Below, piece by piece: positions 1 to 40,839 of a stretch of DNA of 40,839 nt. Below the pieces are notes generated by a model, which was not told the DNA's origin, did no database searches, and saw only the letters and a program-made list of their open reading frames with translations. How positions within the stretch are numbered: the first letter of the stretch is position 1; each line of letters starts with the position of its first letter. A program made the translations under genes and the position numbers. Origin of the DNA: a virus; IMG/VR virus record IMGVR_UViG_3300025601_000003, positions 1 through 40,839 of that record; one strand, written 5' to 3'.

Positions 1-1
1 A

Positions 2-64
2 TCAGCAATCGGTGATATTGCATTACGACTGGTGACAAATGAAGAAATCGAATCTATAATGTAA
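2..64 (+). CDS. 3' end of the holin-like gene (duplicated by the overlap)
   Basis: This is the last 20 codons and TAA stop of the gene given in full at 40600-40776. It is present only because the contig overlaps itself; in the circular genome the two are one gene. Confidence 0.9.
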   Translation, partial: SAIGDIALRLVTNEEIESIM

Positions 65-86
65 CCGCCAGTACCAAACAGACACC

Positions 87-120
87 AAAAAACACCTAGT
101 TTATAAGCTCGGTGTTTTTT
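87..120. terminator. Two-way intrinsic terminator between the converging blocks
   Basis: The arms are AAAAAACACC (87-96) and GGTGTTTTTT (111-120), a perfect 10-bp stem with a 14-nt loop. The A-tract on one side and T-tract on the other give a U-run in both directions. It lies between the stop of the rightward holin-like gene (64) and the stop of the leftward chaperonin gene (129), so it can end both transcripts. The same element is seen again at 40799-40832. Confidence 0.9.
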
Positions 121-128
121 GTATCTAG

Positions 129-1823
129 CTAATCCTGGTCCTCGAAGACTGCTTGCTCAAACGCTTCCATACGGTCATTCTCTGACTCGTCTTGAGCTTC
201 CCCTAACATCCCTGCATGCTTTGCATCAAAGTATGCTTTCTTTGTTAGTGCCTTTGCAATCATCTCCTCACCTTCTCCCATGCTCTTGTCACGTACTTCC
301 ACCACTGAGATACCTGTGGTAATCAATGATGAAGCTACTGACACACCATGTTCTACAGTAAGACGTACAACCCGTGCTGGGTCAATAACATCTTCTCCAA
401 TTTCTAGTGAGCCACCAGCATTACTTTGAATTTGATTGTAGGGAGCTTTCAACGCTTCAGTCAATACTGACTTTGGTAGTTTCTCTGCAACAGCCTTTAA
501 GCAAAGACCACCTCCAGGTACATATCCTTCTTGAAGTGCTGCCTTACAAGCAAATACACCATCCTCAATCTTTAACTTTAAGTATAGAAGTTCTGCATTG
601 GTAGAGGCTCCAACTCGCACAACCCCAACCGCAGCATGTAGATTTGCAATACGCTTTTCAATACTCATCTTAGTCATCTCATTCTTTGCTTCAACAGCCT
701 GACCTTTTAGCATTGCTACCCGTTCTTTAATCTTCTCATCCTGTCCTTTCTTTCCACCTTGGAGGATTGCATCCTCTCGGCCTTCAACGTCCTTTACCGT
801 TAGTTTTTCTGCATACCCTAGTACCTCTTTTGTGACGTTGGAGAGCTTTTTTCCTTTCTCCTTATCTACTACAACAGCTCCTGTGTAGATAGCTAAGTCT
901 TCTAGCTGTTCTGTCCGTAATGCTGGACAAAGAACTGGGAAAATCTGGATTCCATTCTTTGCAGAAGCAGCTAATGACATAATTACATTGTTACTAAACG
1001 CTGGAGCAAACAAAGCAATCTTTGGTTCTTGCATTTTGTTCAAGAGGTTTACCACTTCAGCTACGTTATCCATCTTGTAGTTGGTAATGAATACAGGTAC
1101 ATCTTCTACAATCATTTCAAACCGTTCTGGATTTGTAACAAACCCTCGGTGAGCTACCTTTGCAGGAAAACTCATTCCTTTTGTAATCATTGTTTCTACC
1201 ACTCCCTTGTATCCTTCTACCGTATCCACATGGTTATCAACAAAGTTACCATCCTTATCTCGTGCAACTTCCCATAGCATTTCTGCTACCTTATCTGCAA
1301 TTTGTACATCCTCTTTTCCAATAGAGATAACAGCAATCTTCTTTAGGTCTTCAAGAGATTCAATAGGCTTTGCCATCTTCTTAATCTCTTTAATCACTAA
1401 CTCTTTTGCATTTTTCATTTCTCCACGAATAGCTCGTGCTCCCTTTACGTCTGTAGGACTTGAATTAAGACCTGCTGATGGAGCAGAATCTTGGTCTAGC
1501 ATGTCAAAAATAATGTTCATTAAAGTTCCAGCTACAACTGCTGTACCTGTTGTTCCATCTCCCACCATTTCGTTTGTTCGCTTTGAACCTTCCTTAAAGA
1601 AGTCTGCGGCCAGACGTTCGTGTTCATCTTTTGGCTTAATGTTTTCAGATACAGTAACACCATCGTTAGTCAATCTTGGACCACGATTAAAAGTTCTAGG
1701 AAGAATAGCGTTCTGCCCTTCAGGACCTAACGTCAACCTAACTGCATGAAAAACTTGATTAACACCGCTTCGTACTTTCTTACGTGCCTTTTCACCTGTA
1801 AGTACACTTGTATAGTCACCCAT
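129..1823 (-). CDS. groEL: GroEL-type (group I) chaperonin, phage-encoded
   Basis: The 564-aa product is a clear Hsp60/GroEL homologue (E. coli GroEL is 548 aa). Visible signatures are TLGPEG at 31-36, NDGVTV at 53-58 (Asp54 = E. coli D52), GDGTT at 88-92 (Asp89 = D87), IEDGV at 419-423 (Asp421 = catalytic D398), GYVPGGG at 433-439 and DPARV at 481-485. The apical domain is recognisable but diverged. The C-terminus lacks the GGM tail. Between residues about 461 and 481 it is roughly 27 residues shorter than GroEL, losing the NYGYNA hairpin that touches adenine, while about 17 extra residues follow residue 109. It is the last gene of the leftward block and starts 5 bp after the stop of an 88-aa ORF. 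No GroES is recognisable in the window. It probably folds virion or replication proteins. Confidence 0.96.
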   Translation of the reverse strand: MGDYTSVLTGEKARKKVRSGVNQVFHAVRLTLGPEGQNAILPRTFNRGPRLTNDGVTVSENIKPKDEHERLAADFFKEGSKRTNEMVGDGTTGTAVVAGTLMNIIFDMLDQDSAPSAGLNSSPTDVKGARAIRGEMKNAKELVIKEIKKMAKPIESLEDLKKIAVISIGKEDVQIADKVAEMLWEVARDKDGNFVDNHVDTVEGYKGVVETMITKGMSFPAKVAHRGFVTNPERFEMIVEDVPVFITNYKMDNVAEVVNLLNKMQEPKIALFAPAFSNNVIMSLAASAKNGIQIFPVLCPALRTEQLEDLAIYTGAVVVDKEKGKKLSNVTKEVLGYAEKLTVKDVEGREDAILQGGKKGQDEKIKERVAMLKGQAVEAKNEMTKMSIEKRIANLHAAVGVVRVGASTNAELLYLKLKIEDGVFACKAALQEGYVPGGGLCLKAVAEKLPKSVLTEALKAPYNQIQSNAGGSLEIGEDVIDPARVVRLTVEHGVSVASSLITTGISVVEVRDKSMGEGEEMIAKALTKKAYFDAKHAGMLGEAQDESENDRMEAFEQAVFEDQD

Positions 1824-1828
1824 AATAT

Positions 1829-2095
1829 TTATATTTTCTGTCCATTGATTTTAGAAGAAACTCTGTCACCTCGTATTCCTCTTTTCACCTTTGGAGTATT
1901 ATTCACCTTATAATTTGTCTCTTGAACTATAACACCCCAGATTTGACTGTTGTGTTCTAGTCCAAACTCTGACAATTTCTTTTGTGTCCCAGTTATAATA
2001 GCATCTTTTTTTTCTGTTGTTTTTCCTAAATCAAAAATAACCTGCGTTTCTAATGCAGACCTGCTACCAAAATCATTTACTTTGTATGTATTCAT
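1829..2095 (-). CDS. Unknown 88-aa protein co-transcribed with the chaperonin
   Basis: A basic 88-aa protein with a predicted mixed alpha/beta fold. It has no GroES mobile loop or roof motif, although it sits where groES usually lies. The C-terminal part (PKVKRGIRGD) is Lys/Arg rich. It ends 5 bp before groEL, so the two form one operon. The ATG follows AATAAACAT with no Shine-Dalgarno sequence, downstream of a leader hairpin. It could be a partner or regulator of the chaperonin; that rests on position only. Confidence 0.75.
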   Translation of the reverse strand: MNTYKVNDFGSRSALETQVIFDLGKTTEKKDAIITGTQKKLSEFGLEHNSQIWGVIVQETNYKVNNTPKVKRGIRGDRVSSKINGQKI

Positions 2096-2104
2096 ATGTT
2101 TATT

Positions 2105-2121
2105 AGGGGTTATGCTCCCCT
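2105..2121 (-). promoter_or_regulatory. Leader hairpin before the chaperonin operon
   Basis: On the minus strand AGGGG and CCCCT form a 5-bp GC-rich stem with loop AGCATAA, 9 nt before the ATG of the 88-aa gene. The start codon remains single-stranded in AATAAACATATG. It resembles a 5' stabilising or translation-control hairpin. Function is inferred. Confidence 0.5.
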
Positions 2122-2447
2122 ATAGTTCCGTTGTAATGAACTAGCCTTGCCCCTCGCAATAAGCGACCTATACGGTCTTGGAGTATGTTATCTATCAGAT
2201 GAATTTAAATTGTAGAATCAATATCAAGGATGTAGTGCAATCTAAGACATAAACGTTGAAGGAACTATTTTTCTTATTCAATAATAGCATACTCTGGAAA
2301 AACAACTGTGGAAAAGAAAAGTCTACTATTGAAGTGATACTTGTTGTTTTGGTAAAATGATACATCACTACTTTATTGTTGTGCCAGATAATATATATTT
2401 ATAGCCGTTTGTTGTATATAAATGTTACATAACTAGTAAGCCATAAT
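2122..2447. other. Gene-free AT-rich leader/promoter region of the chaperonin operon
   Basis: No convincing ORF on either strand. On the minus strand a TGCTATTAT stretch (near 2285-2293) resembles an extended -10 element but has no good -35. The chaperonin transcript must start in this stretch or read through from upstream. The region is unusually long for this compact genome. Confidence 0.4.
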
Positions 2448-2486
2448 ATAAAAACACCCTGCGATTGTAGTCGGTATCAGGGTGTT
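2447..2486 (-). terminator. Intrinsic terminator of the small RNA
   Basis: Perfect 9-bp stem AACACCCTG (minus strand of 2478-2486) with CAGGGTGTT (minus strand of 2453-2461), 16-nt loop, then TTTTATATT. It separates the small RNA unit from the chaperonin operon. Confidence 0.75.
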
Positions 2487-2547
2487 CTGTCTAACAGGGT
2501 CGCAACCCCTTTAAGCTGGGTCTATGTGGACAGACACCTTACCAGCC
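2448..2547 (-). ncRNA. Candidate free-standing ~100-nt small RNA
   Basis: On the minus strand a -10 box (TATACT, 2558-2553) is followed by about 100 nt that fold into three hairpins: GCTGG..CCAGC with inner GTCT/AGAC; GGGGT-TGCG-ACCCT; and a terminator (AACACCCTG/CAGGGTGTT plus T-run). No ORF is present. It has its own terminator upstream (2602-2629) and downstream, so it is an isolated transcription unit. It does not match tRNA, tmRNA, 6S or a riboswitch that I can recognise. Confidence 0.6.
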
Positions 2548-2552
2548 GAGTC

Positions 2553-2558
2553 AGTATA
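2553..2558 (-). promoter_or_regulatory. -10 element for the small RNA
   Basis: TATACT on the minus strand, 7 nt before the first structured base of the RNA. No strong -35 hexamer is visible about 17 nt upstream, so the promoter is partly supported. Confidence 0.4.
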
Positions 2559-2601
2559 ACTTACTACAATAAGAGCATGACTTGTGTGTATATTCTATCA
2601 T

Positions 2602-2629
2602 AAAAAAAAGCACCACCACTAGCAGTGCC
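2602..2629 (-). terminator. Intrinsic terminator of the 4201-2690 operon
   Basis: On the minus strand GGCACTGCTAGTGGTGGTGC forms a GCAC/GTGC-type hairpin and is followed by eight T. It lies about 60 bp after the stop of the secreted-protein gene and ends the GC-richer operon. Confidence 0.75.
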
Positions 2630-2689
2630 TAGTTACATCAAGCGATTGGTTCCCCATCTATGCAGGACTCATACGCTTGGTGAGATAAT

Positions 2690-3187
2690 TTATACGTCTT
2701 CTTCCGATTCAGGGTCAATGACGAAACCAGAAGGCTCGACAGTTGGAGCGACATCGACCAGTGGATTGACTGAAAGAAGGAAGATAACAGGGTCACCATT
2801 CATGTCAGCCAGCATTTGATAGATATGAGCTGGCCAGCCGATAGGGGCAGACTTGATGATGTACCACACTTCGCCATCCATATCAGTGAATGTCTTATCT
2901 GTGCCGTCGTCATTCTTGACGGTTTCGATAGGGACAAGCTCGACTATGCCCCTCAGACAGACATCCTTGGCGACGTTGGCTTTGAAGTTACTGAACCATT
3001 CCGTGTAAGGAACTTCCTCGATGTGAGACAGTGCTTGCTCTGCCCAGATTTGGGTTTGACAAGCCTTGCCCTCAACACCAAACTGAGTAACTTCACCTGC
3101 CACCAGTGGTTCATGGGATGCCTGAGCGATGATTGGGGTAACATACCAACCAACAATCAGTAGTGCTACAGCTATAAAACGATACAT
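2690..3187 (-). CDS. Secreted or periplasmic protein with signal peptide, unknown role
   Basis: 165 aa. Residues about 3-22 (FIAVALLIVGWYVTPIIAQA) form a signal peptide with an AQA-type cleavage site. The mature part has two Cys, is acidic, and ends in a Pro/Glu-rich tail (PESEEDV). It is the last gene of the 4201-2690 operon. The start has a weak AAGGAAA ribosome site, unlike most genes here. Composition is GC-richer than the rest of the genome. Export suggests action at the host envelope, for example superinfection exclusion; that is a guess from context. Confidence 0.75.
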   Translation of the reverse strand: MYRFIAVALLIVGWYVTPIIAQASHEPLVAGEVTQFGVEGKACQTQIWAEQALSHIEEVPYTEWFSNFKANVAKDVCLRGIVELVPIETVKNDDGTDKTFTDMDGEVWYIIKSAPIGWPAHIYQMLADMNGDPVIFLLSVNPLVDVAPTVEPSGFVIDPESEEDV

Positions 3188-3188
3188 C

Positions 3189-3326
3189 TTATTTCCTTTT
3201 CATTGGATGTTGTATGAGATACGCCCGATGACATTCATCGTCACAGAACTTCCCATCAATAGTCTTTAACATACTCCACTCGTTACAGGGTCTGCTACAC
3301 CCTGTACACTTGCGTGGTTCTGCCAT
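3189..3326 (-). CDS. Small treble-clef-type zinc finger protein
   Basis: 45 aa starting at MAEPRKC. A longer in-frame reading exists but would overlap the upstream gene heavily, so I chose the ATG at 3326, 1 bp after the upstream stop. It shows CTGC and FCDDEC, a CxxC...CxxxC pattern typical of small treble-clef zinc fingers. It shares this layout with the proteins at 3328-3579 and 3983-4201. It is probably a zinc-stabilised protein that binds protein or nucleic acid. Confidence 0.7.
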   Translation of the reverse strand: MAEPRKCTGCSRPCNEWSMLKTIDGKFCDDECHRAYLIQHPMKRK

Positions 3327-3327
3327 G

Positions 3328-3579
3328 CTAGACCCCACTTTCTCTGAGGCACTCAAGATAGTATTCTCCTGCACAGTGTTCACCGCAGAAGTGTGTGTCA
3401 CCACTGTCTTTCTTCACAACAAAAGCGTTTGCCACATATATCTGCGTCTTGCAGTTGAGGCAGGGCTTGCTGTGCATGAAGTCTGGTGTGAAGTCACACT
3501 CGCTTCTTTCTGGGTAGTCCACTTTCTCTCTCCTTACATTAAAGTGTCCTTGACGATAGGGTTTGTAGATATCGTTCAT
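3328..3579 (-). CDS. Small treble-clef-type zinc finger protein
   Basis: 83 aa. CLNC (residues about 40-43) and FCGEHC followed by AGEYY form the same CxxC...CxxxC zinc pattern as its neighbour. The N-terminal 35 residues are basic and aromatic (YKPYRQGHFNVRREK). It overlaps the upstream gene stop by 4 bp, indicating translational coupling. Function unknown. Confidence 0.7.
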   Translation of the reverse strand: MNDIYKPYRQGHFNVRREKVDYPERSECDFTPDFMHSKPCLNCKTQIYVANAFVVKKDSGDTHFCGEHCAGEYYLECLRESGV

Positions 3580-3812
3580 GCCTTTTTCCGCACAACTAGT
3601 TCATACGCAGGGTCGAGCCAAGTTGAGTTGATTGTGATAGCAATCTGCTCAGGGGTTTTTGTTTCAAACAAACGATGCCATGCACGGTGCTTGCTGACTA
3701 AAACCAGAGACAGATTCCCTGAAGATATACAACCAGACCCACGTAGCTTTTTAGGCTTACGGTGGTGGTAGTTGTACCCCTCACAAGCTTTGGGCTTTTT
3801 TCTTCTCGACAT
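3576..3812 (-). CDS. Unknown basic protein
   Basis: 78 aa from MSRRKKPKAC. The N-terminus is strongly basic (RRKKPK, HHRKPKKLRG) and the C-terminal half contains a likely helix (TPEQIAITINSTWLDPAYE). The ATG at 3812 is preceded by AAAGGAAA, a fair ribosome site; a longer reading from 3869 would overlap the upstream gene further. Possibly nucleic-acid binding by charge alone. Confidence 0.6.
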   Translation of the reverse strand: MSRRKKPKACEGYNYHHRKPKKLRGSGCISSGNLSLVLVSKHRAWHRLFETKTPEQIAITINSTWLDPAYELVVRKKA

Positions 3813-3999
3813 TGTGTTTCCTTTCCCATAGATACGAATCATATACGTGACGCTTATCGCCACGTACAAGGTAGAAAACAGTATCTAGCAACCACTCCAT
3901 TTCTTTCCATCCTGTTGGATAGAGTCGAGCGTTTACATAGACACGGCTACAGTAGAGCAATTCATTACCACAAGTTAAGCGGTTAATACATTTGCTCAT
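3781..3999 (-). CDS. Unknown small protein
   Basis: 72 aa from MSKCINRLTC. Two Cys pairs near the N-terminus, then an aromatic central part (WKEMEWLLDTVFYL) and a basic C-terminus. The longer reading to 4131 is rejected because it would lie almost wholly inside the upstream zinc-finger gene. It overlaps neighbours by 17 and 32 bp. No family recognised. Confidence 0.55.
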   Translation of the reverse strand: MSKCINRLTCGNELLYCSRVYVNARLYPTGWKEMEWLLDTVFYLVRGDKRHVYDSYLWERKHNVEKKKAQSL

Positions 4000-4201
4000 C
4001 TGAATCTTGTTCATCATCATCCCCCATAGTGAGGTAGATGTAATGTGCGCGTCTGTGCTGTTCTTCATCGGAGTAGAATATACGGAATAAAGTTTCCGCA
4101 TCCCGACATCCATCAGAACAGACTGCAACACATTCTAAATCATCGTAAGTGTCATGCACCTTGATGGGAGCATCACACCAGCAACAAAATGATTGTTTCA
4201 T
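3983..4201 (-). CDS. Small treble-clef-type zinc finger protein, first gene of its operon
   Basis: 72 aa. CCWC (residues 6-9) and VCSDGC (about 27-32) give the CxxC...CxxxC zinc pattern, followed by an acidic tail (MGDDDEQDSDEQ). It is preceded by a strong AAAGGAG ribosome site at ideal spacing, exceptional in this genome. It is the first gene of a GC-richer, six-gene operon ended by the terminator at 2602-2629. Confidence 0.7.
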   Translation of the reverse strand: MKQSFCCWCDAPIKVHDTYDDLECVAVCSDGCRDAETLFRIFYSDEEQHRRAHYIYLTMGDDDEQDSDEQMY

Positions 4202-4208
4202 AGTCTTT

Positions 4209-4215
4209 CTCCTTT
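4209..4215 (-). promoter_or_regulatory. Strong Shine-Dalgarno sequence
   Basis: AAAGGAG on the minus strand, 7 nt before the ATG at 4201. It fixes this start. Most genes in the window have no such site, which marks this operon as different in origin. Confidence 0.7.
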
Positions 4216-4286
4216 CAAGGTGCTTCTAACCCCCATTGTACAGCAAAAAGGGACAGCTTTTGAAGTTATCCCCTGTTGTTATTTCC

Positions 4287-4385
4287 TTATTGCTCTATTC
4301 GTTTCTTTGCTATCTCAAAGTATGTTTCGTCTAGTTCTATTCCGATAAAGTTACGGTTGAGGTTTTTGCAAGCTACTCCAGTTGT
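4287..4385 (-). pseudogene. Displaced 3' end of a DNA methyltransferase gene
   Basis: Reading the minus strand from the HNH stop gives [18 protein letters not shown] and continues to KKRIEQ and a TAA at 4287-4289. This matches the C-terminus of the intact methyltransferase upstream (TTGVACVNIGRNFIGIEK...), about 21 of 32 residues identical, and shares a 16-bp identical DNA stretch (ctattccgataaagtt). It has no start codon. It looks like the original gene end, cut off when the HNH gene arrived with a new methyltransferase tail. Confidence 0.85.
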
Positions 4386-4386
4386 T

Positions 4387-4971
4387 TTAGAAAAGATGTT
4401 CATATACTTTTTTTATCCATTTATAAAAGTCATCTTCGCTCATCGTATGTTTTGCAAAGTTGCAGTATTTACAACATGCCACGCTGTTATCTTTAACATA
4501 GCCGCGCTTGCTGTTTTTCCTATCTATACCATTACATGTTAAAACGTGGTCTGATAACCGCTTCTGTTTTTTGCTTTCATTCAGTCTATCCTCTATTTCT
4601 TTTGAGTATTCTAGTCCACAATACTTACACGGGCTTTTAGCTAAAGTAGAAAAGGTCTTAAAGTCTATAACTTCATCATATCCCATCTTCATGTTCCTTC
4701 GTTTTAGATGAGAGTACTGTACTTTAAGTAGTGCCTTTTCCCGGTCTGTATAAATACCATACTGATTTCCTTTTCTTGCTAATACTTCATTCCTTAGACA
4801 CCCACAGCTATTAGACTTACCACTAGACAGATTGTCGCTGACTACAGCTTTTTCGTTACCGCACGAACACTTACAGAGCCACAGGTGCTTACCCCTACTA
4901 TCTTTACCAGCATGTTTTATGACGCTGAGTCTCCCGTAATTATCGTTGGTTCTATCTTTAAATCTAGGCAT
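4387..4971 (-). CDS. HNH endonuclease, homing type
   Basis: 194 aa. The N-terminal [13 protein letters not shown]...CGCL is the zinc-binding module common in phage HNH and homing proteins. The C-terminal part has [22 protein letters not shown] and [12 protein letters not shown], an HNH/His-Me finger nuclease with zinc-binding Cys. It overlaps the methyltransferase 3' end by 55 bp, and its own stop codon lies exactly where a displaced methyltransferase tail begins. This is the arrangement expected of a selfish homing gene inserted at the conserved GSG/TTG motif codons. Confidence 0.85.
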
Positions 4972-5675
4972 TTTATAGTTTCTTTTATTCGTTTAGTTCC
5001 AATATCAAAATAATTCTTGTCTTTTTCTATTCCGATAAAGTTCCTGCCTATATTAACACATGCAACTCCTGTTGTAAACGAACCAGCCGTAAAGTCTAAG
5101 ACTGTTTCTCCTTCGTTGGTGTATGTTTTTATTAGGTACTCCATAAGTGCTACTGGTTTTTGGGTTGGGTGTTCTCCATTTATACACTTAAAATAAATTA
5201 ATGTATAGGGGTTTTCTTTACCTCCATTAGATACATTTGTTGGTATGTTTTTTTGATCTCCGTAAGTTCCCCCTCCTTTAGTTCGGGTAAACACTTTTTC
5301 TTTTACCGTTTTAAACTGCCTATTATATATTGGTTGTTTTTTATAAAATACGCTTATATTTTCCGTTTTTCTTAATGGTTGTTTCTTAGCGTTTAAAAAA
5401 CCAGTCGGTCTACTTTTATCCCATATCCAATCATATTTATAGTTTTTAATATTACTCATTCTTAAAGCAGAACTAAATGGCTCACTACCAAATAATACTA
5501 TTGCACCATTAGGTTTTATAATTCTATTAAGTTGTTCCCACATTAATGTAAAATCAATAACGCTATCCCACTTACAAGCCGTCGTTCCATAAGGGGGGTC
5601 AGTCAGAACCATGTCTACACTCCCGTCTGGGATGTTCTTCATTTCTTCTAAGCAGTCTCCGTGTATTAGTTTCAT
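4917..5675 (-). CDS. Orphan DNA methyltransferase (N6-adenine or N4-cytosine, DPPY type)
   Basis: 252 aa. Motif IV is DPPYG at 26-30. The centre has DWIWDKSRPTGFLNAKKQPL, the C-terminus HPTQKPVALMEYLIKTY and the SAM-binding region VLDFTAGSFTTGVAC at 192-206, so motif order is IV then I (beta type). The usual DPFxGSGTT reads DFTAGSFTT here, replacing Pro-Phe and the second Gly. No restriction partner is adjacent. It probably protects phage DNA from host restriction. The last ~20 residues overlap the HNH start and differ from the displaced native end. Confidence 0.88.
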   Translation of the reverse strand: MKLIHGDCLEEMKNIPDGSVDMVLTDPPYGTTACKWDSVIDFTLMWEQLNRIIKPNGAIVLFGSEPFSSALRMSNIKNYKYDWIWDKSRPTGFLNAKKQPLRKTENISVFYKKQPIYNRQFKTVKEKVFTRTKGGGTYGDQKNIPTNVSNGGKENPYTLIYFKCINGEHPTQKPVALMEYLIKTYTNEGETVLDFTAGSFTTGVACVNIGRNFIGIEKDKNYFDIGTKRIKETIKCLDLKIEPTIITGDSAS

Positions 5676-5685
5676 ACCAATCTAA

Positions 5686-6084
5686 TTACTCTAGTAACCC
5701 CAGTGCTTCGTCTATGGTTTTGTGTTCTGCTATTGACTCCATAAATCTGTACATTTTTTGCTTGTATTCATACCGTGATTCACAATCACACTCTCCTGCA
5801 TCAGCAAACTCATGGTAGTCAATTTCTGCACACTTTTCATAATGAACATCGCCCCACCCCTTCACCTTACCCACGGCTTGCCAGAACTTTGGGTCTAGGA
5901 GGGCTTGACTGTCACTCAATTGCTTAAAGCAATCACCTGTGCTATTCCAATTTATGTTTAAGAAACCTTCTACGTTTGCCATAGTTCCTGCTGCCACATA
6001 AGTCCAGCCAGCCTTTTTCCCCAGAATATCTCCATACCACCCTCCCTCTATACCCCATTGGATGTGTTTTTCTATGTTTGTCAT
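5686..6084 (-). CDS. Conserved-looking phage protein of unknown function
   Basis: 132 aa. The start IEKHIQWGIEGGW resembles a family of small phage early proteins. Aromatic and acidic with Cys in GECDCESRYEYKQKMY. The ATG overlaps the stop of the upstream gene (ATGA), so the two are coupled. No catalytic motif is visible. Confidence 0.7.
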   Translation of the reverse strand: MTNIEKHIQWGIEGGWYGDILGKKAGWTYVAAGTMANVEGFLNINWNSTGDCFKQLSDSQALLDPKFWQAVGKVKGWGDVHYEKCAEIDYHEFADAGECDCESRYEYKQKMYRFMESIAEHKTIDEALGLLE

Positions 6085-6743
6085 ATTAGTTTTGTTACGT
6101 CTGTGTTGGTGAGTGATAATGCTAGTAGTAAGTCATTTTGAAATAAGTTACCCTTATCGTCAGAACATGCTTCCACAGCCTTGCTCCATTTCTCCCCCTC
6201 CTCTGCCTTGCCTTGCTTCCTACCTTCCTCCATCATCTCATCGAGTAACTCTTGGGATTTCTCTAGTCCTTTGCGTAAGCCTTGTGTACGTGCGGTGTGT
6301 AGGGCTTGGGTGAGGTGTTTGATTACCTCAACATCAGTTTTAGTCCCGTTACAAGAGCAACCAAACCCCTGACAACATATATATCCGTCAAAGTAATCCC
6401 CCCAACAATCCATAAACTCCTCCACCTGCTCCTCCATCTCCTTGTTGACCATTTCGTTGGCTTTACCTGATCTGGTAGTGGGGTTAGGGTCTGCTGTTTG
6501 GTAAAGTGTCCCTGGTTTTGCTATTTCCAGTACACTTCTCCTAGCTTCCCTCACCGCTTCCTCTGCTACTGATTGGGCGTAGGATTTTAGAGCATCTGTA
6601 CATACCTCTTTTATTGCAGCACCCATATTTGGTATTCGCTCATATCTCTCAGTAACGATACTTTCAATGACCTGTTCCAACTCGCATACCACCCTCTCTA
6701 GCTCTGTAGTGTCCTCTCTTGCGTTTGCGTGTGCTCTGTTCAT
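6081..6743 (-). CDS. Unknown coiled-coil protein with Cys cluster
   Basis: 220 aa from MNRAHANARE. Long helical, Glu-rich stretches flank a Cys cluster (YICCQGFGCSCNG) near residue 140. The frame is open up to 6869, but an upstream start would overlap the preceding gene by 113 bp, so the ATG at 6743 is preferred; start uncertain. No known family. Confidence 0.6.
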   Translation of the reverse strand: MNRAHANAREDTTELERVVCELEQVIESIVTERYERIPNMGAAIKEVCTDALKSYAQSVAEEAVREARRSVLEIAKPGTLYQTADPNPTTRSGKANEMVNKEMEEQVEEFMDCWGDYFDGYICCQGFGCSCNGTKTDVEVIKHLTQALHTARTQGLRKGLEKSQELLDEMMEEGRKQGKAEEGEKWSKAVEACSDDKGNLFQNDLLLALSLTNTDVTKLI

Positions 6744-6756
6744 ATCTCTAGTTTTT

Positions 6757-7032
6757 CTAATAGTTTGAATAATAGGCGTGGGCACTTGATTGGGAATGAC
6801 CATGTACTGGTGTGTCGTAATTGACTCCCAGTCGTATATTCTTTTTAATTTTGTTATAAGTTTTTTCACTCATCATTGCTATGTCATGTGATAAGTCACA
6901 CATACATTTAGCACAAACCCAATGGGCTTTCTTGATGAGAATTATATCTCTGTAACAGTTACATTTGTTTTTGTTTGCCTCATTTATACGGGCAAGTATC
7001 TTAGCTCCCTCTAATGCTTCTTCTTTTGTCAT
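6757..7032 (-). CDS. Small Cys-rich protein
   Basis: 91 aa. CNCYRD and CAKCMCD could ligate a metal; a helix follows (KTYNKIKKNIRL). Its ATG overlaps the stop of the ribbon-helix-helix gene (ATGA). The C-terminal ~38 codons lie opposite an open alternative frame of the next gene, so the real border between the two genes is not certain. Confidence 0.65.
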   Translation of the reverse strand: MTKEEALEGAKILARINEANKNKCNCYRDIILIKKAHWVCAKCMCDLSHDIAMMSEKTYNKIKKNIRLGVNYDTPVHGHSQSSAHAYYSNY

Positions 7033-7169
7033 ACGCTATTCTTTAATAAATCTCTTACAATTTCAGAGTATTTTACTGGACGTTTTTCTTTTACTATTTT
7101 TTTTGCTACTAACCTTGTTAGTTGTGCATGTACTTCCAAATCTACAGGAACCATTTTTCTCATACTCAT
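7029..7169 (-). CDS. Ribbon-helix-helix (Arc/MetJ-like) DNA-binding protein
   Basis: 46 aa. MVPVDLEVHAQLTRL is a typical RHH beta-strand plus first helix (alternating hydrophobic strand, then V/L-x-A-x-L), and VKYSEIVRDLLKN fits the second helix. Such proteins dimerise and bind operators through the strand. The stop overlaps the next ATG. It is a natural candidate for a repressor of the phage promoters near 16.4-17.2 kb. Confidence 0.65.
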   Translation of the reverse strand: MSMRKMVPVDLEVHAQLTRLVAKKIVKEKRPVKYSEIVRDLLKNSV

Positions 7170-7175
7170 ATTTTT

Positions 7176-7364
7176 TTAGTTGATAATCATTGCTATAAAA
7201 CCATATATTAGTATCAATCCTATACCCAAAAAAGTTAGTCCCAATGAATAATCAAAAAAACCATTTGCTACAAAATAAGTACTACCATCACAAATGTTCT
7301 GATAAAGGGTTCCTGACCATTGATATGTGCCTTTAAGACATTCCTTTAAAGATTCTGTTTGCAT
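7176..7364 (-). CDS. Small membrane protein
   Basis: 62 aa with one C-terminal membrane segment (LGLTFLGIGLILIYGFIAMI, residues about 42-61). The N-terminal part has two Cys (KECLKG, NICDG) and would face outward or form a disulphide. First gene after the terminator at 7440. Role unknown. Confidence 0.6.
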   Translation of the reverse strand: MQTESLKECLKGTYQWSGTLYQNICDGSTYFVANGFFDYSLGLTFLGIGLILIYGFIAMIIN

Positions 7365-7439
7365 AATTGAATTTTATTATTAATACATTTCCATTGTATA
7401 CATATTGAAGACAGAGGTCAAGGGGATAAAGGTGTGTAT

Positions 7440-7474
7440 AAAAAACACCCTAGTTTCCTAGAGTATTGTGTTTA
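7440..7474 (-). terminator. Intrinsic terminator overlapping the end of the 7458-7688 gene
   Basis: On the minus strand ACAC...CTAG-GAAA-CTAG...GTGT followed by six T. The inner CTAG/CTAG with a GAAA tetraloop and outer ACAC/GTGT make an interrupted hairpin. It ends the operon containing the resolvase gene. Confidence 0.6.
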
Positions 7475-7688
7475 CATATTTTGTAACTTTATGTTGGTTG
7501 TTTTTATACCAATCTTGTTTATTCAACCAAGAAAATACTAACTGATACTTGTCTAAAGCCTTTTGGTTTTGTACTTCCCATTTATCTAAAGTAGTTTTAT
7601 ATCCCTGGCTAGATATAATCTTTTCCAATTCATTAATTGTTTTAAGGTATCTTCTGTCCTTCTCACTTAAAATTGGCTTATTAAACAT
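7458..7688 (-). CDS. Unknown 76-aa protein
   Basis: A basic, mostly helical protein (SEKDRRYLKTINELEKII, FSWLNKQDWYKNN). It starts 1 bp from the stop of the RusA-like gene and is probably co-expressed with it. No family recognised. Confidence 0.65.
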   Translation of the reverse strand: MFNKPILSEKDRRYLKTINELEKIISSQGYKTTLDKWEVQNQKALDKYQLVFSWLNKQDWYKNNQHKVTKYVNTIL

Positions 7689-8062
7689 TATGCTATAAAA
7701 ATTTCAACTCTTGGATTTTTTTTATCGACAGGGAACTCATCACTGAACCCTGATACATACTTCCTAGAGTCATCTGGTAAGATTCCAGCACTCACAAGTC
7801 CATCATTGATGAATTTTTTAGCAAAAGCTACGTTATCTATGTCTTTACGTTCATTTTTGCAATACCATACGTATGAGATATGCACAGGAAACTCCAGATT
7901 TGCCCCGTGGTGCGTTTTTTTACACTCCCAGGCTACTCTGTCCGTTTCTTCCTTTTTAATCTTCCCAGCAACAAATTTATTAGTTCTGGCCGCCTTGTCA
8001 AAGGTATTGAAATCAGTCAATTCACCTTCAATGATTATATGGATGGTATTTTCATCATTCAT
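7688..8062 (-). CDS. rusA: RusA-type Holliday junction resolvase
   Basis: 124 aa. The C-terminal half carries the RusA pattern: ERKDIDNVAFAKKFINDGL (acidic DxDN), then AGILPDDSRKYVSGF with the second acidic pair, then a VEIFI strand. RusA cleaves four-way junctions at recombination or replication branch points, often to debranch DNA before packaging. The ATG overlaps the TGA of an unusual zinc-ribbon frame immediately upstream. Confidence 0.88.
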   Translation of the reverse strand: MNDENTIHIIIEGELTDFNTFDKAARTNKFVAGKIKKEETDRVAWECKKTHHGANLEFPVHISYVWYCKNERKDIDNVAFAKKFINDGLVSAGILPDDSRKYVSGFSDEFPVDKKNPRVEIFIA

Positions 8063-8163
8063 ACTACTTTCTTACGAATTAAAGGACATTTACTGCATTT
8101 TTCATAGTTTTCATCTAATGTTTCTATAAAATGATGGTGTCTTCGGTTGTTTTTACAAAGAGG
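8059..8163 (-). pseudogene. Zinc-ribbon coding frame without a start (-1 to the preceding gene)
   Basis: An open frame of about 34 codons reads LCKNNRRHHHFIETLDE, then YEKCSKCPLIRKKVV, and stops at a TGA overlapping the RusA ATG. The Cys/His spacing and operon-style ATGA overlap look genuinely coding, but there is no ATG, GTG or TTG and a TAA lies just upstream. It is in the -1 frame of the 136-aa gene's end. Either a frameshift fuses it to that protein or it is a broken gene. Confidence 0.5.
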
Positions 8164-8534
8164 TTATTTGGGAGTCTTAAAATCATCTTCAATCTTTTCC
8201 ATACTGTCTTGTTTTTATTTGTAAAGGTCTTGTGTATTTCTCTCTGTTCAGCCAATGAAAGTGATTCTGGTTTAATCTTTGCAACCTTAACATTGTTACC
8301 GTGCTTCTTGTTTAACTGTCTTTGTTCTCTGGACTGCAACATTGCTTTGAGTATCTTGATATTATTTTCTATTTGATATGCATCAATACAATTCCCAAAG
8401 TGAGCATAATGTCTATCGTGTCCAAGTTTCTTTTCTAATTTTCTGTATATCACACTCTTTGACAACCCTGTGTTCACCAATAGGTCAATAAGTATATGTC
8501 CACGTATCTTTAATGACTTGATATCTTTAATCAT
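8124..8534 (-). CDS. Unknown protein with a YRKLEKKLG...HFG helical motif
   Basis: 136 aa. IYRKLEKKLGHDRHYAHFGNC resembles a motif in small phage zinc-finger proteins (Y-x2-L-x3-LG...HFG). The rest is basic and helical. Its ATG overlaps the upstream gene stop. The last 12 codons overlap a zinc-ribbon frame in -1, so the real product could be longer by frameshift. Confidence 0.65.
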   Translation of the reverse strand: MIKDIKSLKIRGHILIDLLVNTGLSKSVIYRKLEKKLGHDRHYAHFGNCIDAYQIENNIKILKAMLQSREQRQLNKKHGNNVKVAKIKPESLSLAEQREIHKTFTNKNKTVWKRLKMILRLPNNLFVKTTEDTIIL

Positions 8535-8815
8535 TTTGCTCTATCTAGCTTCCTTTGCCAAAACCAATAAATATCTGGTCTCATATTTCCACTATGCTTG
8601 GTAGCTAAGTCATATCTATGGATAATCTTTTCTTGCGACCACTTCTGTACCATCCTATGAACACTCAGGTACTTTCCTTTCTTGGCTTTGCCGTTCTCAT
8701 CTCCACCAAATAACATTACTGCTGTCTTGTTTATGTAGTGAGCATACAGTTCAGGTTGCTTTGTGTTTGGTGTAGCAACTGTGAACCTACTCATGTCCAT
8801 TGATATTGTTTCCAT
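8531..8815 (-). CDS. Unknown 94-aa basic protein
   Basis: Basic, aromatic protein (WSQEKIIHRYDLATKH, DIYWFWQRKLDRAK). First gene of the 8815-7458 operon after a gene-free stretch, and coupled by ATGA to the next gene. No family recognised. Confidence 0.65.
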   Translation of the reverse strand: METISMDMSRFTVATPNTKQPELYAHYINKTAVMLFGGDENGKAKKGKYLSVHRMVQKWSQEKIIHRYDLATKHSGNMRPDIYWFWQRKLDRAK

Positions 8816-9195
8816 ATTTCTATACTACACTACTCTCTTGTAATCTACCCTGTGGATAGCAATATATCTTTGACCATAGGCACACCTTTCCCCTGAAAGA
8901 AAGCAGGGTACTCATTGGGTATGTAGTTGACTAGCTAATGGGTTCAATCTCTTACCCCCGTAGTTACTTACTGTATGCTACACATTTCAGTAACCGTAAT
9001 ATATAAGAGAAATCTAATCCAGAATATATGAGATGCAAATCTAATGGGAGGGTAGCAAGGTGTTAGCTATTTTCCCTCCTTTCGCATTTGAACCCCATAT
9101 ATCTTTGAAGTTTTATTATGTCAGAAGCACGACACAATACTGTATAAGACTTGTTTTACATCATTTGCCTTAATTGATGGTTCGCTAGAACGTTG
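8816..9195. other. Gene-free stretch with an extended imperfect hairpin
   Basis: No ORF longer than about 31 codons. The main content is a 79-bp imperfect inverted repeat (listed separately). A smaller inverted repeat GTTACT..AGTAAC lies near 8964-8995. The promoter of the leftward operon starting at 8815 should lie here; I see no strong -35/-10 pair. Confidence 0.5.
9024..9102. repeat. Extended imperfect inverted repeat / structured element
   Basis: Paired arms, outside in: ATATATG (9024-9030) with CATATAT (9096-9102); CAAAT (9036-9040) with ATTTG (9086-9090); GGAGGG-TAGC (9047-9056) with GCTA (9066-9069) and CCCTCC (9074-9079). Internal loops are symmetric (5/5 and 6/6), the TTTT bulge is one-sided, and the apical loop is 9 nt. 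It could be an RNA element, a cruciform or part of an origin. Confidence 0.5.
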
Positions 9196-9480
9196 TTATG
9201 GGCATATAAAAGTTCTTCGGGTCTTCTTACGGTCTTTATACCCTGAAGCTCTCTCAATACGCTTGCAGTTTCCACAAGTTAAAATATGTTCAACTGGTTT
9301 AGAATTTAATGCTTCTCTGTACCGAACAAACTTATCAGTCGAATCAAAATAGGCACGTATGATTTCTTTAAAATCTTCATGCTCTTTAGATGTAAGAGTC
9401 CTCCCGAGTATCTCGGACATAAAATCGTACATTTTTCCTCTTGTTCGTGATTGTTTTACTTCGTACATAGCAAAAAACAC
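9196..9480 (-). CDS. Small protein with C-terminal zinc-type Cys motif
   Basis: 94 aa. An N-terminal helical region (MYDFMSEILGRTLTSKEHEDFKE; shown in parts) precedes LTCGNCKRIERASG and a final ICP, giving a CxxC...C arrangement at the C-terminus. It begins 6 bp after a short ORF embedded in an unusual double inverted repeat, which probably controls it. Confidence 0.65.
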   Translation of the reverse strand: MFFAMYEVKQSRTRGKMYDFMSEILGRTLTSKEHEDFKEIIRAYFDSTDKFVRYREALNSKPVEHILTCGNCKRIERASGYKDRKKTRRTFICP

Positions 9481-9485
9481 ACCTG

Positions 9486-9599
9486 TTAAGCGTGATTAAG
9501 TTTGAATACTTTGTAGAGGGAAGCCAAAGGAAATGTGAATGAACCTCCAATAGCTTGGCCTCGCTCTACAAAGTATTTAATTGTGTTATTTAGGTTCAT
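9486..9599 (-). CDS. Possible 37-aa ORF inside a double inverted repeat
   Basis: An ATG at 9599 opens 37 codons (MNLNNTIKYFVERGQ...FKLNHA) ending at 9486, just 6 bp before the next gene. It could be a leader peptide or small protein. Its DNA contains two long inverted repeats that codon constraint would not predict, and its start codon lies inside one arm, so it may instead be a non-coding control element. Confidence 0.35.
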   Translation of the reverse strand: MNLNNTIKYFVERGQAIGGSFTFPLASLYKVFKLNHA

Positions 9600-9603
9600 T
9601 CAC
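9502..9603. repeat. Two interleaved perfect inverted repeats (pseudoknot order)
   Basis: Arm A is AATACTTTGTAGAG (9505-9518) with CTCTACAAAGTATT (9564-9577), 14 bp perfect and extendable to 17 with one G-T pair. Arm B is GTGAATGAACCT (9535-9546) with AGGTTCATTCAC (9592-9603), 12 bp perfect. The order A-B-A'-B' is that of a pseudoknot or of switching structures. An inner GCCAA/TTGGC extends stem A. Confidence 0.75.
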
Positions 9604-9670
9604 CTATAAATATACCATAGAATCAAAAATCACCTAATTTGTAACTGGGGATAAGTGGTGCTTAGTAATT

Positions 9671-9835
9671 TTACTCATACAACAATGCCTTTTTAAGGTC
9701 TTCAAGAGTAATACCTATCTCTTGCAACTTCTGGTCTACTTCGTTGCGGTTTATCATTGGTCCTATCACCTTTGCAGTTTCGTCAAACTTTTCTGGGTCA
9801 AACTCAAACTTCTTTACTTTACTTAAGTTATTCAT
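9671..9835 (-). CDS. Small unknown protein (54 aa)
   Basis: MNNLSKVKKFEFDPEKFDE opens a 54-aa charged, helical protein ending in LEDLKKALLYE. It lies directly downstream of the structured leader at 9852-9964, which is probably its 5' UTR. No family recognised. Confidence 0.6.
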   Translation of the reverse strand: MNNLSKVKKFEFDPEKFDETAKVIGPMINRNEVDQKLQEIGITLEDLKKALLYE

Positions 9836-9851
9836 ATATTTTATGTGCTGT

Positions 9852-9964
9852 GCTTACGCCTACAACCTCAAGGCCTCACCCTTTTTTCCTCCACAGTTGG
9901 GAGGTCTCCCTAATTAACTGCTTCAAAGGATAATCAGGACTGATTGTTGGTTGTAGGAGTAAAC
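9852..9964 (-). ncRNA. Branched structured RNA leader
   Basis: A closing helix pairs 9852-9867 with 9949-9964 (14 of 16 positions, including CCTACAACC/GGTTGTAGG). Inside are a long hairpin CAGTT-GGGA-GGTC-TCCC..AACTG (about 9895-9920) and a small hairpin ATCAG/CTGAT (about 9932-9943). The whole is a multi-branched fold of about 113 nt between two genes, 17 nt before the ATG of the 54-aa gene. It has a riboswitch-like or ncRNA-like layout; no known class recognised. Confidence 0.55.
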
Positions 9965-9991
9965 ACACCACTCCTTGTACCGTCCCAGTTA

Positions 9992-10237
9992 CTATACCAT
10001 TTTCTTTTTCTTCTGATATTCCAACTGTTGTGCATAAACTTTCTCACTATTCTCACGTACATACTTGGCTGTAGTAGCCTTCATTCGCTGTTTTTCGCCC
10101 TCTACAAGGTGATAACGGACAGTAGTGAGTGATACTCTATATTCCCTTGAAATCGCTTTATAGCTCATTCCAAGCTCATTACGAGCCTTTGTCCACTTTG
10201 CAACGTCTTTTTCTGTGTATTTTCTAGGTGCTACCAT
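9992..10237 (-). CDS. Helix-turn-helix DNA-binding protein
   Basis: 81 aa. KARNELGMSYKAISREY followed by RVSLTTVRYHL is a classical HTH (scaffold helix, turn, recognition helix), like resolvase or homeodomain-like HTH modules. The C-terminal part is basic and helical (YQKKKKMV). Possible transcription regulator of the early block. Confidence 0.7.
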   Translation of the reverse strand: MVAPRKYTEKDVAKWTKARNELGMSYKAISREYRVSLTTVRYHLVEGEKQRMKATTAKYVRENSEKVYAQQLEYQKKKKMV

Positions 10238-10242
10238 ATTTT

Positions 10243-10557
10243 CTATATTACTTTGTAAATATATTCTGTTCTTTCAAAATTCTCCCTATGAAGAAACGCT
10301 TGTTGACCATCACCCCAATTCATTACTGTGGCATGACTCCAAAGCGTCTCCATAGAAACGGAATAGATAATACTATCTTCCATTTCCAGGATACGTATTT
10401 CAACACAACCTGCATCCCTAATTTTCTTTAAAGTATTATAATCAATACCCCAAGAATTATTGTTTCTCATCAGGTGTACACTTTTTTTGACTCGTTTTCT
10501 AAAAATTCCTTCTTTTAGAGAACCAATCTTTTGTTGACTTGAATTATAGTAGTTCAC
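10243..10557 (-). CDS. Unknown 104-aa protein, GTG start
   Basis: Starts with GTG overlapping the TGA of the upstream zinc gene (GTGA), which supports this start. Sequence pattern IRDAGCVEIRILEMEDSI followed by YSVSMETLWSHA suggests a compact alpha/beta fold. No function recognised. Confidence 0.65.
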   Translation of the reverse strand: MNYYNSSQQKIGSLKEGIFRKRVKKSVHLMRNNNSWGIDYNTLKKIRDAGCVEIRILEMEDSIIYSVSMETLWSHATVMNWGDGQQAFLHRENFERTEYIYKVI

Positions 10558-10712
10558 GATTTTTTCTTTCTCTTGTCCTTTTTCTTTTGTTGAGATTCTT
10601 TTACTGCCAGTAACTCACATTCTAGTTTGTCACAAATAGACCATGATGGAACTATCATTTTACATCCACATATTCTGCATCCATCTGCATATTTTGTGTT
10701 TCTTACAGTCAT
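10554..10712 (-). CDS. Small zinc-ribbon protein
   Basis: 52 aa. CRICGCK and ICDKLECE form a CxxCxC...CxxxC pattern like the proteins at 3189-4201, followed by a Lys-rich tail (QQKKKDKRKKKS). The start overlaps the upstream TAA by 1 nt and the stop overlaps the next GTG. Likely metal-stabilised and nucleic-acid binding by charge. Confidence 0.65.
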   Translation of the reverse strand: MTVRNTKYADGCRICGCKMIVPSWSICDKLECELLAVKESQQKKKDKRKKKS

Positions 10713-11431
10713 TACATTTGTCCCTCAGTGTAAGAAATAACCTCATCATCTTCAAATGGCATGTCACCAGGTTCAAGTTCTTGAGCTTCTCTTACACTGT
10801 CAGGCATTTCATCTACTGCCTGTGGTGTTTCTGAGCGTGGGGCAAGGAATCGTACATGATACTCTCGTGAGGTCTTCATCTTGTCACGTAACCATTCTGG
10901 TAGTGCTTCAACTTCCTCCTCTGTCATTTTATATACATCCTGTACTACTCCTGCATTTATTTGTTCGGGTACTTCCATTCCTTTTGGAATTGAACCAAAG
11001 CTAATTGCCTTGGCAAATTCTTTTCCGTCTTTCATGGTTTCGTGAGTCACTTCCACCATGCAAGCCTTATTGAGTAGGTCTTCTACATCAAATACTTCTG
11101 CTTCTTGGTCCGTAAGTTTTGTTCCGATAAGTGCATGAGCCATCAGACGTAGTGTAGAGGTCATTTTTTCACTCTTGTAGAATGATAGGGTAACTTCCTT
11201 ACTGATTGCCATTGGTGATGATTTTGTCACTCCATCCTTTTCAAAATCTCGCATTTCATGCGGTAGTTCAAAGTATAGACGGATACGTGACTGTTCTTTT
11301 ACACTCCCATCCTCGTTTAGATAGGGTGTAGGGACTGTTCCGATGTTTACGATTTTAAATAACCGTGCAACATGGTTTCCTACTGGTACTAACTCTCGTG
11401 GTTTAGTATCTGCTTTTGGTGCTGTAATCAT
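10712..11431 (-). CDS. Probable phage single-stranded DNA-binding protein
   Basis: 239 aa. The N-terminal two thirds (VPVGNHVARLFKIVNIGT, SRIRLYFELP, ISKEVTLSFYKSEKMTSTL) matches a family of phage proteins with an OB-like beta domain found in replication modules. The C-terminus is acidic and ends near PGDMPFEDDE, resembling the D-D-x-I/M-P-F tail by which SSBs recruit partners. It is the only gene here that points to DNA replication besides RusA and the methyltransferase. Assignment is by pattern. Confidence 0.6.
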   Translation of the reverse strand: MITAPKADTKPRELVPVGNHVARLFKIVNIGTVPTPYLNEDGSVKEQSRIRLYFELPHEMRDFEKDGVTKSSPMAISKEVTLSFYKSEKMTSTLRLMAHALIGTKLTDQEAEVFDVEDLLNKACMVEVTHETMKDGKEFAKAISFGSIPKGMEVPEQINAGVVQDVYKMTEEEVEALPEWLRDKMKTSREYHVRFLAPRSETPQAVDEMPDSVREAQELEPGDMPFEDDEVISYTEGQM

Positions 11432-11485
11432 AGATAATATATTATTCTTAATTTTTATAGTTTAACGTCATACAGGACGTACTGT

Positions 11486-11629
11486 TTATGCTAAGAGCAG
11501 GATGAGTACAAGTATGAGGGCATAACCACCCATAATGGTAAGCCACACTCTCCAATAGCAAGCCCATGCAAATCCAAGCATTGTTATATCTTGATTGTCT
11601 TCAATAAATTTATTCAGTTTCGGGTTCAT
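11486..11629 (-). CDS. Small membrane protein (47 aa)
   Basis: MNPKLNKFIEDNQDITMLGF leads into a membrane region (ACYWRVWLTIMGGYALILVL and ILLLA). It overlaps the previous gene by 20 bp. Possibly two short membrane passes. Role unknown. Confidence 0.6.
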   Translation of the reverse strand: MNPKLNKFIEDNQDITMLGFAWACYWRVWLTIMGGYALILVLILLLA

Positions 11630-11804
11630 ATTTTTCTTTTAGATTTCTAATACTCTTGTGAGTTTCTTTTACCCAGTATCTTTGTTCCTCGGATAGCTTT
11701 GCACTGGTGTTGGGGTCAAACTCACCTGTTTCCAACATCTTCACCTTCGCTTGTTTCCACTCTTTATCATTTAGTCCTACTTGTCCTACTGGTACTGAAA
11801 TCAT
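11610..11804 (-). CDS. Unknown 64-aa protein
   Basis: Charged helical protein (DKEWKQAKVKMLETGEFD, SEEQRYWVKETHKSIRNLKE). It starts 1 bp after the stop of the 135-aa gene. No family recognised. Confidence 0.6.
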   Translation of the reverse strand: MISVPVGQVGLNDKEWKQAKVKMLETGEFDPNTSAKLSEEQRYWVKETHKSIRNLKEKYEPETE

Positions 11805-11805
11805 A

Positions 11806-12213
11806 TTAAGATTTTATTCTTATTGCTCTCCCAAACAAACCTGTCATAATTGTTTGTAAACCAGTAGCTCCTGTTTCAAACTCTACAACTTCTACTTCTC
11901 CTTGTGACTCTAGGTGATTTATCCATTTAAGTAATTGCTCTAACCCTGCATCGTAATTGTCATTACTAACTAACACAGCTAAATAGTCTCCTTTGTGGTA
12001 AGACTTAACGCCCTCTGGGGGATATAATCTGTCATCATGCTTTCCAAAAACGGGGGCATAGTTTCCCCCATCTTTAGTAGGATTGTAACCAATATAATTG
12101 TCACCGTGTAGGAATCCTACACACGGTCGCCCAAAACCAATCTCTCCTTTTTCTGATAGGATAATTTTATGTTTACTAGCAAATTCTTGTAATTCTTTAA
12201 TTGTTTTTGTCAT
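11806..12213 (-). CDS. Unknown 135-aa phage protein
   Basis: The N-terminal helix (TIKELQEFASKHKIILS) is followed by a beta-rich part with GFLHGDNYIGYNP and YHKGDYLAVLVSNDNYD, then a helix LEQLLKWINHLE. Resembles small conserved phage early proteins of unknown role. ATGA overlap with the upstream gene. Confidence 0.65.
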   Translation of the reverse strand: MTKTIKELQEFASKHKIILSEKGEIGFGRPCVGFLHGDNYIGYNPTKDGGNYAPVFGKHDDRLYPPEGVKSYHKGDYLAVLVSNDNYDAGLEQLLKWINHLESQGEVEVVEFETGATGLQTIMTGLFGRAIRIKS

Positions 12214-12353
12214 ATTTTTAGTTTATCTAGTGCGTCTCTAGTCCCTTTAAACATTGGTATCTCCTCAACTTCTTCTTCCTCACACTGTGGACATTCTTCT
12301 ACAAAATCTGAATCGTAGTGCAAGTCATGCGTGTGACAGTAAATCATTGACAT
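12210..12353 (-). CDS. Small zinc-binding acidic protein
   Basis: 47 aa. YCHTHDLHYD then ECPQCEEEEVEE gives two His and three Cys that could hold a zinc ion, followed by an acidic run. The stop overlaps the next ATG (ATGA). Similar tiny zinc proteins recur along this block. Confidence 0.6.
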   Translation of the reverse strand: MSMIYCHTHDLHYDSDFVEECPQCEEEEVEEIPMFKGTRDALDKLKI

Positions 12354-12354
12354 A

Positions 12355-12528
12355 TTATGTTTGGTTTATTTTCTCACCATCGAAATGGTCTTTTGCTACA
12401 CTTGCTCGCACTTCTTCTGATTCGTCTAAGCCTGAACGTACAATCTCGTTCCAGTCATTGTTGTGTAGGGTGTGATAATCTCCATCAAATTCTCTTTTCA
12501 TCCCGTCTACATTTATTGTGACTTTCAT
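12355..12528 (-). CDS. Unknown 57-aa protein
   Basis: MKVTINVDGMKREFDGDYHT begins with an amphipathic strand, then a helix (SEEVRASVAKDHF). It ends 1 bp before the next start. No family recognised. Confidence 0.55.
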   Translation of the reverse strand: MKVTINVDGMKREFDGDYHTLHNNDWNEIVRSGLDESEEVRASVAKDHFDGEKINQT

Positions 12529-12530
12529 TT

Positions 12531-12734
12531 TTAGTATAAGTTACCTTCAGCTGGTAATTGGTTCGACTCTCTTGTGTATTCTTCTCGTTCTTCTTTGTAA
12601 CTTGCTTCGTCTTCGTTAGGGTCTTCCATGTGGATGTCATCGAGTTGTTGTAATCGAAAACTATCCTTTTGGTTTATTGCTTCATGTTTACTATCCACAA
12701 TATCTCGACCTAAGTTTTTAAATTCTTTTTCCAT
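12531..12734 (-). CDS. Unknown acidic 67-aa protein
   Basis: Highly charged (DPNEDEASYKEEREEYTRES), probably flexible or helical. First gene downstream of a good promoter (12767-12795), so it should be well expressed with the genes after it. Confidence 0.6.
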   Translation of the reverse strand: MEKEFKNLGRDIVDSKHEAINQKDSFRLQQLDDIHMEDPNEDEASYKEEREEYTRESNQLPAEGNLY

Positions 12735-12766
12735 TTTTCTTTTTTATTATTTCTCTTAACTCTTAT

Positions 12767-12795
12767 AGTATAGCACCTATACTTATACTACGCAA
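12767..12795 (-). promoter_or_regulatory. Sigma70-like promoter for the 12734-leftward operon
   Basis: Minus strand: -35 TTGCGT (12795-12790), 17-bp spacer, -10 TATACT (12772-12767). It lies between the terminator at 12845-12870 and the gene starting at 12734, giving a leader of about 25-30 nt. Confidence 0.65.
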
Positions 12796-12844
12796 CTGTA
12801 TACCTGTGTATAAGAATATGGCTATGTTGAGCCGTGTAACAGAA

Positions 12845-12870
12845 AAACCACTCAGATAAATGAGTGGTTT
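12845..12870 (-). terminator. Intrinsic terminator of the 16398-12918 operon
   Basis: Perfect 10-bp stem AAACCACTCA/TGAGTGGTTT with a 6-nt loop. On the minus strand it runs straight into TTTTTCTGTT. It separates the first and second leftward operons. Confidence 0.85.
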
Positions 12871-12917
12871 CGCTGATAAAAAAGAAAGCCTATGTATTAG
12901 ACATTCATAATTATACT

Positions 12918-12983
12918 TCATTGTTTGTTGAACAGCAAGCCTAGTACAAACCCTGCTCCAAAAATTAGTAGTAGTTTAATCAT
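12918..12983 (-). CDS. Tiny membrane peptide (21 aa)
   Basis: MIKLLLIFGAGFVLGLLFNK plus one residue: a single hydrophobic segment with a G-x3-G-like pattern. The ATG overlaps the upstream stop (ATGA), typical of real genes here. Similar to the 30-aa peptide at 40505. Role unknown. Confidence 0.5.
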   Translation of the reverse strand: MIKLLLIFGAGFVLGLLFNKQ

Positions 12984-13195
12984 ATGCCACCATTTGCTAC
13001 AAACTTAGCTACAAACTCTTTGTTCCGTTCACGCCTACGCTTTAGCTCGTTTGGTTTCTTCCAACGTGCCTTTGCTACCGCTTGCATATGTTCTGGTGTT
13101 GTATCGTGGTTCTTCCGTGAGCTTGCTAGTAACTTACCAGCAAAAATTTCTTTTCCACATTCACAGAAATGCCTAGTCTTTTCTTTTTTTTCCAT
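12980..13195 (-). CDS. Small Cys- and Arg-rich protein, probably nucleic-acid binding
   Basis: 71 aa. FCECGKEIFAG gives a CxC pair near the N-terminus, then HDTTPEHMQAVAKARWKKP and ELKRRRERNKEFV, a strongly basic helix. The AKARWKKP-type stretch resembles NUMOD-like DNA-binding segments of homing enzymes. No nuclease residues visible. Confidence 0.6.
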   Translation of the reverse strand: MEKKEKTRHFCECGKEIFAGKLLASSRKNHDTTPEHMQAVAKARWKKPNELKRRRERNKEFVAKFVANGGI

Positions 13196-13202
13196 AAAAA
13201 TT

Positions 13203-13397
13203 TTAATTGATTACTAATCGTGCATATTTTTGCCTGTTGGTTTTTGTCACAGTAAATCCTTTCTTTTGTATTTCTTTTTCAAGATTCTTTTCTAGTTGTT
13301 CAATCTCAATGAGATAATTATCTTCTCCAAGACTCACTTCACATTTTGGGACACCTCCATATCCTGAGTATAATTTCACTATTATTTTTTTACCCAT
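13203..13397 (-). CDS. Unknown 64-aa protein
   Basis: A beta strand (KKIIVKLYSGYGG), then a helical central part (IEIEQLEKNLEKEIQKKG) and basic C-terminus. No family recognised. Confidence 0.55.
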   Translation of the reverse strand: MGKKIIVKLYSGYGGVPKCEVSLGEDNYLIEIEQLEKNLEKEIQKKGFTVTKTNRQKYARLVIN

Positions 13398-13421
13398 ATT
13401 ATTTTAATTAGTCTGTATAAC

Positions 13422-13544
13422 CTACGTCTGTACTCCTACATGCTGTACAAGTATCATCTCCCCACAAGTGCAATAGTGCCGTTTTTTCCCTTTTTTATTT
13501 TCCAAAAAAGCTGTTGCTTCCATTGTTTTTATTTCTTTAGACAT
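13422..13544 (-). CDS. Small protein with a CTC motif (40 aa)
   Basis: MSKEIKTMEATAFLENKKGK precedes RHYCTCGEMILVQHVG. It has one CxC pair and a downstream His. The AAT-rich leader lacks a ribosome site. Its stop codon lies in TGTATAACCTA, a segment shared with inverted repeats further up (15118-15128). Confidence 0.5.
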   Translation of the reverse strand: MSKEIKTMEATAFLENKKGKKRHYCTCGEMILVQHVGVQT

Positions 13545-13563
13545 ATTATTGGATTGTTCTTTT

Positions 13564-13671
13564 TTAATTAGATAATACTATTATTAGGTATATAGCATAT
13601 ACAATCCATAAAACTGGAAATAGTATGGCAAGCCATATAAATAGTATTGCTAGTAAGATTATTCTTATCAT
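13564..13671 (-). CDS. Tiny membrane protein (35 aa)
   Basis: Almost wholly hydrophobic: MIRIILLAILFIWLAILFPV then LWIVYAIYLIIVLSN, enough for one long or two short membrane passes. It starts 3 bp after the stop of the 73-aa gene. Role unknown. Confidence 0.5.
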   Translation of the reverse strand: MIRIILLAILFIWLAILFPVLWIVYAIYLIIVLSN

Positions 13672-13673
13672 AT

Positions 13674-13895
13674 TTATTTGGTTAATATCTTATATATTTC
13701 TAGTGCATCAGCGTTTTGGTCTGAGTCATGAAAATGGTTGTCGAACTGGTCGTTGATTTCTGCTATCAGTGCATTTTTATACGCGTTGCACAGTTCCCAC
13801 TGACTACAATATATTTCTGCACATTCTTTGAATAGTTCTAAGTTGTCGGGGTCGGTGTCTATGTTGTTTATGGTGTCGATTATTTTTTGTTGCAT
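13674..13895 (-). CDS. Unknown acidic 73-aa protein
   Basis: Helical and acidic (NNIDTDPDNLELFKECAE, YKNALIAEINDQFDNHF). It resembles small phage proteins of unknown role. The leader TATAAAAAATATG has no ribosome site. Confidence 0.6.
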   Translation of the reverse strand: MQQKIIDTINNIDTDPDNLELFKECAEIYCSQWELCNAYKNALIAEINDQFDNHFHDSDQNADALEIYKILTK

Positions 13896-13907
13896 ATTTT
13901 TTATATA

Positions 13908-14018
13908 TTACAGGGCAATAAATACCACTGTTAAGATTATTAAAGCTAGTAATGTATATATTTTGTTATATACGATGTTCTTTTGTTTTTGTTTGTCGGC
14001 TTTGTATCGGGTGTACAT
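13908..14018 (-). CDS. Tiny membrane protein (36 aa)
   Basis: MYTRYKADKQKQKNIVYNKI is a basic cytoplasmic head, followed by YTLLALIILTVVFIAL, one membrane segment. Positive-inside rule places the N-terminus in the cytoplasm. Packed 2 bp from the upstream stop. Confidence 0.5.
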   Translation of the reverse strand: MYTRYKADKQKQKNIVYNKIYTLLALIILTVVFIAL

Positions 14019-14020
14019 AG

Positions 14021-14143
14021 TTATAGGGTTATTATTTTGGTGTATATATCTTGTGCTAAGTCGTTTATTTGTTGGTCAGACATATTCATGTCGGAATTGT
14101 TTTCTCGTTCTCCTTTTAATTCTGAGATTATTATTTTTTCCAT
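14021..14143 (-). CDS. Unknown 40-aa protein
   Basis: MEKIIISELKGERENNSDMN then MSDQQINDLAQDIYTKIITL. Small, acidic, helical. Tight spacing to both neighbours supports it as a gene. Confidence 0.5.
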   Translation of the reverse strand: MEKIIISELKGERENNSDMNMSDQQINDLAQDIYTKIITL

Positions 14144-14147
14144 ATTT

Positions 14148-14330
14148 TTATGATGTGAAATGAGTAATGTGCATATCTTCGATTTCTAGAATAGCTTGCA
14201 TAGCTTGGTCGTTGGTTATTTCTTGCTCGTTGTCGTAGGGGTCGATAAAAGTATCTTCTCCTATTTCATATTTAGCGGTTTCCAGTGCTTGCATGAGAAT
14301 ACCGTATTGTAAGTCTGTCAGTTGTTTCAT
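14148..14330 (-). CDS. Unknown acidic 60-aa protein
   Basis: Helical acidic protein (LTDLQYGILMQALETAKYEI, ITNDQAMQAILEIEDM). No family recognised. Confidence 0.6.
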   Translation of the reverse strand: MKQLTDLQYGILMQALETAKYEIGEDTFIDPYDNEQEITNDQAMQAILEIEDMHITHFTS

Positions 14331-14334
14331 ATTT

Positions 14335-14478
14335 TTATATATTACTATTTTTTTCTATTTCGATACTGACTTCAATCAATTCGTTGATTAAGTCCATTGT
14401 GCTACTGCCTGAGTGTATCAATTCTTCTCGTAAAGCAGTTTCAGCTTTCAATAATTCTGATATTGTTTTCTTTTTCAT
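14335..14478 (-). CDS. Unknown 47-aa helical protein
   Basis: MKKKTISELLKAETALREEL then a second helix (DLINELIEVSIEIEKN): a helix-loop-helix hairpin. Its leader and first two codons are part of a 31-bp direct repeat shared with the next upstream gene. Confidence 0.55.
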   Translation of the reverse strand: MKKKTISELLKAETALREELIHSGSSTMDLINELIEVSIEIEKNSNI

Positions 14479-14501
14479 AGTTTTGTACTATTTTAATAAT
14501 T
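14471..14501. repeat. 31-bp direct repeat, copy 1 (second copy 14674-14704)
   Basis: The two copies are identical over 31 bp. Each covers the start codon and about 20 nt of leader of a leftward gene (starts 14478 and 14681). They are 203 bp apart, so recombination between them would remove one small gene. It reflects either duplication of a translation-start module or a cassette border. Confidence 0.8.
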
Positions 14502-14681
14502 AAGTAATTCTTCACCAGTTGAACTGTCTATTACTATGATAGTGGCATCATCGTGGAATTGTATACGATAAGATTCACCAGTATTCTTGGAACTTAACCG
14601 TATATCTATATATTCACCTCCCTCCTTGTACACTGTACTTCCTGTCTTATTGTTTTTTACCGTTGCGTATAGTTTTTTCAT
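14493..14681 (-). CDS. Unknown 62-aa beta-rich protein
   Basis: Mostly strands (KLYATVKNNKTGSTVY, YRIQFHDDATIIVIDSS). Probably a small beta domain. Its leader and start codon are the second copy of the 31-bp repeat (14674-14704). Confidence 0.6.
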   Translation of the reverse strand: MKKLYATVKNNKTGSTVYKEGGEYIDIRLSSKNTGESYRIQFHDDATIIVIDSSTGEELLNY

Positions 14682-14705
14682 AGTTTTGTACTATTTTAAT
14701 AATTT

Positions 14706-14728
14706 CTACAGGCTATACAACACACACA
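14706..14728 (+). repeat. Inverted-repeat element R1
   Basis: CTACAGGCTATACAACACAC plus ACA. It is the reverse complement of 15108-15130 with two T/C differences in 23 bp. The R1/R2 pair encloses the gene at 14735-15088. Confidence 0.75.
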
Positions 14729-14734
14729 CTTTTT

Positions 14735-15088
14735 TTAATCTTCCACATCCTCCAGTTCTATATCTGTTACTTGACCGTGGATAGTAACCCATGTAGTAAA
14801 GGGTACATTTTCTTTTTGTAAATTGGTATCTCTATCTTCGATATAGTGCTTAGTCCGGTAGTGATAGCCTACAATAGTAGTTTCACCGTTGCGGTCATTG
14901 TATACGTTCCCTTGTGGCTTGCCTTTATACGAAAATGTACAAAAGTCTGATTCTGATACTACCCTTGTAATGCTCTCGTGTATATTTTCACCGTCTAATA
15001 TATCAATGGTCTGATTTTTCATGTATGAGTCATTGTAGTATTTTTGCGTTTCGTGTTCGTGATGTACGCTTATTATGATTTTTTTCAT
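14735..15088 (-). CDS. Unknown 117-aa protein enclosed by inverted repeats R1/R2
   Basis: Beta-rich (KKIIISVHHEHETQKYY, TFSYKGKPQGNVYND, TTIVGYHYRTKHYIED) with an acidic C-terminus (DIELEDVED). No family recognised. R1 starts 7 bp past its stop side and R2 lies 20 bp before its ATG, so its mRNA could pair end to end. Confidence 0.65.
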   Translation of the reverse strand: MKKIIISVHHEHETQKYYNDSYMKNQTIDILDGENIHESITRVVSESDFCTFSYKGKPQGNVYNDRNGETTIVGYHYRTKHYIEDRDTNLQKENVPFTTWVTIHGQVTDIELEDVED

Positions 15089-15107
15089 ATTTTTTCTTTT
15101 TTATTGT

Positions 15108-15146
15108 TGTGTGTGTTGTATAACCTATAGAATAGTGAGTACGTGC
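15108..15146 (-). repeat. Inverted-repeat element R2 (pairs with both R1 and R3)
   Basis: The left part (15108-15130) is complementary to R1 and the right part (15119-15146) to R3. The shared core is TATAACCTATAG. It sits between the genes 14735-15088 and 15154-15828, facing both. Confidence 0.8.
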
Positions 15147-15153
15147 TGGTCTT

Positions 15154-15828
15154 TTAAATTCTTGATAGTGTCTGTAATGCAAGGGATAGTTTTCTATCCA
15201 TTTGTTCTACTAGTCCACTATTTTCTAAGTCACATGGTGCAAAGAGTTTGTATTGTCGGGTAAAATGCTCTCTTGCATATTCCACCGCAATTGCCATTTC
15301 TTCTGGTGATACACGCTGTAGCTGTCCACATCGTGAACACTCAAAAAGTGTACTTTTTACCATTTTTGCATTTGCATTCTGTTGAGTATTTCCATCTTCA
15401 TCTTCCCACAATGGGTATCTCATTGCATTGTATTTGATTGAGATATACTGTTGGTGATTCCCATGGCTAGTTTTTAGCTTGAACTCTTTACTGTGGGGGC
15501 AGGGTACAAATATATTTATCTTATGTGTCCCTGTATCCTTGTGACTATTTGATACGCATATATCTGCATGATTTAAATCAAAATCATGGGGTACTGGCAT
15601 ATCAAAGCTAGGGCTATGGTCTGCTATTCCTAGCAAATCACCTTTTTTGCTGTCTTCTTGTGGAAATGGAAAGCGAAACATGGTTGCATTATCTGTAAGC
15701 ATTGACTGAAATGTTATTCCATCATCATCACTTGCTTTACATCTTGCTAAAATTTCAGCTTCATCCATTCGCATATAGTACATCGTTTCGCATGTACCAA
15801 TTTTCTTACCGTTGTAGTACTGTCCCAT
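15154..15828 (-). CDS. Unknown 224-aa protein with a zinc-ribbon, enclosed by inverted repeats R2/R3
   Basis: MGQYYNGKKIGTCETMYYMR opens the longest unknown gene of this operon. Mid region FRFPFPQEDS; Cys/His pairs PCPHSKEF and FECSRCGQLQ suggest a metal site, then helix EEMAIAVEYAREHFTRQY. MGQYY-type proteins occur on plasmids and phages without assigned role, in my recollection. R3 ends 18 bp before its ATG and R2 lies 8 bp past its stop. Confidence 0.7.
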   Translation of the reverse strand: MGQYYNGKKIGTCETMYYMRMDEAEILARCKASDDDGITFQSMLTDNATMFRFPFPQEDSKKGDLLGIADHSPSFDMPVPHDFDLNHADICVSNSHKDTGTHKINIFVPCPHSKEFKLKTSHGNHQQYISIKYNAMRYPLWEDEDGNTQQNANAKMVKSTLFECSRCGQLQRVSPEEMAIAVEYAREHFTRQYKLFAPCDLENSGLVEQMDRKLSLALQTLSRI

Positions 15829-15846
15829 AATTCTTTTTTATATTAT

Positions 15847-15874
15847 GCACGTACTCACTACTCTATAGGTTATA
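15847..15874 (+). repeat. Inverted-repeat element R3
   Basis: Reverse complement of 15119-15146 with one mismatch in 28 bp. It lies in the 5' leader of the 224-aa gene, while its partner lies just past that gene's stop. Confidence 0.85.
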
Positions 15875-15913
15875 TCTAATCAATCGCTACACTATAGCTA
15901 CGTTGCTAATAGT

Positions 15914-16189
15914 TTATCTATTAAAAGCATTTTTACCGCTTTTATATAGGAAAGTACCAGTATATCCACCATGGTATCCACTTAGTACTAAAGTATCGAC
16001 TTGTTCGCCATTGCTGTCATAAAAATGACCTAATTGAAATATCTTTAATGGTAAAATTTTGTTTTTTAACATTGATAAAGTGTCCTCTCTATGGTCTTTA
16101 TAGTCTGTGGCTCCGAAAGTTTGCTTGCCACTGTAGCAAGATTGTAGCAATATACTTTCACCAGTAAGTTCAAAAATGTATGTATACAT
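15914..16189 (-). CDS. Unknown 91-aa beta-rich protein
   Basis: Starts MYTYIFELTGESILLQSCYS and contains VDTLVLSGYHGGYTGTFLY. Compact beta-rich fold expected. It begins 2 bp from the stop of the first leftward gene. No family recognised. Confidence 0.65.
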   Translation of the reverse strand: MYTYIFELTGESILLQSCYSGKQTFGATDYKDHREDTLSMLKNKILPLKIFQLGHFYDSNGEQVDTLVLSGYHGGYTGTFLYKSGKNAFNR

Positions 16190-16191
16190 AA

Positions 16192-16398
16192 TTATTTTCT
16201 TTTATCTCTGATGTCTTGAACAAAGTCTTTCACATCATCATCATCAAGCCTTGCCGTAAACTGTTCAAGTTTATTCATATCACTACATGAAAGATTGAGG
16301 GCTTGCTGGCAAGCATAACGGTCTACAATTGCACCGTTTACACTACAGAATCCTTGCCCTGTAGTTATGAGGTGAACGAGTATGTTTGCGTAGTTCAT
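16192..16398 (-). CDS. First gene of the leftward block, unknown
   Basis: 68 aa: MNYANILVHLITTGQGFCSV, then helices DRYACQQALNLSCSDMNKLE and DDDDVKDFVQDIRDKRK. It lies directly after the early promoters, so it is the first protein made leftward. Not recognised; possible early regulator by position. Confidence 0.65.
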   Translation of the reverse strand: MNYANILVHLITTGQGFCSVNGAIVDRYACQQALNLSCSDMNKLEQFTARLDDDDVKDFVQDIRDKRK

Positions 16399-16425
16399 AA
16401 TATGTAATTATTTACCACGTGATAC

Positions 16426-16455
16426 GCTATATTGATTATTCTATATTGATGTCAA
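16426..16455 (-). promoter_or_regulatory. Leftward promoter with consensus -35
   Basis: Minus strand: -35 TTGACA (16455-16450) and -10 TATAGC (16431-16426) with an 18-bp spacer (ATATAG at 17). The -35 lies inside ATTGATGTCAA (16445-16455), an element repeated at 17224-17234. It gives a leader of about 20-25 nt to the gene starting at 16398. Confidence 0.55.
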
Positions 16456-16501
16456 GGTTCAAGTTGAGAACGTCTACCGGAGTAGCTTCTTTACTTCTCT
16501 T

Positions 16502-16530
16502 ATACTATCAGATATTGTAATACAATGCAA
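16502..16530 (-). promoter_or_regulatory. Second leftward promoter containing a palindromic operator
   Basis: Minus strand: -35 TTGCAT (16530-16525), 17-bp spacer, -10 TAGTAT (16507-16502). The palindrome ATTGTA-A-TACAAT (16514-16526) fills the spacer and touches the -35, the usual position of a repressor site. Confidence 0.5.
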
Positions 16531-16584
16531 ACGTTCGCATAGGGTTATGTATCATATTACTAGCTATACCACACTTATACTATC

Positions 16585-16614
16585 TTGTATCATGCACACT
16601 CTACTACCTATAAT
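16585..16614 (+). promoter_or_regulatory. Rightward promoter for the terminase small subunit gene
   Basis: -35 TTGTAT (16585-16590), 18-bp spacer, perfect -10 TATAAT (16609-16614). It is about 75 bp before the ATG at 16688 and diverges from the leftward promoters. Confidence 0.6.
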
Positions 16615-16687
16615 CATTATACTACGCTTACAACTCACCACACGGCTTCATTAAAACAATGGGATAAAAGTGTGGTATGGTATTGCA

Positions 16688-17128
16688 ATGATTAAAGCAC
16701 CTGTAAAGAGTAATAACATCACTCCAACTAAACGGCAGCGACTAGCGGTTAAAAACATATCAGAACATCTCACTAAAGGCGGAGTGCTAGAGAGTGCTGG
16801 ATATTCTAAGAGTGTAAGCGAATCACCTAGTCTAGTAATGAAGAGTAAGGGGTTTATTGTAGCTATGGAAGAAATGGGAATTACTGACGAGTTCTTAAAT
16901 AAGGCTCTAATGAGCGATATAACAACTAAGAAAGGTAATCGGTTAGGTGAACTCACACTGGCGTACAAGTTGAAAGGTAAACTTACTGATACTAAGCAAG
17001 GTGATAAAACTCTGATAATCAATGTAACTCAGGAGTCTGCTAATAGGTTCAAAGCTACTGAAAGTGCAACAGAAACAGCTACACAATTACCTGCTGATAC
17101 CCCTATCCATGAACACCTTGACAACTAG
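16688..17128 (+). CDS. terS: Probable terminase small subunit
   Basis: 146 aa from MIKAPVKSNN. The pattern LAVKNISEHLTKGGVLESAG then YSKSVSESPSLVMKSKGF is the HTH-plus-linker seen in many small terminases (a KQ...A...AGYS...P..L..S.GF layout), followed by DEFLNKALMSDI and KLKGKLTD. It would recognise packaging sites and recruit TerL, encoded about 2 kb downstream. The ATG at 16688 is preferred over an in-frame GTG at 16670. It is the first gene of the rightward block. Confidence 0.65.
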   Translation: MIKAPVKSNNITPTKRQRLAVKNISEHLTKGGVLESAGYSKSVSESPSLVMKSKGFIVAMEEMGITDEFLNKALMSDITTKKGNRLGELTLAYKLKGKLTDTKQGDKTLIINVTQESANRFKATESATETATQLPADTPIHEHLDN

Positions 17129-17223
17129 CTATTACTGTGTTTGAACTATATCAATCCGATAAGTTATGGACACCCCCCTACCCTTAAGCACCCCCCCCCT
17201 CATAGTGTTAGCAACACTGTAAC

Positions 17224-17234
17224 ATTGATGTCAA
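17224..17234. promoter_or_regulatory. Candidate operator, second copy of ATTGATGTCAA
   Basis: Identical to 16445-16455; core TTGA-TG-TCAA is palindromic apart from the centre. It lies at the -35 position of the TATAAT at 17253-17258 (plus strand), as the other copy overlaps a -35 leftward. A shared repressor could act on both. Confidence 0.5.
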
Positions 17235-17365
17235 ACCATTTTACAACAGTAGTATAATACTTAAACATTATATAAGACTATAAAGAAGATACTTACTGTA
17301 AAGGACTCATTATTTGAACAATACTCCGCCCACCAGGGTTTATTTGAACCATGTTATCTATATCC

Positions 17366-17393
17366 CTAACTGCGTTATGAGTTAGTTCTTTTT
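17366..17393 (+). terminator. Intrinsic terminator after the terminase small subunit gene
   Basis: CTAACT (17366-17371) pairs with AGTTAG (17380-17385), 8-nt loop, then TTCTTTTT. Modest stem, good U-run. It would end rightward transcripts starting near 16.6 and 17.26 kb. Confidence 0.55.
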
Positions 17394-17511
17394 ATGGAGA
17401 ATGTAGTCGATGTTTCTATCGTGATACGTGTCTTTCATTGTCCCGTATCTTTTACAACCTATTCGTTTCATTGAAGGAAGGTTTGGGTCGTGAGCTACCC
17501 CGATTCATCTC

Positions 17512-17522
17512 TGTGCTACAAT
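17512..17522 (+). promoter_or_regulatory. Extended -10 promoter giving a near-leaderless transcript
   Basis: TGCTACAAT (17514-17522) is an extended -10 (TGnTACAAT); no good -35. Transcription would start about 7 nt on, only a few nt before the ATG at 17532. Confidence 0.45.
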
Positions 17523-17531
17523 AGTAACACT

Positions 17532-17762
17532 ATGTCCTTACTTGGTGAAACTATAGACAACACTACAACACAAGAATTATGTCCTCGGTGTACTTCTTTC
17601 CTTATTGTTGACCAGTATAAAAACATACATTGTTCCAAATGTAATCTATCTATCTCTAGTGGAGGGATGGTTAGATGTTGGTCTTTGAATAAAGAACATA
17701 AGGATTGGTCAAAAGAAGAAAAGAGAAAAGCTAAATTATTAAAAAAGGGATATGGAAAATAA
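17532..17762 (+). CDS. Zinc-ribbon protein
   Basis: 76 aa from MSLLGETIDN. CPRC and CSKC (residues about 17-20 and 34-37) form a classical zinc ribbon, followed by a basic helix (WSKEEKRKAKLLKKG). An in-frame GTG 42 bp upstream is possible, but the ATG sits right after an extended -10. Overlaps the next gene by 11 bp. Confidence 0.7.
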   Translation: MSLLGETIDNTTTQELCPRCTSFLIVDQYKNIHCSKCNLSISSGGMVRCWSLNKEHKDWSKEEKRKAKLLKKGYGK

Positions 17763-17994
17763 AAAAACAAAAAATGGTAATAAGTGTCCAGCTTGTTCTC
17801 TTTCTACTGATACAGACAAAGGTGGCACTCTCATAAGGAGAGAAGGACTCTATGGTCCCTTTACTAGCTGTACTAGATTTCCTAAGTGTAGGTACACCTT
17901 TAATTGGGCGAAACAAGAAAATCCTGTCCTTACCGAACAGATTATAAGAAAAAAGAAACGTGGAGAAAAAGCATTATTTAATTGTTCAATATGA
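17752..17994 (+). CDS. Stand-alone topoisomerase-type zinc ribbon
   Basis: 80 aa. CPAC...GGTLIRREGLYGPFTSCTRF then PKCRYT is the C-terminal zinc-finger repeat of type IA topoisomerases, which binds single-stranded DNA. Here it stands alone with a basic tail (RKKKRGEKAL) and no catalytic domain. Its stop overlaps the next ATG. It may bind DNA or a packaging partner. Confidence 0.75.
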   Translation: MENKKTKNGNKCPACSLSTDTDKGGTLIRREGLYGPFTSCTRFPKCRYTFNWAKQENPVLTEQIIRKKKRGEKALFNCSI

Positions 17995-18137
17995 AATACG
18001 AAACATACAAATACGCAAACGATGAGAACACTGTAAAGCTAGAGTTTAGCTTACCAGCAGGTGATAATGAGAAAAAAGAAGCCTTTTTATCGTTGCTTAT
18101 CCTTGCTAGTAAAGAACTAGAAAAAGAACTAGAATAA
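17991..18137 (+). CDS. Unknown 48-aa protein
   Basis: MKYETYKYANDENTVKLEFS is a strand pair, followed by an acidic helix (LASKELEKELE). Start overlaps the upstream TGA (ATGA). No family recognised. Confidence 0.6.
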   Translation: MKYETYKYANDENTVKLEFSLPAGDNEKKEAFLSLLILASKELEKELE

Positions 18138-18142
18138 AAAGT

Positions 18143-18481
18143 ATGAATTACGAAACAGCAAAAAAGCTAAAAGATGCAGGGTTTCCTCAAAAAGAACATA
18201 CACTTGATGACTCAACAGCAAGCTACTGCCTTAGGTGTTCTTATATGGAAGCCTACACACAAACTCAACCGCACAACGGTGTCCATGGCTTATGCGTAAC
18301 CCTCTTGGAACTAATCACAGCGTGTGGGGAGGACTTTCGTTGGTTAAAATACAACCGACATGCCAAGACCTTTCTAGCCCAAGGCAGACCCCATCCAACT
18401 ATCAACAAGGACATTAAATGTACAGACCCAGACCCAGAAACTGCCGTTGCCCTTTTATGGATAGCTCTTAATACAAAATAA
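18143..18481 (+). CDS. Conserved phage protein of unknown function
   Basis: 112 aa. MNYETAKKLKDAGFPQ, a TLLELITACGEDFRWL core and a C-terminal PETAVALLWIAL are hallmarks of a widespread small phage protein family with no assigned role. YCLRCSY adds a CxxC. It lies between the zinc-ribbon genes and the exonuclease. Confidence 0.75.
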   Translation: MNYETAKKLKDAGFPQKEHTLDDSTASYCLRCSYMEAYTQTQPHNGVHGLCVTLLELITACGEDFRWLKYNRHAKTFLAQGRPHPTINKDIKCTDPDPETAVALLWIALNTK

Positions 18482-18484
18482 TAT

Positions 18485-18982
18485 ATGAAATATTTTTACG
18501 ACACAGAATTTATAGAAGATGGCAAAACAATAGACCTTATTAGTATTGGTATTGTTTCAGAAGACGGAAGAGGTTACTACGCTATTAGTACTGAGTTTGA
18601 TGCCAGTAAAGCAAGTCAGTGGGTAAAAGACAATGTACTCACAAAACTTGAAAATGCCCCATCACTATACAAAACTCGTGAGGAAATACGTATAGAGGTA
18701 GAAGCCTTCATATGTAACGACACAACTGCTAAATCGGAGCTTTGGGCGTACTACGCAGACTATGACCATGTAGTTTTATGCCAACTGTTTGGAACGATGA
18801 TGAACTTACCAGTCCACTTCCCAATGTATACAAACGACATTAAACAAATGTGTGATGAATTAGGAAACCCACAGCTTCCTAAGCAAGTAAAAGGAGAACA
18901 TAATGCCCTTGCTGATGCAAAATGGAACATGGAAGCGTATATGTTCCTAGTTGAGAAGGCTAATGAGATAGTAAATAGATAA
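18485..18982 (+). CDS. DEDDh 3'-5' exonuclease, RNase AS-like
   Basis: 165 aa. YDTEF at 5-9 (Asp6, Glu8), YYADYDHVV at 89-97 (third Asp) and HNALADAKWN at 139-148 (His139, Asp144) give a full DEDDh catalytic set. IDLISIGIVSEDGRGYYAIS then EFD is typical of the RNase AS / polyadenylate-specific exoribonuclease group found in phages. It would trim RNA or DNA 3' ends. It sits immediately before terL, 1 bp apart. Confidence 0.8.
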   Translation: MKYFYDTEFIEDGKTIDLISIGIVSEDGRGYYAISTEFDASKASQWVKDNVLTKLENAPSLYKTREEIRIEVEAFICNDTTAKSELWAYYADYDHVVLCQLFGTMMNLPVHFPMYTNDIKQMCDELGNPQLPKQVKGEHNALADAKWNMEAYMFLVEKANEIVNR

Positions 18983-18983
18983 T

Positions 18984-20234
18984 ATGAACCCAGAAGCTCA
19001 ACATGTACTTCATCCCTGTCAAGCATTGATTGCTATGGACCCTCATCGGTTCAGAGTTGCTTGTTGTGGGCGTCGTTTTGGTAAAACCTTTATGGTAGTT
19101 GACCAAATGAAGGCTAGAGCCTCTCTACCGAACTCCAGAATTGCTTATATTGCCCCTACCTACCAGCAAGCAAGGGATATTTGTTGGGCACAGCTTAAAC
19201 GAGAGTGTGAACAGTCTGCTATGACCATAAATGAGTCCAGATTGGAGATTGTACTGGTTAATGGGTCCATGATTGTCCTAAGAGGTTGGGAAAACATTGA
19301 TACGTTACGTGGTCAGCAGTTTGACCTTATTGTAATTGACGAGATTGCATCTATGCGTAACTTCTGGGAGAACTGGCATGAGATTATTCGTCCTACCCTG
19401 ACTGACACTAAGGGAGAAGGTATCTTCATTAGCACTCCCAAGGGCTTTAACCACTTTTATGACCTGTTTAACATGGAAAGTAAGGATGATGACTACAAAT
19501 CATTCCATTTTAGTACGTATGACAACCCCCATATTGATAATGATGAGGTAGATAAAGCTAAATCAGAGCTTACAGAAGACCGATTTGCTCAGGAATACCT
19601 GGCTGACTTCCGTAAAACTGAAGGACTCGTATATAAGGAGTTCAAACGCTCAGAATACATTGTTAAAGGCACAATGGATGACTGGCTGCTTTCTAAAGGA
19701 CAGACTATTGCTCGTAAGTACCAAGGAGTTGACTTCGGCTTTGTTCACCCTGCTGCTATCCTTAATATCAAAGAGACATCTGATGGTATCTTCTTTGTTG
19801 AAACTGAATGGTACAAAACAGGGAAAACTGATGCTGAAATAGCTGAAGTAGCCGCAGCAGAAAAGGCGCATGCAGTATATCCAGACCCAGCTAACCCTGG
19901 AGGTATAGAAGAACTAAAGAAAGCTGGCTGTAATGTCCGAGAGGTTATTAAAGGACCAAACTCTGTAAAGAACGGAATTAATATTGTCCGTGAGCTTCTA
20001 AAGGCCAATCGTCTTTTTGTCCATGAGAGTTGTGAGAACCTTGTCTTTGAGTTTGAGACATATTCTTATGGAGACAAGGGTAGCAAGGCTAAGGTAGATG
20101 AGAACCCTGTAAAAGAGAATGATGATGCACTCGATGCATTACGATATGTCCTTATGATGGTAGACGGCAAAAAAGGACATAACAAAGCAGTCATCAGAAA
20201 ACCCAACTTTACTGGCTTTAATAAACGAGGATAG
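18984..20234 (+). CDS. terL: Terminase large subunit
   Basis: 416 aa. Walker A is GRRFGKT at 29-35, Walker B LIVIDE at 115-120, and the coupling motif STPKG at 150-154. The RNase H-like nuclease begins at GVDFGF (248-253, Asp250) and ends with ENDDALDALRYVL (near 375-388). It packages DNA into the prohead and cuts it. No intein or insertion. Confidence 0.95.
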   Translation: MNPEAQHVLHPCQALIAMDPHRFRVACCGRRFGKTFMVVDQMKARASLPNSRIAYIAPTYQQARDICWAQLKRECEQSAMTINESRLEIVLVNGSMIVLRGWENIDTLRGQQFDLIVIDEIASMRNFWENWHEIIRPTLTDTKGEGIFISTPKGFNHFYDLFNMESKDDDYKSFHFSTYDNPHIDNDEVDKAKSELTEDRFAQEYLADFRKTEGLVYKEFKRSEYIVKGTMDDWLLSKGQTIARKYQGVDFGFVHPAAILNIKETSDGIFFVETEWYKTGKTDAEIAEVAAAEKAHAVYPDPANPGGIEELKKAGCNVREVIKGPNSVKNGINIVRELLKANRLFVHESCENLVFEFETYSYGDKGSKAKVDENPVKENDDALDALRYVLMMVDGKKGHNKAVIRKPNFTGFNKRG

Positions 20235-20300
20235 TATTGTCTTTTATAAAGTATGCTACTATTAAAATCAAATACCAGGTGAGGGGTATACTAATTACAT

Positions 20301-22244
20301 ATGCTTGGAGAAATCACTAAAGGAAAAACCCCTATATCCAGCTATCAACCTTCTAAGGAAGTTGCTGACTTTACGACTTTTGTTCGGGCTGATATCCAGT
20401 CTGGAGAAGACATCCTTCACCGTAACTGGGTAGAACTCAATAACAGGTCTATTGAAGAAGACCAAGACCGAGGTAAGCGTACCTTTAATGCTTTTGTTGA
20501 TGAAACAATAGAAGACCCTGCTACCGCATGGCAATGGCGTGGTACTAGGAGTAAGGCACGTAACCAAGCAATCGCTCTACATGCACAGCTTACTGCTGGG
20601 TATATTATTCCTGAGTATGTAGCTCAAAATGATGATGATGAGGAGGATATGGATTTCTCAGAAATGATGAAAGATACCGTAGAATGGATGATTACCAACT
20701 CACAATACAAATCTTCATTCCTTCAAGCAGCAATGGGTATGTTAGTAAACCCAGTAACCTACATGGCTGCTGACTTTGCAGATGTATTCCAGACTATTAA
20801 GACCAAAACTGATACAGGAATGTACATTAAAGAAGAAGTCATTGATGAGGTGCTTTCAGGCTTCCAAGCTCCTGTATATGGAGCCACTGATGTCCTTATC
20901 TCTAACGCCTACGAGCAAAATATCCAAAAGCACCGTTTCAATATTCAAAAACGCTTTATTGAATACTCAGAAGCAAAAGCAAAGTATGGAAAGCACCCAA
21001 ACTGGGACTTTGTACGAGCTGGCATGAATACCGTACTATCTGACTCAGATGGCTTATTCTATGATGTATATGACAGTGACCACCCTTCAATGGTAGAAGA
21101 AGTTACCTACAGGAATCGTCGAGAAGATACTGAGGTGTGTTTCCTTGCTGGAATCTACATGGGTAACATGACAGATGTCGAATGGAATCCTATAAGACAT
21201 CGAGACAACAAGGGTGCTCCAAAATACAATGTTGTCCCTTACGGATACCAACGAGTAAACGAGCATTTCTATTACTACAAGTCTTTGATGAACACTCAGT
21301 ACTGGGATAACCAGCTCCTTGATGCTCAGTACCAGATTGGTATGAACCGAGCCTTCCTTGATGCCAACATGCCTGTAGCTATTTCTGGTAGTGACCAAGT
21401 AGACTCAGACGTTATCTTCCCATCAGCAGTTGTTACCTTTGAAGACCCTAATACAAAGGTCGTACCGCTACTTCCACAAGCTAACCTTGGAGGTATCTTT
21501 TCTGCAATGGCAAAGACAGAAGAATCAATGAATGAGTCAGGAGTGTCTCAGACAACTTCTGGACAGCTTCCACAGGCTTCTCAAAAGGCTACATCGGTTG
21601 CTATTGCAAACAAGAACGCTCAAGTAATGCTTGAAGGAGTAGGTAAGAATCTGGCTGAATCAGTTGTGCAATATGGTGATTTAATGAAAGACATTGCTAT
21701 TAACAACTTGGTTGTACCACAAGTAGATGAGATTATGGGAGAGACAGCTCGACTAAAGTATAAGACATTGACCTTGAACAATAAGACAGTCAATGGTCGT
21801 GAAGTCTCTAAGGTAATCCGCTTTGATGAAAGTCTACTAGGGCGTGATATGACAAAGAAAGAAAAGCAACGACAATCTATGTCGCTCCTAGAAGAATCAG
21901 GATACCCTAACGTAAAGAAACACATTTACAGGGTAAACCCAGAGTTGTTCTCACGATTTAAGTATTTGACTCGTGTAGAACCAAAAAAGATGTTCCCAGA
22001 AAACGAGGAATACCGACAAGCAATTATGTCTCAGATTTATGCTCAATTTGCAGATAATCCATTTGTCTCACTGGAAGACTTAACTCGAAAGACTCTATAC
22101 GCTACATTCCGTTCGGAAACGGAGGAGATTATGAAGAAGGAAGAAGATGCAGTTCCTCAAGCTCCAGCTGATGCAAAGCAGACCCAGTTTGGTCAGCAAG
22201 CTCAGAATACGGCTACAGCTACGGCTACACCTATGGCTGGATAG
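20301..22244 (+). CDS. Portal protein (podovirus-like)
   Basis: 647 aa, the size of short-tailed phage portals. N-terminal DEDILHRNWVELNNRS-like region, WQWRGTRSKARNQAIALHAQ, then a stem/wing region, a conserved RVEPKKMFPENEEYRQ near the C-terminus, and a Gln/Ala-rich tail. Position after terL and before scaffold fits. It forms the dodecameric DNA gate and docks the terminase. Confidence 0.8.
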   Translation: MLGEITKGKTPISSYQPSKEVADFTTFVRADIQSGEDILHRNWVELNNRSIEEDQDRGKRTFNAFVDETIEDPATAWQWRGTRSKARNQAIALHAQLTAGYIIPEYVAQNDDDEEDMDFSEMMKDTVEWMITNSQYKSSFLQAAMGMLVNPVTYMAADFADVFQTIKTKTDTGMYIKEEVIDEVLSGFQAPVYGATDVLISNAYEQNIQKHRFNIQKRFIEYSEAKAKYGKHPNWDFVRAGMNTVLSDSDGLFYDVYDSDHPSMVEEVTYRNRREDTEVCFLAGIYMGNMTDVEWNPIRHRDNKGAPKYNVVPYGYQRVNEHFYYYKSLMNTQYWDNQLLDAQYQIGMNRAFLDANMPVAISGSDQVDSDVIFPSAVVTFEDPNTKVVPLLPQANLGGIFSAMAKTEESMNESGVSQTTSGQLPQASQKATSVAIANKNAQVMLEGVGKNLAESVVQYGDLMKDIAINNLVVPQVDEIMGETARLKYKTLTLNNKTVNGREVSKVIRFDESLLGRDMTKKEKQRQSMSLLEESGYPNVKKHIYRVNPELFSRFKYLTRVEPKKMFPENEEYRQAIMSQIYAQFADNPFVSLEDLTRKTLYATFRSETEEIMKKEEDAVPQAPADAKQTQFGQQAQNTATATATPMAG

Positions 22245-22283
22245 ATGTGTGATATTATTAAAGTATATAAATAACTAATCAAT

Positions 22284-22670
22284 ATGGAAAAAACAATGAA
22301 AGTTGGAAAGTATACCCTAATGAACATGGAAAAAGTAACCCGTGCTCTTGAAGGTTCTCCAAACGACCGAGGTGAACTCAATGGTGGTGTTGCAGATGGA
22401 GAAGGAAACTTCAAACCAGAATCCCTACTTGCTGAGTATGACCGAATTGGTGGTCTTATTAGAGTAGAAAGTGACAAAGTTGTTACTGGTTCTTTCTATG
22501 ACTTCAAAGGACGAAAGCCAAAAGCTGAAGCTGAAGTTAAATTCATTTACAAAGTGAACGGAAAGTTTGTTGAAGTAAAAGAAGATGCAGAAGTACCAGG
22601 TGAAGTAAAAGCTGCAAAGATTTTAGTAGAGGAAGCAAAAGCAAAGGTAAAGGTTACATCTAAAAAATAA
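22284..22670 (+). CDS. Unknown virion-module protein
   Basis: 128 aa. The centre (LIRVESDKVVTGSFYDFKGR) is beta-rich and the C-terminus is Lys/Glu/Ala-rich helix (VEEAKAKVKVTSKK). Between portal and scaffold, hence likely structural or an assembly factor. No family recognised. Confidence 0.7.
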   Translation: MEKTMKVGKYTLMNMEKVTRALEGSPNDRGELNGGVADGEGNFKPESLLAEYDRIGGLIRVESDKVVTGSFYDFKGRKPKAEAEVKFIYKVNGKFVEVKEDAEVPGEVKAAKILVEEAKAKVKVTSKK

Positions 22671-22672
22671 TT

Positions 22673-22774
22673 ATGAAATCTAAAACACCTAAAGTTCGTT
22701 TACAAAAACGCCTAGCAATGGGAGGTAAACTTAAGCAAACCACGAAGCCAAAAACAAAATATAAACGAAAATAG
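22673..22774 (+). CDS. Tiny basic protein (33 aa)
   Basis: MKSKTPKVRLQKRLAMGGKL then KQTTKPKTKYKRK: 14 Lys/Arg and no acidic residue. It probably binds nucleic acid or an acidic scaffold surface. Placed 2 bp after one stop and 1 bp before the next start, which supports it as a gene. Confidence 0.6.
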   Translation: MKSKTPKVRLQKRLAMGGKLKQTTKPKTKYKRK

Positions 22775-22775
22775 T

Positions 22776-23144
22776 ATGGCAAAATCAGATGACGAAATCT
22801 TGCAAGAGGTTGCACTTAAATTCCAAATAGAAGGAATCATCAACCTCCCAACAGAAGACGAAATTCTGAGCATCGCCTTATCGAACAGTCCAACCAAAGG
22901 TGATGTTTGGAAACACAAAGGAAGCCAACTAACGGATGCACAGGTGAAAGTGCTTCAAGAACAATCATTGACATTGCTTAATTCAAATCTATGGAAGGTT
23001 CTAAAAGCAGAACTACTATGGCAAGCACAAGAAAAAGGTCTTGTACGAGCCACATCATCCACTGACTTAATAGTAGGGAAGTCACTCATTTATATGACCG
23101 ATATAATTGAAACTAAACTAAAAGCAATGGCAAGAAAAAGGTGA
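22776..23144 (+). CDS. Unknown head-module protein
   Basis: 122 aa, helical (DDEILQEVALKFQIEGIINL, KVLQEQSLTLLNSNLWKVLK). Positioned before the scaffold; possibly a portal- or scaffold-associated factor. No family recognised. Confidence 0.7.
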   Translation: MAKSDDEILQEVALKFQIEGIINLPTEDEILSIALSNSPTKGDVWKHKGSQLTDAQVKVLQEQSLTLLNSNLWKVLKAELLWQAQEKGLVRATSSTDLIVGKSLIYMTDIIETKLKAMARKR

Positions 23145-23163
23145 ACAGGTGAGTCAGAGGGCT

Positions 23164-23234
23164 ATTTGACTGAGATTGGAGTTGTATCACCGCTTCTCTA
23201 ATCTCAATCAAATCGCTCTCAGCGATTCAACTCC
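23164..23234 (+). promoter_or_regulatory. Competing hairpins upstream of the scaffold gene
   Basis: Hairpin A pairs 23164-23181 with 23196-23213 (18 bp, one C-A mismatch and one G-T). Hairpin B pairs GGAGTTG (23178-23184) with CAACTCC (23228-23234) and cannot form together with A, because both use 23178-23181. A third small hairpin TCGCT/AGCGA lies at 23213-23225. It resembles an attenuator or translation switch in the 153-bp gap before the scaffold ATG. Confidence 0.55.
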
Positions 23235-23297
23235 AAGATGGGAGATGCTCACAGTATATTAGCTTTAACTGATGCCTGACGGGGCTACAAAAATACG

Positions 23298-24014
23298 ATG
23301 GAAAAAATCCTAAAAGCACCAGAAGCGGAAGTAACACCAGAGGTAACTCCAGAGGTGGTAACACCAAAGGATGAACCAGTGGAAGAAGTTACTCCAGAAG
23401 TTGACACTTCAAATGAAACTGAATTAGCCGACCTCTTAGAGAAAGAAAAGGGAAGGGGTAAACCTGACCCTGAAAAGGCAAAGGAGCGTTATACTAAAAA
23501 GCATGAAGCTCCTGCTGAAGATGATGATGAAGATGATGAAGACAAGCCAATGTCGAGGCGTGAAGCCCGCGAGTTTCTTGCACAACAAGGTCATCAGACC
23601 TTAGTGGAATCAAACAGAGAACGCATCACTGACTACTCCGAATCAGTTTCAGAATCAGCATCAGAAGCAGAACTTATCCGAGAAATACATAAAAACCGTG
23701 TATTTCCAGAAGGGATGTCTTTACGTGAACAAATTGATGAAAGCGCAGCTATTGTTAATTACAAACGTTCTCAATCTAAGGCGGTAGAACTTGCACGAGC
23801 AATCAAAGGGAAAGATTCTGTATCAACAGATGCAGCTTCTACCCAACGTGACCCTCAAGCAGGTAGTGGTCCAAAAATTGAAACAGACCTAGCAGCTTCA
23901 ATGAAGCGAAGTGGGTTTAATCTCAACAACAAGACACAACGCTACGAGAAAACACTTCCTAATGGAAAAGTACTTGTAAAAGTACAAGGACAGTCTCCTT
24001 TCTTAGTAGGCTAA
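23298..24014 (+). CDS. Capsid scaffolding protein
   Basis: 238 aa. The acidic, Pro/Glu/Val-repeat N-terminus (TPEVTPEVVTPK), acidic run EDDDEDDED at about 75-83, central helix and basic C-terminus are typical of scaffolds. It lies directly before decoration and capsid genes. It should drive prohead assembly and leave before maturation. Confidence 0.7.
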   Translation: MEKILKAPEAEVTPEVTPEVVTPKDEPVEEVTPEVDTSNETELADLLEKEKGRGKPDPEKAKERYTKKHEAPAEDDDEDDEDKPMSRREAREFLAQQGHQTLVESNRERITDYSESVSESASEAELIREIHKNRVFPEGMSLREQIDESAAIVNYKRSQSKAVELARAIKGKDSVSTDAASTQRDPQAGSGPKIETDLAASMKRSGFNLNNKTQRYEKTLPNGKVLVKVQGQSPFLVG

Positions 24015-24082
24015 TTCAGGATTACAACGCTTATTAGCAAAGATGGTATCTATATGAACCATCAGCGTAATTAATATAACTT

Positions 24083-24610
24083 ATGGCACGAGCAGACTTA
24101 CGAGTGATTGGCCCACAGGCTTCATTCAAGCGATACATGGCAGCAGACCAAACAGCAGTACTAGCTGGAGAACCTCTCCACTCTACAGCAACTCGGTCTT
24201 CTGGAGCAGCTAACTCAAACGTGTACGTACTAGCAGCAGCAGATACTCCTGTTATTGGAACTCACCAGTTTGGTGGAGTTGCAATGAAGGACTCTGAAAA
24301 CAAAGCAGATGGAACTACTCTAGCAGAATTCATCACTACAGCTAACCCTACTCCTGAAATCGGACGAATCCGAGCTAAGGCAGAGTCAGCAGCAGCGATT
24401 GATACTATGGCAGAATTGGTAGGAGTCTTAAACGATTCAGTCTTAATCGACTACAACGCAACAGGAGCAGCAGACGGAGGACAGCTCTACACAATCAAAA
24501 GTGCTGCTTCAGCAGATAGTTCAGGACTGATGGTTGTAGGAGGTAACATTGCTCTAGGTGAACTAGAGGTTACAATTTCTTCACTAGCATACCGAACTGA
24601 CACAGCGTAG
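24083..24610 (+). CDS. Head decoration-like protein
   Basis: 175 aa, Ala/Ser/Thr-rich and beta-predicted (AAANSNVYVLAAADTPVIGT-like central part, GGVAMKDSENKADGTTLAEF). Small proteins like this before the capsid gene often cap capsid three-fold axes. Assignment rests on size, composition and position. Confidence 0.6.
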   Translation: MARADLRVIGPQASFKRYMAADQTAVLAGEPLHSTATRSSGAANSNVYVLAAADTPVIGTHQFGGVAMKDSENKADGTTLAEFITTANPTPEIGRIRAKAESAAAIDTMAELVGVLNDSVLIDYNATGAADGGQLYTIKSAASADSSGLMVVGGNIALGELEVTISSLAYRTDTA

Positions 24611-24646
24611 TAGTAAATCAGTACTTATAAACTAAACTTTATAGCG

Positions 24647-25174
24647 ATGTCTAAACGAATACCGTGGAATAAAGGGTTAAAACTTTCAGAGATGCCTAAA
24701 TATGAAAATATGGGCTTTCAGAAGGGGAATACTTTAGGAGATAATCCAAAAAGTAAATCAACCCAATTCAAAACTGGAGAAAGACCTTCTTCTAAAACGG
24801 AGTTCAAAAAAGGACATATTCCTTGGACGAAGGGCAAAGGCCACCTAATGACAGGAGTAAATAATTCATGTTGGAGGGGAGGGCTAGAGTTCCGTAAGCC
24901 AAATGAGAAAAAGCACATGTGCAGTAGGTACATGGGCTGGATGAAAGCGGTAAAAAACCGCGATAACTGGAAATGTCAAATTGCCAACATTGACTGTAAA
25001 GGTCACATGGAAGCACATCACATTCTCAACTGGCGCAATCATCCTAAACTACGTTATGAGGTTAATAATGGCATCACACTATGTCACTTTCACCACCCAA
25101 GGAAGGTGGAAGATGAGAAACGGCTAATTCCAACATTTCAGGAATTAGTGTCAGTATCAAGTGAACTAATTTGA
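24647..25174 (+). CDS. HNH endonuclease with NUMOD3-like repeats, homing type
   Basis: 175 aa. The N-terminus has repeated WNKGLKLSEMPKYE and TWTKGK-like NUMOD3 DNA-binding motifs (FKKGHIPWTKGKGH). The C-terminal HNH is MEAHHILNWRNHPKLRYEV then NNGITLCHFHH. It sits between decoration and capsid genes and overlaps the capsid reading frame by 4 bp (TTGA). Likely a selfish gene that targets phage genomes lacking it. Confidence 0.88.
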   Translation: MSKRIPWNKGLKLSEMPKYENMGFQKGNTLGDNPKSKSTQFKTGERPSSKTEFKKGHIPWTKGKGHLMTGVNNSCWRGGLEFRKPNEKKHMCSRYMGWMKAVKNRDNWKCQIANIDCKGHMEAHHILNWRNHPKLRYEVNNGITLCHFHHPRKVEDEKRLIPTFQELVSVSSELI

Positions 25175-26133
25175 ATCCAACAGGAGGACACACATATGGT
25201 CTCTCCCCTGACGCATGTCAAACAGAGATTGATGCAGTAGCATGGGAAAAGTACCAGCGAACTGCACAACCAGGCTACCTTTCAGCACAAGACGATTTCT
25301 TTTTCAACCAAATGTCTACGGACCTTCTAGCATACACATGGGACGAAGATTCAAACGTAGGAGCATTTGAAGAAACAGATGAGCAGGAAACTCTACAGAA
25401 TTCTGATACTTTCCTTGGAAACACTAAGACTAAGAAGCAGCAAAAGTGGACCAAGCAAGTACCAGTTTCTATGGAAGCGTTCAAAGCAGACCTTCATGGA
25501 AAGCGAGCACGTATCGGAGGACAGATGGGAGACCGAGCACGACTCACACAGGACAAGGCAACTATCCTGAACACTTACGGAGATGCGTTTGCAGGAACAG
25601 TAAACACTACTCCAGATGGAGATGCTGCTGCTTCTAACTCTCACACTACTCTAAAAGGATTCACAGTAGATAACTTGGAAACAGGTGCTCTAAACGCTAA
25701 CAACCTTTGGACAGTAGTACAGAGTCTAGCAAACCAGAAGGCACAAGATGGTGAGGCAGGTTCATACGTATTTGAAGGTATCTTAGTACCATTCATCCTA
25801 TACAAGACTGCAAAGGAGGTAATGGATTCAACTCTAGTACCATTCTCAGCAGAGAACCAAATCAACTTCTTTGACACTGTATACGGAACAGTTCGTATCG
25901 CAGCTTCAATCTTCCTAGGTTCTACATACAACACCAACAGTAATGCAAACACTTCTTACCACTGTGTATCATCACAGCATATGGTAAATCGTGAGACATT
26001 CATGGGGTTGTCTACAGACCTGATTGACCCAACTAAAACAGCTAATGACTCATGGATGTACCGTGCTCGATTCCTCGAAGCACACTTCTGGGAGACTTTC
26101 TCTGGATATGTAGGTTCAAACGGAACAGCGTAA
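25171..26133 (+). CDS. Major capsid protein (TTG start or lost ATG)
   Basis: 320 aa. FEETDEQETLQNSDTFLGNT, KQQKWTKQVPVSMEAFKADL and FFDTVYGTVRIAASIFLGS fit an HK97-fold capsid of the N4 gp56-like type. Position after scaffold supports it. There is no in-frame ATG until residue 48 (MSTDLLAYT), although the preceding 47 codons read as a normal capsid N-terminus (NPTGGHTYGLSPDACQTEI). The only upstream start is TTG at 25171, overlapping the HNH stop. The HNH insertion probably replaced the original ATG. Confidence 0.8.
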   Translation: MNPTGGHTYGLSPDACQTEIDAVAWEKYQRTAQPGYLSAQDDFFFNQMSTDLLAYTWDEDSNVGAFEETDEQETLQNSDTFLGNTKTKKQQKWTKQVPVSMEAFKADLHGKRARIGGQMGDRARLTQDKATILNTYGDAFAGTVNTTPDGDAAASNSHTTLKGFTVDNLETGALNANNLWTVVQSLANQKAQDGEAGSYVFEGILVPFILYKTAKEVMDSTLVPFSAENQINFFDTVYGTVRIAASIFLGSTYNTNSNANTSYHCVSSQHMVNRETFMGLSTDLIDPTKTANDSWMYRARFLEAHFWETFSGYVGSNGTA

Positions 26134-26147
26134 TTTAGTTACTCTAT

Positions 26148-26193
26148 CCAGCCTTTGAAAGAAGTCAAAGGTTGGGCTAGGGTTGCTACCCTA
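26148..26193 (+). terminator. Tandem hairpins after the capsid gene
   Basis: Hairpin 1 pairs CCAGCCTTTGA (26148-26158) with TCAAAGGTTGG (26165-26175), 11 bp with one G-T. Hairpin 2 pairs TAGGGT (26178-26183) with ACCCTA (26188-26193), loop TGCT. No strong U-run follows, so it may stabilise the abundant capsid mRNA or attenuate rather than fully terminate. Confidence 0.55.
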
Positions 26194-26211
26194 CTAATAT
26201 AAAAAATATTT

Positions 26212-26496
26212 ATGTCACAAATTAGAGATGATTATCGAAAAGCGTATATCTCAACTGCTACAACTACACAGGTAGTTTCAGGAGCAGGACGGTTACACGC
26301 AATAGTGGTGGGTGAAACAGCAGCAGGGGCAATATCAATTATTGATAATACTTCAGGAACAACAGTAAACATTGGAGCATTAAAGGCTTCCATCGTAGAA
26401 GGAACATACGTATTTAACTGCTACTTTGCTGCTGGTCTACGTATCATTACAGCAGGGGCAAGTAAAATCACCGTAATTTATAGCGATAACGCCTAA
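26212..26496 (+). CDS. Small virion protein (decoration or head fibre type)
   Basis: 94 aa. GETAAGAISIIDNTSGTTVN then LKASIVEGTYVFN and GLRIITAGASKITVIYS is a small all-beta protein family common downstream of phage capsid genes. Likely decorates the head or fibre. Exact role unproven. Confidence 0.65.
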   Translation: MSQIRDDYRKAYISTATTTQVVSGAGRLHAIVVGETAAGAISIIDNTSGTTVNIGALKASIVEGTYVFNCYFAAGLRIITAGASKITVIYSDNA

Positions 26497-26501
26497 ATAT
26501 T

Positions 26502-27722
26502 ATGTATACCATTTCTGAAGTTGAGAATAACCTTATAGGACTTCTTCACAGTGGTAGTCTTAATAAGGTACGCAACATAAACCAACTGTATGAACGTGCA
26601 GCAAATAACTTGCTTTCAAAGGTTACACCTCTGGAAACAATGAGACTTGCTACCCTGGCTAGTACCGTGCATGATGCACAATTCAACTATGCTCTACCTA
26701 CAGATTATCGCTCTCTTGTTGGAATTTACCCTCAAGCTGGTAGGGAAATTTCTGACAAAGGACAGAGAATATATGCAGACCAGTTTGACCGAGCTAAATC
26801 GGTAGATGATAAAAAGATTTCTATTGAAGGAATAAATGGTGCAAAAATTGTCCGTATTGACTGGGCAGTTAAGTCACCAAAAACACTCAACAACCTAGAC
26901 TCACTTACTGGAAATGGTACATGGGCGGCTGTTGCAGGAGCTACAAACGTAGTTACAGATACAATCTACAAATACTCAGGTAGTGGCTCAATCAAACTTG
27001 ATGTGGCTGCTACAGGTGATGGTATTGATAACACTACAATGAATACAATAGACCTCTCAAATGAGGATAATGTTGCAGATGTATATATTCCAATCTTTAT
27101 CAAAGATGCAACAGACCTAGCAAAAGTTACGTCAGTAACCCTTACTTGGGGAAATGACCTTACAACAAATTATTGGATAGGGGTAGCACAAACAGCACAA
27201 GCAGATGGCACAGCTTTCAGAGTAGGGTGGAATACAATTAAAGTACCTTGGAGTACTGCATCAGAAACAGGGACAGTAGTTCCTTCCACAATAAACTCAG
27301 CAAAAATTACCTTTACGATAACTGGTGCAATCACACAATTGAGAGTAGACAACATCATATTTTCTATCGGATACCCATTTGATATTAAATACTACAGTAA
27401 GTACCTATTCCAGACCTCAGCAGGAGTATGGATTTCACAACCAACAACATCTACCGATGTGTGTGTTCTTGATAACGATGCTTTCAACATCTTTTTGTAT
27501 GAGTGCTTGGATGAAGCAGCACACCAAGTAGAAGGAGAGGACAGTAACTTTGATATGCGACAAGCATCAAAAAAGCTATGGGGTGACTCACAGGCTATTG
27601 ACCCACTAGGAAGAAATGGACTGTACGCTAAATATCGAGTAGAACACCCTTCTCAGAAAGTAAAGATAGTAGGAAACTATGGTGGTACACCACGTTACCG
27701 TAATAGTCTTAGGGGATATTAA
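26502..27722 (+). CDS. Head-tail adaptor with an inserted beta-sandwich domain
   Basis: 406 aa. The N-terminus (YTISEVENNLIGLLHSGSLN, ERAANNLLSKVTPLET) and C-terminus (NIFLYECLDEAAHQVEGED, SKKLWGDSQAIDPLGRNGLY) are helical as in podovirus adaptors. Residues about 135-285 hold an all-beta jelly-roll-like insert (GTWAAVAGATNVVTDTIYKY, then WIGVAQTAQADGTAFRVGWN and LRVDNIIF), carbohydrate-binding-module-like. It connects the portal to the tail nozzle. Confidence 0.65.
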   Translation: MYTISEVENNLIGLLHSGSLNKVRNINQLYERAANNLLSKVTPLETMRLATLASTVHDAQFNYALPTDYRSLVGIYPQAGREISDKGQRIYADQFDRAKSVDDKKISIEGINGAKIVRIDWAVKSPKTLNNLDSLTGNGTWAAVAGATNVVTDTIYKYSGSGSIKLDVAATGDGIDNTTMNTIDLSNEDNVADVYIPIFIKDATDLAKVTSVTLTWGNDLTTNYWIGVAQTAQADGTAFRVGWNTIKVPWSTASETGTVVPSTINSAKITFTITGAITQLRVDNIIFSIGYPFDIKYYSKYLFQTSAGVWISQPTTSTDVCVLDNDAFNIFLYECLDEAAHQVEGEDSNFDMRQASKKLWGDSQAIDPLGRNGLYAKYRVEHPSQKVKIVGNYGGTPRYRNSLRGY

Positions 27723-27724
27723 AT

Positions 27725-29560
27725 ATGGCAAAAAACTTTGACCTTACAGAAGAAACACTCGGATACTTCACAGGAGAAGATGCTACAAACACAGATAAAC
27801 GAAATCTTGTGGCTGGTTCTCGTAACATGATTATTGATGAGAAACGTAAGGTTAAAACTCGTAATGGTAATACTCGTCTTGGTGCAGCAGATGTAACGAT
27901 AGCTCCTACAATGAACGCTACAACTTGGAATACTTCTACTGATACAGAATTAATGGTTAAGGTAGCAAACAGTATTTTACAGGTATGGCTGGACGAAGTA
28001 GACGGTATCACCATTGACGCATGGACTAATATCCTCACAGGTATTACTGCATCAGTTATTCCACGATTTACTGCAATCTACGATGATGATGAAGCGATTG
28101 ACCTTCTACAGTTTGTACTTGGTAATGCAAACCAGTATGAATGGAGTGGAGCTACAACAACTATTGCTTCTTCTACTTCAAATACACTAACAAAAAATGG
28201 TACTGATACATGGGCTAGAGCAAGGTTTTATGCAAGTGGAAATAAAACCGTATTGATTAACGGTACTGAATATACTTATTCAGGTGGCGAGTCTACCACA
28301 ACCCTTACTGGAGTATCTCCAGACCCTACAGGGGAGGCTGATGACTCAGTGGTGCTACAAAAGGTAGTCACACATAGCAATAAACCAGCTTCAGGACGTA
28401 TTAATCACACTATTGGACAATACCAGAACCATGTTCTTGTAGGCTCAGATAATGATGATTTAATCTATGTGTCAAGTAATGACAATCATACAAGCTACAG
28501 TCAATCTTCTCCTAGAGTTCCAGGGGAAGGAGCACTACTGACACTTGATGGTACGTGTAAAGGCTTTGGTATTTTATCTGAACGTCTTATTATCTTTGCT
28601 GGACTTAGTTCTGCATACTCAGCAGAGTTCTTTGAAATACTTATCGGGTCAGCTTTGACTGAAACTTTTAAGGTTAAGAAATACTATGTAGGTGAACTAC
28701 AAGGACCACAGAATCCAGAAACCATTATTGCTAATGGTAACTCTATTATTTATCTTTCAAATGAACCAGCAGTACGTGAAATAAATTCACTAGAACAACA
28801 GCAAGGTGGTGCAGAGCCTAGAACACTGTCTAACCCAATCAAGCCTGATATTGATGCAGAAGATTGGACTAATGCTTGTGCTGTCTGGTATAGAAATGGC
28901 TATCACCTATCAGCCCCAGTAAACGGTAGGTTATATATCCTACAATACAAAGAAGATGCAGACGGAAAACTACGAAGATTCTGGCAAACACCTCAGACAA
29001 TGTTTGTACGCCCTATGACTCCATTCAAAGGAAAACTGTATGGACACTCAGCATCAGTACCAGAATCATTCTATATGTTTGACCCTGATGCTTTTTCAGA
29101 TATTAACTCAGCAGACGAGAAGACTGCTATACATTGTAGAGCACAATTTGCCTATCAGAACATGGGTAAGCGAGCAGTATTAAAGAACTTTGACGAATAC
29201 TTTGTTGAAGGGGAAATTAGTCCTGCAACAATTTTAAGTACTATTATCAATTATGGTTTTGGTGGGTCTATTCAATCTCTTGAGAAATTCATAGATGGAA
29301 GTGATACCAATATCCTAGAAGAAACACTTGCAAATGTATCATTAGCACAACAACCACTAGGTGCAAGTCCTTTAGGTGGTGCTATATCGGCTCCAGATAG
29401 CACGGCTAAGTTCCATGCTATTATAGAGTTAGCAAAGGAAGACTTTTTTGAGATGCAAGCGGTGTTTGAGACAAATGATATTGATAAATACTGGGCAGTA
29501 CTAGCTCATGGACCAAACTCACAACTATCAACTCGACAACCTATATTAAACAAAATATGA
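27725..29560 (+). CDS. Tail nozzle / tail tubular B-like protein
   Basis: 611 aa. Starts with FDLTEETLGYFTGEDATNTD, then RNLVAGSRNMIIDEKRKVKT, the typical N-terminal hook of podovirus nozzle proteins, followed by repeated strands and GQYQNHVLVGSDNDDLIYVS, a beta-propeller-like blade. It forms the distal tail tube and binds fibres. It overlaps the next gene by 4 bp (ATGA). Confidence 0.7.
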   Translation: MAKNFDLTEETLGYFTGEDATNTDKRNLVAGSRNMIIDEKRKVKTRNGNTRLGAADVTIAPTMNATTWNTSTDTELMVKVANSILQVWLDEVDGITIDAWTNILTGITASVIPRFTAIYDDDEAIDLLQFVLGNANQYEWSGATTTIASSTSNTLTKNGTDTWARARFYASGNKTVLINGTEYTYSGGESTTTLTGVSPDPTGEADDSVVLQKVVTHSNKPASGRINHTIGQYQNHVLVGSDNDDLIYVSSNDNHTSYSQSSPRVPGEGALLTLDGTCKGFGILSERLIIFAGLSSAYSAEFFEILIGSALTETFKVKKYYVGELQGPQNPETIIANGNSIIYLSNEPAVREINSLEQQQGGAEPRTLSNPIKPDIDAEDWTNACAVWYRNGYHLSAPVNGRLYILQYKEDADGKLRRFWQTPQTMFVRPMTPFKGKLYGHSASVPESFYMFDPDAFSDINSADEKTAIHCRAQFAYQNMGKRAVLKNFDEYFVEGEISPATILSTIINYGFGGSIQSLEKFIDGSDTNILEETLANVSLAQQPLGASPLGGAISAPDSTAKFHAIIELAKEDFFEMQAVFETNDIDKYWAVLAHGPNSQLSTRQPILNKI

Positions 29561-31230
29561 AATTAAAATCAAAACTTACAATCGGAATTACCTTACTTGC
29601 AGTAGTTTTAGGAGCAGGAATGATATTCCAATCATACCAATCTCCAGCAGTAGGAGCTGCAACTCAATTAGTAGCAGGACAGACATTCTTTCTTGCAGGT
29701 TCAGGTATTTCATCAACCGCAACATCTTTTACACTAACGTCTTTCACTATCCCACAAAATAGCTACGCTATTCTTGATGGTGATGTATCAGAAACTTTTT
29801 ACGTCACGCTAGAGCCAGGAAGTAGACAACGACAGGAGATTGCTTCTTGTACAACAGTAGTCCAAAACGCAGGAGGTACAGCTACTATTTCAGGCTGTGT
29901 CAGAGGTCTTTCACCTATTTCTCCATACGGAGCAGATGCTACTTTACGGTTTGCTCACTCAGGAGGTACTTCAGTTATTCTTTCAGACCCTCCACAAGTA
30001 TTTGAACAATTTAGTGCAAAAGGAAATGATGAGACTATTACAGGCTCATGGACAGTACCTACACCTACAGCAGCAGGACAGATTGCTTCAAAGTCTTATG
30101 TTGATGGAGTAGTAAACGGAGGAGATGTAACCCTTGACGGTATTGCTTTAGGAGCTACAGCAGGTGAAACATTTGCTACAGGTACGATTGTCTATTTTGA
30201 TACTGTAACCGCTAAAGAATGGATGAAAGCAGATGCTTCTGTAGTTGCCTCATCAGCAGGAGTACAGCTTGGTATTGCCCAAGGAGCTGGTACAAATAAC
30301 AATGTTATTGCAGGAGGTGTACTTACAAGAGGGTATGACACTACCCAGACAGGTATGACCATAGGACAAGAGCTATACCTATCAGACACAGCAGGAGCTA
30401 CCTCAACAAGTGCAGGTACAATCTCAGTAAAACTAGGAATCTCAAGAACAGCAACAGCTTTCTATTTTGACCCTATCTACGGAAACATGGCAGGACTTGC
30501 TTATAACAATACTTTTACAGGTACAAATACTTTTACAGGAGCTGTTATAGGTGTTCAGCAAACTCAAATTGATAATTTTACGTCTTCAGGCACATGGACA
30601 AAACCCACTGAAGATAACTTTATTGGAATTGAGGTTTTAAGTATTGGAGGTGGAGCTGGAGGTGGGGCTGGCGAAGGGGGTGCAGGAGGTGGTGGTATGG
30701 CAGGTTCAGGAGGTGGTGCTAGGGGTGGGGGTACTGGTTCAATGGTTAATGCTAAATTTATTCCAAAAGAATTATTGACATCAACAGTAACAGTTACGAT
30801 TGGAGCTGGAGGAGCTGGTAATACTAGCCCCGTAACATATGGCGGTACAGCTCCTGATGGTGAAAGTGGAGGAGATACTACTTTTGGTTCAATTGTTACA
30901 GCTAAAGGAGGATTACCTGGAGCTGCTGTTACAGCAACGGCAGTTGCTTTAGATAAGGGTTATCCAAATTTATCTGCTGTAGAAAACGGAATTGCTGGAG
31001 GTGGTAGAACAATTTGTCATCCTGATGCTGGTGTAGGAGGAATTGGGGCAACTTCTTTTTATGGAGCAGGAGGTGCAACTGGTACAGGTACAGGTGACGG
31101 TCAAAATCCTGCTTCAGATAGTTATGGAGCTGGAGGTGGAGGTGCTGGATGTCCAAATGGTGGAGATGGTGGTGGAAATGGTGGAGATGGGATTAAGGGA
31201 TTTTTGAAAGTAATTGAATTTTACAACTAA
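29557..31230 (+). CDS. Glycine-rich fibre/adhesin with signal peptide
   Basis: 557 aa. Residues 1-35 form a signal peptide (LTIGITLLAVVLGAGMIF ... VGAA). The middle (RFAHSGGTSVILSDPPQVFE, DETITGSWTVPTP) resembles surface proteins common in CPR bacteria. FTSSGTWTKPTEDNF starts a poly-Gly C-terminal domain (about residues 345-557; GGGAGGGAGEGGAGGGG) like the receptor-binding domains of phage fibres. A virion fibre with a signal peptide is unusual; it may instead be displayed on the host surface. Confidence 0.7.
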   Translation: MKLKSKLTIGITLLAVVLGAGMIFQSYQSPAVGAATQLVAGQTFFLAGSGISSTATSFTLTSFTIPQNSYAILDGDVSETFYVTLEPGSRQRQEIASCTTVVQNAGGTATISGCVRGLSPISPYGADATLRFAHSGGTSVILSDPPQVFEQFSAKGNDETITGSWTVPTPTAAGQIASKSYVDGVVNGGDVTLDGIALGATAGETFATGTIVYFDTVTAKEWMKADASVVASSAGVQLGIAQGAGTNNNVIAGGVLTRGYDTTQTGMTIGQELYLSDTAGATSTSAGTISVKLGISRTATAFYFDPIYGNMAGLAYNNTFTGTNTFTGAVIGVQQTQIDNFTSSGTWTKPTEDNFIGIEVLSIGGGAGGGAGEGGAGGGGMAGSGGGARGGGTGSMVNAKFIPKELLTSTVTVTIGAGGAGNTSPVTYGGTAPDGESGGDTTFGSIVTAKGGLPGAAVTATAVALDKGYPNLSAVENGIAGGGRTICHPDAGVGGIGATSFYGAGGATGTGTGDGQNPASDSYGAGGGGAGCPNGGDGGGNGGDGIKGFLKVIEFYN

Positions 31231-31232
31231 TT

Positions 31233-33629
31233 ATGGCTAAAAAACTTTCACAAGGACAAGAAAGAGCATTAGCTCGAAACATCCAAGGTGGTACAGGTGC
31301 TCTTACTCAGCGTTCTTTAAACGCTGCTAAAACATCTGCAAATCAAGTAGCATTTAATTCTGTTGCAGACCCTGTGGGAACTTTTGGTGGTACTAAAGCA
31401 GATTTTACAAACAAAAAAGGTGGCTCAAGTGGACCTTCAAAAGAACAACTACTTATCAACTCTCAACAAGGTTCTTCTCCTGTTGGAGTTATTTCCTCTG
31501 CACAAGGTCAGTCAACTCTAAATGAATACAAGAAACGAGATGAACAAATCCGAACTGGAGCTGGTACGGATGCAAACCCTCTTACTGATATTCAGATTCA
31601 AGACTTTTCTAAACAAGGAATCTTGCCAGGTGATGTGGTTAAAGGAAAAGGAATCTTAACTAAATTTGGAACTTTTCAACCAGAAGCCGTTGCTCCTGAA
31701 AAGGTAGCAGACAGTTCAGCTACCTTTCTAAATCCAGAAACAGAACAAACTGAAGTAGTAACTGGAGATAGGGCTACTGTTGATGCTGCTATTGCAAACC
31801 CTCCAGATGGAATGTCCCTTGCAGAATCAAACCTTACAGGAAAGTCTGCTCCTTCTAAAGAAATGCAGGAAGCTATTGATAGTGTTGCAGTAACAACAAA
31901 AGCTCTTGAAGAAATAACAAGAAACTTTGAACGTTCAATGGTGTCTGATAAGGAAATGAAAAGTGAAGTTTTGGCTATTTCAAGACAATGGGTTGCTCGA
32001 AAGAAAACAATGGAAGACATTACCATGAGACAAACCAAAGGTCTTTCTACTCAACTTATGCGTTCTGGTGGAAGGTTTGTTGCTGGAACTACTGGAGGTA
32101 TTATCTCTGAGTCAGAACGACTTGGAGTTTTAAAGATAGGTGAGCTACAAGCTCAAAAAGAATCTGCTATTATTCAAGCAAAGCAAGCAATCCGTAACTT
32201 CAACTACCAGATTTATACAGATTTGATGGATAGTGCAGAAGCACTACAAGACCAGAAAGTAGCTGAACTTGCTATCCTACGAGAAGCACAACAGGTTAAG
32301 GATGAGGAAATTGCAGAAGAAAAGAAGACTTCAGACCAACAGATGCTTATTGCTGAGGCTATTGATGAAGGGTACACATCTTCAATAGACGTATTCTCTG
32401 CCCTTGATGGCAAAGTACCTTTTGATAAAGTACGAGAAATGATGGAAGCAGTTGATGAAGAAACAGGTATCTTTACTGGAGGTGCAGATGAAACAATCCG
32501 ACTAGGACCTAATGATTCATTAGTCAATGCAAAGACAGGAGAACGTCTTGCAAGTGGGATAGGAACTGGTGGAGGAAGTTCTAATTTTAATAGTAGTTCA
32601 CCATCAAGCCAGACACCTGGTTCTAGTTCTCTTAGTGGAGGAACTACAACAGTATCTTATGTCCATGACGAAACAGGAGAAACCTACTCTTACGAGTTAC
32701 CAAACGAGGCTACTGTAGACGAGGCTAGGGATATAAGAAACATAATCCGACAACTTCCAATTAAGTTGAAAGACAACGTAGCAGAAAAACCTATCCTAAT
32801 AGCAGATATTTTACTAGATTTGCGTGATGGACTTGCGATGCAAGATATTGCTAACCTTATGAAGGGTTTTGTTCTTGACCTCAAAGGTGGAGCTGATGCT
32901 GTTTTAGGTGAGGAGTTTCTTTCTTTAGCTCTTGGGACACTAATTGAACCTGGTGACTTATCTGCCCAGATGAACATGGGAAGACATGAACAGGCTATGC
33001 GTATGGTTGAAAACGCTCAACTTGAAAATGTAGATACCCCATTTGGGGATACTGACTCAACAAGAGGGCTTATTGTTAATGTTAATCGAGTGACCGAACT
33101 TATTAATAAAGTTCCTGTTGACAAACTTGGTGCTATTGATAAGGCGGCATTCAAGTTCCAAAGACTTTCTGGTATTCAACTATCTACAGAAGAAGAAAAG
33201 ACTGTACAGAAACTTGAAACCTCAATGCAAACATTAAGTGGTTCTTTCCGATTAGGATTCTCAGGACAGCAGTTGACTGAAACTGAAAAAGAATTGATGG
33301 ATAGTTTAACTGTGTCTTTATCAGACCAGCCTGAAATTGCTATAACTAAAGCAGGTGAACTTTCTCATTATGTAACTGGATTGCATAATCAAGCTCGTTC
33401 TCAACGAGGATTACCTGTAGCAACAAGTGCTCAACTTATTAATGATAGTGCAAGGCTAGTACTTTATGAAACAAGAGCAACAGAATTTGCTGCTAAACGA
33501 AAAAAAGAACAATACAGCTCAACAACTGACGACTCTTTACTGAATGGCTTTATGAGTTCTGAGTTTAATTATTCATCAAGTAGTTCATCGGGCTCTTCTG
33601 GAACACTTAATGGTTATCCAACATCTTAA
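31233..33629 (+). CDS. Large internal virion / ejection-type protein
   Basis: 798 aa, Gln/Ser/Ala-rich with long helices (ERSMVSDKEMKSEVLAIS, ESAIIQAKQAIRNFNYQIYT) and a Ser/Gly-rich linker (SSNFNSSSPSSQTPGSSS). Size and position after nozzle and fibre match podovirus inner-core or ejectosome proteins. No enzymatic motif (no lytic transglycosylase) seen. Confidence 0.5.
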   Translation: MAKKLSQGQERALARNIQGGTGALTQRSLNAAKTSANQVAFNSVADPVGTFGGTKADFTNKKGGSSGPSKEQLLINSQQGSSPVGVISSAQGQSTLNEYKKRDEQIRTGAGTDANPLTDIQIQDFSKQGILPGDVVKGKGILTKFGTFQPEAVAPEKVADSSATFLNPETEQTEVVTGDRATVDAAIANPPDGMSLAESNLTGKSAPSKEMQEAIDSVAVTTKALEEITRNFERSMVSDKEMKSEVLAISRQWVARKKTMEDITMRQTKGLSTQLMRSGGRFVAGTTGGIISESERLGVLKIGELQAQKESAIIQAKQAIRNFNYQIYTDLMDSAEALQDQKVAELAILREAQQVKDEEIAEEKKTSDQQMLIAEAIDEGYTSSIDVFSALDGKVPFDKVREMMEAVDEETGIFTGGADETIRLGPNDSLVNAKTGERLASGIGTGGGSSNFNSSSPSSQTPGSSSLSGGTTTVSYVHDETGETYSYELPNEATVDEARDIRNIIRQLPIKLKDNVAEKPILIADILLDLRDGLAMQDIANLMKGFVLDLKGGADAVLGEEFLSLALGTLIEPGDLSAQMNMGRHEQAMRMVENAQLENVDTPFGDTDSTRGLIVNVNRVTELINKVPVDKLGAIDKAAFKFQRLSGIQLSTEEEKTVQKLETSMQTLSGSFRLGFSGQQLTETEKELMDSLTVSLSDQPEIAITKAGELSHYVTGLHNQARSQRGLPVATSAQLINDSARLVLYETRATEFAAKRKKEQYSSTTDDSLLNGFMSSEFNYSSSSSSGSSGTLNGYPTS

Positions 33630-33630
33630 T

Positions 33631-35595
33631 ATGACTAAAACAACACAACCTACAATGAAGGAAATCCTGGACAGGGCTTTCGCAAAAAGAGATACAGATG
33701 ATGATGCAAAAGAAATCACTGAACGATATTTTAGTGGTCGTTACAATGATAGGTTAACAGCAGAGGGGATGGACCCAGTACCTATTAAAAAACCAAAGAT
33801 GCCTAAAGTTAATCTCAAGGCTGCTTTAGCAAACCAACAAGAGGGTTTACAGACAATGATTCCTGAGCCTGAACCTGTTGCAACACGAATAGCCAAAGAT
33901 GTTCCTTCCGATATTAAAGAGGTGGGGGATTTTTCAGAAAAAATACAGCAAGCTCGTGGAGCAAAGATTGGAAAAATTCTTAGAAGTGAAGACCTTAATG
34001 TACTTGAAAAAGGTATGTCTACTCTGTCACAGGTTGTTTTGGGAAGTATTGCTGATGCAATAGCTATTGGTTCAACAGGGGCAATAAAGACTTTTGCTAC
34101 ACCAGAATTAGAAGAAGACATGAAAAATCTTGCGCAATCTGTAGGAGAAAACGAAAATGTCCAATCTTTAATTGGTACATACACCACTTGGTATGAAGGA
34201 CTAAGTCCTGAATCTAAGAATATGATAGATGCAGTTGCACCAGTTGCAGAAGTTGCCTCAGAAATAACTCTAGCAGGAAAGGTAGTAAAACCAGCAAAAG
34301 AAGCTGGTCAAGCAGTTGTTACAGGAACAAAAGAAAGTATTAAGGCAGGGGTTAAAACATTTGAAACAGGAATGGAGCAAGGGGCAAAACTACAAAGCGT
34401 AGCAGGTGGAGTTGTAAAAAAACTAACACCAGATACTTCTGGGATGACATCTACTCAAATTGAGAAAAATATGGGACTAGGAAGTACTGATAGACAAAAG
34501 TTTTTTGCACAACAAGGAAAATCTGAGGGAGAGTACCTATTAGAAAAAGGAATTGTAGGAAACAGAGAACAAACAGCCAAGCAACTGTCTGAGAACTTTA
34601 CTGCTCTTAGAGAGAATGTTGATGATGGATTATCAAACATACCTGGTAATCACCGTGACTCACGGGTTACTGTCGTAGCTGAGGATATAGCTAAATACAT
34701 GAAAGATACATCAAGTCCTGAAGCAACTGAATTTGCTATTCTTGCTGATAAAGCAAGAGGTGTAGGTCTTGATATGTCTGAAATGAACAAAGTAAAACGT
34801 GCATTTGAACGTAATATAAAAATGAGTTATTACAAAGACCCTACTGTAAGTAGTAAGGTAGCACAATCGGCTACAAATAAAGATAAAGCATTACGAGAAT
34901 TTCAATTTGAAATAGCTTCTAAGGGAGGTTTTGATAACCTTGCAGAACTAAATAAAGATATACAAGCAAGCAAGTCTTTAATGGACTCTATAGGTAAAAA
35001 TATTATTGGAGAAAAGCCACCAAATAACATGAACTTGTCAGACTGGTTTATCCTCTCAGGCGGTGCTTCAAACCCAGCTTTTTTTGCAGGTTTCCTTGGC
35101 AAGAAAGTTCTTTCTACTGAAACAGTAAAAATATTTGCAACTAGATTACTTGCTGGATTCCCTAAAGTTAAACCAATCAAACGTGCTGATATGGAGACTA
35201 TCCTTGAACGAGCAAGAGAAACATACAAAAAACAAGACATTGCTGAAAGAAAAAATAAGGAAAGCATCTTACTTTATGAAGAATTAAAGAATAGTGGGTT
35301 TAAAATGGGAGGCAAAGAAGGCTTGGAATTTGTATTGGAAAATCCTATTGCCCTTACACAGCAAGAACAACACTTGCTCAAACAAATTAAATTTGAAAAA
35401 GAGTATAGAGAAACTGTTAACTTTATTTTGGAAGAACGTAATAAAGGAAATGCTGTTGGTGAAGGATTCACTATTGAAAACATTGATAATACAGGAATTC
35501 TAAACCCTCAAAGCAGGTTTGACCCGTATCCGCTTGACACTAAAGACCCAACCTTAGCCCCTACATATAAACGCCCTGATACAATAGATTTTTAG
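33631..35595 (+). CDS. Second large internal virion / ejection-type protein
   Basis: 654 aa from MTKTTQPTMK; the ATG is 1 bp after the upstream stop. Rich in helices, with a hydrophobic Ala/Gly/Ile patch (VVLGSIADAIAIGSTGAI) that could insert in a membrane, and DAVAPVAEVASEITLAGKVV. Together with the gene before it, it probably makes the DNA-ejection channel. Inferred from size, order and amphipathic composition. Confidence 0.5.
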   Translation: MTKTTQPTMKEILDRAFAKRDTDDDAKEITERYFSGRYNDRLTAEGMDPVPIKKPKMPKVNLKAALANQQEGLQTMIPEPEPVATRIAKDVPSDIKEVGDFSEKIQQARGAKIGKILRSEDLNVLEKGMSTLSQVVLGSIADAIAIGSTGAIKTFATPELEEDMKNLAQSVGENENVQSLIGTYTTWYEGLSPESKNMIDAVAPVAEVASEITLAGKVVKPAKEAGQAVVTGTKESIKAGVKTFETGMEQGAKLQSVAGGVVKKLTPDTSGMTSTQIEKNMGLGSTDRQKFFAQQGKSEGEYLLEKGIVGNREQTAKQLSENFTALRENVDDGLSNIPGNHRDSRVTVVAEDIAKYMKDTSSPEATEFAILADKARGVGLDMSEMNKVKRAFERNIKMSYYKDPTVSSKVAQSATNKDKALREFQFEIASKGGFDNLAELNKDIQASKSLMDSIGKNIIGEKPPNNMNLSDWFILSGGASNPAFFAGFLGKKVLSTETVKIFATRLLAGFPKVKPIKRADMETILERARETYKKQDIAERKNKESILLYEELKNSGFKMGGKEGLEFVLENPIALTQQEQHLLKQIKFEKEYRETVNFILEERNKGNAVGEGFTIENIDNTGILNPQSRFDPYPLDTKDPTLAPTYKRPDTIDF

Positions 35596-35620
35596 TAGTT
35601 AAACTTTCTAACACAATAAT

Positions 35621-36382
35621 ATGTCAACAAAACTACGAACAGCAATACAAAATAGAAAGAAATCACAACTCACTGAAATGGAGGATATGAAAGAAGTGCT
35701 AAAAGGTCTTGCTGAGGAAACTAGCAGGTCTTCGTATGCTGTCATTCTTAATGATGTGTTTGAACGTGGTTTTGAACAACTGAAAAAAGATATAACTCCT
35801 ATGTTTGAAGAATGGATTACTACCAATTTTGATGAAATGATAGAAGTTAAACTACGGGGTGAAACTGGAGAACAAGGAATTAAAGGTGTCAAAGGTAATC
35901 AAGGAGAAATTGGAAAGACAGGAAAACAAGGTATACAAGGTATACAAGGGGTTACTGGGATAGGAGGTAAGGAAGGTCCAAAAGGTATTGCTGGACCAAA
36001 GGGTGATAAGGGTATCGAGGGAGGAACTGGGGATAAAGGTGACTCTGTAACCCTTCAGGAAGTACTTGACGAAGTTGGACCAGAACTTGCTGCATTTAAA
36101 GTGGAAGTAAAAAATACAATGCGACAAGGTAAAAAGAGTGGAGGTGGTCAAGGAGGTGGTGGTATGGGTAACATAGTTTCGTTCACCTTTACTGGTGACG
36201 GTTCAACTACTGAGTTTGCACTACCTCATCGTGTTGCTGCTAGTGGTCTTGCACTATGGGCATATGTGAACGGACAATGGATACAACCAGGAGTTCACTT
36301 TAATGTATCTGATAAGACATTAACTATGACATCAGTATTAGACTCTGTAGATGTATTAGAAGGATTCTTAATCAGAACATAA
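35621..36382 (+). CDS. Collagen-like tail fibre protein
   Basis: 253 aa. An N-terminal helical part (residues 1-78), then about 20 Gly-X-Y triplets at 79-143 (RGETGEQGIKGVKGNQGE, GPKGIAGPKGDKGIEGG), a short helix, a Gly linker (GGGQGGGGMG) and a C-terminal beta domain (VSFTFTGDGSTTEFALPHRV). Collagen repeats make trimeric shafts in phage fibres; the C-terminal domain could bind receptor. Confidence 0.8.
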   Translation: MSTKLRTAIQNRKKSQLTEMEDMKEVLKGLAEETSRSSYAVILNDVFERGFEQLKKDITPMFEEWITTNFDEMIEVKLRGETGEQGIKGVKGNQGEIGKTGKQGIQGIQGVTGIGGKEGPKGIAGPKGDKGIEGGTGDKGDSVTLQEVLDEVGPELAAFKVEVKNTMRQGKKSGGGQGGGGMGNIVSFTFTGDGSTTEFALPHRVAASGLALWAYVNGQWIQPGVHFNVSDKTLTMTSVLDSVDVLEGFLIRT

Positions 36383-36386
36383 TAGT

Positions 36387-36497
36387 ATGTTAAAACCTTT
36401 TAAGTTGAAACAGACTGATAAAAACAAAGAACTTGTTGAGCAAATTAGACAAGAAGTAATTAGTGAGTTAATTAAAGATGGTAAACTAAAGATATGA
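36387..36497 (+). CDS. Unknown 36-aa protein
   Basis: MLKPFKLKQTDKNKELVEQI then RQEVISELIKDGKLKI. Basic and helical. Its TGA overlaps the next ATG, supporting a coupled gene. Role unknown. Confidence 0.5.
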   Translation: MLKPFKLKQTDKNKELVEQIRQEVISELIKDGKLKI

Positions 36498-38962
36498 AAA
36501 AAGTACTAACAGCAATTCTAATAGTGATGGCACTCTCAGCAGGAGTGTATCTATATATAGACCAGACATCAGAAGATGTTGTTGGTGCTGCCTTACGACA
36601 GTTTAAGTCCTCACAAATAGGAGGAAGTCCACAAGCAGGATATGTCCTTGTAACTGATGGAATAAGCTCAACATGGGAAGCTGGTGGAGGGGCTGTAGAT
36701 GTAGTCTCAAACGTAGTTACAAACAGAATCTTGGGTAGAATTACAGCAGGTACAGGTGACTCAGAGCAACTCACAGATAGTGAAGTACGTACTTTAATAA
36801 ACGTAGAAGACGACTCAGATAAAACAGACACAGCTAACGTAACAAGCGCTGGTGCATTTATGGACAGTGAAGCAACTGACCTTGCTGCCCTTAAAGCTAT
36901 CGACCAGAGTCTAGTCAGTGGAGCATCCCCAGTATTCTCTACAACAAACATGACCGACGCTACTAACAAGCGGTTTGTTACTGATTCACAAGAGGCAAAG
37001 GTAGATTACATATCAGTCACTCAAGCAGTAGACTTAGACAGTATGGAAGTTGATATTGCAGCTCTTGCAAACGGTATGGTGTATAAGGGTGACTGGGATG
37101 CTAGTGCAGGAACATTCCCAGGAGCAGCAGCAGCCCAGATAGGATGGTTCTACTATGTATCTGTTGCAGGAACAGTAGACAGTGTAGCCTTTGCAGTAGG
37201 TGACAACATTATTGCAGTTACAGACGATGCATCTACATCTACCTACGCAAGTAACTGGAGTAAGCACGACCAGACAGATGCAGTACAAGCGGTAGTAGGG
37301 CTCACAGGGTCAGTAGCAAAGGGTTCACTCCTGGCTGCACTTAACGTAGAAGACGGAGCAGACGTTACAGATGCTACTAACGTAACAGCAGCAGGAGCTG
37401 CAATGCTCGCAAATGCTAATACGTTTACAAATACAGGAGACACCAGTTTTGCAGGCAACGTCGGCATTGGGACGACGACACCAACCAACTCGTTATACGT
37501 AAACGACTCATCTACCCAAACTGCTACCTTTGCCAGTGACCATGCGGCTCAAGCTGCTGTTCAGATTCTTAATAACGATTCTGGAGCCACTTCAGTGAGT
37601 AAATTAGGCCTTTCGGGTATTGGAACTGACAATGTAACTAGTGGCGCCGCTAATCTTGTCGGCGGAAAAGAACAACAGTGGACCAGTACCGCCTCTACTC
37701 GTGATGGTTATCTTGCTCTTCAAGTTCGAGAGAATAACTCTATGACTGAAAAAGTGCGAATTGATAGTGCAGGCAACGTCGGCATTGGGACGACAGGACC
37801 AGCAACCAAGATTCATACTTATTCAGATGACACATCAACAAACCAACTTACTCTTGAACAAGATGGGACTGGAGACAGTTCAATGGTCTATGAGCTAACA
37901 GGAGCAAAAGCTTGGCAAACAGGTATAGATAACTCTGATAGTGATAAATTCAAAATAGGTTCTAGTCAAAGCTCTACTTGGGCAAACACCAGGTTAACTA
38001 TTGATGGAACGTCTGGCAACGTCGGGATTGGTACTGCAACTCCTACTAATAAACTTACTATATCTGGTGCATTTGTAGCAGGTGGTATTTTAGTAAGTGA
38101 CAGCAGCATAACATCATCCTCACCAGTGATTGAAGTGCAAGGGCGTCGTGATGGAGCTAATAACAGCCAGACGTTTACAGGTGGCCTAGCTCTCGCAGGT
38201 CTGCGTACAGATGCTGCAGTCGACAACAATAAGAGTTTAGGAACAGTGTATTTTGGTGGCAACCACACTGATGAAACTGAAAGTAACTTACTTTACACAG
38301 CTTCAATTTCTGCTACTGCAGAGGGAACATTTAGTAATTCTACAACCATGCCAACTGGCCTAAGTTTCTACACTGGCTCTGAGGGTCTTGCACTGGGTAC
38401 TCCCAACGATACCTACGGTGAAGAACGTATGCGTATAGATGCAAGTGGCAACGTCGGCATCGGGACGACATCACCATCTCAGGCATTGTCAGTGCAGGGC
38501 AATGTATTAGCCGATTCATATCTGGAATATTCTCCTAAATATGTTGGTGACGCACTATCGCAAATATTAGACATTAAAGAGGAGCCAAATACTAAAGAAG
38601 GTGATTGGGCTGAAGTTGACCACAGTACACTTCCATCAGGTGTTAGGTATGAAGAAGTGGTAAAAATCGTAGACGAAGTACCAGTGACATTTGTTGGTAG
38701 AGATTTAGGAAAGTCAGTGCAATTTAATCTCACAGCAATCCAACAGCTTTATGAACTAACACTACAACAGCAAGCAGAAATAGAAGCACTGAAGTTACGA
38801 ATTGATAAACTAGATGGACTAGGAACTGCACCTGTTGAAGTAGATAGTGACGGAAACCTTTTGTCAGCGCCTTTGTGGGCTGGATTTGGAGTTTTGTTTA
38901 CTGTGTCACTTAGCGCTTGGATTATAAGGTCCAGAAGAAAAGTATTTGAAACAAAATTATAA
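36494..38962 (+). CDS. NVGIGT-repeat fibre protein with signal peptide and C-terminal membrane anchor
   Basis: 822 aa. Residues 4-25 form an N-terminal hydrophobic signal (LTAILIVMALSAGVYLYI). Four GNVGIGT repeats mark beta-helical blocks. The C-terminal part has LYELTLQQQAEIEALKLRID, a coiled coil like the stalk helices of S74-type intramolecular chaperones, but no SD-x-R-L-K cleavage motif. It ends with a membrane segment (WAGFGVLFTVSLSAWII) and RSRRK. The topology is that of an exported, membrane-anchored surface protein, odd for a virion fibre. Confidence 0.7.
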   Translation: MKKVLTAILIVMALSAGVYLYIDQTSEDVVGAALRQFKSSQIGGSPQAGYVLVTDGISSTWEAGGGAVDVVSNVVTNRILGRITAGTGDSEQLTDSEVRTLINVEDDSDKTDTANVTSAGAFMDSEATDLAALKAIDQSLVSGASPVFSTTNMTDATNKRFVTDSQEAKVDYISVTQAVDLDSMEVDIAALANGMVYKGDWDASAGTFPGAAAAQIGWFYYVSVAGTVDSVAFAVGDNIIAVTDDASTSTYASNWSKHDQTDAVQAVVGLTGSVAKGSLLAALNVEDGADVTDATNVTAAGAAMLANANTFTNTGDTSFAGNVGIGTTTPTNSLYVNDSSTQTATFASDHAAQAAVQILNNDSGATSVSKLGLSGIGTDNVTSGAANLVGGKEQQWTSTASTRDGYLALQVRENNSMTEKVRIDSAGNVGIGTTGPATKIHTYSDDTSTNQLTLEQDGTGDSSMVYELTGAKAWQTGIDNSDSDKFKIGSSQSSTWANTRLTIDGTSGNVGIGTATPTNKLTISGAFVAGGILVSDSSITSSSPVIEVQGRRDGANNSQTFTGGLALAGLRTDAAVDNNKSLGTVYFGGNHTDETESNLLYTASISATAEGTFSNSTTMPTGLSFYTGSEGLALGTPNDTYGEERMRIDASGNVGIGTTSPSQALSVQGNVLADSYLEYSPKYVGDALSQILDIKEEPNTKEGDWAEVDHSTLPSGVRYEEVVKIVDEVPVTFVGRDLGKSVQFNLTAIQQLYELTLQQQAEIEALKLRIDKLDGLGTAPVEVDSDGNLLSAPLWAGFGVLFTVSLSAWIIRSRRKVFETKL
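37454..37476 (+). repeat. GC-rich NVGIGT-coding DNA repeat (also 37772-37794, 38015-38037, 38447-38469)
   Basis: GGCAACGTCGGCATTGGGAC followed by GAC occurs twice exactly, once with one change (38447) and once with several (38015). About 65% GC inside a gene near 40%. Identical codons at distant repeats suggest recent exchange or gene conversion. Confidence 0.8.
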
Positions 38963-38973
38963 TAATAAGATAT

Positions 38974-39234
38974 ATGGAACACTACATAATGCCAGCCCTA
39001 CTTGCCACAGCGTCAGTAGGACAGACAATTACCAAGAGTACCAGTGTTTCTATTGCACTTGTTCTTATGCTCATGGCAGGGACCTACTTCGCAGGAGTAA
39101 CTTTTGCAAGTACAGATAATCGCATCTCTAATCTTGAAGAAGGACTTGAAGAAATCAGTCTGCAACAGACTGTAATACTTCAAGCCATTCAGGGGGAACA
39201 TACTTTCTTAACAAAAGAAAATGCTACAAACTAA
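38974..39234 (+). CDS. Single-pass membrane protein of the lysis cassette
   Basis: 86 aa. A membrane segment at about 24-47 (VSIALVLMLMAGTYFAGVTF) followed by an acidic coiled coil (ISNLEEGLEEISLQQTVILQ). First gene of the lysis module; could be a holin, antiholin or spanin-like protein. Confidence 0.6.
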   Translation: MEHYIMPALLATASVGQTITKSTSVSIALVLMLMAGTYFAGVTFASTDNRISNLEEGLEEISLQQTVILQAIQGEHTFLTKENATN

Positions 39235-39796
39235 AATACTTTCAAACATAGAAATTAAACAAGCCTGGCTTGATGAGCTGCTGGAGCTATTCCCTGAGTT
39301 AGATATTACTATTGCGAACACTACAGCAAGCCTAAGACCTAAGTGGAATCCTTGGCACAATTCAATCTGGGGAGACTTTGATTGGATACGAGGCATGATA
39401 GGAGATGCAGACATACGTTGCTTTGTAACCACATTTGAACGTCTTAACTCTATCGGAATTACATCCCACTATGGGATGTATGACATGGTTGATAGAGATT
39501 TAAATTATGATTTTTATATGGGTCTTCCTAAAAAGTTTGATAATAGAGCTATTAAAAATGGTTTTAAATCAAACTTTGTGTGGATATTTGTACATGAGGC
39601 TTGTCATGGTATGGAAAAGCAAAGCTCTGGTCCAGACCGTACTCATATGATGGAAGACCAAGGTCGGTTACTAGAACTTTTAAATGAACATCGAAAACGG
39701 TATAATTTACTAATAGAAAAAATAACTCTTTTAAAAAGATTAATACAATTATATGAGCAGCTTAAAGCTATCACTCTTTCGTCCAACAAGAAGTAA
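39221..39796 (+). CDS. HEXXH zinc metallopeptidase
   Basis: 191 aa. FVHEACHGMEKQ at 123-134 has the HExxH zinc motif (His125, Glu126, His129), preceded by a hydrophobic helix (NFVWIF). A C-terminal Leu/Lys-rich helical region (LLIEKITLLKRLIQLYEQLK) follows. The third ligand is unclear (Glu or His in RTHMMEDQG, about 141-149). It sits beside an M23 endolysin, so it may help lysis by cutting peptide or envelope protein. Confidence 0.75.
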   Translation: MLQTKILSNIEIKQAWLDELLELFPELDITIANTTASLRPKWNPWHNSIWGDFDWIRGMIGDADIRCFVTTFERLNSIGITSHYGMYDMVDRDLNYDFYMGLPKKFDNRAIKNGFKSNFVWIFVHEACHGMEKQSSGPDRTHMMEDQGRLLELLNEHRKRYNLLIEKITLLKRLIQLYEQLKAITLSSNKK

Positions 39797-40508
39797 AAGA
39801 ATCTCACAGCATTTTGGTGAGAATAGAGCTTGTTCTTACCCAAATGGGAAGATTGTAGGCAAGCAGGGGCATAATTGTCCTGCTGGTTCAGTAGATTTTT
39901 ATAAGTCTATTGGTATGCTCGCACACAATGGTCAAGATATACCAGGCATCTTAGGGGAAGACGTTGTTCATGCTGGCACATTTGATGGTTATATGAAGAT
40001 TGAATCTGACTACAGTGGGGGACTTGGTGTAGATGTTATCTCCAATGTAGAACTATTCTTTGAAGGAAAGGCTCCTAAAGGTCTAACTACCTTTGTCAAT
40101 AAAAAGACCCATAAGGGAGTCATTGGCTTCACCTGCTACGTCAAGGTACGCTACTGGCACTTACATGCCCAAATAGGATATGATGGTAAGAATGTATCAT
40201 TTGGACAGACAGTGGGGCTTATGGGTTCTACAGGAGCATCCTCTGGTACTCATTTACACTGGTCATGGAAGTTCTGTAATGAGTTTGGACGTAACTTACT
40301 ACCAAACAACGGATACTATGGGGCATTTGACCCCGAATCTCCTGAGTTTGGGGTATCATATAACCATGAAGTATTTGCAGGTGACTCAGTAGAATACCTT
40401 GGTATAAAACCAACACTCACTATTCCTGAGAAAAAAGAAATTATCAATAAATTGTCATTCCTGAAAAGGTTGCTTCTAATCTTACGGGAACTGGTAGCAA
40501 AATTATGA
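39753..40508 (+). CDS. M23 (LytM) peptidase endolysin
   Basis: 251 aa. RISQHFGEN at about 16-24, AHNGQD at 57-62 (His58, Asp62), YWHLHAQIG at 134-142 and SSGTHLHW at 163-170 are the M23 zinc and catalytic signatures. The C-terminus is an amphipathic basic helix (LSFLKRLLLILRELVAKL). It cuts peptide cross-links of peptidoglycan. No signal peptide, so it needs a holin, probably one of the adjacent membrane genes. It overlaps the previous gene by 44 bp. Confidence 0.9.
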   Translation: MSSLKLSLFRPTRSKRISQHFGENRACSYPNGKIVGKQGHNCPAGSVDFYKSIGMLAHNGQDIPGILGEDVVHAGTFDGYMKIESDYSGGLGVDVISNVELFFEGKAPKGLTTFVNKKTHKGVIGFTCYVKVRYWHLHAQIGYDGKNVSFGQTVGLMGSTGASSGTHLHWSWKFCNEFGRNLLPNNGYYGAFDPESPEFGVSYNHEVFAGDSVEYLGIKPTLTIPEKKEIINKLSFLKRLLLILRELVAKL

Positions 40509-40597
40509 GAAGGATAGCTTGGGTAGTAGTAGGGTTCGTTATTGGTACGTTATTCCAACAATGGACAATGACTCAAGTAATCTGTAATTTAAATTAA
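40505..40597 (+). CDS. Tiny membrane protein (30 aa)
   Basis: MRRIAWVVVGFVIGTLFQQW followed by TMTQVICNLN. One membrane segment; start overlaps the endolysin stop (ATGA). Possibly a lysis regulator. Confidence 0.6.
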   Translation: MRRIAWVVVGFVIGTLFQQWTMTQVICNLN

Positions 40598-40599
40598 AT

Positions 40600-40776
40600 A
40601 TGAAAACATTAACTGGAAGTAAGACGTTTTGGAAGGCTTGCATTGTTGCTGTAGTAGGTGTACTTACTGTAGCAATGACTGAGCTAGACCTTGTAGGTAT
40701 GGTAGCCATAGTATCAGCAATCGGTGATATTGCATTACGACTGGTGACAAATGAAGAAATCGAATCTATAATGTAA
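40600..40776 (+). CDS. Putative holin
   Basis: 58 aa with two membrane segments (FWKACIVAVVGVLTVAMTE and LVGMVAIVSAIGDIALRLV), preceded by a KTLTGSKTFWK head. This SKTFW + two-pass layout is common in small phage holins next to endolysins. Last gene of the rightward block, followed by the two-way terminator. Its 3' end is repeated at 2-64 by the circle overlap. Confidence 0.65.
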   Translation: MKTLTGSKTFWKACIVAVVGVLTVAMTELDLVGMVAIVSAIGDIALRLVTNEEIESIM

Positions 40777-40839
40777 CCGCCAGTACCAAACAGACACCAA
40801 AAAACACCTAGTTTATAAGCTCGGTGTTTTTTGTATCTA
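40713..40839. repeat. Terminal direct overlap, right copy
   Basis: Identical to 1-127; see that entry. Removing one copy gives a circular genome of 40,712 bp. Confidence 0.93.
40799..40832. terminator. Two-way terminator, right copy
   Basis: Same AAAAAACACC/GGTGTTTTTT hairpin as 87-120, seen again because of the overlap. It follows the holin-like gene by 22 bp. Confidence 0.9.

What the first reader, a model, noticed from the sequence alone, without database searches (positions are those of the whole stretch)
129..1823. Phage chaperonin missing a nucleotide-pocket hairpin and with no GroES
The ATPase residues (Asp54, Asp89, Asp421) are kept, but about 27 residues are missing around 461-481, where E. 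coli GroEL has the hairpin whose Asn479/Ala480 touch adenine. No GroES is recognisable in the genome. Phage EL chaperonin is known to work without a co-chaperonin; this one may be another, smaller-genome case with an altered cycle.
Basis: partly seen in the sequence, partly recalled or inferred. Interest (0 to 1): 0.75.

Follow-up and report, generated by a model that had tools for sequence, protein, structure and literature searches.

The report
Phage chaperonin missing pocket hairpin
A complete 40.7-kb uncultivated phage genome, like a whole clade of related small phages, encodes its own GroEL-type protein-folding ring that has lost the piece GroEL uses to hold the adenine of ATP and to join two rings, and none of these phages carries a recognisable lid (GroES), which suggests a naturally stripped-down folding machine.

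Summary
The 564-residue protein (minus strand, 1823->129) is a group I-type chaperonin with Asp54/89/421/481 (GroEL 52/87/398/495) kept. Profile alignment shows 25 residues missing opposite GroEL ~465-489 (most of helix Q and the adenine-contacting hairpin) and 12 near 429-440; AlphaFold2 (pLDDT 90) shows only a loop there. It is not isolated: all 37 members of a phage chaperonin clade have 7-9 residues where 91 other chaperonins have 21-56 (GroEL 33). With those columns removed they still form one clade (SH-aLRT 99), apart from phage EL and AR9 chaperonins. GroES is absent from all 31 clade records tested, five of them with end repeats that mark complete genomes (this one: exact 127 bp), against 31 of 55 other chaperonin-bearing records with it. 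Inter-ring residues mutated in single-ring GroEL are deleted or replaced; GroES-contact residues Y203 and V264 are mostly lost. In 36 of 38 relatives the gene lies near terminase or portal on the same strand. Best reading: an ATP-driven, lidless, probably single-ring chaperonin serving head/portal assembly. Ring state, GroES independence and clients are inferred, not shown. New variant of a known kind.

The parts
129..1823 (-). Hairpin-less group I-type chaperonin, 564 aa
387..419 (-). Site of the deletion: residues 469-479 (AGGSLEIGEDV), replacing GroEL helix Q and the adenine hairpin between helix P and the D495 motif
381..383 (-). Asp481 = GroEL D495 (ribose contact), kept in all clade members
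561..563 (-). Asp421 = GroEL D398 (catalytic), kept in 31 of 32 core members
1557..1559 (-). Asp89 = GroEL D87 (Mg/phosphate), in the GDGTT motif
1662..1664 (-). Asp54 = GroEL D52
132..293 (-). C-terminal extension, residues 511-564: predicted two helices, replaces the GGM tail; conserved in the core clade, short or absent in deeper hairpin-less members
1829..2095 (-). 88-aa ORF directly upstream; homologues at the same place in 8 relatives; not a GroES by sequence profile or predicted fold
1..127 (.). Direct terminal repeat, copy 1: complete genome
40713..40839 (.). Direct terminal repeat, copy 2
18984..20234 (+). Large terminase; in relatives the chaperonin gene lies beside it, here 17 kb away on the other strand
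20301..22244 (+). Putative portal protein (by position after terminase and size; no family hit); conserved neighbour of the chaperonin in relatives
25171..26133 (+). Putative major capsid protein (by position and conservation, up to 83% identity in relatives; no family hit)

Best explanation
A phage-encoded group I-type chaperonin that still binds and hydrolyses ATP but works without a phage lid, most likely as a single open heptamer-like ring that holds and releases clients by ATP-driven domain movements. One ancient deletion took out helix Q and the beta-hairpin of the equatorial domain, removing both the adenine contacts and the main inter-ring contacts. Its likely clients are head, portal or packaging proteins made at the same time. 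Shown: the deletion, its clade-wide conservation, kept catalytic residues, no recognisable GroES in complete genomes, gene neighbourhood in relatives. Inferred: ATPase activity, ring state, lid independence, clients.
For: Deletion and kept aspartates, model, group I fold (Z 40 to GroEL chains of GroES-bound complexes). Same gap in all 37 clade members, 7-9 vs 21-56 residues in 91 others; single clade with those columns removed. D52, D87, D495 invariant and D398 in 31/32 core members, so hydrolysis seems under selection. No GroES in 31/31 clade records vs 31/55 others, Fisher p 1.3e-8 without correction for kinship; five clade records have 121-127 bp terminal repeats. The single-ring mutant of GroEL changes R452/E461/S463/V464 (PMC5575113): the last three are deleted here and R452 is E/N/D/K/Y/Q in the clade; A109 becomes E/D in many. 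Y203 is A/G in 29 of 32, V264 polar in most. Gene beside terminase/portal on the same strand in 36 of 38 relatives. Phage EL shows lidless, single-ring ATP-bound operation is possible (PMC7185714).
Against: No experiment or ring model; inter-ring contacts could be rebuilt elsewhere, as in EL. A hydrophobic apical groove is largely kept (F204, L237, L259), so host GroES could still bind. In this genome the gene is not in the head module. GroES absence counts are of related records and many contigs are fragments. Highly diverged lids such as T4 gp31 could escape the searches.
Confidence: 0.45

Rival explanations
1. It uses the host's GroES as its lid and otherwise works like GroEL, the deletion being tolerated.
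For: Many group I chaperonins lack a neighbouring groES, and 24 of 55 hairpin-bearing records also lack one. F204, L237, L259 and V263-like residues are mostly hydrophobic. The model resembles GroES-bound GroEL chains best, though AlphaFold may simply prefer that state.
Against: Y203 is A/G in 29 of 32 core members, V264 is mostly polar, mean strong-hydrophobic count at eight GroES/substrate positions 5.25 vs 7.06 in GroES-bearing relatives; R197 lost. No clade member keeps a groES.
Confidence: 0.27
2. It still forms a double ring through new contacts (for example an in-register interface, or the helical C-terminal extension), cycling between double and single rings as phage EL does.
For: EL lost helix Q and forms 1:1 ring contacts that open with ATP (PMC7185714). 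The core clade has a conserved helical C-terminal extension with no match in solved chaperonins.
Against: The loop that makes the EL ring contacts (residues 479-503 of EL) has no equivalent here: it is the deleted stretch. The GroEL tail points into the cavity, so an extension is not an obvious ring linker (established knowledge). Deeper hairpin-less members lack the extension.
Confidence: 0.22
3. An unrecognised phage protein acts as the lid: a gp31-like co-chaperonin or the conserved 88-aa ORF upstream of the chaperonin.
For: The 88-aa ORF stands where groES stands in a groESL operon, and homologues do so in 8 relatives.
Against: Predicted beta-alpha-beta-alpha-beta, not a beta-barrel (pLDDT 78); no PDB match; hhalign to GroES below 1%; missing from many clade members.
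Confidence: 0.1
4. It is a decayed or non-catalytic chaperonin homologue kept for binding only.
For: The hairpin that contacts adenine is gone, and two members (L129, L183) have Asn at D398.
Against: D52, D87, D495 invariant and D398 nearly so in a clade with 42-62% identity; full-length frames throughout.
Confidence: 0.05

Closest known systems
E. coli GroEL (group I chaperonin)
   Same: Three-domain fold over residues 1-512 (Z 39-40), catalytic aspartates, TLGP and GDGTT motifs
   Different: 28% identity; helix Q, adenine hairpin and inter-ring residues missing; no GGM tail but a 54-residue helical extension; no groES; below NCBIfam's GroEL cut-off
Phage EL gp146 chaperonin
   Same: Phage-encoded, no phage GroES, helix Q lost, changed ring interface, GroES-contact region altered
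   Different: EL keeps the beta17-beta18 hairpin (503-512) and has a longer loop there (EL-like HHBS47: 56 residues vs 8); 211-kb phage; separate branch
Phage AR9 gp228 and OBP gp246 single-ring chaperonins
   Same: Phage chaperonins without co-chaperonin that exist as single heptamers (PMC9598537)
   Different: AR9 keeps 35 residues in the deleted region and has Asn at D495; giant phages; separate branch. OBP was not compared by sequence here
GroEL single-ring mutant SR1
   Same: The same interface residues are lost (R452/E461/S463/V464)
   Different: Four point mutations made in the laboratory, hairpin kept, still binds GroES very tightly (PMC5575113)
crAss-like phage cr111_1 chaperonin
   Same: Shortened (24 residues) in the same region, no GroES found in the genome
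   Different: Long separate branch, shorter loss

Membership tests
Cpn60/TCP-1 chaperonin superfamily (PF00118) | Profile score over the curated cut-off and chaperonin fold | tested here: met
   92.2 vs 34.3 bits; Z about 40 to GroEL
Cpn60/TCP-1 chaperonin superfamily (PF00118) | Catalytic Asp at GroEL 52, 87, 398 | tested here: met
   Asp54, Asp89, Asp421
GroEL proper (TIGR02348 equivalog) | Score over NCBIfam's curated cut-off | tested here: not met
   240.6 vs 582.1 bits
GroEL proper (group I) | Works with a GroES lid | tested here: inconclusive
   No groES in the complete phage genome; use of host GroES cannot be tested here
GroEL proper (group I) | Equatorial helix Q and beta-hairpin contacting adenine | tested here: not met
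   Missing in alignment and model
GroEL proper (group I) | Double heptameric ring with staggered contacts at 452/461/463/464 | tested here: not met
   The contact residues are deleted or replaced; the oligomer itself was not testable
Group II chaperonins (thermosome/CCT) | Score over thermosome cut-offs | tested here: not met
   47.7 vs 450 bits or lower; the built-in lid was not examined in detail
Phage EL-type chaperonins | Common branch with EL-like/AR9 proteins | tested here: not met
   Separate clade, SH-aLRT 99 (long branches of EL-like and AR9 noted)
Phage EL-type chaperonins | No co-chaperonin in the genome | tested here: met
Phage EL-type chaperonins | Ring opening or single ring with ATP; no interaction with host GroES | not testable with these tools
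   needs purified protein

The most novel reading that the evidence does not exclude
A clade of small tailed phages has evolved a lidless, obligate single-ring chaperonin by one deletion that removed the adenine clamp and the ring-ring interface together; it hydrolyses ATP with relaxed base specificity and is dedicated to folding the phage's portal/head proteins beside which it is encoded.
Probability: 0.3. Interest if true: 0.8.

Novelty: new variant of a known kind. Interest (0 to 1): 0.6.

Why it matters
Chaperonin theory rests on two rings, a lid and a tightly built ATP pocket. A natural clade that dropped the ring interface, part of the pocket and (apparently) the lid, yet kept its catalytic residues through deep divergence, gives a ready test of what is really needed: can ATP be used without the adenine hairpin, can one open ring fold proteins, and what do phages need it for. 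It also shows that lidless phage chaperonins are not confined to giant phages (complete genomes here are 37.9-43.5 kb) and arose in more than one lineage.

Tried and rejected
Single-sequence search of viral contigs found nothing; the alignment-based searches did. Kin in bacterial genomes: the genome-contig scan used patterns specific to the core clade and gave only a hairpin-bearing Riflebacteria protein, so absence from cells is not proven. Cryptic GroES: 88-aa upstream ORF rejected; 67 small-ORF families rejected; PHROGs on small window ORFs gave no co-chaperone. No match for the upstream ORF (L189 copy), capsid or portal proteins in named phages; no tRNA, so the host stays unknown. Considered and rejected: assembly or frameshift artefact (same gap in 37 proteins); C-terminal extension as compensation for the deletion (deeper hairpin-less members lack it); membership of the EL/AR9 lineage. 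Foldseek/VIA did not list EL or AR9 chaperonin structures among the shown rows; that says nothing about fold difference. The promoter/terminator scan added nothing. Model coordinates could not be opened, so the position of the extension relative to the pocket was not measured.

Full report
What is there. The reading frame 129-1823 is on the minus strand and encodes a 564-residue chaperonin (PF00118 92.2 bits, cut-off 34.3; best solved relatives are GroEL proteins, E 2.4e-59). The AlphaFold2 model from a 61-row alignment has mean pLDDT 90 and pTM 0.81; residues 3-513 superpose on GroEL chains with Z about 40, rmsd 2.4-3.0 A for GroES-bound states.

The deletion. Two independent alignments agree. 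MAFFT over 128 chaperonins reduces GroEL 460-492 (33 residues) to 8 in the window protein. hhalign between the clade profile and a profile of hairpin-bearing chaperonins gives one 25-residue gap opposite GroEL ~465-489 and one of 12 near 429-440. The exact edges are uncertain by a few residues. Lost are most of helix Q, the hairpin with N479 and A480, which contact adenine in GroEL (PMC3053311; PMC2741606), and E461, S463 and V464. Kept are D52, D87, D398, D495, I493-like Val, T30-P33 and the GDGTT motif. The model shows only a loop between helix 455-468 and strand 480-482.

A clade-wide trait. Alignment searches of IMG/VR found about 38 loci with 42-62% identity, and related terminases led to deeper relatives. 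All 37 distinct proteins in the clade have 7-9 residues in the region; the 91 other chaperonins have 21-56. On a tree of 70 rows built without the affected columns and without the tail, the hairpin-less proteins are one side of a branch with SH-aLRT 99, and the label changes once. The quick method was used, the root is arbitrary, and some rows have long branches. EL-like, AR9, S6 and LPJP1 chaperonins fall elsewhere.

GroES. Bases 1-127 of the window equal bases 40713-40839, so the record is a complete genome of 40,712 unique bases; four relatives have 121-123 bp end repeats (43.5, 42.8, 41.3 and 37.9 kb). PF00166 found nothing in this genome or in 30 other clade records, while 31 of 55 hairpin-bearing virus records have a hit over the cut-off; Fisher p 1.3e-8, not corrected for relatedness or contig length. 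hhalign of a GroES profile to 67 small-ORF families of the clade gave at most 1.6%, with controls at 93-98%. A lid as diverged as T4 gp31 was not used as a control and could escape.

Interfaces. The single-ring GroEL mutant changes R452, E461, S463 and V464 (PMC5575113). In the clade three of these are deleted and R452 is mostly Glu, Asn, Asp or Lys; A109 of the other contact site is often acidic. Of eight GroES/substrate-contact positions the clade keeps on average 5.25 strongly hydrophobic residues, against 7.06 in GroES-bearing relatives; Y203 is Ala or Gly in 29 of 32 and V264 is mostly polar, but F204 is invariant. So client binding seems kept while GroES binding seems weakened. This is inference from residues.

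The tail. Core members end in 53-65 residues predicted as two helices, with no counterpart in aligned structures. Deeper hairpin-less members end with 6-15 residues, so the tail came later or was lost in them, and is not needed to tolerate the deletion.

Neighbourhood. In 36 of 38 relatives terminase or portal is on the held sequence, always on the same strand as the chaperonin and within 5 kb, mostly 0.2-2.5 kb; in four it lies between terminase and portal. In the window it has moved: opposite strand, 17 kb from terminase, and, across the joined ends, convergent with the lysis-like genes at 39753-40508. A 99%-identical contig from another metagenome covers 4897-19731 with the same order. The 88-aa ORF just upstream (1829-2095) recurs in that place in eight relatives; it has no family and is predicted beta-alpha-beta-alpha-beta.

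Mechanism. Most likely: ATP binds without the adenine clamp through the kept phosphate, magnesium and ribose contacts, drives domain movement in a ring whose ring-ring interface is gone, and clients are held and released without encapsulation, as proposed for EL (PMC7185714). Expected consequences are weaker or less base-specific nucleotide binding, single rings, and insensitivity to GroES. Clients are probably head or portal proteins, by gene neighbourhood. Rough weights: active ATPase 0.85, lid independence 0.6, single ring 0.55, head/portal clients 0.5.

Novelty. Phage chaperonins without GroES are known in giant phages (PMC7185714, PMC9598537), and GroEL-like genes are common in environmental viruses (PMC5332604; PMC8390657). 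I found no description of a chaperonin clade without the hairpin; the literature held here is incomplete and one key survey of viral chaperonins (PMC5649160) could not be read.

Noticed in passing
window 1-127 and 40713-40839: Exact 127-bp direct terminal repeat; the record appears to be a complete genome although the tool's line on end class gives none for it.
   Followed up: yes
window 1829-2095 (-): 88-aa ORF of unknown family directly upstream of the chaperonin, conserved in the same place in eight relatives; possible unknown partner.
   Followed up: partly
window 129-1823 vs 18984-22244: In relatives the chaperonin sits beside terminase/portal; here it has moved 17 kb away to the other strand, convergent with lysis-like genes.
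   Followed up: partly
window 24647-25174 (+): ORF with a CxxH-type HNH look sits between two conserved head genes; homologues occur in some relatives (L204, G007) and not others, as a mobile endonuclease would.
   Followed up: no
L014 (cr111_1, crAss-like) and L112: Two unrelated phage chaperonins also have a shortened region (24 and 21 residues), cr111_1 without a recognisable GroES; partial loss may have happened more than once.
   Followed up: no
L129 and L183 chaperonins: Asn in place of the catalytic Asp at GroEL position 398.
   Followed up: no
window 4917-5675 (-): DNA methyltransferase-like gene; window 7688-8062 (-) RusA-like resolvase; 18485-18982 (+) RNase H-like.
   Followed up: no
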